Assembly: GCA_009773495.1 (NCBI GenBank)
Contig: WSXW01000021.1
Location: 1-45,121, forward strand
Direction: 5' to 3'
From: Bacillota bacterium
GTDB taxonomy: Bacteria > Bacillota > UBA994
DNA: 45,121 nt
The notes under the pieces were generated by a model. The model saw only the letters and a list, made by a program, of their open reading frames with translations, was not told the origin of the DNA and made no database searches. The first letter of the stretch is position 1. Every line of letters begins with the position of its first letter. Below, one piece after another: positions 1 to 45,121 of this stretch. A program made the translations under genes and the position numbers.

Positions 1-1
1 A

Positions 2-388
2 CTTACTGGTGGAGCGGCAGCAGCATTTCTCGCGACTGGGAGTGCCGCAGCATCACTACCGACTGTCCTCGGGAGTTTTGGAGTCAAGGTTGGCGGGACA
101 ATCGTGATTGGGCAGACGATGGATAGAGTAAATGATGCTGCACAAAAGTATGGGGCTGAGGCCTATGGAGGACTGAATGGTTATAAGGCAATTGAACGTA
201 CGTTTGGAGGGGTCATTGCCCAGGCTATTGGACTCGTAGATAATGCCGCCTGGCTACTTAACAAGATGATGCTTAGCTACAGAGTAATTGATATCGGGCT
301 AGATCCGAAAAAGACATATGGATCTATTAGCTACTCAATGGAGAAGCTCCTATTGTTCCTCAGTCAGTACAACGACGTAGTACGATAA
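2..388 (+). CDS. Hypothetical protein, C-terminal part (gene open at the left edge)
   Basis: The reading frame is open from base 2, so the true start lies outside the window; an internal GTG at 104 is only the first start codon inside it. The N-terminal visible part is rich in Ala and Gly with a hydrophobic stretch (LTGGAAAAFLATGSAAAS), as in a membrane-associated or glycine-zipper segment. The C-terminal part is a mixed helical domain ending in DVVR. I do not recognise a family. The gene lies 19 bases before the next gene on the same strand, so the two are probably co-transcribed. A long protein with a variable C-terminal domain followed by a small neighbour is the layout of polymorphic toxins with immunity genes. 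That is an inference from layout only. Confidence 0.5.
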   Translation, partial: LTGGAAAAFLATGSAAASLPTVLGSFGVKVGGTIVIGQTMDRVNDAAQKYGAEAYGGLNGYKAIERTFGGVIAQAIGLVDNAAWLLNKMMLSYRVIDIGLDPKKTYGSISYSMEKLLLFLSQYNDVVR

Positions 389-407
389 TCATGAGAGGAG
401 TGTCGGC

Positions 408-881
408 GTGCTTTTAGTTGAGAGAGTTGCTGTGGCGTTGGATTTCTTGATAGAAATGGGCTATGATAGGACTATAGAAAAAATAAACCATGTGTTTCAC
501 AAATTGGTCTATTACAATGGGGCAATCAGAATTCTAGTTCCGGTTGAAGAAATGGATCAGTATTTTAGCTTTAGAATTGAGGTGACAAAGCTCGGGCAAC
601 GTTACATTATCAGCCCACAACCTGGTGGAGACGAGGAGCTGGGGAGATACGGAGACACCTGCGGCCTAATCTACAAGAGCGTCTTTGACTTCATGAACAA
701 CATTGATGAGAAGGAGTTTGTAACCAAAATTAGCGTTTTGTTTCCTAAAGTGCAGCCCCTCGTCCTATTTGGACGCAAGAAAGCAATGGTAGAGCTTGTG
801 GAGCTCCACAAGAGCTTGTTGGAAACAGCGCTGGCAAATATTACACCATGGCTTCAGCAGGCCGAAGAAGACTCCCCTTGA
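408..881 (+). CDS. Hypothetical 157-aa protein, possible immunity partner of the upstream gene
   Basis: It starts at GTG 408, preceded by GAGAGGAG at a good distance. The product is soluble and acidic-to-neutral, with no signal peptide or membrane segment. It reads as an alpha/beta fold: hydrophobic strands near residues 40-75 (IRILVPV, FRIEV, QRYIISP) and helices in the second half ending WLQQAEEDSP. No family is recognised. The short gap to the upstream gene and the hairpin after it suggest a two-gene unit. An immunity or chaperone role for the upstream protein is plausible from size and position, but nothing in the sequence proves it. Confidence 0.55.
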   Translation: MLLVERVAVALDFLIEMGYDRTIEKINHVFHKLVYYNGAIRILVPVEEMDQYFSFRIEVTKLGQRYIISPQPGGDEELGRYGDTCGLIYKSVFDFMNNIDEKEFVTKISVLFPKVQPLVLFGRKKAMVELVELHKSLLETALANITPWLQQAEEDSP

Positions 882-1014
882 GTAACCTAGGCTTCAATAT
901 TACCGAAAGGTTGAGAGGTTGACTCACTCAACTCGATTCATTGGTAAAAGGCTGTACGCAAGTGTGGTGACCCACTTGTTGCACGCCGGGGGCAGCATTG
1001 ATGAATAGCTCAAA

Positions 1015-1038
1015 GGCCATCCCTGCCTAGGGATGGCC
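1015..1038 (+). terminator. Probable intrinsic terminator of the leftmost gene pair
   Basis: A perfect 10-bp stem (GGCCATCCCT / AGGGATGGCC) closes a 4-base loop. The downstream T-rich stretch is weak (CCACTTTATT), so termination may be inefficient. Confidence 0.5.
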
Positions 1039-1388
1039 TCCACTTTATTCCTGAATAAGATAGATTACTCGGTTCTTCTTCGTCTGACAACCAGTGGTAA
1101 GCTTTATCCCTGAGGTCAGCCCTAAGTCCGTAGGCTAGAATGAACTGCGGGTTAGGAGGGTGACACTCAACCTGTCATCTTTAAACTGCATCCCCTGGCT
1201 GGACCGTGACCTCTTGAGCTACTTCGTACGTGCTTGTTACCACCTACGCCTACGACGCCGGCATTTGTGTTAAGAGGTGGAGAACGGAACAGCCAACCAA
1301 TACTGCCCCTCGACCATGCAGTGATGAATGAATTAGCCTAGTCCTCGGCCTTCCGTTTGTCCTTCATCTGGTCCACCTGCCTTCACTA

Positions 1389-1432
1389 GCCTAGCCCAAC
1401 TTTCGGCTAGAAAGGCGAAAGTTGGGCTAGGC
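1389..1432. repeat. Long perfect hairpin (17-bp stem, 10-base loop)
   Basis: The arm at 1389-1405 (core CTAGCCCAACTTTCG) is the exact reverse complement of 1416-1432. It has no T tract on either side. It sits just beyond the terminator of the ABC-transporter operon and could act as a 3' RNA-stabilising structure or be a remnant mobile-element end. Confidence 0.6.
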
Positions 1433-1440
1433 CATGAAAA

Positions 1441-1469
1441 GAAGCAATAGGGTACGTCCCCATTGCTTC
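1441..1469 (-). terminator. Intrinsic terminator of the nine-gene minus-strand operon
   Basis: Read on the minus strand, the stem GAAGCAAT / ATTGCTTC has inner GGG/CCC pairs and is followed by TTTTC. It lies 19 bases after the stop codon at 1488. The core CAATAGGGTACGTCCCCATTG recurs with one change at 11353-11385, so it is also a dispersed repeat. Confidence 0.7.
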
Positions 1470-1487
1470 TTGCTTCATTGCTTCTGG

Positions 1488-2522
1488 TTAGGGCGACTCC
1501 TCGGCTAGTGGATAGACATTGACGCCACTAGGCGCGACAGCTACGGAGACCGTCTCCCCAACCAAAAAATCACTCGTTACTGAAGTAACCTTAAAGGACA
1601 GGTGGGGACCCATTGCTACAGTGTAATAGGTCAATTTTCCCGCGAACTTTCGCGCCGTAACAGTTCCCGAGAAACCCGTTCCAGCCCGTCCTAAGCTGAT
1701 CTGATCGCCTTGAAACATGCCCAACGCCGCGTCGGTGTCTGGCTCATTTACGGGCATAACACCTAATTCACAGACGAACTTGCCGGATATCACTTTGCCG
1801 GGCACGTAGTTGGCGTCTCCCATAAAGTCAGCGACTTTTTTGGTTGCGGGCTTGCGATATATAATTTCGGGGGGAGCGACCTGCTCAAGCCTGTTGTCCA
1901 AGATCACCGCCACCCGCTCTGACATCATAAACGCTTCCTCTTTGTCGTGAGTGACCAGAACACAAGTAAACTTGAGCTTTTTCTGCAATGCGGCAACAAA
2001 TTCACGCATGCCGAGCCTGAGACTGGTGTCCAGATTGGAAAATGGCTCGTCTAAGAGCAGTACCCCGGGTTCCACAACGCAAGCGCGGGCGAGCGCTACG
2101 CGCTGTTTTTCGCCCCCAGACAGCTCAGCGGGCAAGCTACTTTCTCTGCCCGACAATTGGACGAGTTGCAGAATATTTTTCACCTTCGTTAAGATTTGCT
2201 GACGCTCTTCACCCCGCGCACGCAACCCAAACGCCACGTTTTGCCCAACCGTCATATGAGGGAAGAGGCCATAGTCCTGAAAAACGATAATGGCTTTTCT
2301 CTTTTGAGCGGGGGCGTCGGTATAGTCGACTTCATTGAAGAACACCCGGCCAGACGTTGGCTGCTCTAGTCCGGCTACAATCTTGAGCAATGTCGTCTTG
2401 CCGCTGCCGGACGGGCCGAGGAGAGCCAGCATTTCCCCGTCATGTATCTCGAGCGCTATGTTGCTCAGCGTTTCTTTCGCACCGAATTTCTTACAGACAT
2501 CTACGAGTTTTATGTTAGCCAC
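1488..2522 (-). CDS. ABC transporter ATP-binding protein (YnjD/PotA/FbpC type)
   Basis: This is the cytoplasmic ATPase that powers the importer encoded by the next three genes. Walker A is GPSGSGKT at residues 36-43, the Q-loop is VFQDYG, the ABC signature is LSGGEKQ at 134-140, and Walker B is VLLLDEP near 154-160, followed by the switch His in VTHDKEEA. Residues from about 235 form a TOBE-like C-terminal domain, usual for the spermidine/iron/molybdate importer class. The length of 344 residues fits that class. It is the last gene of the operon, 28 bases after the second permease and just before a terminator. In E. coli the matching gene would be ynjD. The substrate cannot be read from the sequence. 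Confidence 0.9.
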   Translation of the reverse strand: MANIKLVDVCKKFGAKETLSNIALEIHDGEMLALLGPSGSGKTTLLKIVAGLEQPTSGRVFFNEVDYTDAPAQKRKAIIVFQDYGLFPHMTVGQNVAFGLRARGEERQQILTKVKNILQLVQLSGRESSLPAELSGGEKQRVALARACVVEPGVLLLDEPFSNLDTSLRLGMREFVAALQKKLKFTCVLVTHDKEEAFMMSERVAVILDNRLEQVAPPEIIYRKPATKKVADFMGDANYVPGKVISGKFVCELGVMPVNEPDTDAALGMFQGDQISLGRAGTGFSGTVTARKFAGKLTYYTVAMGPHLSFKVTSVTSDFLVGETVSVAVAPSGVNVYPLAEESP

Positions 2523-2550
2523 GCCAATACCTCGATTTCATCTCAGTCTC

Positions 2551-3357
2551 TCAGGGTTGCAGTAGATAAGTCGATTTATAGAACTTCTTGACCGCGCCCT
2601 GCGTTATGGCTAGCGCACCGAGTGTCGTCATGATGAAAAGCCAGCTGTAAACTGCGGCCACCTGAATTTCGCCACTCTGTAGATGGGGCACAAAAAGCAG
2701 TGGTATAGTCAAAATTCTGCCGCCGCCGATGAGAAATGTCGTGATGTATTGCGTAAACGAGACAATAAAGCTCATCGTAGCGGCGGAAAGTAGCCCAGGC
2801 ATAATGAGCGGTATAGTCACGTTCCGGAGCACCATAAGTTGCGAAGCGCCAAGCATCTTAGCCTGCACTTCGTGTCGCTCGCCCAACAACTCAAATACAT
2901 TAGTCAGCACTCTTATCGCGTAGGGCAAGGTGAAAACGGTGTGGATAATGACCACACCCAAAATGCTCCCCGTGAGACCAAGTCTGATCATGGAAAAATG
3001 CATACCCATGGTGACTGTGATGCTCGGCACCATCAGCGGCATGAGGGCGAGCAATTTAACTGTCGCGCGACCGCGAAACCGGTACAAGCCTAATGCCTTC
3101 GCTGCCGGCACAGCAATGAGGAGAGTCAGCAAGGTAGTTAAGACGGCGATCAGCACGCTGTTCCCCAACGCCTCAGCGGTTTGCCTGTTAGGCGCGAAGA
3201 CTGTTGCGATGTAGCGCCAACTTAGCACGCTCGGACTCAGGCGTGGGTAGGGCCAAGCCGCAGTAACGGTAAGAACTAACAAAGACAGCAGTGGGGCGAC
3301 ACTTGCCGCAAGGAATGAGTAGAAGATAAGTGCGCTAAGTCGTCCGCCTTTGGTCAT
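2551..3357 (-). CDS. ABC transporter permease, second subunit
   Basis: An inner-membrane permease with about six hydrophobic segments. The BPD_transp_1 'EAA' loop is visible as ...AKMLGASQLMVLRNVTIPLIMPG near residues 160-182. I chose ATG 3357 (MTKGGRLSALIF) because the upstream permease stops at 3359, leaving one base between them, and because the longer frame starts inside that gene with a non-membrane, His/Trp-rich sequence. This gives 268 residues. With the upstream permease it makes the two halves of the channel. In E. coli YnjC both halves are one polypeptide, so here the function is split between two genes. Confidence 0.88.
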   Translation of the reverse strand: MTKGGRLSALIFYSFLAASVAPLLSLLVLTVTAAWPYPRLSPSVLSWRYIATVFAPNRQTAEALGNSVLIAVLTTLLTLLIAVPAAKALGLYRFRGRATVKLLALMPLMVPSITVTMGMHFSMIRLGLTGSILGVVIIHTVFTLPYAIRVLTNVFELLGERHEVQAKMLGASQLMVLRNVTIPLIMPGLLSAATMSFIVSFTQYITTFLIGGGRILTIPLLFVPHLQSGEIQVAAVYSWLFIMTTLGALAITQGAVKKFYKSTYLLQP

Positions 3358-3358
3358 C

Positions 3359-4234
3359 TTAAATGTCACCGCCGTTTCCCATGCGCTGTCTGAGGTGTGC
3401 GGCGTGGCTGTATGCCACCACCAAGCCAATAGAAATGACCGTGATCATGACGTTGACCACCATCGCCTGCGCTCGGTAGGTTAAATCAACATTCGTATAG
3501 TAGACATACGCTTTGACCGGCAGCATATTCCACGCGGGTGAACCGAGCAGAAAAGGCACTTCAAATGCGCCAAACGAAAAGGTGAACGTCATTAGAAAGA
3601 CAGACAGAATCGTGGGTCGAAGTAATGGAAGGAAAACCTGGGAGATCAGCATGGCTCTGCTGGCTCCCAGGTTATAGGCGACCTCGGCGAAACTCTTGCT
3701 GATACTGCCGAGCGTGCCGAAGACGATCATGGACACAAAAGGAATCTGTTTGTAAAGATAGACCAAAATCACGCCAACGGCCCCTGGGTCAAATACTAGC
3801 AAAGGGAAATCGTTCGCCTCCGCGACAAGCCGCAGCCTCCACGCTAGGCGCGAGAACAAGCCGGTCTGAGAAAAAAGGTGAAACACTAGAATCACGACGA
3901 CTAGGTGCGGCACGACTAGGGGCAATTGGTAGAAGAACTTTGGCCACTTCGATTCGCGTTTCAAACCTAACATAGCGAAGGCCCCTACTATGCCCAATAA
4001 ATTAGATACTACAGTGGCCACTAAGGCAACATAGACCGTGTAGAGGAGGGAGATGAAAAAGCTTGTCTCGCCCAACACTTCTCTGTAATAGCGCAAAGTC
4101 AGCCTACTTTCTAGTGCACCGGGCACCGCCCCGAAGCTCTGCAAAAGGCCGTTACCAAGCCCAAAATAGAAGGTTGCTCCCAAGAAGACGAGTAAAGGGG
4201 CTACAAGGATATATGGCTTGAATCTTCTGTACAC
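3359..4234 (-). CDS. ABC transporter permease, first subunit
   Basis: A membrane protein with about six hydrophobic segments beginning YILVAPLLVFLGATFYFG. The EAA-like loop is ...AYNLGASRAMLISQVFLPLLRP. The frame can begin at TTG 4273, but that overlaps the upstream binding-protein gene and adds a Cys-rich non-membrane leader. GTG 4234 (VYRRFKPYILVAP), one base after the TAA of the upstream gene, matches the one-base spacing seen at other junctions of this operon. There is no strong ribosome binding site directly upstream, so translational coupling is likely. The product is about 291 residues. Confidence 0.85.
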   Translation of the reverse strand: MYRRFKPYILVAPLLVFLGATFYFGLGNGLLQSFGAVPGALESRLTLRYYREVLGETSFFISLLYTVYVALVATVVSNLLGIVGAFAMLGLKRESKWPKFFYQLPLVVPHLVVVILVFHLFSQTGLFSRLAWRLRLVAEANDFPLLVFDPGAVGVILVYLYKQIPFVSMIVFGTLGSISKSFAEVAYNLGASRAMLISQVFLPLLRPTILSVFLMTFTFSFGAFEVPFLLGSPAWNMLPVKAYVYYTNVDLTYRAQAMVVNVMITVISIGLVVAYSHAAHLRQRMGNGGDI

Positions 4235-4235
4235 T

Positions 4236-5456
4236 TTAACGCAACAACACTCTCTCGCGCCACAGCTCTTCAATAATAGCGACTTTCCGCGCGTGAACTT
4301 CCGGCAAACGCCTTCTTAAGAGTTCGTCTATGGGCAGGACTCCTCGGCCGATGTCTACGCCCTGCAATACGCTGCGTTCCTCTGCCGAAAGCCTGTTAAT
4401 GTCAAGCACTGGCAGGTCTCCCCAGTTATTGACGTCGAGCTTCGCGGTCTGCATCGCCACGCTGGTGAGATGGTGAATTAGGGCTAAGGCTGCGTCCTTG
4501 TTGGGAGAGTTAAAGGGAATGGCGACATAATGAGTGTTGCCGATGTTGCCTTCCGCGAAGACAAAAGTCTGCGTCGTCGCCGGAACCTCATTTTTCGCGA
4601 TTAGCTGTGCCGCTTGCAGCGGGGTATAACTCATCGCCCATAGAATCTGCCCTTCGGCGAACATTCTGTCTAAGGAAGCTACATCAGGCGGATAGGTTCG
4701 CCCCGCCTCCCAAAGATAAGGTTCCAGCTCATTTAAAAAATCTAGCGCTGGCTTGATGATGTCATAAATCGCATCCTTATCCGCCGCGACGTTGTTAATG
4801 GCATCAAAGCCCACGATTTCATAGATAATGTTTCTCACAAAGGCACTGCCCGTAAAATCCGGAGGTGCAGGATAGGTGAACCGGCCCGGATTAGCGCGAG
4901 CCAGCGCCAGTAGTTCCTCGGCACTCGCGGGGAAGGTCGCCAAACGCGCGCTGTCGGCCATGAAAACTAGTTGAGCGCGTCCTAAGGGAGCAGACATGCC
5001 CCCGATGGCTACGCCAAAGTCATACTTAGTGTCGGAAGCGGCCGGGTCGATCAGGCGGGTGAAGTTCTCGACTCTGTCGGCAAATGGACCGTAGAGCAAG
5101 CCTTGCTGTTTTGCTGTATAGAAGTTTTCGCCATTTATCCAGATGACGTCAATGTCACCTTTCACATCCCCCGCTTGCTTTTCAGCCGTGAGCTTGTTAA
5201 GGATTTGGTCTATATTCATGGGAACACGGCGCAGTGTCACTCCGTACTCAGCTAAAAGAGAAGGCGCAACTATATCGTCAAACCAACTATTGACGGCGCT
5301 GCTACCACCCCACCCGTAAAAAGTGACCGTCTTGCCCCGCGCCGCTTGTAGCGCGTCGGCAAAGTTGTCAGAGGCCACAGTAGCGGTCGGCCTCGCACAT
5401 GCAGCTGAAAGCACGACAATCATCAGCAAGGATATCCCTAAGAAGACCCTCTTCAT
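4236..5456 (-). CDS. ABC transporter substrate-binding lipoprotein (YnjB-like)
   Basis: An extracellular solute-binding lipoprotein of 406 residues. The N-terminus is a lipoprotein signal peptide with lipobox LSAAC around residues 16-20. The mature part begins with the extracellular solute-binding pattern (KTVTFYGWGGSSAVNSWFDD), followed by DIDVIWINGENFYTAKQQGLLYGPF. This layout is typical of the COG4134/YnjB family, which is distinct from the iron-binding FbpA proteins. It precedes the two permeases and the ATPase in the usual importer order. The substrate of YnjB proteins is not established, so none is assigned. The neighbours (rhodanese, Fe-S oxidoreductases) suggest sulfur, selenium or metal chemistry, which is inference. 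Confidence 0.88.
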   Translation of the reverse strand: MKRVFLGISLLMIVVLSAACARPTATVASDNFADALQAARGKTVTFYGWGGSSAVNSWFDDIVAPSLLAEYGVTLRRVPMNIDQILNKLTAEKQAGDVKGDIDVIWINGENFYTAKQQGLLYGPFADRVENFTRLIDPAASDTKYDFGVAIGGMSAPLGRAQLVFMADSARLATFPASAEELLALARANPGRFTYPAPPDFTGSAFVRNIIYEIVGFDAINNVAADKDAIYDIIKPALDFLNELEPYLWEAGRTYPPDVASLDRMFAEGQILWAMSYTPLQAAQLIAKNEVPATTQTFVFAEGNIGNTHYVAIPFNSPNKDAALALIHHLTSVAMQTAKLDVNNWGDLPVLDINRLSAEERSVLQGVDIGRGVLPIDELLRRRLPEVHARKVAIIEELWRERVLLR

Positions 5457-5499
5457 TCAATTGCTCCCCCCGTAATTTCTAGGATTATGGTCTGCAGAC

Positions 5500-6084
5500 T
5501 CACTTGAGGATTTTCACTGCCTCGGCAAACCGCTGCCCCGCGGTGAACAGTATGAGTACCGCAAAGGCTACAAGCACCGAAACACGCCATGCGGGCAGAG
5601 CTATCGCCAAACTGATCATGATGAACCCTTCCGTCCTTTCTACGAGGCCGGGCTGGTAGTAGAACGACTTCACACCTGTCTTCTCCGCTACTGCTCCGAC
5701 TGTCAAAAAAACGGTCATGGACAAAATGATGCTCGCAAAAACTAAGGCCGTAAAAATGGCTAAGCCAGGAGCTGCAAGTGTTACGGCAAGTAGCGCCATA
5801 ATTTCAACGACACGATCAAAGACAATATCCAAAAGTGTGCCGAGTGCGCTCGACTGACCAGTGAGGCGGGCAATGGAACCGTCTAGAACGTCGAAAAGGC
5901 CAGAAAGCCAGAGCAGTAAGATTCCAAGCAGTAGATGCCCAGCCCAGACCGCCCAAGCTGCTGCTACGCCCAACGCGAGAGCGGCAAGCGTCGCAGCAAA
6001 CGGTGTCACACCACAACGCATACAAAGCTGCGCTAAGCGGTCAAAAAAGGGTTGTACCCATTGCCTAGACCTACTGTCTAGCAT
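5500..6084 (-). CDS. CDP-alcohol phosphatidyltransferase family protein (YnjF-like)
   Basis: An integral membrane enzyme family that moves a phospho-alcohol from a CDP-linked lipid to an acceptor alcohol. The complete signature D-G-x2-A-R-x8-G-x3-D-x3-D is present (DGSIARLTGQSSALG then TLLDIVFD). Several hydrophobic helices follow. ATG 6084 (MLDSRSRQW) is preferred over the GTG at 6096 because the GTG falls inside the GGAGGTG ribosome binding site. At about 194 residues it is close to E. coli YnjF (about 200). It lies between the rhodanese and the binding protein, the same company YnjF keeps in E. coli. The acceptor substrate is unknown. Confidence 0.85.
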   Translation of the reverse strand: MLDSRSRQWVQPFFDRLAQLCMRCGVTPFAATLAALALGVAAAWAVWAGHLLLGILLLWLSGLFDVLDGSIARLTGQSSALGTLLDIVFDRVVEIMALLAVTLAAPGLAIFTALVFASIILSMTVFLTVGAVAEKTGVKSFYYQPGLVERTEGFIMISLAIALPAWRVSVLVAFAVLILFTAGQRFAEAVKILK

Positions 6085-6115
6085 ACCTGGCCGCACCTCC
6101 AGTGAATTTTTTCGA

Positions 6116-7555
6116 CTACTTGATTTCGCCTCTGTTATCAGCCCACAATTCGGTAAGCGCCTGCACTTGCTGCCTTAAGGCGGTCGGGACTTGTCCCACG
6201 CTTACCTCAGAGGCTACAAACGACCATTCGATCCAGGAACCGTCGTAATTAAAGACATTTTCATGACCCAAGACTTCTGCGAGCACCATGTAAGTGTGAG
6301 CAGACCTTACGCCAGACTGACACAAAACGATAGCCCTTCTACCCTGAATCGTGTCCCGAAAAATGGCGGCCAGTTCGTCTCTAGACTTCAGAGTCAGATC
6401 GGCTGCATTGGCATTTACCCACTCAATGTGTACGCTGCCTATCAACCTTCCCGTACCGAAAGCGCCGCGCGAAGAGGCAGTAGACCGGCCAGCGTACTCC
6501 GCGGCACTCCGTGTATCGATGACGACCCACTCGCGGGGGTTGTAGAGAGCATGCACCACCATTGCCAAATCGGCATTGTTAACAGCGACGTTATAGTTAG
6601 GAGACTGATAGGCGGTAAGTAGCGGCTGTTCAGCTAAGCGAGCGAACCTTCCGGTCGGGAAGCGGGCCGCCTGCCAAGCGTTTAGACCACCGTCAAGATA
6701 GCGAACATCTCTATGGCCAAGGTGCCTGATCTGCCACATGAAGCGTGCGGCGTCGTGGTGGGCATCTGCAGCATAGACGACGATCATCGACGCAGGTGTC
6801 GCCCCGGCACGTGACAGTAAGTCTTCCACGACTTGACGCGAACGCGTCATGCCGCTCACCGTCGGGGAAACGGCAAGGGGTGAATCCGTACCTGAGTAAT
6901 CTGGACGCCAGACCGAAAACGAACCTTCGATGGGGGATCTAGCGGCATTGAGTGGCAAGAGAGCAGATGTCGGGTTCAATACACCGATCACGACGACATC
7001 TCTCTCGCCACGGTCCATGAGCATTTTCAATTCTGCCGGACTTATGAAAGCGTCTTGATTGGCAAAACGCGACAACTTATGGCTCTGGGCATCGCCCTCT
7101 ATTCTCACCCTGCGTAAGGAGACCTGTCGGATTACGTTAACCGTCTGCGTGGACTCGTCCCAGGTAACATCTGCCCCGAGGTTCTCGGCGACGAAGCGCA
7201 GCGGAACCAGCGTACGCCCGTTGAGGATAAGGGGAGCTACGTCTAGGTTGACATTTTGTCCGCGTACGACGGCAACATTACGCCCTATAACTAATGATAT
7301 AGTCGTGTCTCCTCTTTGTCCTGTCACGGTGTTGGTAGCTTCTACCCAGTTGACGCTTACCCCAAAGGCCTCGAACAAGGCTCGGAAGGGAACAAGGACT
7401 CGCCCTGCTCGGATAATGGGAGCGACCTCTAGCACCATCGGCTGTCTATCAATGAGAACGCGGATTGCGGATGCTTCAGTCAAGGTGGGTTGATAAGCGA
7501 ACAGACTAGAGATACCAAGCGCCAAGACCATGACCCATGTGAGTAGTTTTTTCAA
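6116..7555 (-). CDS. Secreted multi-domain rhodanese (YnjE-like) with N-terminal stalk domains
   Basis: A predicted exported sulfurtransferase. TTG 7555 is chosen because AAGGAGGAG lies just upstream and the product then begins with a clean signal peptide (KKLLTWVMVLALGISSLFAY); the ATG at 7582 would place the ribosome binding site inside the coding sequence. After the signal come two copper-amine-oxidase-N-like repeats (RVLVPFRALFEAFGV, RTLVPLRFVAENLGA), roughly residues 30-140. Two or three rhodanese modules follow. The first lacks a catalytic Cys at the expected loop (VVYAADAHHDAAR). The last has the active loop CQSGVRSA with Cys at about residue 412 from the TTG. E. coli YnjE is also a multi-domain rhodanese in a similar cluster. 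The stalk repeats suggest wall or surface display. Confidence 0.87.
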   Translation of the reverse strand: MKKLLTWVMVLALGISSLFAYQPTLTEASAIRVLIDRQPMVLEVAPIIRAGRVLVPFRALFEAFGVSVNWVEATNTVTGQRGDTTISLVIGRNVAVVRGQNVNLDVAPLILNGRTLVPLRFVAENLGADVTWDESTQTVNVIRQVSLRRVRIEGDAQSHKLSRFANQDAFISPAELKMLMDRGERDVVVIGVLNPTSALLPLNAARSPIEGSFSVWRPDYSGTDSPLAVSPTVSGMTRSRQVVEDLLSRAGATPASMIVVYAADAHHDAARFMWQIRHLGHRDVRYLDGGLNAWQAARFPTGRFARLAEQPLLTAYQSPNYNVAVNNADLAMVVHALYNPREWVVIDTRSAAEYAGRSTASSRGAFGTGRLIGSVHIEWVNANAADLTLKSRDELAAIFRDTIQGRRAIVLCQSGVRSAHTYMVLAEVLGHENVFNYDGSWIEWSFVASEVSVGQVPTALRQQVQALTELWADNRGEIK

Positions 7556-7585
7556 TTTTTTCTCCTCCTTAGATTGGGGCATTTT

Positions 7586-8275
7586 CTATTTTCCGATTTG
7601 AATCCCCTTCTTCGTGGCGATGTACTTCGGTATAAGCGACACGCCAAACAAGATGAACCCAGCGACTGCGAATTGCACCAAGATGTTAACACTCAGTCCG
7701 TGAGTGACAATCTCACCCGCCATGTAAGCGTATATGAAAGCGCCGGGAGCCATGGTGATCAACGATACTAGGGCAAAGGTGGAGAGCTTCATGGGGGTAA
7801 CGCCATAGGCGTAGTTCTGGATATTGTAGGGGAACACCGGCACCAATCTAGTTAAAATGAGAAAGCTCGTGCCGTTTTCTTTGACCCCGTTCTCAATTTT
7901 CTTGAAAATAGGGTTCTGCCCAAATTTGGCCACGATTGTCTCGCGGGCTGCATATTTGGCAATCAAAAAAGCAACAGAAGCGCCAATGGTGGCTGAAACT
8001 AGGGCCAAGATTCCCCCAACTACTGAGCCGAAGGTGATGCCGGCTACAATGGTTACTGCGGAGGCAGGCAACATAAACACCGCCACAAGAACATAGAGCA
8101 CCACATACGCGATGTAGCCAATTGCTCCTAGCCCTTGAAACCATGCGCGCAGGCCATCGACATCGCGCAGCCTATCAATGAGACCAAAGCGCCCTGCTAA
8201 GAAGACGACTGCACTCAAAACAACTAGCGCGACGATTATGCGAACTACGCTACTCTGTTGTTTTTTTGCTTCCAC
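7586..8275 (-). CDS. TVP38/TMEM64 (DedA-like) membrane protein, YdjX/YdjZ type
   Basis: A 229-residue polytopic membrane protein. It has the SNARE-associated/VTT domain pattern: an N-terminal helix, then GYIAYVVLYVLVAVFMLPASAVTIVAG, the GxxxG-rich segment FGSVVGGILALVSATIGASVAFLIAKY, and the amphipathic FLILTRLVPVFPYNIQNYAYG loop typical of TVP38 proteins. It starts at GTG 8275 after GAAGGTG. In E. coli, ydjX and ydjZ of the same family precede ynjA-F. The biochemical role is unknown; related DedA and VTT proteins are linked to lipid scrambling or flipping. Confidence 0.88.
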   Translation of the reverse strand: MEAKKQQSSVVRIIVALVVLSAVVFLAGRFGLIDRLRDVDGLRAWFQGLGAIGYIAYVVLYVLVAVFMLPASAVTIVAGITFGSVVGGILALVSATIGASVAFLIAKYAARETIVAKFGQNPIFKKIENGVKENGTSFLILTRLVPVFPYNIQNYAYGVTPMKLSTFALVSLITMAPGAFIYAYMAGEIVTHGLSVNILVQFAVAGFILFGVSLIPKYIATKKGIQIGK

Positions 8276-8348
8276 GTGTTAACACACCTTCTTTCTTGAT
8301 GCTCGCACTTGGTTGCACCTAAAACGAGTCATCTGTAATTTTTCCCTG

Positions 8349-9116
8349 CTACGTAATAGTCCGATTTATCACGGCCTTAGACTTGTACCTGTTCAGCCAT
8401 GCTTTGACCGGACTCGCCAAGACATTTTCGGGTGGCTGTGAAGCTTGGGTGACGACTGGTCCCCACAATAAGTCTAAGATATGCCATGCCTTGCCTCCAC
8501 CCATTAGCATGGATGAGCGACATGCTGCGCAATAAACCACAATATGCTCAGTAGGCATATCTTTGACGCGTCTATCCATCACGCGCTTGGCTAGGTCTGG
8601 ATTAGCCGGCACTATCATTCCACCAAACCCACAGCAACGCGTACGGTCACGCGTTTGCGCAGGCTCTACCGTTTTATAGCCGAGTTCCGCTAGCGTCCAC
8701 CTGATGCCGTCATGGATGCCTTTGGTGTCGCGCACCGGACATGAGTCATGGATAGAGAAGACTACATCGCTCTGCGCCGCTTTGCCACGCAATTCCCTAG
8801 GCAGGCCAAGCTCAGGCAGTCTCTCCCAGAGTGAAACCGTTTGAAACTCATCAGATTCTTTGAGCATGTTAAGACAGTTTTGGCAGGCGACAATTATCTC
8901 ATCTATCTCGCAATGCTTGATGTCTTGCACCAGGCTGCCAAATCGCGCCTTAAGCAGGTCGACTTGTCCTAGGGCCTTAGTGGGCTTACCACAACATTTC
9001 TGCACGACGGACAATTCCGGGTAGACGTCTTGCAAAAACCCGATCGTCTTACTGATGTTCGCTGGACTATAAGAAGGTAGCGAGCAACCCGGCATAAAAC
9101 CTCGTCGGATGGCCAT
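8349..9116 (-). CDS. CCG-domain Fe-S protein (heterodisulfide reductase HdrB-like)
   Basis: 255 residues with two cysteine-rich CCG domains: ...CGKPTKALG with paired Cys at KCCGKP near residue 41, and the second at RCCGFGGMIVPANP, plus intervening CQNC and CAAC pairs. Such domains bind special [4Fe-4S] clusters and act in electron transfer or disulfide and persulfide chemistry, often with a flavoprotein partner. It starts one base after the stop of the upstream flavoprotein, so the two are translationally coupled and probably form a complex. It is soluble, with no signal peptide. There is no close same-family counterpart in the E. coli ynj cluster that I can name; ydjY there encodes a ferredoxin-like protein. 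Confidence 0.85.
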   Translation of the reverse strand: MAIRRGFMPGCSLPSYSPANISKTIGFLQDVYPELSVVQKCCGKPTKALGQVDLLKARFGSLVQDIKHCEIDEIIVACQNCLNMLKESDEFQTVSLWERLPELGLPRELRGKAAQSDVVFSIHDSCPVRDTKGIHDGIRWTLAELGYKTVEPAQTRDRTRCCGFGGMIVPANPDLAKRVMDRRVKDMPTEHIVVYCAACRSSMLMGGGKAWHILDLLWGPVVTQASQPPENVLASPVKAWLNRYKSKAVINRTIT

Positions 9117-9117
9117 T

Positions 9118-10905
9118 TTATTTGCGCCCCTTTCGTCTTATCGTAAAGGCTCGGGAAAAAGACAACCGTTGATGTATGTCGATAGCGCCGTGGCCTTTGA
9201 TGGGGGACTTGCCCTTGTTGGCTTTGACAAAATCTTTGCGCATCCCGGCAAAAGCATCGGCCAGTTTATACTCCTTCGGACAAACGAGCGTGCACTGGTT
9301 ACACATGTTGCACGAGTAAGGCACTATGGCTTCTATGCTTCCCTTGGCTAAAAAGACACTGAAAAGCTCGCCGGGACAGTGTGTAAAATCATTGAGCATG
9401 AGACATTCGGTCATGCAGTCTTTGCATTCGCACTCTAGACAACGCGAAGCCTCCTTGAACGCCGTAGTGTCATCCAAACCAAGGTCACACTCGTCAAACG
9501 TCTGGATGCGACGCTCTGCTGGCATAATGTTCGGATGATGTCGCTTCAGATCTACCACGTCAGGAGGGAGAGGAACCTCGAATTTGCTCTTATAGGAATT
9601 CTCTAAGGCGAAGTTTCTACCCTCGGTCAACCCTATCCCCTGAAGGTATCTGCTGACCGAGATAGCAGATTTTCTACCTAAAGCCATGGCCTCAATCGCG
9701 ATAGTGCTCCCAGCTGCATCGCCCGCCACAAACACGCCCGGCACGTCGGTGGCTAGGGTGTCCTTGTCAACTAAGTAACGACCTCCGCTAGTTTGCTTAA
9801 GCATGCCGTCCGCGATATCTGCTACTCTTTGACCGGTAGCAAATATCACTGTGTCGCACTGCAGTTCATGGGTGTCTCCGCCAAGTCGTGGGTTAAACCT
9901 ACCCGTCTCGTCGATAACCGCCAGACAGTTTTTCATTCTGATACCGCTGACCCTGCCGTCGGTGCTCAGGAAGTCATCAACACACCAGCCGAAAGTGAAG
10001 AGAACTCCTTCTGCTGCGGCGCTTTCCTGTTCGTGCTTGCTGGCTGGCAAATCACACTCTTTTTCAAGGCAAATCAGTCGTACTTGCTTTGCGCCGCCTC
10101 GCAAGGCCGAGCGAGCACAGTCCATAGCGACGTCTCCACCGCCGATGACAATGACGTTCTCCCCCAAGACGTTGCTTTGTCGCTTGAAGGCGATTTCGCG
10201 CAGGAACTCGACCGCATTCGTAATGCCCGCCACATCGCTCCCGTTAACGCGCGGCATCATTCCTATATGAGCGCCGTGTGCCAAGATCACCGCGTCATAC
10301 TGCTCGCGCAGGTGAGCGATGGCAATGTCCTTACCGACTTCGACACCTCGCCTAATTTCCACACCAAGTTTGTCTAAATAGCCGTACTCGAAGTCTAGCA
10401 CCGCATGCGGGAGGCGATAGGCGGGAATGCCAACGCGCAACATACCACCTAACACCGGGAGCCGTTCAAAAATAGTCACCCGATGTCCTTCCTTGCGGAG
10501 ATCTATCGCGGCTTGAGCGCCGGCAGGACCGGAGCCTACGATGGCTACCGTTTTACCGGTCGCATGCCCGAAAGTCGTGTCCCATAGCTCTTCCCGATCC
10601 GCTTTGTCTGCGGCGTAGCGTTTCAATGCCGCTATGGATATCGATTGGCCGTACTCTGCCTCGCGACGACATACCTTCTCGCAGGGATGAGCACAAATGC
10701 GGCCTAGCGTTCCGGGAAGGAACAGCTTCTCCCTAATCTTCTGGACGGCAGCATCGAACTTGCCTTCCCTAATCAGCTGGACGTAGCCCATAGCGTCGGT
10801 GTGCATCGGACATTCAGCTTGACAGAATGGCGCCTCAAGTCCTTGACAATTATTGGCGATTTCGGTGGCGATCGTCAAAACCTTACCTGTAAACTGCACT
10901 GACAT
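9118..10905 (-). CDS. GltD-like NAD(P)H:acceptor Fe-S flavoprotein
   Basis: 595 residues, first gene of the nine-gene operon. The N-terminus is a Fer4_20-type dihydroprymidine-dehydrogenase-like Fe-S domain (Cys near residues 20, 28, 32, then ICAHPCEKVC). The FAD motif is GSGPAG at 124-129 and the NAD(P)H motif is GGGDVAMD further on, with the FAD-closing VFVAGDAAG. The C-terminal tail adds cysteine clusters CLECECKDC and CNMCNQCTLVC for two more [4Fe-4S] clusters. It probably passes electrons from NAD(P)H to the CCG protein encoded next. The start is ATG 10905. The physiological acceptor is unknown. Confidence 0.88.
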   Translation of the reverse strand: MSVQFTGKVLTIATEIANNCQGLEAPFCQAECPMHTDAMGYVQLIREGKFDAAVQKIREKLFLPGTLGRICAHPCEKVCRREAEYGQSISIAALKRYAADKADREELWDTTFGHATGKTVAIVGSGPAGAQAAIDLRKEGHRVTIFERLPVLGGMLRVGIPAYRLPHAVLDFEYGYLDKLGVEIRRGVEVGKDIAIAHLREQYDAVILAHGAHIGMMPRVNGSDVAGITNAVEFLREIAFKRQSNVLGENVIVIGGGDVAMDCARSALRGGAKQVRLICLEKECDLPASKHEQESAAAEGVLFTFGWCVDDFLSTDGRVSGIRMKNCLAVIDETGRFNPRLGGDTHELQCDTVIFATGQRVADIADGMLKQTSGGRYLVDKDTLATDVPGVFVAGDAAGSTIAIEAMALGRKSAISVSRYLQGIGLTEGRNFALENSYKSKFEVPLPPDVVDLKRHHPNIMPAERRIQTFDECDLGLDDTTAFKEASRCLECECKDCMTECLMLNDFTHCPGELFSVFLAKGSIEAIVPYSCNMCNQCTLVCPKEYKLADAFAGMRKDFVKANKGKSPIKGHGAIDIHQRLSFSRAFTIRRKGRK

Positions 10906-11037
10906 GGCAAACCCCCTCGATATATACTAAGCAACGCCAAGGAAAGTGCAGCTTGATAAGCGCATTGCCACTACCTTAACACCTCGGACGCACTCTGAGG
11001 CCCTTAGTCGAGCCATTGCTATTAAATTAACATAACT

Positions 11038-11051
11038 TGATATTATTATCA
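11038..11051. promoter_or_regulatory. AT-rich inverted repeat TGATA-N4-TATCA, candidate operator
   Basis: A perfect 5-4-5 inverted repeat lies 130 bases upstream of the nine-gene operon. Its half-sites resemble those of Fur-family operators. The regulator is not known. Confidence 0.35.
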
Positions 11052-11138
11052 CATATCTGCCTAGCGCAAGATCGTGTTTGCCTGCGCGCAAAAGTTCCCT
11101 GTCCGGGTTGCACTATAGCAATAATTTAGCCTAACATA

Positions 11139-11158
11139 TCTCATTATCATTATCAATG
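11139..11158 (-). promoter_or_regulatory. Fur-box-like site upstream of the ynj-like operon
   Basis: Read on the minus strand, the segment contains GATAATGATAAT, the first 12 bases of the classical 19-bp Fur consensus (GATAATGATAATCATTATC); the second half is degenerate. It overlaps a TTGATA that could serve as a -35 for the operon, with only a weak -10 17 bases on. This points to metal control, but the site is about 235 bases from the first start codon. Confidence 0.4.
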
Positions 11159-11352
11159 TTTCCATCACGAATCAAATACCAGGGCACCTAGACCTGAGTC
11201 ACAGGAAAATCGCAGGCTTGCTCGGCATTAGCGCGAATGTAGTGCATCAGATTAGTCGGGAGCAGAGTGATGCATGGAGACAATGAGGCCTTTTCGACAG
11301 ATCCCGTGACTGGTTCAGTGAACATCTTCAGTCATGAGCTGTTAGAAAAGCG

Positions 11353-11385
11353 AACGAGCAATAGGGTGCGTCCCCATTGCTCGTT
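11353..11385. repeat. Dispersed hairpin repeat, second copy
   Basis: The palindrome AACGAGCAA / TTGCTCGTT encloses the core ATAGGGTGCGTCCCCAT, almost the same core as in the terminator at 1441-1469. An outer GCGAAC/GTTCGC pair lies at 11350-11355 and 11392-11397. The rest of the 10906-11460 intergenic stretch holds no gene that I can support. Confidence 0.6.
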
Positions 11386-11460
11386 GGTACGGTTCGCCGT
11401 AACGCTCTAACTAGTGTTCCCTACCACTGCGACTCTTGGACTATTTTATACGTTACTCTA

Positions 11461-11490
11461 TTGACAACTCGTTATGATGGGCTATATGAT
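11461..11490 (+). promoter_or_regulatory. Sigma-A promoter of the SPFH-RHH operon
   Basis: A perfect -35 TTGACA (11461-11466), an 18-base spacer and -10 TATGAT (11485-11490). A palindrome follows directly downstream. Confidence 0.7.
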
Positions 11491-11498
11491 ATGGGCGT

Positions 11499-11515
11499 GA
11501 TATCAGGTTGATATC
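11499..11515. promoter_or_regulatory. Palindrome GATATCA-GGT-TGATATC, candidate operator
   Basis: A perfect 7-3-7 inverted repeat covers the predicted transcription start, just after the -10 box. A bound protein there would block the promoter. The ribbon-helix-helix protein encoded in the same operon is the obvious candidate autoregulator (inference). Confidence 0.5.
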
Positions 11516-11540
11516 ATATTTATATTACGGAGGTGTAAGT

Positions 11541-12572
11541 ATGGCCAACGTAAAGACTGGACGCATGCTACAGGATGAAGAGATTGTTCTAGAAGCTCGC
11601 AACGGAATGCCCATGCTCGTGTTAAATATTTGCTTGATGGTCGTGTCCCTAGCCCTATTCGTTTGGAGCTGTGTAATCTTAGGCACCGGTAGCTTAGGTT
11701 TGGGCCTCTTTCTGATGATTAGCAGTTTGACCTACCTGCTGGTCGTAGGGCCAATTCTGTTCTTCGGGCTAAAGGTGCTAAAGCCCAATGAGGCCCTAGT
11801 ACTGACCCTGTTTGGCCGCTACCACGGCACCCTTAAAGGCGCAGGCTTCTACTTCGTAAACCCCTTTGTATCCGGTGTTAACACCGCTACGGCTGATACT
11901 ACCACAGGTGCCCTTGCGGCTGACCACTCAAAAGCTACAGTTGCGATGGGCCAGGTACACATCGCAAGCTATACACAGAGAAGTAAGAAGATCTCCCTTA
12001 AGGCCATGACTCTAAACAACGACAAACAGAAAATAAATGACCAGCTTGGCAATCCTATTATCATTGGGATTGTCGTGATCTGGAGGGTCGTTGATACTGC
12101 TAAAGCAGTCTTTAATGTGGATAACTATGTAGAATTCCTGTCTATCCAATGTGACTCTGCCCTGCGCAACATTGTGAGACTTTACCCGTATGACAACTCT
12201 GGCGAGGACAACGAGAAGTCCCTACGGGGTAGCAGCCAGGAGGTAGCAGAAGTACTTAAAGCCGAGATCCAGGAAAAGGTGGGCATAGCCGGCCTAGAAA
12301 TCCTCGAGGCTAGAATCACCCATCTGGCCTATGCCCCTGAAATTGCCGCAGCCATGCTACAGAGACAGCAGGCAAAGGCCATCGTTGACGCGCGTCAACT
12401 GATAGTAGAAGGCGCAGTAGGTATGGTGGAAATGGCCCTGGCCAAGCTTAACGAGAAAAACGTCGTCACTTTAGATGAAGAACGCAAAGCGGCCATGGTC
12501 AGCAATCTCCTGGTCGTCCTCTGTGGAAACCGGGACGCCCAGCCCGTTGTTAACAGCGGCTCCCTGTACTAG
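11541..12572 (+). CDS. SPFH (stomatin/prohibitin-like) membrane protein
   Basis: 343 residues from ATG 11541, chosen because GGAGGTG lies 8 bases upstream and inside the longer frame that begins at 11508. Two hydrophobic segments (about residues 25-85) are followed by an SPFH core beginning [30 protein letters not shown], with the family's beta strands and the helical tail [45 protein letters not shown] proteins form membrane-associated oligomers or microdomains. Close relatives in Bacillota occur beside a small RHH DNA-binding gene, as here. It ends 24 bases before that gene, and one promoter and one terminator frame the pair. Confidence 0.88.
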
Positions 12573-12596
12573 TAAGCAGGAAGGAGGTGCTGACAG

Positions 12597-12776
12597 ATGG
12601 AGAGTAAAGATAAGGAGAAAAAGCAGTTGCTGCTGCGACTGTCAGCATCTCTATGGCAGGAGCTAGCGGCCTGGGCAGAGGACGACTTTCGCTCTATAAA
12701 CGGGCAAATTGAATACCTGTTAACCGAGTGCGTCAAGCAACGGAAGAAAGGTACTCGCAAGGCTCTAGACGAGTAG
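12597..12776 (+). CDS. Small ribbon-helix-helix (Arc-like) DNA-binding protein
   Basis: 59 residues from ATG 12597, with AAGGAGGTG 7 bases upstream. A basic N-terminus (ESKDKEKKQ) leads into the strand LLLRLSASLWQEL, then a helix AAWAEDDFRSINGQIEYLLTECVKQRKK. This is the beta-alpha-alpha RHH pattern of Arc/MetJ proteins, where the alternating Leu/Arg strand contacts DNA. It follows the SPFH gene in the same operon and precedes a strong terminator. A likely role is autoregulation through the 11499-11515 palindrome. It could also be a structural partner of the SPFH protein. Confidence 0.8.
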   Translation: MESKDKEKKQLLLRLSASLWQELAAWAEDDFRSINGQIEYLLTECVKQRKKGTRKALDE

Positions 12777-12780
12777 CCAA

Positions 12781-12827
12781 TAAAGACAGAGCAACCGATT
12801 GGCAGTCAATCGCTTGCTCTGTCTTTA
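12781..12827 (+). terminator. Terminator of the SPFH-RHH operon
   Basis: A stem of at least 13 perfect base pairs (AAAGACAGAGCAA / TTGCTCTGTCTTT) carries an inner CGATTG/CAATCG stem. The T residues form part of the stem end, and the structure is symmetrical enough to work in both directions. Confidence 0.75.
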
Positions 12828-12957
12828 CAGCTGGAAATTGCAGGATTTAGCTAAGAAACTTACGTACGAGAAATAAGCCTCAGTCTATATACAATCTCTA
12901 CTATTAACATCTAAAATATTCTTGGGAATATTACTCCATCAGACAATCTACCTATAA

Positions 12958-13224
12958 TGTTATGAGCTGTGTGACAGGCGAGGAGACTCCGGCGAGTTTG
13001 TCGAATTCATTCTACAATCAATCCATGAAAGTCTTATTGAGTTGAAAGAAACCGAACAAGTACTCAGTCAATTCAGCGAACAAGTCGAGAGACTACTAGA
13101 GATTATGGGAGATGATAGCCTGTCTACTAGGGAGATTATGGGTAGATTGCATCTCAGGCATCGTCCTACATTCAGAGACAATTATCTTTTGCCAGCACTA
13201 GAGCTAGGCTTAGAAGTCTACTAA
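12958..13224 (+). pseudogene. Remnant of a Fic-family protein (C-terminal part)
   Basis: The frame from 12958 reads CYELCDRRGDSGEFVEFILQ, then SIHESLIEL, matching the GDSTPFIEFML region after the catalytic core of Fic proteins. It then runs into the winged-helix tail LLEIMGDDSLSTREIMGRL, then HRPTFRDNYLLPALELG. In intact relatives this tail goes on with 'IE...P..PRSPKQKYR'. Here it ends after LELGLEVY at a stop that lies exactly where insertion-element remnant A begins. Upstream is a TAA in frame, and the catalytic HPFxxGNGR loop is missing. The gene was destroyed at both ends, the right one probably by the element. Confidence 0.7.
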
Positions 13225-13779
13225 AGGCAACCCTGGTCAGGACAAGCCGAACGGGTATATATCCACAAATTCGCGTTAACTACGGGGCGGACAACTCTTG
13301 CGAGCCACTTGACGGCCGTGCCGACCATACGTCCAATTCTCTGGTGTGCAGACTGCGAAGGAGTGGACTGTACCTCCACAGGGACTTGATGGAAGCGTAG
13401 GGTTATTGAAATGAGGCAGCCAATCCAGTAATTGGCCTTCTCCCGAAACCAACTGCACCAACGGTAAATCGTCGAGTCATCTGCCGCAATGACTGAGGAC
13501 TTTAGGGGTTCTGACACTGCTTTCTCTATACAAGCAGCTTCATAACGCTTATAGGGCACGATGAGATCCGGCAACTCGTGGTGGATCCGACCGCAGGGAC
13601 ATCGCAAACGTCTTATTCGCAGGGTTACCCATTCACCCAACGTATCTATGAATTTGCGTGCCCGCGTGCCAATAGCCCCAAGCTTTTCCCCGCAACATGG
13701 AGATATAACCTCTTCTGCACACCGAACAAAAAACGCCTGGAGACTTCTCAACTAGCGTGTACTCTGTTACAATAATCAT
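13221..13779 (-). pseudogene. Frameshifted DUF6431-like element protein
   Basis: Two frames must be joined. From ATG 13779 the product begins MIIVTEYTLVEKSPGVFCSVC, the start that remnant B shares (MLIVSDYALVEKSPGVFC), and runs on out of frame to a stop. The other frame supplies the rest: CCGEKLGAIGTRARKFIDTL, RIRRLRCPCGRIHHELPDLI, VPYKRY and a C-terminal helical part. The order zinc-knuckle Cys pairs, then RLRC..CGRIHHELPD..VPYKR, is that of DUF6431 proteins, which accompany DDE transposases in some Bacillota elements. The frameshift lies in about 13690-13725. Reading the second frame alone from TTG 13751 would give a false N-terminus. Confidence 0.65.
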
Positions 13780-13838
13780 GTTGTTGAGGGACGTCTCCGG
13801 TGGATCTGCTGCACAGATTCACGCTATGCGGAGGCGTC
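13728..13838 (-). promoter_or_regulatory. Structured leader with two mutually exclusive hairpins
   Basis: Hairpin 1 pairs 13790-13799 with 13829-13838 (GACGTCTCCG / CGGAGGCGTC, one G-T pair). On the plus strand it is followed by TTTTCCTTT. Hairpin 2, in minus-strand RNA, pairs GGAGAC and CTCAAC (13793-13798, 13783-13788) with GTTGAG and GTCTCC (13747-13752, 13739-13744) and is followed by six T residues (13733-13728). The GGAGAC strand is shared, so only one can form: an attenuator-like switch overlapping the first codons of the element gene. Confidence 0.5.
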
Positions 13839-13861
13839 TTTTCCTTTGCTGTAATACGGTC

Positions 13862-13890
13862 ATTATATTCGTCAATCCCCGGACAGGCAA
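13862..13890 (-). promoter_or_regulatory. Promoter of insertion-element remnant A
   Basis: Minus-strand -35 TTGCCT (13885-13890), a 17-base spacer and a perfect -10 TATAAT (13862-13867). The same boxes and spacing occur in remnant B (41811-41839) although the spacer sequence has diverged. Confidence 0.7.
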
Positions 13891-14099
13891 TACAGTCAGC
13901 TTTGGGGCCTTATGCGTTAGCACAAACAGTATAGGGCGGCGTGTCTTTCACACTTCACTTATGCTTAGTCTCTGGGTACTGCAATAAAGCTGCATAAGCT
14001 CTATAGCCCATTCCACATGTAGTTCCCCCGATGAAAAACCTTTGTCGAGCAGTGACAGGTATTGTCGAGTAAGAGGCTAGGCGACTGCATACATCAAAC

Positions 14100-14128
14100 C
14101 CGCAGAGAGTGCTCAACACTCGCTGCGG
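14100..14128 (-). terminator. Terminator after rlmH (works in both directions)
   Basis: Stem CCGCAG with inner GAGTG pairs to CACTC with CTGCGG, followed by GTTTG on the minus strand and ATTTTGC on the plus strand. It is 22 bases past the rlmH stop. The remaining stretch 13910-14099 shows nothing that I can support as a gene. Confidence 0.6.
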
Positions 14129-14150
14129 ATTTTGCTTTAGAAACTCGCCG

Positions 14151-14630
14151 TTACTTGTGGTACGGTTCATTGCGTAAGATGCGAAAGGCACGATAGACCT
14201 GCTCTAGAAGCACAATGCGAGCTAATTGGTGAGGCAGGGTGATGAGGCCAAAGGAGAGCATGTGGTCTGCCTTGGCCTTGACATTGTCTGATAAGCCGGT
14301 GGAACCGCCGATAATAAAGCTGAGGTGGCTACAGCCACTGAGACGTCTGCCTTCAATCCAGTCAGCGAAGCGCTCCGAGGCTAATGCTTTACCCTCGATT
14401 GCAAGCATAGCTACGAAGGAGCCTGCGGGGATGGCCTTAATAATACGCTCGCCTTCCTTGTCGCGGGCCTTGGCCTCGTCGGCAGGAGAAGGATTGAGCG
14501 AGGTCTTTTCCTCAGGGATCTCTACTACAGCGACCTGAGCGTAAGGAGTCAGGCGCTTGATATACTCCTGTGCGGCGGCTCGGAAATAGGCCTCTTTGAG
14601 GTTGCCAACTGCTATAACAGTAACCTTCAC
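14151..14630 (-). CDS. rlmH: 23S rRNA (pseudouridine1915-N3)-methyltransferase RlmH
   Basis: This enzyme methylates pseudouridine 1915 in helix 69 of 23S rRNA using S-adenosylmethionine. At 159 residues it is the usual length of this SPOUT-fold family. It begins VKVTVIAVGNLKEAYFRAA and has the trefoil-knot SAM site LSFIIGGSTGLSDNV (about 112-126), and the conserved end HQLARIVLLEQVYRAFRI, then NEPYHK. The start is GTG 14630, which directly follows the TAG of the CxxH/CxxC gene, so the two are co-translated. HtrA, CxxH/CxxC and RlmH together are the usual downstream end of the yyc region in Bacilli and Clostridia. Confidence 0.97.
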   Translation of the reverse strand: MKVTVIAVGNLKEAYFRAAAQEYIKRLTPYAQVAVVEIPEEKTSLNPSPADEAKARDKEGERIIKAIPAGSFVAMLAIEGKALASERFADWIEGRRLSGCSHLSFIIGGSTGLSDNVKAKADHMLSFGLITLPHQLARIVLLEQVYRAFRILRNEPYHK

Positions 14631-14798
14631 CTACACCACCAGGTACTTGGGTGTGAGGGAGCAATAGTGGCAGGCATGCGGTGCCGTCCACTCAGTAAAG
14701 GTAATGTCCTTTAACAAATGTATATCTGGTGCATCCTCGAATTGGTCTACAAATTCGTCTATGGCGTCTTCGAGATGCTCTTCGCAAACTACGTACAT
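14631..14798 (-). CDS. CxxH/CxxC small zinc-binding-type protein
   Basis: 55 residues, too short for many gene finders. It starts at ATG 14798 after TAGGAGG. It begins MYVVCEEHLEDAIDEFVDQFED and ends HACHYCSLTPKYLVV. The paired motifs C-x-x-H (CEEH) and C-x-x-C (CHYC) define the small CxxH/CxxC family found between htrA and rlmH in Bacillota. A zinc-knuckle fold is expected; the role is unknown. It lies 11 bases after htrA and is immediately followed by rlmH. Confidence 0.85.
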   Translation of the reverse strand: MYVVCEEHLEDAIDEFVDQFEDAPDIHLLKDITFTEWTAPHACHYCSLTPKYLVV

Positions 14799-14809
14799 GG
14801 CAAGACCTC

Positions 14810-15985
14810 CTACGGTGCGACTTCTAGTTTAACGTTGATGGTAAGGGTGCTGTTGCCGCGGCGGACTTCTAGGTTAGCGGTGCCGTTGACGCCTGTTGCA
14901 TTTAGTAGCTCTATTAACTGGTCAAAAGTTGTCAGCTCGACACCATTATATTTAGTGATTACGTCACCTCGACGTAGTCCAGCGCGCTGTGCAGGGGAGT
15001 CTGCTACGATGTCAATATAGATGCCTTGGGTAATAGTAACACCATATTGCTGAGCTGATGCAGGCGTAAGGGCGACACCCTGAATACCCAGCCACGGTCT
15101 AATAACTTTGCCATGGCGAACTAAGTCTTCGATTATTGGACGAGCTACGTTGACAGGAATGGCAAAACCCATGCCTTCTACACCGGTAATCCCAATCTTG
15201 GCTTGGTTTATGCCTATAACTTCACCGCGGGAATTAACTAAGGCACCGCCTGAATTGCCGGAATTAATGGCGGCATCAGTCTGAATGACTTTGTAAGTTA
15301 AATCCTCAAGTGTAAGTGTGCGCTCAACTGCGCTGATAATACCTGCTGTTACCGTGCGTTGAAATTGCATACCAAGGGGATTACCAATGGCAATAGCGAG
15401 CTCTCCTTGTACGATTTGCGATGAATCTCCAAACTTTACCACGGACAAATCACGCCTCCCCGGCGGTAGGTCCATGGGGTTAATCTTAACTACCGCTAGG
15501 TCGGTGCGCTTGTCTGAGCCTAATAACTGCGCCTTAACCTGAATTGTATCTGATAGCACAATATAGATCTCGGTAGCGTTCTCAACGACATGTTGGTTCG
15601 TTACGATTAACCCAGTTTTATCAAAGATAATACCCGAGCCTGTGCTTTCTTGTTGATATGACCCAAAGGGACTGCTAACTCTGGTGCGGTTGACTACGCC
15701 CACAACGGCAGGGCCTACTCGCTGTGATACTTGTACTGCAGCTCCGGCAGCCAACATATCTATAGTAGTTCCTTCACCTTGTAAGGGTGGCAGTGTGTAA
15801 CTAGGATTATGTGACGCGCCTCCTGGGTAAGGTAGTAGTCGGCCAAATATATAAGTAGGTGCAAGATAGGCGCCTGCCACTCCACCAATCATAGCGGAGA
15901 AAATTGCAACGAGGACCAACGCCATCATGGGTGTTTGGCGACGACTGTAACGCTGGAGTGGATTATAATCGTAAAACTCGCTCAT
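14810..15985 (-). CDS. htrA: HtrA/DegP-type membrane-anchored serine protease
   Basis: 391 residues. A short cytoplasmic N-terminus is followed by one membrane anchor (MMALVLVAIFSAMIGGVAGAY, 20-40). The trypsin-like catalytic triad is His132 (TNQHVV), Asp162 (RTDLAVV) and Ser245 (GNSGGAL). One PDZ domain follows (about 290-388) with the carboxylate-binding PWLGIQG start. It degrades misfolded exported proteins at the outer face of the membrane. It starts at ATG 15985 after GGAGGAG. It is separated from yycI by the riboflavin operon and two tRNAs, whereas in many Bacillota the two are neighbours with yycJ between; no yycJ is present here. Confidence 0.95.
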   Translation of the reverse strand: MSEFYDYNPLQRYSRRQTPMMALVLVAIFSAMIGGVAGAYLAPTYIFGRLLPYPGGASHNPSYTLPPLQGEGTTIDMLAAGAAVQVSQRVGPAVVGVVNRTRVSSPFGSYQQESTGSGIIFDKTGLIVTNQHVVENATEIYIVLSDTIQVKAQLLGSDKRTDLAVVKINPMDLPPGRRDLSVVKFGDSSQIVQGELAIAIGNPLGMQFQRTVTAGIISAVERTLTLEDLTYKVIQTDAAINSGNSGGALVNSRGEVIGINQAKIGITGVEGMGFAIPVNVARPIIEDLVRHGKVIRPWLGIQGVALTPASAQQYGVTITQGIYIDIVADSPAQRAGLRRGDVITKYNGVELTTFDQLIELLNATGVNGTANLEVRRGNSTLTINVKLEVAP

Positions 15986-16082
15986 TTTAATTCTCCTCCA
16001 TACTCAAAAGAAGTGTCTCCTCTCATTTTAACAAAAAAAGCCCGCAGCTCCATGAAAAAAATATGGGAAAAGTATAGAGAAA

Positions 16083-16102
16083 AAGCACCATCACTGGTGC
16101 TT
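16083..16102 (-). terminator. Terminator of the tRNA-Gln/tRNA-Glu unit
   Basis: Minus-strand stem AAGCACCA / TGGTGCTT with loop GTGA, followed by TTTTC. It is just downstream of tRNA-Glu and ahead of htrA. Confidence 0.7.
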
Positions 16103-16111
16103 GTCTTTACT

Positions 16112-16186
16112 TGGTAGCGCGTACGGGACTCGAACCCGTGATTCCGCCTTGAGAGGGCGGCGTCCTGACCACTAGACTAACGCGCC
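16112..16186 (-). tRNA. tRNA-Glu (CTC)
   Basis: The minus strand folds into a full cloverleaf: acceptor GGCGCGT/ACGCGCT, anticodon loop CTCTCAA with anticodon CTC, T arm GGGTTCGAATCCC, and an encoded CCA end. It has 75 bases including CCA. It lies 8 bases after tRNA-Gln and they share a terminator. Confidence 0.95.
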
Positions 16187-16194
16187 GTATTAAA

Positions 16195-16268
16195 TGGCAG
16201 GGGATAAAGGATTCGAACCTCTACAAACTGAGTCAGAGTCAGTTGTCCTACCATTAGACCAATCCCCT
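16195..16268 (-). tRNA. tRNA-Gln (CTG)
   Basis: The minus strand folds into a full cloverleaf: acceptor AGGGGAT/ATCCCCT, anticodon loop CTCTGAC with anticodon CTG, T arm AGGTTCGAATCCT, discriminator G and encoded CCA. Confidence 0.93.
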
Positions 16269-16434
16269 GTCTGCAATGTGACATGAAAAATTATAACACG
16301 GCAAAAAATTGACGTCAAGAAATCGCACTCTTCAAGCCCGGACTTCGTCATCTTAGAAAAACACCTTTGACGTACCCCTGTACAGTAGATACCTACGCAG
16401 CTCTTCCCTCATCAATGTGCACGATATTATTAGC

Positions 16435-16463
16435 TTGCTTAAATTTTACAACTGCATTATAAT
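16435..16463 (+). promoter_or_regulatory. Promoter of the riboflavin operon
   Basis: -35 TTGCTT (16435-16440), a 17-base spacer and -10 TATAAT (16458-16463), about 25 bases before the FMN riboswitch. Confidence 0.8.
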
Positions 16464-16484
16464 TTGTACAGATTAATATGGTTC

Positions 16485-16616
16485 CTTCAGGGGCAGGTGA
16501 GAGGGATTACCCTCGATTCCGCACCGGCGGTGATGACCGATGGTCTAAGCCCGCGAGCCGTGAGGCTGATCCGGGGAGGTTCCGGAGCCGACAGTATAGT
16601 CTGGATGAGAGAAGGA
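16485..16616 (+). promoter_or_regulatory. FMN riboswitch (RFN element)
   Basis: The conserved RFN blocks occur in order: TCAGGGGCAGGTGA, CCGCACCGGCGGT, TAAGCCCGCGAGC, GATCCGGGGAGGTTCCGGA, and AGCCGACAGTATAGTC followed by TGGATGAGAGAAGG. It binds FMN in the leader of the rib operon. The expression platform is the terminator hairpin at 16659-16688, ahead of ribD, so high FMN should stop transcription. Confidence 0.97.
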
Positions 16617-16658
16617 CATGATGGGCTTACTTCATTTTAGCCTGTTTTGTTGCTATCG

Positions 16659-16688
16659 CTCCTGGGGATATTATCCTCAGGAGTTTTT
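16659..16688 (+). terminator. Riboswitch-controlled terminator
   Basis: Stem CTCCTGGGGATA / TATCCTCAGGAG followed by TTTTT. It lies between the FMN aptamer and the ribD ribosome binding site (TTTGGAGG), as expected for premature termination by an FMN-bound aptamer. Confidence 0.85.
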
Positions 16689-16704
16689 CGTTTGGAGGCT
16701 TTTT

Positions 16705-17820
16705 ATGTTAAATGAACATGAGATGAAGTATATGGTACGTGCCCTAGACCTTGCGGCTATAGCTAGGGGTCGTACTTCTCCGAACCCTATGGTGGGTGCC
16801 GTAGTAGTCAAGGATGGCGAAGTCATAGGCGAGGGGTACCACCCACGGGCCGGGGATCCCCACGCCGAGGTATTTGCCCTTGCTGCGGCGGGTGAGGCTG
16901 CCAGGAACGCGGACCTTTACGTTACCCTTGAGCCATGTTGCCATTATGGCAGGACTCCCCCCTGTAGCAAGAAGATTCTTGGTGCGGGAATAAGACGCAC
17001 TGTTGTTGCTACCCTTGACCCTAATCCCCTAGTAGCGGGCAAAGGGGTTGCGGAGCTTCGCGCAGCTGGGGTCATGGTGGAAGTCGGGCTAAGGGGAGAC
17101 GAAGCTCGCAGACTAAATGAGGCTTTCTTCACCTATATGACCAAACGCAGACCGTTTGTAACCTCCAAGTGGGCTATGACCCTAGACGGAAAGACTGCTT
17201 GTGCCAGTGGGGATAGCCGCTGGGTTTCGGGGGTTATATCCCGTAAGTGGGTTCATGAATTAAGGGATGAGGTAGATGCAATTATGGTCGGGATAGGAAC
17301 AGTTCTGACTGACGACCCCGAGTTGACTACCAGGCTGCCGGAGAAGAATGACAGTAGGGACCCCATTCGGATCATCGTTGACAGCCACTTGCGCACTCCG
17401 CCTGAGGCTAGGTTGTTTAAGAGTGGGTCAAAATCCCCCACCTGGATAGCGTGCCTAGACAGTATAGAGTTTACAAAATCACCTCTGCACTCCATTCCTA
17501 ATGTGCAAATTTTGCCATTATCTTCCAAGGAAGGGCGAGTCGACTTAGACGCGCTGCTGTCTACACTTTGGAAAAGGAAAATTAACCACGTATTGCTGGA
17601 GGGTGGGGGCACCTTGAACTACACTGCCTTTTCACAACAGATAATAGACAAGGTCTATTGCCTTATTGCACCCAAAATAGTCGGTGGAGCACAGGCTCTT
17701 TCCCCTGTTGGAGGAGACGGGTTGTCCAAGATGAGCAATGCCTGGAATATCGATGTTCAACAGGTTGTGTGGCTGGGGGAAGACATGCTTGTAAAAGGGT
17801 ACCCAATTTATAGTAAGTAA
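16705..17820 (+). CDS. ribD: Bifunctional riboflavin biosynthesis deaminase/reductase RibD
   Basis: 371 residues from ATG 16705 (MLNEHEMKYM), with TTTGGAGG upstream; the longer frame from 16618 runs through the terminator hairpin and is rejected. The N-terminal zinc deaminase has HAEVFAL and PCCHYGRTPPCSKKI as zinc and proton-shuttle motifs. The C-terminal reductase has RPFVTSKWAMTLDGKTA, DSRWVSG and EGGGTLNYTAF. It deaminates the GTP-derived pyrimidine and then reduces its ribose. It is the first gene of the rib operon, 12 bases ahead of ribE. Confidence 0.97.
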   Translation: MLNEHEMKYMVRALDLAAIARGRTSPNPMVGAVVVKDGEVIGEGYHPRAGDPHAEVFALAAAGEAARNADLYVTLEPCCHYGRTPPCSKKILGAGIRRTVVATLDPNPLVAGKGVAELRAAGVMVEVGLRGDEARRLNEAFFTYMTKRRPFVTSKWAMTLDGKTACASGDSRWVSGVISRKWVHELRDEVDAIMVGIGTVLTDDPELTTRLPEKNDSRDPIRIIVDSHLRTPPEARLFKSGSKSPTWIACLDSIEFTKSPLHSIPNVQILPLSSKEGRVDLDALLSTLWKRKINHVLLEGGGTLNYTAFSQQIIDKVYCLIAPKIVGGAQALSPVGGDGLSKMSNAWNIDVQQVVWLGEDMLVKGYPIYSK

Positions 17821-17832
17821 GGAGCGCAAGCA

Positions 17833-18474
17833 ATGTTTACTGGATTAATAGAGGCTGTTGGTAAAGTTAATGACATTAGGTTCTCCGGACAAGAAAATGA
17901 GCTCGTAGTGCAGCACCCCTTACTGTTTGAGAAAATCAAGTTAGGAGACAGCATAGCTATAAATGGCGTCTGCCTAACCGTCAGCAGATTTGCAGGGGGA
18001 GAACTGGTTTTTGATGTTATGCCTGAGACTTTACGCAGGAGCAATCTCCACAAGCTCCTCCGGGGCAGTTTTGTGAACATGGAGCGGGCTCTTGTGCTAG
18101 GAGAACGACTCGGGGGGCATCTCGTAACTGGACACATCGATGGGGTTGGCAGGGTTACAGGTAGGCGCTCAGAGGGTAATGCAATATTGTTTACGATACA
18201 GACACCCGAAGAGGTCAGGGAATACCTCATTAAGAAAGGTTCTGTGGCGATAGATGGGATAAGCCTCACAATTGGAGACATTACCAATGAGGGCTTTTGG
18301 ATTTCGATAATACCACACACTTTAACTGCCACAGCCCTACAGTACCGACAAGTAGGAGATGCTGTTAATCTTGAAGCAGATATTATTGGTAAATATGTAG
18401 TTCGGTATCTTGAACGTAGGCAACCGTCCTCCAAGGGTATTAGCTTTGACTTTCTTAAGCAGCACGGGTTTTGA
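17833..18474 (+). CDS. ribE: Riboflavin synthase, alpha subunit
   Basis: 213 residues, a typical length. It begins [15 protein letters not shown] and consists of two lumazine-binding beta-barrel repeats: the first ends about residue 95, the second starts [11 protein letters not shown] and contains [15 protein letters not shown], echoing [15 protein letters not shown] in the first. It dismutates two 6,7-dimethyl-8-ribityllumazine molecules to riboflavin. The start ATG 17833 follows AAGGAG. The gene ends 19 bases before ribBA. Confidence 0.97.
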
Positions 18475-18493
18475 TGAAGGGGAGGCAAGGAAA

Positions 18494-19735
18494 ATGGCTG
18501 AAGCCAATTTTGCATGTATACCGGAAATACTAGAGGAACTCAGGAAGGGCAAACCTGTTGTTGTCGTGGATGATGAAAATAGGGAAAATGAGGGAGACCT
18601 CATTGCAGTGGCCGAAGGCGTAACTCCTGAGACTATCAATTTTATGATTACCCATGGGAGAGGACTTGTATGTTTAACATTAACGAATGAAAGGGCTGAC
18701 CAGCTAGGATTAGACCCCATGGTAGTAGACAATAGAGATCCAATGAAGACGGCTTTTACTGTTTCCATCGATGCACGCGAGGGAACAACCACTGGTATCT
18801 CCGCTTATGAAAGAGCGCTAACTATTGGAAAGACCCTCGACCCTAACGCTAGACCTCAGGACTTTAACAAGCCCGGACATGTCTTCCCACTTAGAGCTAA
18901 GCCAGGAGGTGTCCTGCGGAGAGCTGGACATACCGAAGCGTCAGTGGACCTTGCGTCGTTAGCTGGTTCTTATCCTGCCGGGGTGATCTGTGAAATCATT
19001 AATGACGATGGCACCATGGCTCGCTTACCCGACCTTGTAACCTACTGCCATCGTCACAATCTGAAGCTTTGCACTATTGCCGATCTCATCGCCTATCGCC
19101 GTAAGACTGAGAAGTTGGTCTATAATGTTGCCGAAGCGCACCTTCCCAGTCAATATGGGGATTTCCGGCTCAAAGTTTATAAGAACGATCTAGACGATTT
19201 ACTCCATTTAGCTATCGTAAAGGGTGATCTCTCTGGAGAAGAACCGACTTTAGTTCGGGTGCACTCAGAGTGCCTTACCGGGGATGTACTTGGTTCTCTG
19301 AGGTGCGATTGTGGTGGTCAATTAGGCGAGGCGCTGAAGAAGATCGAGGCTGAAGGTCGAGGCGTAGTGCTGTATCTTCGGCAGGAAGGCCGCGGTATCG
19401 GCCTTGAAGCTAAAATCAAGGCTTATGCATTGCAGGATGAAGGCATGGATACCGTTGAAGCTAACCTGGCGCTGGGCTACCCCGCTGACCTTCGCGACTA
19501 CGGGATCGGGGCCCAGATTTTGGTCGATCTTGGTGTAAAGAAACTGCGCTTGATTACCAATAATCCACGAAAGCTCCATGGTCTTCAGGGTTACGGTCTC
19601 AAAGTAATTGAGCGCGTCCCCGTTATTTTGGAGCCTAGGGAAGAAAACCGCCGTTACCTCTCTACCAAGAGGACAAAGCTCGGTCATATGTTAGATTCTG
19701 ATATTGAAAGGAACGATTACGATGAGAGTAATTGA
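18494..19735 (+). CDS. ribBA: Bifunctional DHBP synthase / GTP cyclohydrolase II
   Basis: 413 residues from ATG 18494, preceded by AAGGGGAGG; the frame extends upstream into ribE but without a ribosome binding site. The N-terminal half is 3,4-dihydroxy-2-butanone-4-phosphate synthase, with [12 protein letters not shown] and the acidic loop [13 protein letters not shown]. The C-terminal half is GTP cyclohydrolase [20 protein letters not shown] supplies the zinc cysteines and [19 protein letters not shown] the GTP site. It opens both branches of riboflavin synthesis. It overlaps ribH by 14 bases. Confidence 0.97.
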
Positions 19736-20183
19736 TGGACAACTAATAGTATCAGGCAAAAGATTCGCCATCGTCATTGCCCGCTTTAATGAGTTTATTA
19801 CAAATAAGCTTTTGGGAGGAGCCGTGGATTGTCTGGTTCGCCACGGAACAAATGAAGAGCACATTACTGCTGTCTGGTGCCCGGGGGCTTTTGAAATTCC
19901 CCAGGTGGCTCAAAGGTTAGCCCGAAGCAATCAGTATGATGCAGTTATCTGCCTTGGAGCTGTTATCCGCGGAGCAACCCCCCACTTTGAGTACGTTAGC
20001 GCCGAAGTCTCTAAAGGGGTTGCACGGGTAGGGTTAGACGAGGATATACCTGTTGTTTTTGGTGTTTTGACTACCGATACCCTTGAGCAGGCTATTGAAC
20101 GAGCTGGGACCAAAGCTGGCAACAAAGGTTGGGAAGCTGCCCTCACCGCCATTGAAATGACCTCTCTAATGTCTCAGTTGTAA
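19722..20183 (+). CDS. ribH: 6,7-dimethyl-8-ribityllumazine synthase
   Basis: 153 residues from ATG 19722 ([18 protein letters not shown]), with AAAGGAA upstream. Conserved motifs: [38 protein letters not shown] and [20 protein letters not shown]. It condenses the two pathway branches into the lumazine and usually forms 60-subunit icosahedral shells. It is the last gene of the operon and is followed by a strong terminator. Confidence 0.97.
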
Positions 20184-20194
20184 ATAAAAAAAGC

Positions 20195-20226
20195 GTCAGG
20201 CAGGCTTTACGCCTGCCTGACCTTTT
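20195..20226 (+). terminator. Terminator of the riboflavin operon
   Basis: Stem GTCAGGCAGGC / GCCTGCCTGAC, 5-base loop, then CTTTT. It is 11 bases past the ribH stop. The following 20227-20375 shows nothing else that I can support. Confidence 0.9.
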
Positions 20227-20375
20227 GCCCCGGTGCTTCCCTAGACGGAAAGCCACCTCCGGTTCAAAGTGTGCACTTAGAACCACCCCCTTTCCAAGGG
20301 CCCCCAAGGATCCCTTACTAACAAAATACCATTGCTAATAGCCTAAAACTAGGTAGTGTATGACTCACAAAAAAT

Positions 20376-20642
20376 CTAGCTACGACGATAGACAATTTTA
20401 CGAATGCTCTCGTAGCCTAAGTGATAACTACACATTAGTTCCTCGATGGTTATACCCGTACGGAATTCTATGCGGATTTGTTTGTTCCGCTGATACAACT
20501 GCATCCTCTGTCCATTGCGCTCGCCCCAACCTAGCCGGCTGCCCGTACGCTTAGGAACATATATTTGTACACCTTGAACGTATTTTTGAATCTCCGCGAG
20601 CAAGTGACGCGGTAGAACTTCTTCTGCATTACAGTATTTCAC
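20376..20642 (-). CDS. CD3324-family small protein
   Basis: 88 residues from GTG 20642, chosen because the family starts at 'MKY.NAE' (here VKYCNAEEVLPRHLLAEIQ). Further on it reads KYVQGVQIYVPKRTGSRLGW, GERNGQRMQLYQRNKQIR and ends GITIEELMCSYHLGYESIRK, then IVYRRS. The last third is a helix-turn-helix-like segment. CD3324-like proteins are widespread in clostridia; their function is unknown, and a DNA-binding role is suggested by the HTH. It follows a terminator hairpin, so it probably has its own promoter or depends on read-through. Confidence 0.75.
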   Translation of the reverse strand: MKYCNAEEVLPRHLLAEIQKYVQGVQIYVPKRTGSRLGWGERNGQRMQLYQRNKQIRIEFRTGITIEELMCSYHLGYESIRKIVYRRS

Positions 20643-20671
20643 TGCGGGCAGCCCCCTTCGCGGTAATATAA

Positions 20672-20698
20672 AAGCCGTGGGCAATCTGCCCACGGCTT
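20672..20698 (-). terminator. Terminator after the yycI-side small ORF
   Basis: A perfect 12-bp stem (AAGCCGTGGGCA / TGCCCACGGCTT) with a 3-base loop, followed on the minus strand by TTATATT. Confidence 0.8.
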
Positions 20699-20721
20699 GT
20701 TAAGCCCGTGAAGGAAAAACC

Positions 20722-20823
20722 TTAGCGCAAGGCTTTCCTGGCGGTGGACAGAGAACCCCTGTTATTTTTGGGTATGATAACGCCTTGGCCAACTACTACA
20801 CGGAGTTTGTTAGCGAATATCAT
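20722..20823 (-). CDS. Small ORF (33 codons) between the yyc cluster and its terminator
   Basis: It starts at ATG 20823, preceded by a near-perfect ribosome binding site (GAGAGGAGGTG, 6 bases before the ATG), and ends at TAA 20722, followed 24 bases later by a strong terminator. The product begins MIFANKLRVVVGQGVIIPKN and ends in a basic tail (TARKALR). No family is recognised. The ribosome binding site, the clean frame and the terminator argue for real translation, but a leader peptide or chance are alternatives. Confidence 0.5.
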   Translation of the reverse strand: MIFANKLRVVVGQGVIIPKNNRGSLSTARKALR

Positions 20824-20924
20824 CTGTACACCTCCTCTCAAGTTTTGTTTTCCTGTACCAATATAGCATACGCTCTAGTAGGATTCAAGCCCTAGGATGA
20901 AAAAATTAGCACTTTTTGGCCCTC

Positions 20925-20994
20925 GCCTCTTTCTTCAAAATAAGGCTCTCCCGGCTTACTATTGCTCGATGATGCCTGACAAGGCGTTAACATA
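20925..20994. repeat. Source copy of a 70-bp duplication (yycI 3' end)
   Basis: This segment covers the last codons and stop of yycI and the next 34 bases. It is 66/70 identical to 44642-44711 by my own alignment. Confidence 0.9.
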
Positions 20995-21840
20995 AAATTC
21001 TCCTACTGAGGTGTGGACTCGCCACACTGGCACGGCCTCCCACGCTTGATCCGAATCGTAAATGGTACTATGATAGCCTAAATCTACACTTTGCACTTCC
21101 ATGTTACTTGTCTCGCCCGAATTAAGCCTATGGCTCAGCAAGATTAGCAACGCTTCGTGTGAGGTAAGAATATCCTTGCCGCCCCAGAGCTTCGAGCTGA
21201 CTTCTAACCGGCATAGCCACATAGCCTCTACGCCTGAAGGCTTGACTACCATCATGATGTAGCCTGGAAACATGAGAAACCCCTTATATCGCTGGACGTA
21301 ATCAACACGATACCCCATAGGTTCAATGTAGCTTATCCCATCAAAAACGAAATCTGCAGGGTTACCCAATTTCTCTCTCATAAACTTAGTAGCTATGGCT
21401 TTGGCTTCGTCTTCAGATAGAACTGTGCTCATGGGCGTAAGGCCACGATCGTAGTAGGTCACGTACCCCCGCGATGTGATGACAAGTTCCTCAAGCCCCA
21501 GTACAAAACTAACGGGTTGCTCCTCTAAAGGAAGGACGTTTGGGGATGCTTGTTGCGCCGCTGACCCTAGGATGTCGGTCCACATGCGAGTGGTTTCCTC
21601 AGCGGAATAGGCCTTAACGCGTATTTTCATGTCCGGGAGACGACTTGGCGGTCGTGATAATGTAGCACTGATAATTACGCCGTTTTGTTCGAGCACATGT
21701 ACAATGGCATCCCTGCGCTCCTCACTTAACCTCTCTGTTGAAAAGGCAAAATTGGGCTGCACATAAAGGCGAGAAGCCAATAATAGGTTAAGTATGAGGA
21801 AGCTTATGATGAGAATGTTCTTCACTCTAGGCCAATCCAT
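20959..21840 (-). CDS. yycI: YycI, regulator of WalK
   Basis: 293 residues. One N-terminal membrane anchor (NILIISFLILNLLLASRLYV) is followed by an extracytoplasmic domain with YycI-type repeats; it ends VWRVHTSVGEFYVNALSGII. YycI and YycH interact with WalK through their membrane helices and extracellular domains to tune its activity. Identification rests on the anchor, length and position after yycH, since the family is weakly conserved. The start ATG 21840 follows GAGAGGAGG and lies 14 bases after yycH. The last 36 bases plus following sequence are duplicated at 44642-44711. Confidence 0.85.
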   Translation of the reverse strand: MDWPRVKNILIISFLILNLLLASRLYVQPNFAFSTERLSEERRDAIVHVLEQNGVIISATLSRPPSRLPDMKIRVKAYSAEETTRMWTDILGSAAQQASPNVLPLEEQPVSFVLGLEELVITSRGYVTYYDRGLTPMSTVLSEDEAKAIATKFMREKLGNPADFVFDGISYIEPMGYRVDYVQRYKGFLMFPGYIMMVVKPSGVEAMWLCRLEVSSKLWGGKDILTSHEALLILLSHRLNSGETSNMEVQSVDLGYHSTIYDSDQAWEAVPVWRVHTSVGEFYVNALSGIIEQ

Positions 21841-21854
21841 GTGCTACCTCCTCT

Positions 21855-23210
21855 CTAGGGGTTAATGACAAGCGCAATATACCCATGCACCAGCACCTTA
21901 TAGGCACCCTGTTCTATAACCCAGACAGGGAATAGCAGTTCTTCTGTTTGATCGATGTCGCGTTGATAGTACGCTAAGTACATGTCTGTAATCGATACAT
22001 CAAGTTTGAGATGCTCCTCAGCCACTCGCAGAGCTGCCTCAGCCGCTAAGACAGGGAGGGGAGACGCGCCAGTCTGCAGCGGAACATACACAAATCGTTC
22101 ATACTCCGAAACTAAGCGCTCCGTTACATTTAACGAGATTTGCTGGCGGAAAGACACTATAGGAACATACTGAGGCACTCCGCCGATTGAGACTGTTGTA
22201 AAGGGCGTAAATTCAAAATGTATATACGGCACTCCTTGCTCTAGTGCCATCTCCATCCGCTTAAGACGAGTTTCTCCTGGCCAGCCGCCGTGTATAGCCA
22301 CAAACTTCAGACCTGAGGACAAAATGAGACTGGCATTGGCATGTATATTATCGCGTTTGGGACTAAACCATCTAGTATCATAGTAGTAAACAGCACCGTC
22401 AGACTCTAGATATACACCCCGACTACCATCTGTGAAATGAAGGCTGCCGTCGCGCTGCTCAATTTTGCGGACAAAGGACATATCTGTAAAGAAACCGTTC
22501 GCTACCTGCTGGCTTTTACCCTTTTCTCCCCTAGCCCATAGTTGGGGCCATGCACCCGAGCTACGCGGGATGTATACCCAAGGAGCTGCCAGAGCACGGT
22601 AGGGTGGGTCTAATTGCCTTAGGGCATGACCTGATCCGAGAGTATGCAGCGCAGCTACAGTTTTGGCTACGTCATCCTTAACTCTGGAGGGATGTTCCTT
22701 GGGAGAGACACTATCCCAAATCAGATACGTGGCATTCAAGGTATCCCAAAAGTAGATGTCGTTGGATGTGGCTGAGAGCAGCACCCGATCGAAGCTAAAT
22801 CCATAATTCGATAGGCCGCTTGGTTGAATGCTCAGCGCCTCTAGCCACATGCGCAGCTGGACTATGCCGGCGAGTTTAAGCTCTATGCTCCCGCCGGCTA
22901 ACGCCTTTTTCCACTCCAGCTCGGTAGTGACGCTGACGTTTACAGATGGCGCCCCGGAGATTATCTGCCGAAAGGCAGACCATGCAGCTTCGAAACCAAG
23001 GTCGCTAGGGCTGAATTGTCGCGACAAACTTGGCTGGTGCAAATTAATAACTGCAGGAGCCAATACATCTAGCGGCTCTGGCTCGATGACATCCACCGGC
23101 GCACTTGCCTGTGAGGGCGGCGAGTAGTTGTTGATCCACAGCTGAGCCGTCATGTAGAAGCTAGTGCAAATAGCCACTATCAACAGGATGCTCTTTAGTC
23201 TTTCTCGCAT
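21855..23210 (-). CDS. yycH: YycH, regulator of WalK
   Basis: 451 residues: an N-terminal anchor (ILLIVAICTSFYMTAQLWI) and a large extracellular region, including LSANVTERLVSEYERFVYVP-like strands and an ending PVWVIEQGAYKVLVHGYIAL that matches the YycI-type C-terminal fold. The start ATG directly follows the TAG of walK. Identification is mostly by position and architecture, as sequence conservation in this family is low. It is expected to act with YycI on WalK at the membrane. Confidence 0.85.
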   Translation of the reverse strand: MRERLKSILLIVAICTSFYMTAQLWINNYSPPSQASAPVDVIEPEPLDVLAPAVINLHQPSLSRQFSPSDLGFEAAWSAFRQIISGAPSVNVSVTTELEWKKALAGGSIELKLAGIVQLRMWLEALSIQPSGLSNYGFSFDRVLLSATSNDIYFWDTLNATYLIWDSVSPKEHPSRVKDDVAKTVAALHTLGSGHALRQLDPPYRALAAPWVYIPRSSGAWPQLWARGEKGKSQQVANGFFTDMSFVRKIEQRDGSLHFTDGSRGVYLESDGAVYYYDTRWFSPKRDNIHANASLILSSGLKFVAIHGGWPGETRLKRMEMALEQGVPYIHFEFTPFTTVSIGGVPQYVPIVSFRQQISLNVTERLVSEYERFVYVPLQTGASPLPVLAAEAALRVAEEHLKLDVSITDMYLAYYQRDIDQTEELLFPVWVIEQGAYKVLVHGYIALVINP

Positions 23211-25025
23211 CTAGGACACCTGCCCGCCTACTTGGGTGGATAAGCGTGGCAGGAAGAAGAATATCTCCGTGCCTTTCCCGGTTTGGCTGTTGATGCCGAT
23301 GTGTCCACCATGCGCCTCAACTATTTGCTTAGCGATTGCCAGTCCTAAGCCCGTGCCACCTAATTCTCTAGTGCGAGCTTTGTCTACTCTGTAGAACCTT
23401 TCGAAAATACGCGCTTGATCTTCCTTGGGAATACCTGGCCCCTGATCCAAGATGCCGACACGCACTTGGTCTGGCGCAATATCAATTGAGACGGTGATGT
23501 CGCCGCCGTCAAATGTGTATTTAATGGCGTTAGACATAATATTTACCAATATTTGCTCCACCTTGTCTGCGTTGGCTAACACCGGAGGTACTTCTTCGGG
23601 GAAGTTAGTTCTAAAGCGTAACCCACGCTTTTGTGCAGAGAATGAAAGCTTATCGGCGACATCTAAAATCAGTTCATCTAGTAAGGTAGGACGTTTAATC
23701 AAGGTCGCTGCTTGGTAATCAAGCTGAGATAGGGTGAGCAAGTCCTTTACCAACCGCTCCATGCGGTCAGCCTCATCGTTGATAACCGTTAGAAAACGGC
23801 CTGCCAGCTCTTTAGATTCTAAGGCTCCCGTTAGGAGCGTTTCGGTGTAACTCTTGATGGTCGTCAGAGGGGTGCGGAGCTCGTGGGACACGTTGGCAAC
23901 AAACTCTCGCCGCATTTGTTCTAGTCGCTCTTCTTCGGTGATATCTTGCAGCACAATAATTGCCCCCGAGATATCCCCTTGGGCTGAGTGAAAGGGTGCA
24001 GCATGAGAACGCACTGAAATTTCATAGGGGGTATTCAAATGGACCTCAACAACCTTTGGACCGCTACCTTGTATCAGCCGGTCAAAGCTGCCCAGGTTTA
24101 GTTTTTCTAACAGTATATCTGTGGTGACGTCATGGGTAATTCCGAGCATGTCGCGAGCCCTGATGTTAGCGTGAATTACAGCGCCATGCATATCTAGGGC
24201 AATAACGCCATTAGTCATCTGGGTAAGTATGGCTTCAAGCTTTGTCTTATCGTTACGCAACTCAGTAAGAGTAGCTCTCAGCTGAGCAGTGAGGTAATTA
24301 AATACCTGTGCTAGTTTGCCTATTTCATCCCCAGACTTAACCTTAACCTCAATATCGAATTTTCCTTCCGCTAAGCTTGTCACTTTGCTAGTTATCTCTT
24401 GTATCGGACTAGTTATGGTCTGGGCGGCCAAGGATCCCAGCACCACTGTTACGGCAATAGCTAACAGTGTTGCATTAAGCAGACGCCTCTGAACGTCACC
24501 CAAAATACGATAGGTATTATCTAGGGGTTCGCGTATGTATAACGCCCTGACCTCATGCTGTTTTGTTCCCTCAGCTATCTGCCCCGTAATCGGCACACCT
24601 AATGAGAGGTACTTGCGATCATTTATATCATCCCATTCTGCATCAGCTGATTCGTTGCGACCTAGGGGGTCTGCCAGAATGGGCAAATCACCTAAAACAT
24701 TAAGCCCTCTGTAAGAGTCAGCCTCTTTCCCAGAGGCAACTAGGGCCTGTCCATCTGGTGATACGAGTAAAACAAGCGTGTCATCATTCCGCGGACGAAA
24801 TTCACTTATTAAGCCCTCCGCCAATTCACGCGTATAGGGGCCTCTTTTGAATTCGGCTTCAAGCACACGCACGAGCTGTGCGCCACTAGTCCTGAGAGAT
24901 ATGCGAGCCTCTTCTAGGTAATCCTGCTCTATACCCTCTAGCAAATAAAAGCTGGTAAACTGCATGGCTACTACTATGAGGAGTATGTACAGCAAAATGA
25001 GGCGCCACTTTATACTACGAAACAT
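23211..25025 (-). CDS. walK: Sensor histidine kinase WalK (YycG)
   Basis: 604 residues. TM1 (about 8-27), an extracellular PAS-like sensor, TM2 (about 183-203), HAMP (203-255), a cytoplasmic PAS (262-370), then the phosphoacceptor His381 in FVANVSHELRTPL. The ATP-binding domain has the N box NIMSNAIKYTF, G1 DQGPGIP, F box FERFYRVDKAR and G2 GGTGLGLAI. It overlaps walR by 11 bases. With WalR it governs cell-wall metabolism in Bacillota and is often essential. Confidence 0.96.
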   Translation of the reverse strand: MFRSIKWRLILLYILLIVVAMQFTSFYLLEGIEQDYLEEARISLRTSGAQLVRVLEAEFKRGPYTRELAEGLISEFRPRNDDTLVLLVSPDGQALVASGKEADSYRGLNVLGDLPILADPLGRNESADAEWDDINDRKYLSLGVPITGQIAEGTKQHEVRALYIREPLDNTYRILGDVQRRLLNATLLAIAVTVVLGSLAAQTITSPIQEITSKVTSLAEGKFDIEVKVKSGDEIGKLAQVFNYLTAQLRATLTELRNDKTKLEAILTQMTNGVIALDMHGAVIHANIRARDMLGITHDVTTDILLEKLNLGSFDRLIQGSGPKVVEVHLNTPYEISVRSHAAPFHSAQGDISGAIIVLQDITEEERLEQMRREFVANVSHELRTPLTTIKSYTETLLTGALESKELAGRFLTVINDEADRMERLVKDLLTLSQLDYQAATLIKRPTLLDELILDVADKLSFSAQKRGLRFRTNFPEEVPPVLANADKVEQILVNIMSNAIKYTFDGGDITVSIDIAPDQVRVGILDQGPGIPKEDQARIFERFYRVDKARTRELGGTGLGLAIAKQIVEAHGGHIGINSQTGKGTEIFFFLPRLSTQVGGQVS

Positions 25026-25737
25026 CTACTGCCCCGTCAGGACTGCGAAAATAGTACCCTACGCCCCGTCGCGTGAGGACGTACTTGGCGTTCCCAGCAC
25101 TAGGGTCATCCTCAATCTTCTCTCGGAGCCTACGCACAGTCACATCTACCGTCCTGCCGTCGCCAAAATAGTCGTAGCCCCAGACTTCCTTTAGTAAGTG
25201 CTCGCGATCAAACACCCTACCTGGATGCAAGGCCAAATACTTAAGCAATTCAAATTCCCGCACTGTAAGTTCGATGGATATGCTAGCTTTGCGCACCTCA
25301 TACTTGACTAAGTCAATAATGAGGTCTGCATAACCTAACGAAGACACCTCAGCTGCTACTTGTGTGGCGATAATGTTATTACGCCGCAGATGTGCCTTTA
25401 CTCTAGCGACTAGCTCGCGCGGGCTAAAGGGCTTGGTGATATAGTCGTCAGCCCCAAGGGTCAAGCCCTTGACCTTATCGCTCTCCGCCTCTTTGGCTGT
25501 GAGCATGAGTATCGGCGTGTTGGATGTACGCCGGATCTCCTTGCATACTTGAAAGCCGTCTAGCTTAGGCAACATCACGTCTAGGATAATTAGATCTGGC
25601 ATGTCGCGAATAGCCACATCTAAAGCATCCTGACCGTTGAAGGCTAGCATTACACTATAGCCCTCACGCTCTAGGTTAAACTGAATTATTTCCGCTATGG
25701 ACTTTTCATCTTCTACCACGAGAATCTTGGGACCCAT
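25015..25737 (-). CDS. walR: Response regulator WalR (YycF), OmpR family
   Basis: 240 residues. The receiver domain has the acidic pair Glu9/Asp10, phospho-acceptor Asp53 (LIILDVMLPKLDGFQ) and KPFSPRELVARV. The C-terminal winged helix includes ELTVREFELLKYLALHPGRV and RTVDVTVRRLREKIEDDP, ending VLTRRGVGYYFR. It activates and represses wall-hydrolase genes. The start ATG 25737 follows AAGGGGG. The upstream gap (25738-25807) must hold the operon promoter, but I cannot fix the boxes with confidence. Confidence 0.96.
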   Translation of the reverse strand: MGPKILVVEDEKSIAEIIQFNLEREGYSVMLAFNGQDALDVAIRDMPDLIILDVMLPKLDGFQVCKEIRRTSNTPILMLTAKEAESDKVKGLTLGADDYITKPFSPRELVARVKAHLRRNNIIATQVAAEVSSLGYADLIIDLVKYEVRKASISIELTVREFELLKYLALHPGRVFDREHLLKEVWGYDYFGDGRTVDVTVRRLREKIEDDPSAGNAKYVLTRRGVGYYFRSPDGAVDVS

Positions 25738-25807
25738 ATTAACGCCCCCTTATGTTACAACACTACATAACACATATTCGCCTTTACTTAAAGTTTTTCC
25801 TGCAGAT

Positions 25808-28162
25808 TTACACGCCTCTTTGCCAATGCCCTCGTGTTAAAATGCCCCACTCCTGTGCTAGATTGCCACGGAGCACAACTATTCGCTCACGGTCACTCTG
25901 TATGCTCAAGGCCTGACGGTACAACGATACGGTCTTGTGAACGAGGCTAGGGCTTGCCCCTGCAGCTTCTATGCGCAATCTACTGACGCCAGCTCTCGTG
26001 AGAGTCGGTATGGCGTCTATTAGACTCAGCACTTGTGAGTTTAGAACGTAGGAGCGGCAACCATAGTCAGTTGCTATCGGGAATTCTGCCCCTTTACGGT
26101 CAACTCGCACGTCGCTCTGGCGACAGGCATCCTTACCTCTGCAATGCGGCGACCAAGTGCAATTGGCGTGCACCATCAGTAGCTGTCTTCCGTGCACAAC
26201 TACCTCTATGTCTAATTCTGAACGCTCTGCCAAATCTATAATCTCGCTGCGGTTGAGTTCATGGGACAACGCCACAGCACGAAGTCCTTTTATGGCCCTG
26301 ATGCTACTACTATTCATGATGTTCAAGCCTGTATCACCATATATGTTGTTGGTAAACTCTTGGGCCAACCGCGCAGCACCGGGTGAGGATACCATCATGG
26401 ACATCCCCTCTGGACGAATTAGGCGCCAATTCCTTTCGTCAGTTGTATGCATAATACGCGGGAAACGTAGGATAGCGTCTTTACTGCTGTTGTTCCAAAT
26501 GGCTTCAAACTGACGCCAAGCGCTCTCTGCGGATACGTCAAGCCATTCTCGGCCATAGATGATATAATCCGCCCCGGCTGCTTCTGCTGCGCGAGCCTCT
26601 TCGAGGTCAGCCACGCTCACCCCAAGTAGAGGAATATTACTATTGCGCTTGTGCTTACCTACCTGCATAAAAAGGCTTGGCATGGGCATTTTATCGGTCT
26701 GCCCCCACAGCTTTTCGGTAAGCTCGTTAATGACTTCCCGCCTGCTTGCGTTGATATCGCCAACCGCTATAAATGTATTCGGTCCCAAGAAGACCTGTAT
26801 ATCTCGAGCAACAAAAGCAGTACCACCTAGTTTTTGGAGTTGCCGATCTATCATTCCCCGTGAGTTATCTGCACTGCGCGACGCCTCCAAAACATTGCTC
26901 CCAATTATCTCGGCACAACTGCCTCCCGCACAGGCTCTGAGGTATATGGGTTCGCCCACTGCACCCGATACTTCAAAATCCACCTCGGTGGCTTGGGGCT
27001 CATACCGCTCAATGCTTTGGGCTAACTCCCTATAACGCTGTGCATCGATTATCCGAGACACCACCGCTCCCAGCTGTACTTGAACCTTACCGTCGGTCTG
27101 AAACTCTAGTTCTTCGTTAGCGGCCGCGCGCTCAGAGATAGTAAAAGAACTGTCCTGAAACCCAAGGTCACAAATGTCTCCTTCACCGACAGGTGTGCTA
27201 AATCGAACCCGAAACGCTGACCCTGTCGCCGAAGAGACTACGCCTACAGCCACGCCGCGATTGTCGGGCCGGGTTCCACTGTAAAAATCGCCCTTAGGTG
27301 GGCCATGAAAGTAGCCTATCGTGAAGTCGCGATTAAATGCCTGTAACAGTCGCGTTTTATCTGTGTCACTAACCGAGTACTCTCCACCTAGTATCGCACG
27401 CTCTATAGCTTTTCTGTAAATTGAGACAACCTCGGCCACGTATTCAGGTCGCTTAAGCCGGCCTTCTATCTTCCACGAGCTAGCCCCTAAGGTCAACAAC
27501 TCCGGCACGTGTTCGATAAGGCACAAGTCGCGAGGGCTAAGTGGGTACTTGACTGGTCCACTAAAGGGTAGGCGACAGGGCTGGGCACACTGGCCACGAT
27601 TGCCGCTGCGCCCGCCGATTATTGAACTAAGCAGACACTGGCCCGAATAAGCGACACAAAGGGCACCGTGAATAAACAGCTCTACTGGTAAGATATTCGC
27701 TGAGACAATTTCTCGTACCTCGACGGCCTCAAGCTCGCGCGCGAGCACTACTCTGTGGGCACCTAACTCTTTGAGGGCCGCTACCCCCCATAGGGAAGTG
27801 GTGGTGGTTTGTGTACTGGCGTGTCTCTCGAGGCGGGGTACATGCTCTGCCGCTAACCTCAGCAAGCCTAAATCCTGAATTATTACAGCATCTGCGCCCA
27901 TGTTGTGTAGCTCGCACAGGAACGCAACGGCCGCCTCCACTTCGCTTTGTTTGAGCAGAGTGTTCACCGTAACGTAGACCTTAACATTGGAGCGGTGGGC
28001 AAATAGGATGGCTTGAGCTAACTGCTCATTGTCGAAATTTGCCGCAGAGGCTCTGGCGCTAAAGTTTTTGCCACCGAGATAGACGGCGTCTGCCCCAGCC
28101 CAGCACGCTGCACGCAAGGCCTCGAAACTGCCTGCCGGAGCCAGTAATTCAGGTATATGCAT
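25808..28162 (-). CDS. U32 peptidase-family protein (RlhA/TrhP type, RNA hydroxylation)
   Basis: 784 residues from ATG 28162 (MHIPELLAPAGSFEAL), with GGGAGGTGGAGG upstream; a longer frame from 28192 runs through that site. The family signature E-x-F-x2-G-A-x-C-x4-G-x-C-x-x-S is complete (ELFIHGALCVAYSGQCLLS), followed by GRSGNRGQCAQPCRLPF; these Cys probably bind a cluster. A DUF3656-like middle region and a second U32-like C-terminal part with NCTWSPHCRGKDAC give the long form, like E. coli RlhA. The characterised relatives hydroxylate tRNA or 23S rRNA, so despite its name the family is not proved to be proteolytic here. Confidence 0.88.
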   Translation of the reverse strand: MHIPELLAPAGSFEALRAACWAGADAVYLGGKNFSARASAANFDNEQLAQAILFAHRSNVKVYVTVNTLLKQSEVEAAVAFLCELHNMGADAVIIQDLGLLRLAAEHVPRLERHASTQTTTTSLWGVAALKELGAHRVVLARELEAVEVREIVSANILPVELFIHGALCVAYSGQCLLSSIIGGRSGNRGQCAQPCRLPFSGPVKYPLSPRDLCLIEHVPELLTLGASSWKIEGRLKRPEYVAEVVSIYRKAIERAILGGEYSVSDTDKTRLLQAFNRDFTIGYFHGPPKGDFYSGTRPDNRGVAVGVVSSATGSAFRVRFSTPVGEGDICDLGFQDSSFTISERAAANEELEFQTDGKVQVQLGAVVSRIIDAQRYRELAQSIERYEPQATEVDFEVSGAVGEPIYLRACAGGSCAEIIGSNVLEASRSADNSRGMIDRQLQKLGGTAFVARDIQVFLGPNTFIAVGDINASRREVINELTEKLWGQTDKMPMPSLFMQVGKHKRNSNIPLLGVSVADLEEARAAEAAGADYIIYGREWLDVSAESAWRQFEAIWNNSSKDAILRFPRIMHTTDERNWRLIRPEGMSMMVSSPGAARLAQEFTNNIYGDTGLNIMNSSSIRAIKGLRAVALSHELNRSEIIDLAERSELDIEVVVHGRQLLMVHANCTWSPHCRGKDACRQSDVRVDRKGAEFPIATDYGCRSYVLNSQVLSLIDAIPTLTRAGVSRLRIEAAGASPSLVHKTVSLYRQALSIQSDRERIVVLRGNLAQEWGILTRGHWQRGV

Positions 28163-28188
28163 GACGACCTCCACCTCCCGGAGTATAA

Positions 28189-28214
28189 ACAAAGACGGCC
28201 CTTGCCGTCTTTGT
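28189..28214 (-). terminator. Terminator after the M23 endopeptidase gene
   Basis: An 11-bp perfect stem (ACAAAGACGGC / GCCGTCTTTGT) followed by TTTAT on the minus strand. It also separates this gene from the U32 gene. Confidence 0.75.
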
Positions 28215-28219
28215 CTGTC

Positions 28220-29581
28220 TTAGCGGAAATAGTTTAGCGGATTAACTTGCTTTCCATTCAGGTGAACCTCAAAATGCAAGTGTGCTCCATAACTATTACC
28301 CGTACTGCCTACCAAGGCTATGACCTGACCTTTTTCCACCACACTGCTTTGTGATACCAGGAGTTTGGATGAATGGGCGTAAAGGGTCGAGGTTCCATTA
28401 CCATGATCAATTTTAACCATATAACCGTAGCCACCATTCCACCCTGAAAACGTCACCATCCCACTGTCAGCCGCTTTTATGGCTGTACCTTTTGGAGCGC
28501 CAATATCTACCCCGGAATGCATGGCTCCCCATCGCATCCCGTAGGGCGAGGTTATAACACCTGTAGTTGGCCATAGAAACGTTCCTGTAGACAGGCTCGG
28601 TGCTGTCTTAGTACCCCTAGCGACAACTTGGGTAGTCGGACTAGCCGTAATCTGTGTGCTGAGAATATCGCGTTTCTCTTCCTTACCATTTACGCTAACT
28701 ATACGAGCTGTAACCTGTTGGGCTCCAGCTTTGCCTGCAACTTTAACTTTGCTATCCCACGTCCACAGACTACTGTCTGTAGTGTAAGTGGTAGCGAAGG
28801 GGATGGACTTATTATACGTCTGCTTTTCCACAACCTCTACCCGCACAAAGGGTTCATCGAGTTTTAGGCTCAGTTTGGAGCCTATCGGTAGCACCTCTGG
28901 TTTAATATTGGGGTTCGCCGCTTTTAGAGAACTAACGCCTAACTGATATTTAAAGGCAATCGTCCACAATGACTCCCCACGAGCTACGGTGTGTTGCAAC
29001 AGCTTCTCACTGCCGTGAAGAAGGACGTTAAGTGCAGCATCTTTGTCGACGATGTCTTCTACCCGGCAATAAGTCTCCTCTAGCTCTACATCCTCACGAA
29101 ACCGTACAGCCTCGACTTCAAGGTTACTGGACGTTTTTATAAAGCGAGATTTGAGTTGCTCAAGTAACCCTTCTGCTTCTTCTAGAGTAGCGAGAGCAGC
29201 TACCTCTGTTCCGTTCACAATAATTGCGGTAGCTTTTAGCCCAAACTCTAGCCCTTCGGACAGGGTCTCCTTGACTGCCTCAGCGTCATCACTTGAAAAA
29301 CTAACGATTTTTCTAAACTCTACTTGGCTGGCCAAACCTACTTCATAGCCCTTGTCTGCTTCCACTTCATGCGTCCGTGCCTCGATCAATGCAACTAGAG
29401 ATGCTTTGTCTTTTACTACTCCAATCTCTTCTCCGTTGAGATGGACCTGCCATGCAAAGCCCGCTTGAGCAACAACGCCAACTATTAGCACCAGGGAAAT
29501 CAATGCCGCTGCTATCTTGTCTTTCCCCCGCTGCCATTGTGTAGTTAATTGTCCCACTCTGGGATTAGCCTCTGGCACCAT
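28220..29581 (-). CDS. M23 family metallo-endopeptidase with LysM and G5 domains
   Basis: 453 residues. A membrane anchor or uncleaved signal (IAAALISLVLIVGVVAQAGFA, about 23-43), a YabD/spore-type N-terminal region, a LysM peptidoglycan-binding motif (HTVARGESLWTIAFKYQLGV, about 197-240), a G5 domain (about 250-325), and a C-terminal peptidase with the zinc motifs HSGVDIGAP and HLHFEV and the SPYGMRWG start. It cuts peptidoglycan cross-links or is a septal activator. The start ATG 29581 follows GGGAGGTGATGG. Lying next to walRK, it would fit the WalR wall-hydrolase regulon, but no WalR box is identified. Confidence 0.93.
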   Translation of the reverse strand: MVPEANPRVGQLTTQWQRGKDKIAAALISLVLIVGVVAQAGFAWQVHLNGEEIGVVKDKASLVALIEARTHEVEADKGYEVGLASQVEFRKIVSFSSDDAEAVKETLSEGLEFGLKATAIIVNGTEVAALATLEEAEGLLEQLKSRFIKTSSNLEVEAVRFREDVELEETYCRVEDIVDKDAALNVLLHGSEKLLQHTVARGESLWTIAFKYQLGVSSLKAANPNIKPEVLPIGSKLSLKLDEPFVRVEVVEKQTYNKSIPFATTYTTDSSLWTWDSKVKVAGKAGAQQVTARIVSVNGKEEKRDILSTQITASPTTQVVARGTKTAPSLSTGTFLWPTTGVITSPYGMRWGAMHSGVDIGAPKGTAIKAADSGMVTFSGWNGGYGYMVKIDHGNGTSTLYAHSSKLLVSQSSVVEKGQVIALVGSTGNSYGAHLHFEVHLNGKQVNPLNYFR

Positions 29582-29669
29582 CCATCACCTCCCATTACAT
29601 AATATTTTTATACCTAAGAAACAGTTCGCCGCAGCAAGGAGTTATCCTGCTACGGCGTAATAGATTGTG

Positions 29670-31265
29670 CTATTGTTTAAGAACTGCCTCTGCAATATTA
29701 TTAGCGTGGTCCGCAATGCGCTCTAAATTAGAGATTACATCGAGGAATACAATACCCGAAGACGGATGGCATCTATTGTCGTTTAGGCGGCCAATGTGGC
29801 TACGCCTTAGTTCTTTTTCAAGCTGGTCAATTTCATCCTCTCGCCGCAAAATGTCCTTAGCGAGCTCCATATCATCTTCTTCGAGGGCTTGTATGGCGGA
29901 CTGGACTAAGCCCCGCACTCTGAAGTACATATCATCTAGTTCAGCAATACCTTCTGCAGAAAACGGCAATTTATGCTCATGTCGATATTCGGCTAACTCC
30001 TTTAAGTTTTCGGCATGGTCCCCGACTCGCTCAAGGTCATTGTTGATATTAAGCAAGGCAATGTGCCGACGCGATTGCTCATCGCTCAAGGAACGCTGCG
30101 AAAGCTTGACAAGGTACATCACGATGTCGTGCTCAAGGGCATTGATAGTTTCCTCTTTTTGCTCGGCATATTTAATATAATCGCGGTTTCCGCCCTTAAA
30201 AGCAATGTGTACATCATCAAGCATTGCTACAGCTATTTCTCCCATACGAATGAGCTCTTTTGTGACCTGCCCTAAAGCTACAGATGGGGTTCCGATGAGA
30301 AGAGCATCCAAATACTTTGGTCCGTAAAATACAACGCCCTCTTCTCCAGGCATCAATCGGGAGACAAGCTTAGCAAAAGGCTTAACAAACGGTAAAAACA
30401 AAGTGACATTAATAACATTAAAGAATGTATGAGCATTAGCGGTTTGATGTGCTATGGTAGTAGCTGTACCTGCGACTAGGTATGTAAATTGCCCTATAAA
30501 AGGCAAGAAGATAAGTACGCCAAAAACGTTAAACAACACGTGGGCCAGTGCCGCTCGTCGTGCGGTCAGGTTAGTGCCAATAGATGCCAGCATTGCCGTA
30601 ATACATGTACCTATATTGCTGCCAAGGATCAGGGCGATTGCGGAACTAAGCCCAATTAAATCCTGAAGGGCCAACGATATAATCAGCCCCGTAAAAGCAC
30701 TCGAGGACTGTATCGCAGCTGTAAAGACCATACCTACAATCACACCGAGCAATGGTCTAGCCCCAAACTGGATCATGTATTGTAAAAATATTGGGTTAGT
30801 TCTAAGAGGCTTAAGGCCGTCGGACATAATCATCATACCTAGGAAGAGTACGCCAAAGCCTAAAACTACTTGACCAATTTGTTTTTGTGTCTTGGTACGA
30901 CCAAGAAGGGATAGCAAGAAGCCAACAGCGATTGCTGGTAGTGCTATTTCCGTAAGCTTAAGCGAAACCATTTGGGCAGTAATAGTTGTGCCAATATTAG
31001 CGCCAAGAATAACACTAATCGCTTGTGACAGGCTCATGAGGCCTGCATTTACGAAGCCGACCACCATGACTGTCGTTGCGGAACTAGACTGTACTAGAAC
31101 AGTGACTAGTGTACCGATAAAAACACCAATAATAGGTACTCCAGTTAAGATCTCGAGTAATTTCCGCAAGCGATCTCCGGCAGCTTTCTGTAAACCATCC
31201 GCCATAAGTTGCATGCCGTAGAGGAAAAGACCTAGGCCACCAGCTACAGTAAAGAACATCCCCAT
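29670..31265 (-). CDS. Na/Pi cotransporter family protein with C-terminal PhoU domain
   Basis: 531 residues from ATG 31265 (MGMFFTVAGGLGLFLYG), preceded by AGGAG; the longer GTG start at 31286 lies upstream of that site. Two inverted Na_Pi_cotrans repeats contain the signatures GTLVTVLVQSSSATTVMVVG and FTAAIQSSSAFTGLIISLAL with the QSSS motif. A helical PhoU-like domain from about residue 340 reads ALEHDIVMYLVKLSQ and NDLERVGDHAENLKELAEY. It imports phosphate with sodium, with the PhoU tail sensing or gating. It does not overlap the neighbouring genes. Confidence 0.92.
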   Translation of the reverse strand: MGMFFTVAGGLGLFLYGMQLMADGLQKAAGDRLRKLLEILTGVPIIGVFIGTLVTVLVQSSSATTVMVVGFVNAGLMSLSQAISVILGANIGTTITAQMVSLKLTEIALPAIAVGFLLSLLGRTKTQKQIGQVVLGFGVLFLGMMIMSDGLKPLRTNPIFLQYMIQFGARPLLGVIVGMVFTAAIQSSSAFTGLIISLALQDLIGLSSAIALILGSNIGTCITAMLASIGTNLTARRAALAHVLFNVFGVLIFLPFIGQFTYLVAGTATTIAHQTANAHTFFNVINVTLFLPFVKPFAKLVSRLMPGEEGVVFYGPKYLDALLIGTPSVALGQVTKELIRMGEIAVAMLDDVHIAFKGGNRDYIKYAEQKEETINALEHDIVMYLVKLSQRSLSDEQSRRHIALLNINNDLERVGDHAENLKELAEYRHEHKLPFSAEGIAELDDMYFRVRGLVQSAIQALEEDDMELAKDILRREDEIDQLEKELRRSHIGRLNDNRCHPSSGIVFLDVISNLERIADHANNIAEAVLKQ

Positions 31266-31315
31266 CCGAATTAGCACTCCTAACACTCAAGCATCTTGTA
31301 TACACTATACCACAT

Positions 31316-31343
31316 AATATATCTACTTAACGCTACTCCTCAA
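31316..31343 (-). promoter_or_regulatory. Candidate promoter of the Na/Pi cotransporter gene
   Basis: Minus-strand -35 TTGAGG (31338-31343), a 16-base spacer and -10 TATATT (31316-31321), about 50 bases before the start codon. Confidence 0.45.
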
Positions 31344-31412
31344 CCACTTTTCCGTCTTGCATCTAAATCACTTTGTGAGCTAGGGTAGCAGAAGCAGAGG
31401 CACTAAAAAGAA

Positions 31413-31439
31413 GCACAGGATACATACCGCATCCTGTGC
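31413..31439 (-). terminator. Terminator downstream of tRNA-Gly
   Basis: Stem GCACAGGAT / ATCCTGTGC followed on the minus strand by TTCTTTTTAG. Two further G/C hairpins (about 31449-31470 and 31478-31497) lie between it and the tRNA. Confidence 0.75.
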
Positions 31440-31509
31440 CCCGTCTGACAGGGGATATAAAACTCCCCTATTTTCACCCCCTCTTTTTGAGGGGGGATGT
31501 ATTGATTTT

Positions 31510-31583
31510 TGGAGCGGGTGAAGGGAATCGAACCCTCGTAGCCAGCTTGGGAAGCTGATGCTCTGCCATTGAGCTACACCCGC
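31510..31583 (-). tRNA. tRNA-Gly (CCC)
   Basis: The minus strand folds into a cloverleaf: acceptor GCGGGTG/CACCCGC, D arm with AGCTCAATGGCAGAGC, anticodon loop TTCCCAA (anticodon CCC), T arm GAGGGTTCGATTCCCTT and encoded CCA. Confidence 0.95.
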
Positions 31584-31602
31584 AGTTGCCAAGTAATTAT
31601 AT

Positions 31603-31811
31603 CACAGAGTTTTTGGCCACGCAAATCGCGCCCTTGGTGTAGTGCCTGCTACATATTCAATGTGCACCCTGTAATATGGTATGGCTTAGGCGTATGGCTT
31701 AGGCGCTCTCTTATAACACAGAGTTTTTGGCCACGCAAATCGCGCCCTTGGTGTAGTGCCTGCTACATATTCAATGTGCACCCTGTAATATGGTATGGCT
31801 TAGGCGCTCTC
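31603..31811. repeat. Tandem duplication at the 3' end of the FNR-like gene
   Basis: Bases 31603-31692 recur exactly at 31717-31806 (90 bases). The unit is about 101 bases plus an extra 13-base copy of TATGGCTTAGGCG (31680-31705). The unit includes the last codons and stop of the gene at 31800, so a 3' end fragment was copied into the intergenic space. An ORF over this region is an artefact of the repeat. Confidence 0.9.
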
Positions 31812-33254
31812 CGCATGAATTTTATCTGCCGTTATGCCCCTGGACTCGAGCAATTTCTTAACTGCTGCCACCATAGGCTTAGAGCCACAGATGTAGACCG
31901 TGTAACCAACGAGGTCCATTGTCTTTATGACGTCGGTCACAGAACCCTTCACCCCTGTGTAACCTTCGTCGGGATTAGCTATCACCTTGGCATAATCAAA
32001 GTGAGTGGCTTCTGCCGCCAAGGCACGCAGCGTGTCGTCAAAGATTAACTCGCGTACACTGTTAACTCCATAAACAAGCTTGACTGTCTTGCCTGCCTTA
32101 GCTAGCTCGTGGGCTATTGGAACAAAAGGCGTGATACCAATCCCGCCAGCAACCAAAAGCGCCTTCTCAACACCGGGCTTAACGAATAATTCCTGACCCA
32201 TGGGACCTTCAAGGACGACGTGTGTACCTGTGACAAAGGTGTCAAAGATTACACTTGTCGCGTAACCCTGAGGAACTCGCTTGATTGTCAGCCGCACCTC
32301 TCGGTCTGCGCCTAAACCTGATACCGAGTAGGCCCTGAACATCTCCGGATTATCCTGAAATTTGACCAAGAAGAACTGACCTGAATGATACTCTACTCTG
32401 TGGGGATTGATAAACTCGAAGGTAAACTCCCTAATATCCTCAGTCAACTCATGTACGCCTGTAATCTTAGCTTGGATTTTTGTTCTGGCATCGTATCCTG
32501 CGAGGTCCACTCTCTGAGAGAGCTGCTCAGCTTCATCTGCTGTACTCAGAGTCAGGATTTTGGCAGGGCAGTTCTCTATACATGTCAGACAACGGATACA
32601 GATCTCGTTGTCAAACTGGTTCTTACCAGAAAACTCAGTGTAAGGCAGGAGCTGCATCGGGCATACCCTAGCACACTTAGCACACTTATGACACTTATGG
32701 AGACTGTTGATTGTGACTTTGTGGTCACGTTTTTTAGTTAACCCTAGCGGCTTACCAAGTTTATACATTAGTACTTGCATTGTGCCCATTGGACAGAACT
32801 GGCACCAACTGCGCGGTGTGAATGCCAGGCCCAACACGCCTCCCAAAATAGTGACCATGAGATAGCTGCCTACAAATACGAAGCCTAGTCTATCCCAAAA
32901 CGGCAGTGTGCCCCACAGCCTTGATACACGAAAAAACTTGCTACCTAGGTTATACATGAACCAACCAAAAACAGCGGCCCGAGTGTAATTTGATTTCAGT
33001 AATCTAGGTATTTTATGGTTACGGCTAAATGGAAGAAGTAATTGGTCAAACAAGCTGCCATGAGCACAATAAGTGCCGCACCAATAGCGACCCTTGAATA
33101 GGGACATAAACGTAAGCAAAAATATGACACCAAATACAAGAAGTCCGAGCTTGGGTACCCACAGGCCCCCAAATGCAACCAGCAGGGTAAATAGCCAAGC
33201 ATATTGACGGACGGGCGAGAAAGTTCTCTTTGTCTTGATAAAAAATGCCTTCAC
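31800..33254 (-). CDS. Membrane Fe-S / NAD(P)H-flavin reductase fusion (NapH-like plus FNR-like)
   Basis: 484 residues, GTG 33254 after GGGAGG. The N-terminal half is a NapH/MauN-like polytopic membrane part with Cys motifs RYWCGTYCAHG and SWCQFCPMG. Next come two ferredoxin-type 4Fe-4S motifs, CHKCAKCARVC and CIRCLTCIENC (about residues 185-225). The C-terminal half (about 260-484) is a ferredoxin-NADP reductase-like module with the FAD motif FRAYSVSG and NAD(P) motif LLVAGGIGITPFVP, ending VYICGSKPMV. It would move electrons between NAD(P)H and a membrane or Fe-S partner. It lies 155 bases downstream of AOR on the same strand and may supply its redox partner. The substrate is unknown. Confidence 0.85.
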   Translation of the reverse strand: MKAFFIKTKRTFSPVRQYAWLFTLLVAFGGLWVPKLGLLVFGVIFLLTFMSLFKGRYWCGTYCAHGSLFDQLLLPFSRNHKIPRLLKSNYTRAAVFGWFMYNLGSKFFRVSRLWGTLPFWDRLGFVFVGSYLMVTILGGVLGLAFTPRSWCQFCPMGTMQVLMYKLGKPLGLTKKRDHKVTINSLHKCHKCAKCARVCPMQLLPYTEFSGKNQFDNEICIRCLTCIENCPAKILTLSTADEAEQLSQRVDLAGYDARTKIQAKITGVHELTEDIREFTFEFINPHRVEYHSGQFFLVKFQDNPEMFRAYSVSGLGADREVRLTIKRVPQGYATSVIFDTFVTGTHVVLEGPMGQELFVKPGVEKALLVAGGIGITPFVPIAHELAKAGKTVKLVYGVNSVRELIFDDTLRALAAEATHFDYAKVIANPDEGYTGVKGSVTDVIKTMDLVGYTVYICGSKPMVAAVKKLLESRGITADKIHAESA

Positions 33255-33294
33255 AGTTAGCCTCCCTACACATAGTACCTACTCTGACAGGATG

Positions 33295-33313
33295 AATATA
33301 CCCCATGGGGTAT
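33295..33313. promoter_or_regulatory. CsoR/CstR-type palindromic operator over the promoter
   Basis: The 16-base perfect palindrome ATACCCCATGGGGTAT (33298-33313) has the TACCC-N-GGGTA form typical of CsoR, RcnR and CstR-type repressors, which sense copper, nickel or persulfides. Minus-strand TATATT (33295-33300) overlaps it as a possible -10, with TTAGAC or TAGACT about 18-19 bases upstream as a weak -35. Binding would block transcription of the fusion gene. No regulator gene of this family is seen in the window. Confidence 0.6.
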
Positions 33314-33409
33314 TGCACAGTCTAAATTTACATCAAACTGCTCCGCACTGTCAAGAGTCCGCTAGGGGAAAGGCTAGTTTGGCCCACTCGAATTATCAGG
33401 CCTCTTCTT

Positions 33410-35269
33410 CTATTCCTTCAAAACCCATTCTAGGCCTAGGGCTTTCAACGTACCCGAGAGCGGACGACCTTGGTCATCCCAGCCCATGATACCGTAATAG
33501 TCTTGCAGGGTAGCACCAAACTGCTCTCTATTTAATGCTTTACCTGCCAACGGTCCTGATTTAAACGGCTCAAAGAAACGAGGCTTGAGGTAGTCGTCCT
33601 TACCGGTTAGACCTTCTCTGAGGTTAAACAGCCGGGGCAATGTGACTGCTCGCTTGCCGACATCCATTAACTCCAGCATGCTAAAGTTCCACCCTGTAAC
33701 GGCTTGGATGATGGCTTGCATTTGTTCAGGGGTCCAAGGAACAAAGTAACAGGTCACCGTGCAGTTAGTAAAATGGCGCCAAGTTGAAATAGCCACTAGC
33801 ATTCTGGCCTTATCTGTGGAAAGTTCGTCTGCGGGCAATGGCCCAGTAACGCCTAATGGCCGAACCGCTTCTAGTGAAGAACTGGGCTGTGCAAAAATCG
33901 TGTCGTGTATATTATGGCAATGGTCCGCCCCTGTGGGCGACACTGCATAGCCAACACCCAAAGCAGCCTTGAGTCTCGGCTCGTGCATGGGCAGCTCCTG
34001 TCCCTTAACTTCCATGGCCAGGTCATGAGTCTTGACTCCAAGTTCCTGGCTAGCCGCCCTGGTTCCTTCGGCCAATAGTTGACCCAACCCCTGGCGATTG
34101 GCTATCTGCGAGATGAGAAATAACATGGCCTCGGCGTTGCCAAACTTTAGCTCACAGCCTGCCTGTTCCTGGCTTAAGTATCCCTTTTCGTAACACTCCA
34201 TGGCAAAGGAAATAGCTACGCCGGTGGAAATAGTGTCCAGCCCTAGGGAGTTACACATTTCGTTACCCTTGGCCACTCTGACCAAATCGTCTATGCCACA
34301 GTTAGATCCAAGAGCTGCGAGGGTTTCATACTCGGGGCCGCCATAAGCGGGATCTACATACACCGGTCCGTTGGCCTCAACGACTCGCTTACAACGGATG
34401 GGGCAGGCGAAGCAACCTTCGCGGCTTTTGAGAATAGTTGCGTTCATTTGGGGGGCACCGATATTCTCTGCTCCTTCAAAGTGCCCCTCCTGGAAGTTGC
34501 GTGTAGGCAGGCCTCCGGCCGCGTTAAGAGCTAGAAGTGTGGCCGAGGTACCGTTTTCGTGCAAGCTAGCTGCCATGGTAGGCCAATTCTGAGTCATAAA
34601 CTTGTTTAATTCCTGTAGAACCTCGGGCTTTGCAATCTTTGGTGGCCTACTGCCCTTTACGGCAATGGCGCGCAGCATTTTAGAGCCCATAACAGCGCCC
34701 ATGCCACTCCGTCCATAAAAGTGCTTAAGGTCGTTGGTTATGCAGGCGAACTTAACCAGGTTTTCTCCCGCGACACCAATTTGAGCCACGCGCATGTATG
34801 GCTCGCTCTGCTCTTTGCGAATGGCATCTTGAACAAAGCCTGTGGATTGGCCCCATAAGTGACTGGCGTCGCGTATCTCCACTTGATCATCCACAATAGA
34901 GATATACACAGGATGGTCAGACTTGCCCTCGATAATTATCGCATCATACCCTGCGCGGCGTAGCTCGGCTCCGAAGAAGCCACCTGCTTCGGAGTCGCCA
35001 TAGGCACCCGTCAAAGGTGATTTGGCCCCTACACTATTCTTGCCGCTGCCTACCAAAGGAGTGCCCGTGAGCACGCCCCCCGCAAATATCAGCTTGTTCT
35101 TGGGGCCGAGGGCCTCTAGTCCAGGTTCGAGCTCTTTGTATAAATAATGGGCTATAAGTGCCCTGCCGCCTATGTGCTTACGATAGAACGCTTCACCCGG
35201 CGCCTCAACGGATGTGCTGCCCTCTGTTAAGTTGACGCGCAAAAGCCTATTCTGAAAGCCGTATTCCAT
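33410..35269 (-). CDS. Aldehyde ferredoxin oxidoreductase (tungsten AOR family)
   Basis: About 620 residues. ATG 35269 (MEYGFQNRLLRVNLTEG) fits the usual AOR start and has AGGGTG 6 bases upstream; ATG 35275 and GTG 35278 are alternatives. Family motifs: GGRALIAHYL, GGVLTGTPLVGSGKNSVGAKSPLTG, and the [4Fe-4S] ligands CFACPIRC (Cys about 286, 289, 293) with a later Cys near 500. AOR oxidises aldehydes to acids with reduction of ferredoxin, using a tungsten bis-pyranopterin cofactor. The stop is at 33410. Ten bases upstream is the MoaD/ThiS-like gene, the usual sulfur-carrier partner for the pterin. Confidence 0.94.
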   Translation of the reverse strand: MEYGFQNRLLRVNLTEGSTSVEAPGEAFYRKHIGGRALIAHYLYKELEPGLEALGPKNKLIFAGGVLTGTPLVGSGKNSVGAKSPLTGAYGDSEAGGFFGAELRRAGYDAIIIEGKSDHPVYISIVDDQVEIRDASHLWGQSTGFVQDAIRKEQSEPYMRVAQIGVAGENLVKFACITNDLKHFYGRSGMGAVMGSKMLRAIAVKGSRPPKIAKPEVLQELNKFMTQNWPTMAASLHENGTSATLLALNAAGGLPTRNFQEGHFEGAENIGAPQMNATILKSREGCFACPIRCKRVVEANGPVYVDPAYGGPEYETLAALGSNCGIDDLVRVAKGNEMCNSLGLDTISTGVAISFAMECYEKGYLSQEQAGCELKFGNAEAMLFLISQIANRQGLGQLLAEGTRAASQELGVKTHDLAMEVKGQELPMHEPRLKAALGVGYAVSPTGADHCHNIHDTIFAQPSSSLEAVRPLGVTGPLPADELSTDKARMLVAISTWRHFTNCTVTCYFVPWTPEQMQAIIQAVTGWNFSMLELMDVGKRAVTLPRLFNLREGLTGKDDYLKPRFFEPFKSGPLAGKALNREQFGATLQDYYGIMGWDDQGRPLSGTLKALGLEWVLKE

Positions 35270-35279
35270 ATACATCACC

Positions 35280-35510
35280 CTATCCGCCCCCTACGGGAGC
35301 AAAAATATCCACCCTGTCTCCATCGAAAAGAATTTCCTCTTTTGCTACTCTCACTCCGTTAACTGCGACAAACCAAACTTCGTGCTCAGGTATGCCTAAG
35401 ATGTGTACTATATCCCAGGCACAAGTATCCTGAGAGATAGCCTTTTTACATTCCGTACATCCCTCGGTAAATCGGTGCAACCCTCCGAATATGCGAACAT
35501 TAACAGTCAT
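35280..35510 (-). CDS. MoaD/ThiS-like sulfur carrier protein
   Basis: 76 residues from ATG 35510 (MTVNVRIFGGLHRF), with AGGAGGTGG upstream; a longer frame starts at 35531. It is a ubiquitin-fold carrier with the C-terminal diglycine needed for thiocarboxylation (...VDIFAPVGGG). One Cys pair (CTECKKA) is unusual for the family. It is likely to supply sulfur for the molybdopterin or tungstopterin dithiolene of the adjacent AOR. No MoeB/MoaE partner is in the window. Confidence 0.85.
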   Translation of the reverse strand: MTVNVRIFGGLHRFTEGCTECKKAISQDTCAWDIVHILGIPEHEVWFVAVNGVRVAKEEILFDGDRVDIFAPVGGG

Positions 35511-35524
35511 CAGCCACCTCCTAA

Positions 35525-35707
35525 CTAGCATTTCGTCAAGCGAAAGTATTTCCCCTTTATCATAAGCAATTTTATCTCACCTACGATCCTAATCCCTAGG
35601 TAAGTAAAATCACTGGCTTCAAATTTAAAGTTTCTGCAAGAGAACCTTGCCGGGGTCAAGTTGCTGCAAGGCCGAAAAGCTTTTAGAGGGGTGGGCAGGG
35701 ATCCCAA
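35525..35707 (-). CDS. Possible small protein upstream of the MoaD-like gene
   Basis: An open frame of 60 codons from TTG 35707, ending 15 bases before the MoaD-like start. The sequence begins MGSLPTPLKAFRPCSNLTPA and has a hydrophobic strand (FTYLGIRIVGEIKLLMIKG). Its amino-acid mix reads as protein-like, but I do not recognise a family, and the start lacks a good ribosome binding site. It may also be a longer fragment whose 5' end decayed. The rest of 35511-36072 is non-coding except for this. Confidence 0.35.
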   Translation of the reverse strand: MGSLPTPLKAFRPCSNLTPARFSCRNFKFEASDFTYLGIRIVGEIKLLMIKGKYFRLTKC

Positions 35708-35849
35708 AAGATAGCCACGCCCCTATATGGCATATGCTGTCACAATTGAACAGGATGCGACATAACAATGGTTGCTATATGAGTAATTTGTCGAATAATT
35801 AACTTACATAATGGATTGCCCTATTAAGCAAGGTGCGCTAAAATAGCAG

Positions 35850-35855
35850 TATAAT
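35850..35855 (+). promoter_or_regulatory. -10 box upstream of the S8 protease, long leader
   Basis: TATAAT with no convincing -35 at 17 bases. The following 214 bases (35856-36069) form a long untranslated leader with several complementary segments, such as GGAT/ATCC in the 35978-36000 region. No known riboswitch class was recognised in it. Confidence 0.35.
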
Positions 35856-36072
35856 CAATGGGGATATATGCATCATGGTTAATAGTAAGTAAATCATAAG
35901 GATACCATTCACTGAACTGCCTAGATAGTCATTATTTAGTAAAGGAGGTGACCATCTTCTATACCAAAACCGGATAACTTGCCTAACGAATCCTGTCGGC
36001 CAAAGCGGAGTAGCACCAGGTGTCTTCGATAGTACGGAAAAGGGAAAAATATAAGTAAAGGGAGTTGTAGTG

Positions 36073-37722
36073 ATGTCGCGTAAATTGATGACTATGTTGT
36101 TAATCGTAGTTTGTGTTCTTTCGCTGGTAGTAACATCAGGCGCCAAAGTTCCCCTCGTTGAAGAGAGTGTACCCTTCTACGGCGATCTCGATGGCAACAA
36201 ACTTTCAGACGATCTCGACGACTTACTTGCAAAGACAAGCCCCGGTGAAAAGATATCCGTTATTGTTGTTCTGGACAGAGCCCCTTTAGACGAAGTTTTG
36301 CAAGACCTCTCGCTTGGTGTTGCTGAACTGAAGGGCCGCTGGGAACATGCTATTCATGGCTTCTCGGTGGATATGACTCCGGGGCGCATTAGAGCCATGG
36401 CCAGACATCCTTTTATTCAGAGAATCGACTTGGAGCGCACATACCATGCTCTCGGTTTGGGCTCTGCCACAACGTGGACTGGTGTTCAAGCGGCACGTAG
36501 CACATATGCTGTGTGCGGTGATCGCGACGGCAACAAGCTTACCTATTCAAAAAACGATGTCGTGATCGCTATTCTTGATACCGGTATCCACGTGGGCCAT
36601 GTTGACCTAGATGCCGGCAAGGTTATTGGCTGGTTCGATGCCATTAATGGCAATGCAGCGGCCTACGATGACCAAGGTCATGGCACCCACGTGGCTGGTA
36701 TTGCCGCCGGCACCGGCGAAGGCAACAACGTTGACATAGGTGTAGCGCCTGGTGCAGCTCTGGTAGGAATCAAGGTGCTTAATCGGCAGGGGTCTGGTAC
36801 TACAACGCAGATTATTAATGGTATCAATTGGATGATCAACAACAGAGCCACTTTCAATATTCGTATTGGCAACATGAGCCTAGGCTCCTCTGGTTCATCT
36901 GACGGCACCGATAGTTTATCTCAAGCTGTAAACAATGCGGTCAATAACGGCATTATCATGGTTGTCGCCGGAGGCAACTCAGGCCCGGCACTTCGCACCA
37001 CCGGTTCCCCTGCCGCCGCCGCTAATGCCATTACGGTGGGTGCTCTTCATGCCCCAGGTGACAGAGGATGGGCACTGGCAGCCTTCTCTGGCAGGGGACC
37101 CACAGCCGACAACCGCACTAAGCCAAACGTCACCGCGCCTGGCACCAACATTAATGCTCCGGCCCATACAAGCTCGACAGGGTATGTTAGCAAGAGTGGT
37201 ACTTCCATGGCTGCTCCCTTTCTTGCGGGAGTAATAGGGCTCATGCTTGACGCCAACAACTCTTTGACTGACAGCGGTGTAAAGGATATTCTCTATGCAC
37301 CCGCTAACGTGAGAGACTTGGGGCCCTCTGGTATGGATAACGATTTTGGCCAGGGTGCGAACCTCTCCTTCAACTCTATCAAGCAAGCGGGAGGATTTAC
37401 CACGGGCAGCTTTTCCGATAATCTGACCATTGATTTCGGCTCCGGCACGCTCTCTGGCACTGGTGCAACGCAAAACCATACCTTTAGCGTGACAGCTACC
37501 ACTGCGCCGATTGCTATCACGTTTATCCACTCCAATTGGTCTACCTCCGTCGATTTTGATATACGCTTGCTCAATCCAAGTGGGACGCAGGTGGCCTCTT
37601 CTACCGGAACTAATCGTCAAGAAACCATTCGGTTTCAGCCTAGTGTAACTGGTACCTATACCTTGAGAGTAAACTCTTACGCAGGGTCCGGTAACTATTG
37701 GTTTAATGTGAGTCGGCGGTAG
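36073..37722 (+). CDS. Secreted subtilisin-like serine peptidase (S8) with PPC domain
   Basis: 549 residues from ATG 36073 (MSRKLMTMLLIVVCVLSLVV), with GGGAG upstream; the GTG at 36070 is an alternative. Signal peptide 1-24; an I9-like propeptide (about 58-125, ISVIVVLDRAPLDEV); catalytic Asp169 (AILDTGIHVGHVDL), His203 (DDQGHGTHVAG), oxyanion Asn302 (AGGNSG) and Ser378 (SGTSMAAP). The C-terminal 100 residues resemble the bacterial pre-peptidase PPC domain (ITFIHSNWSTSVDFDIRLLN, then YTLRVNSYAG). It is probably an exported protease matured by propeptide removal. It is followed by a good terminator. Confidence 0.95.
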   Translation: MSRKLMTMLLIVVCVLSLVVTSGAKVPLVEESVPFYGDLDGNKLSDDLDDLLAKTSPGEKISVIVVLDRAPLDEVLQDLSLGVAELKGRWEHAIHGFSVDMTPGRIRAMARHPFIQRIDLERTYHALGLGSATTWTGVQAARSTYAVCGDRDGNKLTYSKNDVVIAILDTGIHVGHVDLDAGKVIGWFDAINGNAAAYDDQGHGTHVAGIAAGTGEGNNVDIGVAPGAALVGIKVLNRQGSGTTTQIINGINWMINNRATFNIRIGNMSLGSSGSSDGTDSLSQAVNNAVNNGIIMVVAGGNSGPALRTTGSPAAAANAITVGALHAPGDRGWALAAFSGRGPTADNRTKPNVTAPGTNINAPAHTSSTGYVSKSGTSMAAPFLAGVIGLMLDANNSLTDSGVKDILYAPANVRDLGPSGMDNDFGQGANLSFNSIKQAGGFTTGSFSDNLTIDFGSGTLSGTGATQNHTFSVTATTAPIAITFIHSNWSTSVDFDIRLLNPSGTQVASSTGTNRQETIRFQPSVTGTYTLRVNSYAGSGNYWFNVSRR

Positions 37723-37805
37723 GCCAAATTACCATTCTGGCTCCCCGTCAATAGTTGGAGGAGTCTGCTAACCTAGTCCTGACTCTGGTAAAATAACCCT
37801 CCTTG

Positions 37806-37843
37806 GTCGCCATGCCCCATAAAAGGGAGTGGCGACGTTTTTT
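37806..37843 (+). terminator. Terminator of the S8 peptidase gene
   Basis: Stem GTCGCCA / TGGCGAC with a 17-base loop region, followed by GTTTTTT. It is 84 bases past the stop. Confidence 0.75.
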
Positions 37844-38000
37844 AAGCTTTTACAAGCATCACGCTCAAGGAAACATGGGTAGCAAGCACCATACAGAGAA
37901 GCTGATACCCCTGAGGTAAGCGTCAAATCATCGCCACGTGTTCATTCCTCCTTCCTCATGGGACAATTTCCTAAGGAGATTTCGTGAGGGAGGATTTTTC

Positions 38001-38174
38001 ATGACCAAAGAAGAACATCGCAAAATTTGGGGCAGCCGAGTGGCCGGCAAACGGGATGCTCTGAAGGCGTTGCCGCCTGACCAAATGGATGCAGATGTGC
38101 CTGCCAAGGAGGGGCTCAACTTCTGCAATCAGCTTTTCAGCATGGCTTCGTTACCATACGCCGCGGAGGTGTAA
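38001..38174 (+). CDS. Small hypothetical protein
   Basis: 57 residues from ATG 38001, with GGGAGG upstream; the longer frame from 37938 runs through that site. It begins MTKEEHRKIWGSRVAGKRD and carries many charged residues. The N-terminus is faintly like transposon accessory proteins that begin MTKAE..W, but too weakly to name. The stop at 38172-38174 lies 1 base before the GTG of the next gene (38176), suggesting translational coupling. Confidence 0.5.
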   Translation: MTKEEHRKIWGSRVAGKRDALKALPPDQMDADVPAKEGLNFCNQLFSMASLPYAAEV

Positions 38175-38175
38175 C

Positions 38176-38902
38176 GTGATAAATTTTACTAACGACACTA
38201 GACCCATCTTCCTTGTACACCAATCATACCAGCAGCGCAACCGACTTGCTGAGTGTATAGAGTACCTCAGTACCTCATTTGCCTCAGAGCTACGAGTGGG
38301 CACCATAGTGAGGTTGCCAACACTTCCCCCCCAGTCGGCAGAGAAATACGTAGACGGCTGTTCGGAGCACACAAATTTGATTATAGTAGACCCCGAACTC
38401 TATAAGCATAAGGATTCAATGGGTACTGCGAGCGCAGCTGCGGGAAACTACACATTTATGAATGAAGACCTACCTGAAGATCCAGACGACGAATGGGTAG
38501 AAAGCATTCTTGATAAACAAAGAGATTATGGTGCCTCTGTGTTGCTCACCCCGTCGTGGATGCTTAATACTGACGCTAATACGTATTCATTACGACGTGA
38601 ACTGAGGAATCAGCTTGAGGTTGCACAAAAAACTGTGCTCCTTAATGACACCGAGGCACCCACCCTTATTAACCTCACTCTACACTACTCTTGGTTGGCA
38701 ATTGAGGAAAACCTCAATCTTCTACATTAATGAGTTAATGGATCTCGATCACGACTACTTTTATATAAGGGTATACTGGCCACCGATGAAACCGAGATAC
38801 GGACAGCTGGCTGACAGGACAATTCTTGCGGGGTACAGAGAGCTCAGCACAACTATGGGACAAGAAAGCAAGACACTCATACTTCCCCAACCACTAGCCT
38901 AA
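38176..38902 (+). pseudogene. Hypothetical protein with frameshift
   Basis: Starts at GTG 38176 after GGAGGTG and reads INFTNDTRPIFLVHQSYQQ through LLTPSWMLNTDANTYSLR to a stop at 38730. A +2-like shift near 38720-38730 restores a frame that continues INELMDLDHDYFYIRVYW and RTILAGYRELSTTMGQ to the stop at 38902. The two parts join smoothly, so a single gene with one indel is the simplest reading. The alternating strands and helices suggest a TIM-barrel-like fold, but no family is recognised. The end runs into integrase debris. Confidence 0.5.
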
Positions 38903-38906
38903 CTGG

Positions 38907-39193
38907 TTGGCTGACATCCGGGTACATTTGCAGCCGGCACTAGGCAAAATAGAGCTCCGGGCCCTGCAGACTAACCAGATCCAACGCTTGCTTAACGATA
39001 AACACGCCGCTGGGCTCTCCGCACGGACGGTTGAGTTAATTTATGTCACCCTCAAAGCTGCCCTCAGTTACGTCATACATCGGCGACGCTTCTTCTAGAT
39101 CAAGGCGTTAACATGAAAAGCGTGAGCTCAAGGCTTGGCCATAGGGACACGACAACTACCATGAATGAGTGTCCCCAATTTGTCCCCAAGTAG
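38907..39193 (+). pseudogene. Tyrosine recombinase (integrase) remnant with internal deletion
   Basis: The first part (to 39098) is the SAM-like core-binding domain: ADIRVHLQPALGKIELRALQ, then LLNDKHAAGLSARTVELIYV. After a stop, the frame at about 39109-39193 is the extreme C-terminus of the catalytic domain, SVSSRLGHRDTTTTMNECPQ, carrying the conserved LGH. The middle, with the catalytic Arg and Lys and the Tyr region, has been deleted. Its C-terminus points toward the partial tRNA 60 bases away, the typical place for an integrase next to its attachment site. Confidence 0.75.
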
Positions 39194-39216
39194 GAGTTTC
39201 ACCGCACGAATAAAAA

Positions 39217-39242
39217 CCCGCAAAGCTCAAAAGCCTTGCGGG
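39217..39242 (-). terminator. Terminator of the broken tRNA gene
   Basis: Minus-strand stem CCCGCAAGGC / GCTTTGCGGG, 6-base loop, followed by TTTTTATTC. It lies 14 bases beyond the tRNA 3' end. Confidence 0.75.
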
Positions 39243-39255
39243 GTCTACGTTTCTA

Positions 39256-39303
39256 TGGAGCCGATAGCGAGACTTGAACTCGCGACCTGCGGTTGTTCGT
39301 AAG
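39256..39303 (-). pseudogene. 3' half of a tRNA, probable attachment-site scar (tRNA-Thr-like)
   Basis: The minus strand ends with an intact T arm (GCGAGTTCAAGTCTCGC), acceptor 3' strand TATCGGC, discriminator T and encoded CCA, and keeps the anticodon stem 3' strand ACCGC and variable loop AGGTC. Upstream of the anticodon loop there is no D arm or acceptor 5' strand. The break at the anticodon loop is typical of tyrosine-recombinase integration. Discriminator U and acceptor GCCGATA fit tRNA-Thr, but the anticodon is not intact. Confidence 0.75.
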
Positions 39304-39318
39304 GTAGTATAAATTACT

Positions 39319-40275
39319 TTATCTATCCAACCCCTGCAAAATCGCATAAAGCTTGCCCATTTGCTTTATTACTTCGGTAAACGGGATTGTGTCGGCGTTG
39401 TTAAAAACGTAAACCCTTTGCATTTCGGCAAAAGTCGCCTGAAGTTTGGCGTCGGTTTCAAGAGCTTTGAAAAGCAGAAAATCAACAAAGGGCTTTTGCG
39501 CCAAGTCGCTACCGATTCTATTTTGTTCCTCCCGCCGCTTATATTCAAGCATTTTCAAGAGTTCATCCTGCTTGGCGAGAAGGGCAGAGATTCTTTTGGT
39601 GCTCATCAACAAGGTCAGGTCGTATAAATGCTTAGTCACATCAAACAGCATCTGCCGCTGAAAATAAAACTCCGCTGCCAGAATCTTGTCCGCAAAGATG
39701 CGCTCCATTTTGATGGTTTTGACCTCGAAAGGGAATACATCATAGCTGTTACGGAGAATACCCTGCTGTTCAGAGTCTGCCTCTGTATACAGCAAAGGTT
39801 CAACCACCAGCGATTCCACCGGTTCGCTTATCGTAAAAGAAGTCGCCTCGACCTTTACATATCCGAATCTCTGGAGGGCATCATCGGCATCGATTTGGGT
39901 TACCGGCTGATATTCATAAACGCTTGTAATGCTTCCCTTTGCATTAATTTCTTTTGTTCTATCACTCGTCCTTGGCAGAGAAATGTATCCGTTTGCCGCA
40001 GTTTCCAGCCTCTTTTTGCCCTGCGACTTCGAGCAGTCCTGTACTTCTACCGTCAGATCTATGTCCTCAGAAAACCGTTTCAGGCTACCGATTGCCTTAT
40101 ATAATGCCGTGCCGCCCTTAAAGTAAGCCGGCAATTCTTGTTGCCATGAAGCAAGCTCAGAAAGAAGCAGGGTAAGATAGTAATCCTTTTCGATGATATC
40201 TTCCCTGACTCCTGTCTTTTCTGATATTGCTGTAAGCAACGCCTGGAAAGCGTCTCTATCTTTATGCAGTTTCAT
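39319..40275 (-). CDS. AbiEii-type nucleotidyltransferase toxin
   Basis: About 318 residues from ATG 40275 (MKLHKDRDAFQALL), with GGAGAGG 8 bases upstream; ATG 40281 and GTG 40284 are alternatives. The nucleotidyltransferase motif GGTALYKAIGSLKRFSEDID (about 54-73) carries the GGT and acidic pair that bind NTP and metal. In known AbiE systems such enzymes modify tRNA ends and stop growth. It overlaps or touches the antitoxin gene, as is normal for this pair. It lies next to a mobile-element scar, so it probably arrived by transfer. Confidence 0.88.
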   Translation of the reverse strand: MKLHKDRDAFQALLTAISEKTGVREDIIEKDYYLTLLLSELASWQQELPAYFKGGTALYKAIGSLKRFSEDIDLTVEVQDCSKSQGKKRLETAANGYISLPRTSDRTKEINAKGSITSVYEYQPVTQIDADDALQRFGYVKVEATSFTISEPVESLVVEPLLYTEADSEQQGILRNSYDVFPFEVKTIKMERIFADKILAAEFYFQRQMLFDVTKHLYDLTLLMSTKRISALLAKQDELLKMLEYKRREEQNRIGSDLAQKPFVDFLLFKALETDAKLQATFAEMQRVYVFNNADTIPFTEVIKQMGKLYAILQGLDR

Positions 40276-40280
40276 ATCCA

Positions 40281-40925
40281 TCACCTCTCCACCAGTACAT
40301 CGACCAAATTAAGCAGCGTCTTTTGCGGGTAGTGCTGCCTTGCATAAGTCAGAGCCTGAACTGTATCTAATCCATTTCTTTCAACAAAAGCATGAAGCAG
40401 TGCTTTCGGATTCACCGCATCAATAGAAGCCTCCGGCATATCTCTGATGACATCAAGAAGCTGCAGATAGCGGTAATTCCCTGCGTTGACAGTGACAACA
40501 GGCTTTCTGATAATGATGAATCTGTCATTAACATTTTTACGATAGGCATTGGTAGCTATCTCACGTTTCACGGGAACAAGAGTGCTCAGCCCTAATTTAT
40601 TCATGAGAGAATAACCTGTTTCATAACCTATGATTTCATTCCCGCGGCGGGTGAGGAGCTGTGCTTCAAGCACTTCTTCGCTTGGACGAGCCTTTCCGAA
40701 AGCCGTTTGTTTGGCACGATAATAAACGCCTTTTTGAAAGCGCTCAATCAAGCCCCTGTCTGCCAGACGCTTCAAGGTGACGTTGGTAATAGGTTTTGCC
40801 TTATGAACAGGGATTGCGTATTCATCAGCCATAGCTTCCGCTATGACATCAGTCTGAAATGCCTGACCATATGGGATGTCGGCTATTTTATTTGTGATAA
40901 AGTCGCCATAAGTGAGACGTTCCAT
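40281..40925 (-). CDS. AbiEi-type antitoxin / transcription regulator (DUF6088 family)
   Basis: 214 residues from ATG 40925 (MERLTYGDFITNKIADI), with AAAGGAG upstream; the frame could extend to 40988 but lacks a ribosome binding site. The N-terminal winged helix includes TNVTLKRLADRGLIERFQKGVYYR, the helix-turn-helix-plus-wing pattern of AbiEi. The middle GNEIIGYETGYSLMNKLGLS and C-terminal domain fit the AbiEi antitoxin fold. It probably represses its own promoter, where an imperfect palindrome lies at 40958-40996. Confidence 0.85.
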   Translation of the reverse strand: MERLTYGDFITNKIADIPYGQAFQTDVIAEAMADEYAIPVHKAKPITNVTLKRLADRGLIERFQKGVYYRAKQTAFGKARPSEEVLEAQLLTRRGNEIIGYETGYSLMNKLGLSTLVPVKREIATNAYRKNVNDRFIIIRKPVVTVNAGNYRYLQLLDVIRDMPEASIDAVNPKALLHAFVERNGLDTVQALTYARQHYPQKTLLNLVDVLVER

Positions 40926-40949
40926 AGACAAGGACTCCTTTCTCTTGTT

Positions 40950-40996
40950 ATTATAATGTGTATTTTCAATTGATATTATTGACATCATAATAACAC
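40950..40996 (-). promoter_or_regulatory. Promoter region of the AbiE pair with imperfect palindrome
   Basis: Minus-strand TATAAT lies at 40950-40955. Directly upstream, 40958-40996 is a 39-base imperfect inverted repeat (outer arms GTGT..AT / AT..ACAC, inner TCAAT / ATTGA). It is a likely AbiEi binding site (inference); a good -35 is not obvious. Confidence 0.4.
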
Positions 40997-41038
40997 TTTA
41001 TGCGTGGAAAGTCAATTGCGTGATTATAAACCTTCATA

Positions 41039-41278
41039 TTACAGGCAGCACTTCTTATACTTTTTACCGCTTTCGCAAGGGCAAGGATCATTTCTTCCAA
41101 CTTTTCTATGAAATTGGCGCTGAAAGCTTTCTATTCTGCTTTTTGCGTATTCGACGCTTAGTTCTTTTAGTCTGTCAATCTCATCAGAGGGGATATCGCT
41201 ATAACTGCATTGTTTTCCCTTCGCACTGATTAGCTTGCCATCCTTATCATAGTCAAGATTAATCCACATAATTGGCAT
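41039..41278 (-). CDS. SEC-C motif protein
   Basis: 79 residues ending in the SEC-C zinc-binding motif [18 protein letters not shown], as found at the C-terminus of SecA and in stand-alone proteins. The N-terminal part ([20 protein letters not shown]) is not recognised. The frame stays open upstream of ATG 41278 into the insertion-element remnant, so the N-terminus may be missing because the element cut it off. Confidence 0.6.
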
Positions 41279-41712
41279 TGACTTATCGTTAAGAATAGCA
41301 GATAAGACGTAATCCTGGCGCTCCGTTGTGCGCTCTTGTAGGTGCTTTCCGGGCTCTTGTTATCTAGCGCCGAATGAGGCTTGTTCTGGTAGCACTCACT
41401 GAGCCAGACCTGAAAGAGCTGGTTAAGTCTTTCTAAGGTCTTAGGCTTCTCCAGTACGGCCTCGCTTAGAAATGAGTCTACGGCTCTGTTTAGCCTCTCA
41501 ACTTTACCTTTTGCTTCAGGCTGGTATGGCTTGGCATATAAGAGACGTATTCCCAAAACAGAACAGGTGCGTTTTATCCAGTTGGTGCGGTATTGCTTGC
41601 CGTTGTCAAAGTACACGGTCTCGGGAACGCCGTGCTTCTGGATGGCCTTACGGAAGCAATCCTCTACTATGGACCTAACAAAAAACGCCGGGAGACTTCT
41701 CAACCAGCGCAT
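41230..41712 (-). pseudogene. DDE transposase C-terminal remnant
   Basis: Residues from about 14 to 127 of the frame are the end of a Mu/IS481-like integrase core: SIVEDCFRKAIQKHGVPETV, YFDNGKQYRTNWI (second Asp of DDE) and EAKGKVERLNRAVDSFL (the Glu), then [17 protein letters not shown]. Upstream, the leader frame MLIVSDYALVEKSPGVFC reaches TAG at 41675-41677, showing the deletion junction. After SPESTYKS (about 41332) the homology ends and the frame runs into unrelated sequence. Confidence 0.75.
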
Positions 41713-41858
41713 AGTCTGATACTATTAGCATGTGTTTTGGGGGGACGTCTCCGGTGAATCTGTGAAATTCACCACTAAGGAGACGTCCTTTCCTTTCGTT
41801 TGATACGGTCATTATATCCGTCAATGTACGGTCAGGCAACACAGTCAGCATTTGGCCA
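41330..41858 (-). mobile_element. Insertion-element remnant B (same family as remnant A)
   Basis: It holds the same promoter, leader hairpins and first codons as remnant A, followed directly by the C-terminal part of a DDE transposase. The DUF6431 gene body and the front of the transposase are missing, so the copy has a large internal deletion. The homologous stretch with A covers 41676-41858. Confidence 0.75.
41811..41839 (-). promoter_or_regulatory. Promoter of insertion-element remnant B
   Basis: Minus-strand -35 TTGCCT (41834-41839), a 17-base spacer and -10 TATAAT (41811-41816), the same layout as in remnant A. The leader hairpin GGACGTCTCC / GGAGACGTCC (41743-41788) is perfect here. 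Confidence 0.7.
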
Positions 41859-41919
41859 CTTTGGGGGAGCGGAAACAATAATGCATTTCTCTCCAGCACC
41901 CTCGACTTGCCGACAAAAA

Positions 41920-41949
41920 AACGTCAGACTGTGACAACAGTCTGACGTT
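41920..41949 (-). terminator. Terminator of the PHP/membrane-protein operon
   Basis: A perfect 13-bp stem (AACGTCAGACTGT / ACAGTCTGACGTT) with a 4-base loop, followed on the minus strand by TTTTTTT, 12 bases past the stop of the membrane-protein gene. Confidence 0.92.
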
Positions 41950-41961
41950 CTCTATGTCACC

Positions 41962-42612
41962 CTACCTTTTTGTTTTGTTCCAGAGCGTAAGAAGCCCGGC
42001 AATAAGCAATATCCCGACTATCCCAAGGCGTGGATCTTGCCTAAAGAGGATTACAAAAGCCAACCAAGCAATTAAGCCGACGCCCATAACCACTGTTGAA
42101 CGACTCGGCCGGCTTTCTATCGATATTGATTCGACTACGACAATCACCCCGACAACAAGCAAAGCGGGGCTAATCCAGTAAAGGGGGTTGTGTGTAAAAT
42201 GAAGACCCCCTCTACCGTACTGCCCTAAAAAGAGAGCAAAGACTGACCAGACAATTAATCCGCCGCCCCATATCACTGTTGAACCACTCTTCTGGCATTC
42301 TATCGGATCAGACTGGTTTTTTGTCTGCCCACTTTTTTCCCACGAAGAAAAGCATCCATACGCCAACACGGGAAAGGCAAGCTTGCTTGCTTCTGCAATG
42401 ATCTGATTGAGGTTTGTTATCAATGAACCGCCATGATTTGTAGAGCCAAGAGGTCTTAGTTCCCAAAGAATTGCCGCCAAGTGTAATACAAAGAAGCTAA
42501 AGATGTATAGAAAAATCTTGTCGGATCTGCGACCTATACATAGATAACTAAAGATTGCACCTGCAACAGTGAGGAAAAGAATGAAAATTAAGAAGGTGAT
42601 GTTAGAAAACAT
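41962..42612 (-). CDS. Hypothetical polytopic membrane protein
   Basis: 216 residues with about six hydrophobic segments (for example FLIFILFLTVAGAIFSYLCI, GGGLIVWSVFALFLG, ALLVVGVIVVVESI, MGVGLIAWLAFVILF). The two parts GGGLIVWSVFALFL and GVGLIAWLAFVILF look like an internal repeat. No family is recognised. It follows the PHP-domain gene by 24 bases on the same strand and shares its terminator, so it may anchor or export the partner. Confidence 0.65.
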   Translation of the reverse strand: MFSNITFLIFILFLTVAGAIFSYLCIGRRSDKIFLYIFSFFVLHLAAILWELRPLGSTNHGGSLITNLNQIIAEASKLAFPVLAYGCFSSWEKSGQTKNQSDPIECQKSGSTVIWGGGLIVWSVFALFLGQYGRGGLHFTHNPLYWISPALLVVGVIVVVESISIESRPSRSTVVMGVGLIAWLAFVILFRQDPRLGIVGILLIAGLLTLWNKTKR

Positions 42613-42636
42613 TGCGTTCGTCTTATTAGTGTTTTC

Positions 42637-44352
42637 TTATATGGATTTGATGAAAATCGGACTTGTGTAAATATAATCACCACCACTTACACTTAGATCC
42701 TCTACGATTAAATGATAATAGAAATTACCTCTAGTTGTAGTTGGATCAAAGCTAAAGTTAAAGTCAAATTGTGAGGCAACGCCTCCGCTCAAGAAGTGAA
42801 TCTGATCATATACCGTTCGAGAAAAATCATTCTCAACGACTCTAATACGATATGTTCCAGAAATGGTTGGTTGGACTATGATATGTGAACTTAATTGGGT
42901 ATTAGCAGTTTGGGAATAATAATCGCCAATTTGCCTATCAGTTCCCGACGAATCTTTAATCGTAAACGCAGCCACACCACCCAATCTACTTGCAATCGTA
43001 CGTCCTTTTCGAAGCGCTGTATCGACTACCGTTTGTGAGAGTGAACGTAAATTGCTCCAAGGGGGAGCTGAGTCAAGACCTATAAAAGTATAATAATTAA
43101 TACCTGGACTACCTATGACGCCACTATAGTCACTACCAGTCCTAGCGGAAGGAAACGCAAGGCCGTTAAAGACACCGGGCAAATGACGAGTCAATTCACT
43201 ACGCCATCTAACCACAGGAGAGGATTGGGGTGCGAAGCTAGTTTGTAGACCACTCATTAACTCCATGCCATGATAACGCACAGAAAGTGCCCATTCGCTC
43301 CAAGGATAAAAAATATTGGTAGGATGTGCGATAGTAGAATGAGCTCCACTTTTGTTACTGTTGATATTATTCAATAGGTCTTGAGGCAAAAACCACCTGT
43401 AACGCAAACCTGTTGTTTCAAACGAATTACTCCCAGTAAAACTACCTATTCCGTACGCTAACGCATGTCCCTTGTGGTTGCCAAACCCCTTGTTGACTGT
43501 AGAACCTGCGATCTCTGAGCCAGGAAACATAGCTATATTAGCTGTATAGTCACGTACCCCTTGTTGATAAACATTCCAGGTTGCACCACTATATGTCGTA
43601 GCGGGAATAGCAGGCTCTGTATCATTTCCACCATCAGTCTCATCCGTAATGTATCCGACAACATAACCTTTATTAAACATCAATTCTGCAAGTTCTTTAG
43701 GGCTTTTAGTGCCATCTGAAAAGTTTGAGTGGATATGCAACTGTGCAGGAACCCAAACAGGGTTTGTTTGTATAATTGGGATATCTAAAACGAGTACGGT
43801 TCCTTCCCAAGTTACAACTGAACCGCCTACTTGTACACCAAGCTTAATGCTGTAACTTGTTTCCGCTTTAGGATTAAATGGGAGACTATCCATCCTAACT
43901 GTTAGATAAGTTGGCCTAATATCTGCTCTACTGCGTTGGATATCACGTACTTTAGCGGTAAGAGTCTCGAACATAGATGCCTCATTAGGAGAGATATTTA
44001 GTGAAGCAAAGGAGGTTGATTGCGTCTTTAATTTTGTCCAAGCTTTTAAATCTGACCAATGTGAGTAATTTTCAAGTTGATGGACGGGAATCGCTCCACG
44101 ACTTTCAATAGTCTCAAAGACGTTCTTCCCGTCAATTGAGAAGGTTACTATTTCACCTATCTTAGCCCCCTTGCCATAAGCAAGGACAGTCAAGGGAATT
44201 TCCCATCCTGAAGCCTTTACATCGAAAATTTGGTTGTCTTCACCGACGATTATTATTTCTCTGTCCTGTGCTGACAAAGCAGATGATCCTAAGTTGAAGA
44301 TACAAGTAACTAGCAGAGAGATAATAATTATCAAAGATAAACGTACTTTCAT
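42637..44352 (-). CDS. Secreted PHP-domain metallo-phosphoesterase-like protein
   Basis: 571 residues, ATG 44352 after GGAGGATGG. A signal peptide (VRLSLIIIISLLVTCIFNLGSSALSA) is followed by about 170 residues of unknown N-terminal domain. The PHP-like part begins QLHIHSNFSDGTKSPKELAE, with the H-x-H metal motif, and continues YITDETDGG, FPGSEIAG and HSTIAHPTN with further metal-ligand candidates. The last 140 residues look like a beta-sandwich (SGTYRIRVVENDFSRTVYDQ). PHP enzymes hydrolyse phosphoesters with a trinuclear metal centre; secreted forms are poorly studied. The substrate is unknown. Confidence 0.8.
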   Translation of the reverse strand: MKVRLSLIIIISLLVTCIFNLGSSALSAQDREIIIVGEDNQIFDVKASGWEIPLTVLAYGKGAKIGEIVTFSIDGKNVFETIESRGAIPVHQLENYSHWSDLKAWTKLKTQSTSFASLNISPNEASMFETLTAKVRDIQRSRADIRPTYLTVRMDSLPFNPKAETSYSIKLGVQVGGSVVTWEGTVLVLDIPIIQTNPVWVPAQLHIHSNFSDGTKSPKELAELMFNKGYVVGYITDETDGGNDTEPAIPATTYSGATWNVYQQGVRDYTANIAMFPGSEIAGSTVNKGFGNHKGHALAYGIGSFTGSNSFETTGLRYRWFLPQDLLNNINSNKSGAHSTIAHPTNIFYPWSEWALSVRYHGMELMSGLQTSFAPQSSPVVRWRSELTRHLPGVFNGLAFPSARTGSDYSGVIGSPGINYYTFIGLDSAPPWSNLRSLSQTVVDTALRKGRTIASRLGGVAAFTIKDSSGTDRQIGDYYSQTANTQLSSHIIVQPTISGTYRIRVVENDFSRTVYDQIHFLSGGVASQFDFNFSFDPTTTRGNFYYHLIVEDLSVSGGDYIYTSPIFIKSI

Positions 44353-44641
44353 TATCCATCCTCCTACCTTTTAATTCGTTCAACTTTAACAATACCGGCA
44401 GTACCAACACATCCAATGTGCGATCTTTTCTTGTTGTGCCTTTTTGTTAAGATGCTGTTGCTGCTTTACACCTCCATCTCATCTTACTAAAATTGAAAAA
44501 CTTAAAATATCGAATAGGTAGTTTATAATAACTAAATCAAAATAGCATCAAAACTAGATTACCATTAATTATACAGGGACAATATCCCATTGTAAATAAT
44601 TTCATCTGCATTTTCTCATCCAATACCAAATGAGTGCTATT

Positions 44642-44711
44642 GCCTCTTTCTTCAAAACAAGGCTCTTCCAGCTTGCTATTGCTCGATGATGCCTGACAAG
44701 GCGTTAACATA
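44642..44711. repeat. Displaced copy of the yycI 3' end
   Basis: Bases 44642-44711 match 20925-20994 with four substitutions and no gaps. On the minus strand they encode the end of YycI (YVNALSGIIEQ, stop). Here they directly adjoin excisionase-like debris and are in a position with no yycI gene. The remaining 44353-44641 is non-coding and shows no feature that I can support. Confidence 0.9.
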
Positions 44712-44820
44712 CCCGTGCATCCCCTGCCCCTTCCATCCACTTGAGCACTGCCAGGCGTGGAATGATTATACGTTTGCCCATCTTGCGGGCCGGGAACTGC
44801 TTCTGCCTCACTTGCTCATT
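44704..44820 (-). pseudogene. Excisionase-type HTH remnant
   Basis: The minus-strand frame reads QFPARKMGKRIIIPRLAVLK and WMEGAGDARVC, the C-terminal half of the 'FPARRVGRKWIIPREALLRWL' DNA-binding domain of excisionases and MerR-like HTH proteins. The N-terminal half is missing, and the last codons and stop come from the inserted yycI-like duplicate. It lies beside the integrase N-terminal remnant, divergently oriented. Confidence 0.6.
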
Positions 44821-45029
44821 ACACCCGTAAGGCAGACGCTGATGCAGAGATGAAGCGCATGATTCGTGAGTATGATTCAGGACTTTCGTTTGACACTGAC
44901 GACATGACAGTTGCGGCCTACTTCGAGGAATGGCTGGAGACTTACGCCACACCAAAGCTAGCGCAACGCACACTCACGTCTTACAAGCAGATAATACGTC
45001 GGCACGTTGGACAAGCCCTTCTAACCTGA
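44793..45029 (+). pseudogene. Tyrosine recombinase N-terminal remnant
   Basis: The frame reads YTRKADADAEMKRMIREYDS then MTVAAYFEEWLETYATPKLA and RTLTSYKQIIRRHVGQALLT, then TGA 45027-45029. This is the linker and SAM-like N-terminal domain of a phage-type integrase. It stops where the remnant at 38907 would continue (DIRVHLQPALGKIEL), with a few residues of overlap, so the two are complementary pieces of similar integrases. The catalytic domain is absent here. The last 92 bases of the window show nothing recognisable. Confidence 0.7.
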
Positions 45030-45121
45030 ATTCCGCATTAAATTAGCGTAGACAAGTTTCGACAGATTTTAAGATGTCATCGGCCGCATTGAAGGCAGCA
45101 AGAATCGATTTTTGTTCCTTT

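Follow-up and report, generated by a model that had tools for sequence, protein, structure and literature searches.

An operon of the ydjX-ynjF type in a Bacillota bacterium, with exchangeable modules and a variant-specific correlation with selenium use

Known relatives and layout of the operon

The ydjXYZ-ynjABCDEF cluster of Escherichia coli K-12 (b1750-b1758) has, to our knowledge, no settled function. It encodes YnjB, a YnjC/YnjD transporter, an exported YnjE-type rhodanese, YnjF, and a YdjX-type TVP38 protein. All have homologs in the window, i.e., the 45,121 nucleotides of Bacillota DNA analyzed here, where the YnjB and YnjC/YnjD-type transporter is accompanied by the TVP38 protein, the rhodanese, and the YnjF-like enzyme (F) together. 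The initial annotation had put the number of shared families at five or six, and phmmer matched six in E. coli (YnjB 207 bits, YdjX 161, YnjD 102, YnjF 48, YnjE 48, and YnjC 36). The E. coli cluster differs in having the ferredoxin YdjY, a second TVP38 protein (YdjZ), the AhpD-like YnjA, a short ATPase, and one fused YnjC instead of two permeases. Conversely, the window has a GltD-like oxidoreductase (GltD) and a CCG-domain protein (CCG) where E. coli has YdjY and YnjA, and phmmer found no E. coli counterpart of either. In E. coli, the anaerobic regulator FNR activates ydjXYZ-ynjABCD and ynjE (PMC3688515).

The nine genes form one operon on the minus strand, between positions 1488 and 10905 (Table 1), and very probably a single functional unit. 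The ORF check recovered all nine reading frames, and domain and profile matches agree with the family names first given to them. The genes are closely spaced, as had been described, but the supposed several single-base gaps come down to one, between GltD and CCG; the other gaps are of 73, 3, 19, 43, and 28 bases. As called, the ORFs overlap by 38 bases between YnjB and the adjacent permease and by 71 between the two permeases. Promoter-like sites occur in the region in about the number expected by chance (13 for an expectation of 8.7 +/- 3.2), and no promoter, terminator, or Rfam family inside the operon exceeded chance.

Table 1. Genes of the operon, from its first gene to its last (positions in the window).
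Product	Coordinates	Strand	Evidence and remarks
GltD-like NAD(P)H/FAD oxidoreductase	9118..10905	-	operon's first gene; N-terminal Fer4_20, C-terminal dicluster ferredoxin cysteines
CCG-domain (HdrB-like) Fe-S protein	8349..9116	-	two CC...CxxC motifs
TVP38/VTT-domain membrane protein, YdjX-like	7586..8275	-	VTT_dom/TVP38; 161 bits to YdjX
Exported two-domain rhodanese with Cu_amine_oxidN1 (stalk) domain	6116..7582	-	domain matches, active-site motif
CDP-alcohol phosphatidyltransferase (F), YnjF-like	5500..6096	-	CDP-OH_P_transf; complete DGx2ARx8Gx3Dx3D motif
YnjB-family solute-binding lipoprotein	4236..5456	-	NF008633
ABC permease A, YnjC type	3359..4273	-	BPD_transp_1
ABC permease B, YnjC type	2551..3429	-	BPD_transp_1; start codon uncertain
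YnjD-like ABC ATPase	1488..2522	-	ABC_tran + TOBE_2

The GltD protein is identified by its GSGPAG and GGGDVA motifs and its cysteine spacing. It matches the N-terminal part of NF045663 (232 bits), and CCG the C-terminal part (185 bits). This model describes a pyridine nucleotide-disulfide oxidoreductase/dicluster-binding protein ("diclust_near_Sec"), a single fused protein scoring above 530 bits, whereas the window has two genes, each under the cut-off. A GltD-CCG fusion of 856 aa is found at one YnjB locus (L042). The ATPase scores 176 bits against SaoA of the SAO (Sao) system, below the cut-off of 360.

The YnjB protein is well identified (447 bits to NF008633, for a cut-off of 203) and is 35% identical to that of E. 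coli. We know of no ligand for any member of this family. Its structure was predicted with a pLDDT of 96, and no sequence relatives with a solved structure were found. The nearest folds are a mixed set, STM0429 (4r6y), FutA/FbpA, AfuA, and PotD, which bind a mixture of ligands, so we abandoned the attempt to assign a substrate from structure. YnjB shares its fold with the ferric-ion binding proteins FbpA and FutA but lacks their adjacent pair of iron-liganding tyrosines (YY). Given this and the mixed folds, the metal role that had been considered for the operon finds no support.

The rhodanese carries an active-site loop (C421-QSGVR) only in the second of its two rhodanese domains. The catalytic loop reads CQSGVR in the window and CGTGWR in Enterococcus relatives and E. 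coli YnjE, whose substrate has been reported as unclear (PMC10215317). In a close relative (L011), an in-frame TGA (Sec) takes the place of the catalytic cysteine codon; comparison with shuffled sequences brought out no SECIS-like hairpin at this locus (z -0.9). The read-through scan returned other in-frame TGAs (ABC, permease, one CCG, one TVP38, and one single-domain rhodanese), which were set aside as probable stop codons lying between genes or ahead of start codons.

Conservation and module exchange around YnjB

The families of the window co-locate around YnjB far above chance. Of 107 YnjB loci with good coverage, 88 have TVP38 nearby and 72 have F; when only the same-strand run around YnjB is considered, they are found in 77 and 61 of 106 well-covered loci. 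This is the opposite of the families being seldom adjacent, the outcome that was to speak against a common pathway. The full set was found again in eight genomes of two other orders, outside the class of the window, once in identical order (L187; the others are L188, L191, L193, L194, L133, L140, and L141). Gene order differs between lineages and content is kept across phyla: besides E. coli, the unit occurs in Bacillota, Desulfobacterota, Spirochaetota, and one Actinomycetota locus. The importer, an NAD(P)H-type Fe-S reductase, the exported sulfurtransferase, and the lipid enzyme thus travel together, as the initial annotation had proposed. Independent-pairs tests on the YnjB tree did not reach significance, there being too few pairs.

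In one respect this refines the initial annotation: neither the lipid enzyme nor the redox pair is a constant member, since each swaps as a module. At YnjB loci, the redox part is GltD with CCG, a MerA-like reductase, or YdjY with a PrdB-like selenoprotein. F, whose closest NCBIfam model is archaetidylinositol phosphate synthase (score under its cut-off), and a set comprising a nucleoside hydrolase, an APH-fold kinase, and two glycosyltransferase-like enzymes (TIGR04282 and TIGR04283) nearly exclude each other. The latter module would fit a route from nucleoside to sugar, sugar phosphate, and glycoside.

In the order Lachnospirales, close CCG homologs are found in 9 of 216 genomes, always within a Rhod-GltD-CCG-TVP block, and YnjB is present in 7 of these 9 compared with 10 of all 216 (Fisher p=1e-9). 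CCG is therefore specific to the YnjB operon. One genome (G754) has Rhod-GltD-CCG-TVP-F and lacks YnjB, and hence the importer is dispensable.

Association with selenium use

All 15 genomes where CCG adjoins YnjB encode SelD. In the three orders concerned, 21-57% of the genomes without YnjB do so (49/229, 63/206, and 57/100; kinship ignored throughout). With G808, where YnjB and the CCG block lie on separate contigs and SelD is absent, the count for this variant becomes 15 of 16. The GltD/CCG variant appears to track selenium use, a link that is correlative. The MerA variant shows no such link (SelD in 19/36). A first sample, in which 29 of 32 genomes were SelD-positive, had suggested that the whole YnjB family was a selenium gene. 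This was overturned by the Bacillales-like order, where the MerA variant predominates and SelD is found in 29/50 genomes with YnjB vs 57/100 without it. The family as a whole is not confined to SelD-positive genomes; selenium is therefore not the cargo of every variant, and we restrict the claim to particular ones. The class of the window offers no contrast, since all its 15 genomes have SelD; in the genome of the window, selD contains a TGA.

Other selenium-related genes lie at YnjB loci. The LysR-family regulator LysR_Sec_metab (NF040786) is above its cut-off in L011, L015, L049, L063, and L149, and the EF2568-type desulfurase (TIGR01977) in L015 and L149. PrdB-like proteins adjoin YnjB in eight relatives and are absent from the window. 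They are UYICHQ proteins with an in-frame TGA in L049, L063, L069, L149, and L150, and are likewise split in L126, L127, and L136; their N-terminal piece scores 117-130 bits, under the PrdB cut-off of 300. The selenium role first suggested for the operon thus gains independent support for the variants with GltD/CCG or a PrdB-like selenoprotein, but not for the MerA-bearing one. The MerA variant has TIGR03169 (N-terminal to SelD) next to it, but we discarded this family as a selenium mark, as its occurrence, read from the tables, shows no agreement with SelD within the Bacillales-like order.

A candidate pathway and its alternatives

We tentatively read the operon as a single pathway for the uptake and reductive processing of a small organic compound bearing sulfur or selenium. 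Outside the membrane, the anchored rhodanese (C421) would act on sulfane sulfur, selenium, or a thiol group of the cargo, which YnjB would bind and the YnjC/YnjD-type parts bring in. GltD would take electrons from NAD(P)H and, by way of FAD and Fe-S clusters, deliver them to CCG; this HdrB-like protein may then reduce a disulfide, selenosulfide, or similar bond. In the membrane, F with TVP38 would put the organic part onto a lipid, or take it off; in other lineages, the nucleoside hydrolase-kinase-glycosyltransferase set may stand in for this step. In the GltD/CCG variant, the pathway may supply selenium (SelD) or depend on it. A narrower version, in our view unlikely, makes the GltD/CCG operon a dedicated selenium acquisition system: a (seleno)rhodanese would capture organoselenium outside, YnjBCD import it, and the HdrB-like NAD(P)H-driven enzyme reduce it, selenium passing to SelD. 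The operon would then be the missing selenium importer. Against a selenium reading stand the lack of association in the Bacillales-like order, G808 without SelD, and G754 without YnjB. In any case, the survey separates the constant from the exchangeable parts of the E. coli-type cluster and reveals a variant-specific selenium tie, so that the role of the cluster can be tested by ordinary knock-outs and isotope assays.

The tie to SelD could also arise if the pathway needed a selenium-dependent enzyme and carried no selenium. Enzymes of the GrdB/PrdB family catalyze reductive C-N cleavage, and an amine-, polyol-, or nucleoside-like cargo might be cleaved by a Sec reductase of this type or an equivalent, which would explain the association. 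This is possible, if somewhat unlikely: the eight loci with PrdB-like UxxC proteins and the Sec-rhodanese of L011 speak for it, but the loci of the window, Lachnospirales, and Enterococcus type still track SelD without such a selenoprotein, and LysR_Sec_metab and the EF2568-type desulfurase suggest the handling of selenium itself. That the cargo is an organoarsenical or a 5'-substituted nucleoside or sugar, as in arsenosugar synthesis, we hold to be quite unlikely. Clusters with the radical SAM protein ArsS share several families with other YnjB loci (TVP38 in 8/20, MerA-like reductase in 6/20, TIGR04283 in 5/20, and TIGR04282 in 4/20), TVP38-ArsS-GT2-GT1 are directly adjacent in L173 and L170, and the alternative module would suit a nucleoside-to-glycoside route. 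Yet YnjB, the nucleoside hydrolase, and F are absent from the 20 ArsS loci, the nine genes of the window include neither an ArsS-like gene nor the glycosyltransferases, and the TIGR04282/4283 family names are annotation only.

Very unlikely, in our opinion, is an envelope response of the thiol-redox or the sulfide/persulfide kind, in which the ABC transporter would bring in some common solute, such as a polyamine-, phosphonate-, or sugar-phosphate-like compound, to serve the remodeling of lipid head groups. It would agree with the mixed folds nearest to YnjB, the lipid-related CDP-alcohol transferase and TVP38, and the independence of the MerA variant from SelD, but leaves LysR_Sec_metab, the Sec rhodanese, and the SelD tracking of the CCG variant unexplained. 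Finally, the shuffled order between lineages might suggest chance neighbors or a local cluster without common function. The neighborhood counts reject this, and we give it hardly any credence, because a shuffled order with content kept across phyla is the trace of selection for a common function.

Extent of the operon and neighbourhood of YnjB

The nine minus-strand genes proposed in the initial annotation were all recovered at 1488-10905, with the families assigned there. The packing is tight, as had been claimed, but the statement that several gaps are of a single base did not hold: the gaps measure 1, 73, 3, 19, 43, and 28 bases, and two ORF pairs overlap by 38 and 71 bases as called. The ends of the operon could be set because three loci of the window's own family (L163, L164, L166) keep the nine genes in identical order while the flanking genes differ on both sides. 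A strong terminator-like hairpin of 14 pairs precedes the first gene by around 450 bases and may serve in leader attenuation. The host genome has 2.5 Mb (the window is its contig C72), and YnjB, the solute-binding lipoprotein, occurs in 7 of the 15 genomes of its class.

We collected YnjB relatives from genome contigs, where they are found in Bacillota, Desulfobacterota, Spirochaetota, and one Eggerthellaceae, and from even draws from two orders, the centre genomes of each draw being picked for having YnjB. The order labels are our own, after Fictibacillus (L048, Bacillales-like), Enterococcus (L012, Lactobacillales), and Oribacterium (L030, Lachnospirales). The 80 named loci are those closest in sequence to the query, and families were assigned with profiles made from the surveyed loci themselves. 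In 107 loci, the window among them, over 5 kb of sequence flanks YnjB both ways. Of these, 88 have TVP38 within 8.5 kb of it, 72 the CDP-alcohol phosphatidyltransferase (YnjF-like), 52 a MerA-like protein, 31 the rhodanese, and 19 the HdrB-like CCG protein, kinship ignored. The usual arrangement in Bacilli is YnjB-permease-permease-YnjD-TVP38-YnjF-MerA. The full gene set of the window recurs in Bacillales-like genomes (L133, L140, L141) and in Lachnospirales, in the same order in L187 and rearranged in L188, L191, L193, and L194. Close CCG homologues occur in 9 of 216 Lachnospirales genomes, always within a rhodanese-GltD-CCG-TVP38 block (that of L197 lies where its contig stops), and seven of these nine genomes also have YnjB.

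Exchangeable modules and catalytic motifs

The YnjF-like enzyme has an alternative set, comprising an IU-type nucleoside hydrolase, an APH/choline-kinase-like kinase, TIGR04282, and TIGR04283. In the first 81 loci, the enzyme was found in 32 and the set in 36, never together (Fisher p=2e-12, kinship ignored); in the 107 loci, 71 have the enzyme alone, 24 the set alone, one both, and 11 neither. The YnjB tree implies at least six switches. Signature residues of YnjB, including N108-G109-N111-F112, Y195, W249, and N307, are more than 95% conserved in both groups, which suggests a shared class of cargo. The redox part is also interchangeable, being GltD and CCG, a MerA-like pyridine-nucleotide reductase, or YdjY with a PrdB-like protein; in the E. 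coli ydjX-ynjF cluster it is instead YdjY with the AhpD-like YnjA.

In the window, both dinucleotide motifs are present in GltD, as are the cysteines for N- and C-terminal clusters, and CCG has the CC...CxxC motif twice, like HdrB-type proteins. They match separate parts of one NCBIfam model of a fused reductase ('diclust_near_Sec') and form a single protein in L042. From general knowledge of HdrB- and GltD-type proteins, we take the pair to be an NAD(P)H-driven reductase, presumably of disulfide type. The motif of the YnjF-like enzyme is complete. The rhodanese has two domains and retains the active-site loop only in the second, as C421-QSGVR, where E. coli YnjE has C385-GTGWR.

Association with selenium

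SelD, our sign of selenium use, was present in 29 of 32 YnjB genomes in an initial tally, and the window's genome has a selD with an in-frame TGA. Within orders, SelD occurs in 13/18 Lactobacillales genomes with YnjB vs 49/229 without (p=1.6e-5, kinship ignored) and in 9/10 vs 63/206 in Lachnospirales (p=2.6e-4, kinship ignored). In the Bacillales-like order the association is absent (29/50 vs 57/100). By variant, kinship again ignored, SelD accompanies 15/15 loci with CCG beside YnjB and 19/36 MerA loci; the stricter CCG figure is 15/16, because one SelD-negative genome (G808) has YnjB and CCG on separate contigs. A TIGR03169 (N-terminal to SelD) oxidoreductase recurs near the MerA variant (L034, L079, L098, L111, L129, L139, L147), slightly under the 310-bit cut-off, and does not track SelD.

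Four marks are independent of these tallies. In L011, whose YnjB is the nearest to that of the window outside its family (57% identity), the catalytic codon of the rhodanese is TGA, with the frame open beyond (UQGGVRSAHT); ordinary ORF calling would truncate this gene. The selenium metabolism-associated LysR regulator NF040786 exceeds its cut-off in L011, L015, L049, L063, and L149; a LysR subfamily linked to selenium has been predicted by comparative genomics (PMC5322559). In L015 and L149 the regulator is found together with a TIGR01977 EF2568-type desulfurase. Finally, a PrdB-like protein near YnjB has UYICHQ at an in-frame TGA, read through in five loci of Bacilli, where it is an apparent selenoprotein, and likewise split in three further loci (L126, L127, L136).

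Putative function and cargo

The parsimonious reading is that a small organic compound would be captured and imported, then processed reductively by thiol/selenol-type chemistry, its organic part being conjugated to lipid or sugar; selenium would take part in the GltD/CCG and PrdB-like variants, as either cargo or cofactor. An organoarsenic compound or a modified nucleoside is another possible cargo, because ArsS loci share TVP38, MerA-like, TIGR04282, and TIGR04283 proteins with YnjB loci. The structure model of the window's YnjB is confident (pLDDT 96), but its fold does not name the ligand, because the nearest solved folds bind diverse ligands, including iron, sugar phosphate, GABA, and polyamine. 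Other features of the window are listed with the loci in the table.

Coordinates of the operon, candidate selenoproteins, and other features
Feature	Location	Strand	Remark
Nine-gene operon	window 1488-10905	minus	GltD-like, CCG, TVP38, rhodanese, YnjF-like, YnjB, two permeases, YnjD-like ATPase
Terminator-like hairpin	window 11353-11385	minus	
DUF6431 protein	window 13221-13751		probably a transposase remnant
FMN riboswitch	window 16479-16620		precedes riboflavin synthesis operon (ordinary)
tRNA-Gly gene	window 31510-31583		
114-base unit	window 31597-31806		1.8 copies, 98% match; right beside tRNA-Gly
Aldehyde ferredoxin oxidoreductase and adjoining membrane Fe-S protein	window 31800-35278		Fe-S protein fused to FAD/NAD reductase
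AbiEii-type nucleotidyltransferase and adjoining DUF6088 protein	window 39319-40988		likely toxin-antitoxin pair
Integrase-core fragment	window 41230-41712		probably a transposase remnant
Exported rhodanese lipoprotein	L011:1119-2246		putative Sec replacing catalytic Cys; in-frame TGA at 2067
PrdB-like protein	L049:8978-9760		PGUYICHQSVGL; Bacilli
PrdB-like protein	L063:8919-9668		PGUYICHQSVGL; Bacilli
PrdB-like protein	L069:8988-9776		PGUYICHQSVGL; Bacilli
PrdB-like protein	L149:1695-2159	minus	PGUYICHQSVGL; Bacilli
PrdB-like protein	L150:15953-16417		PGUYICHQSVGL; Bacilli
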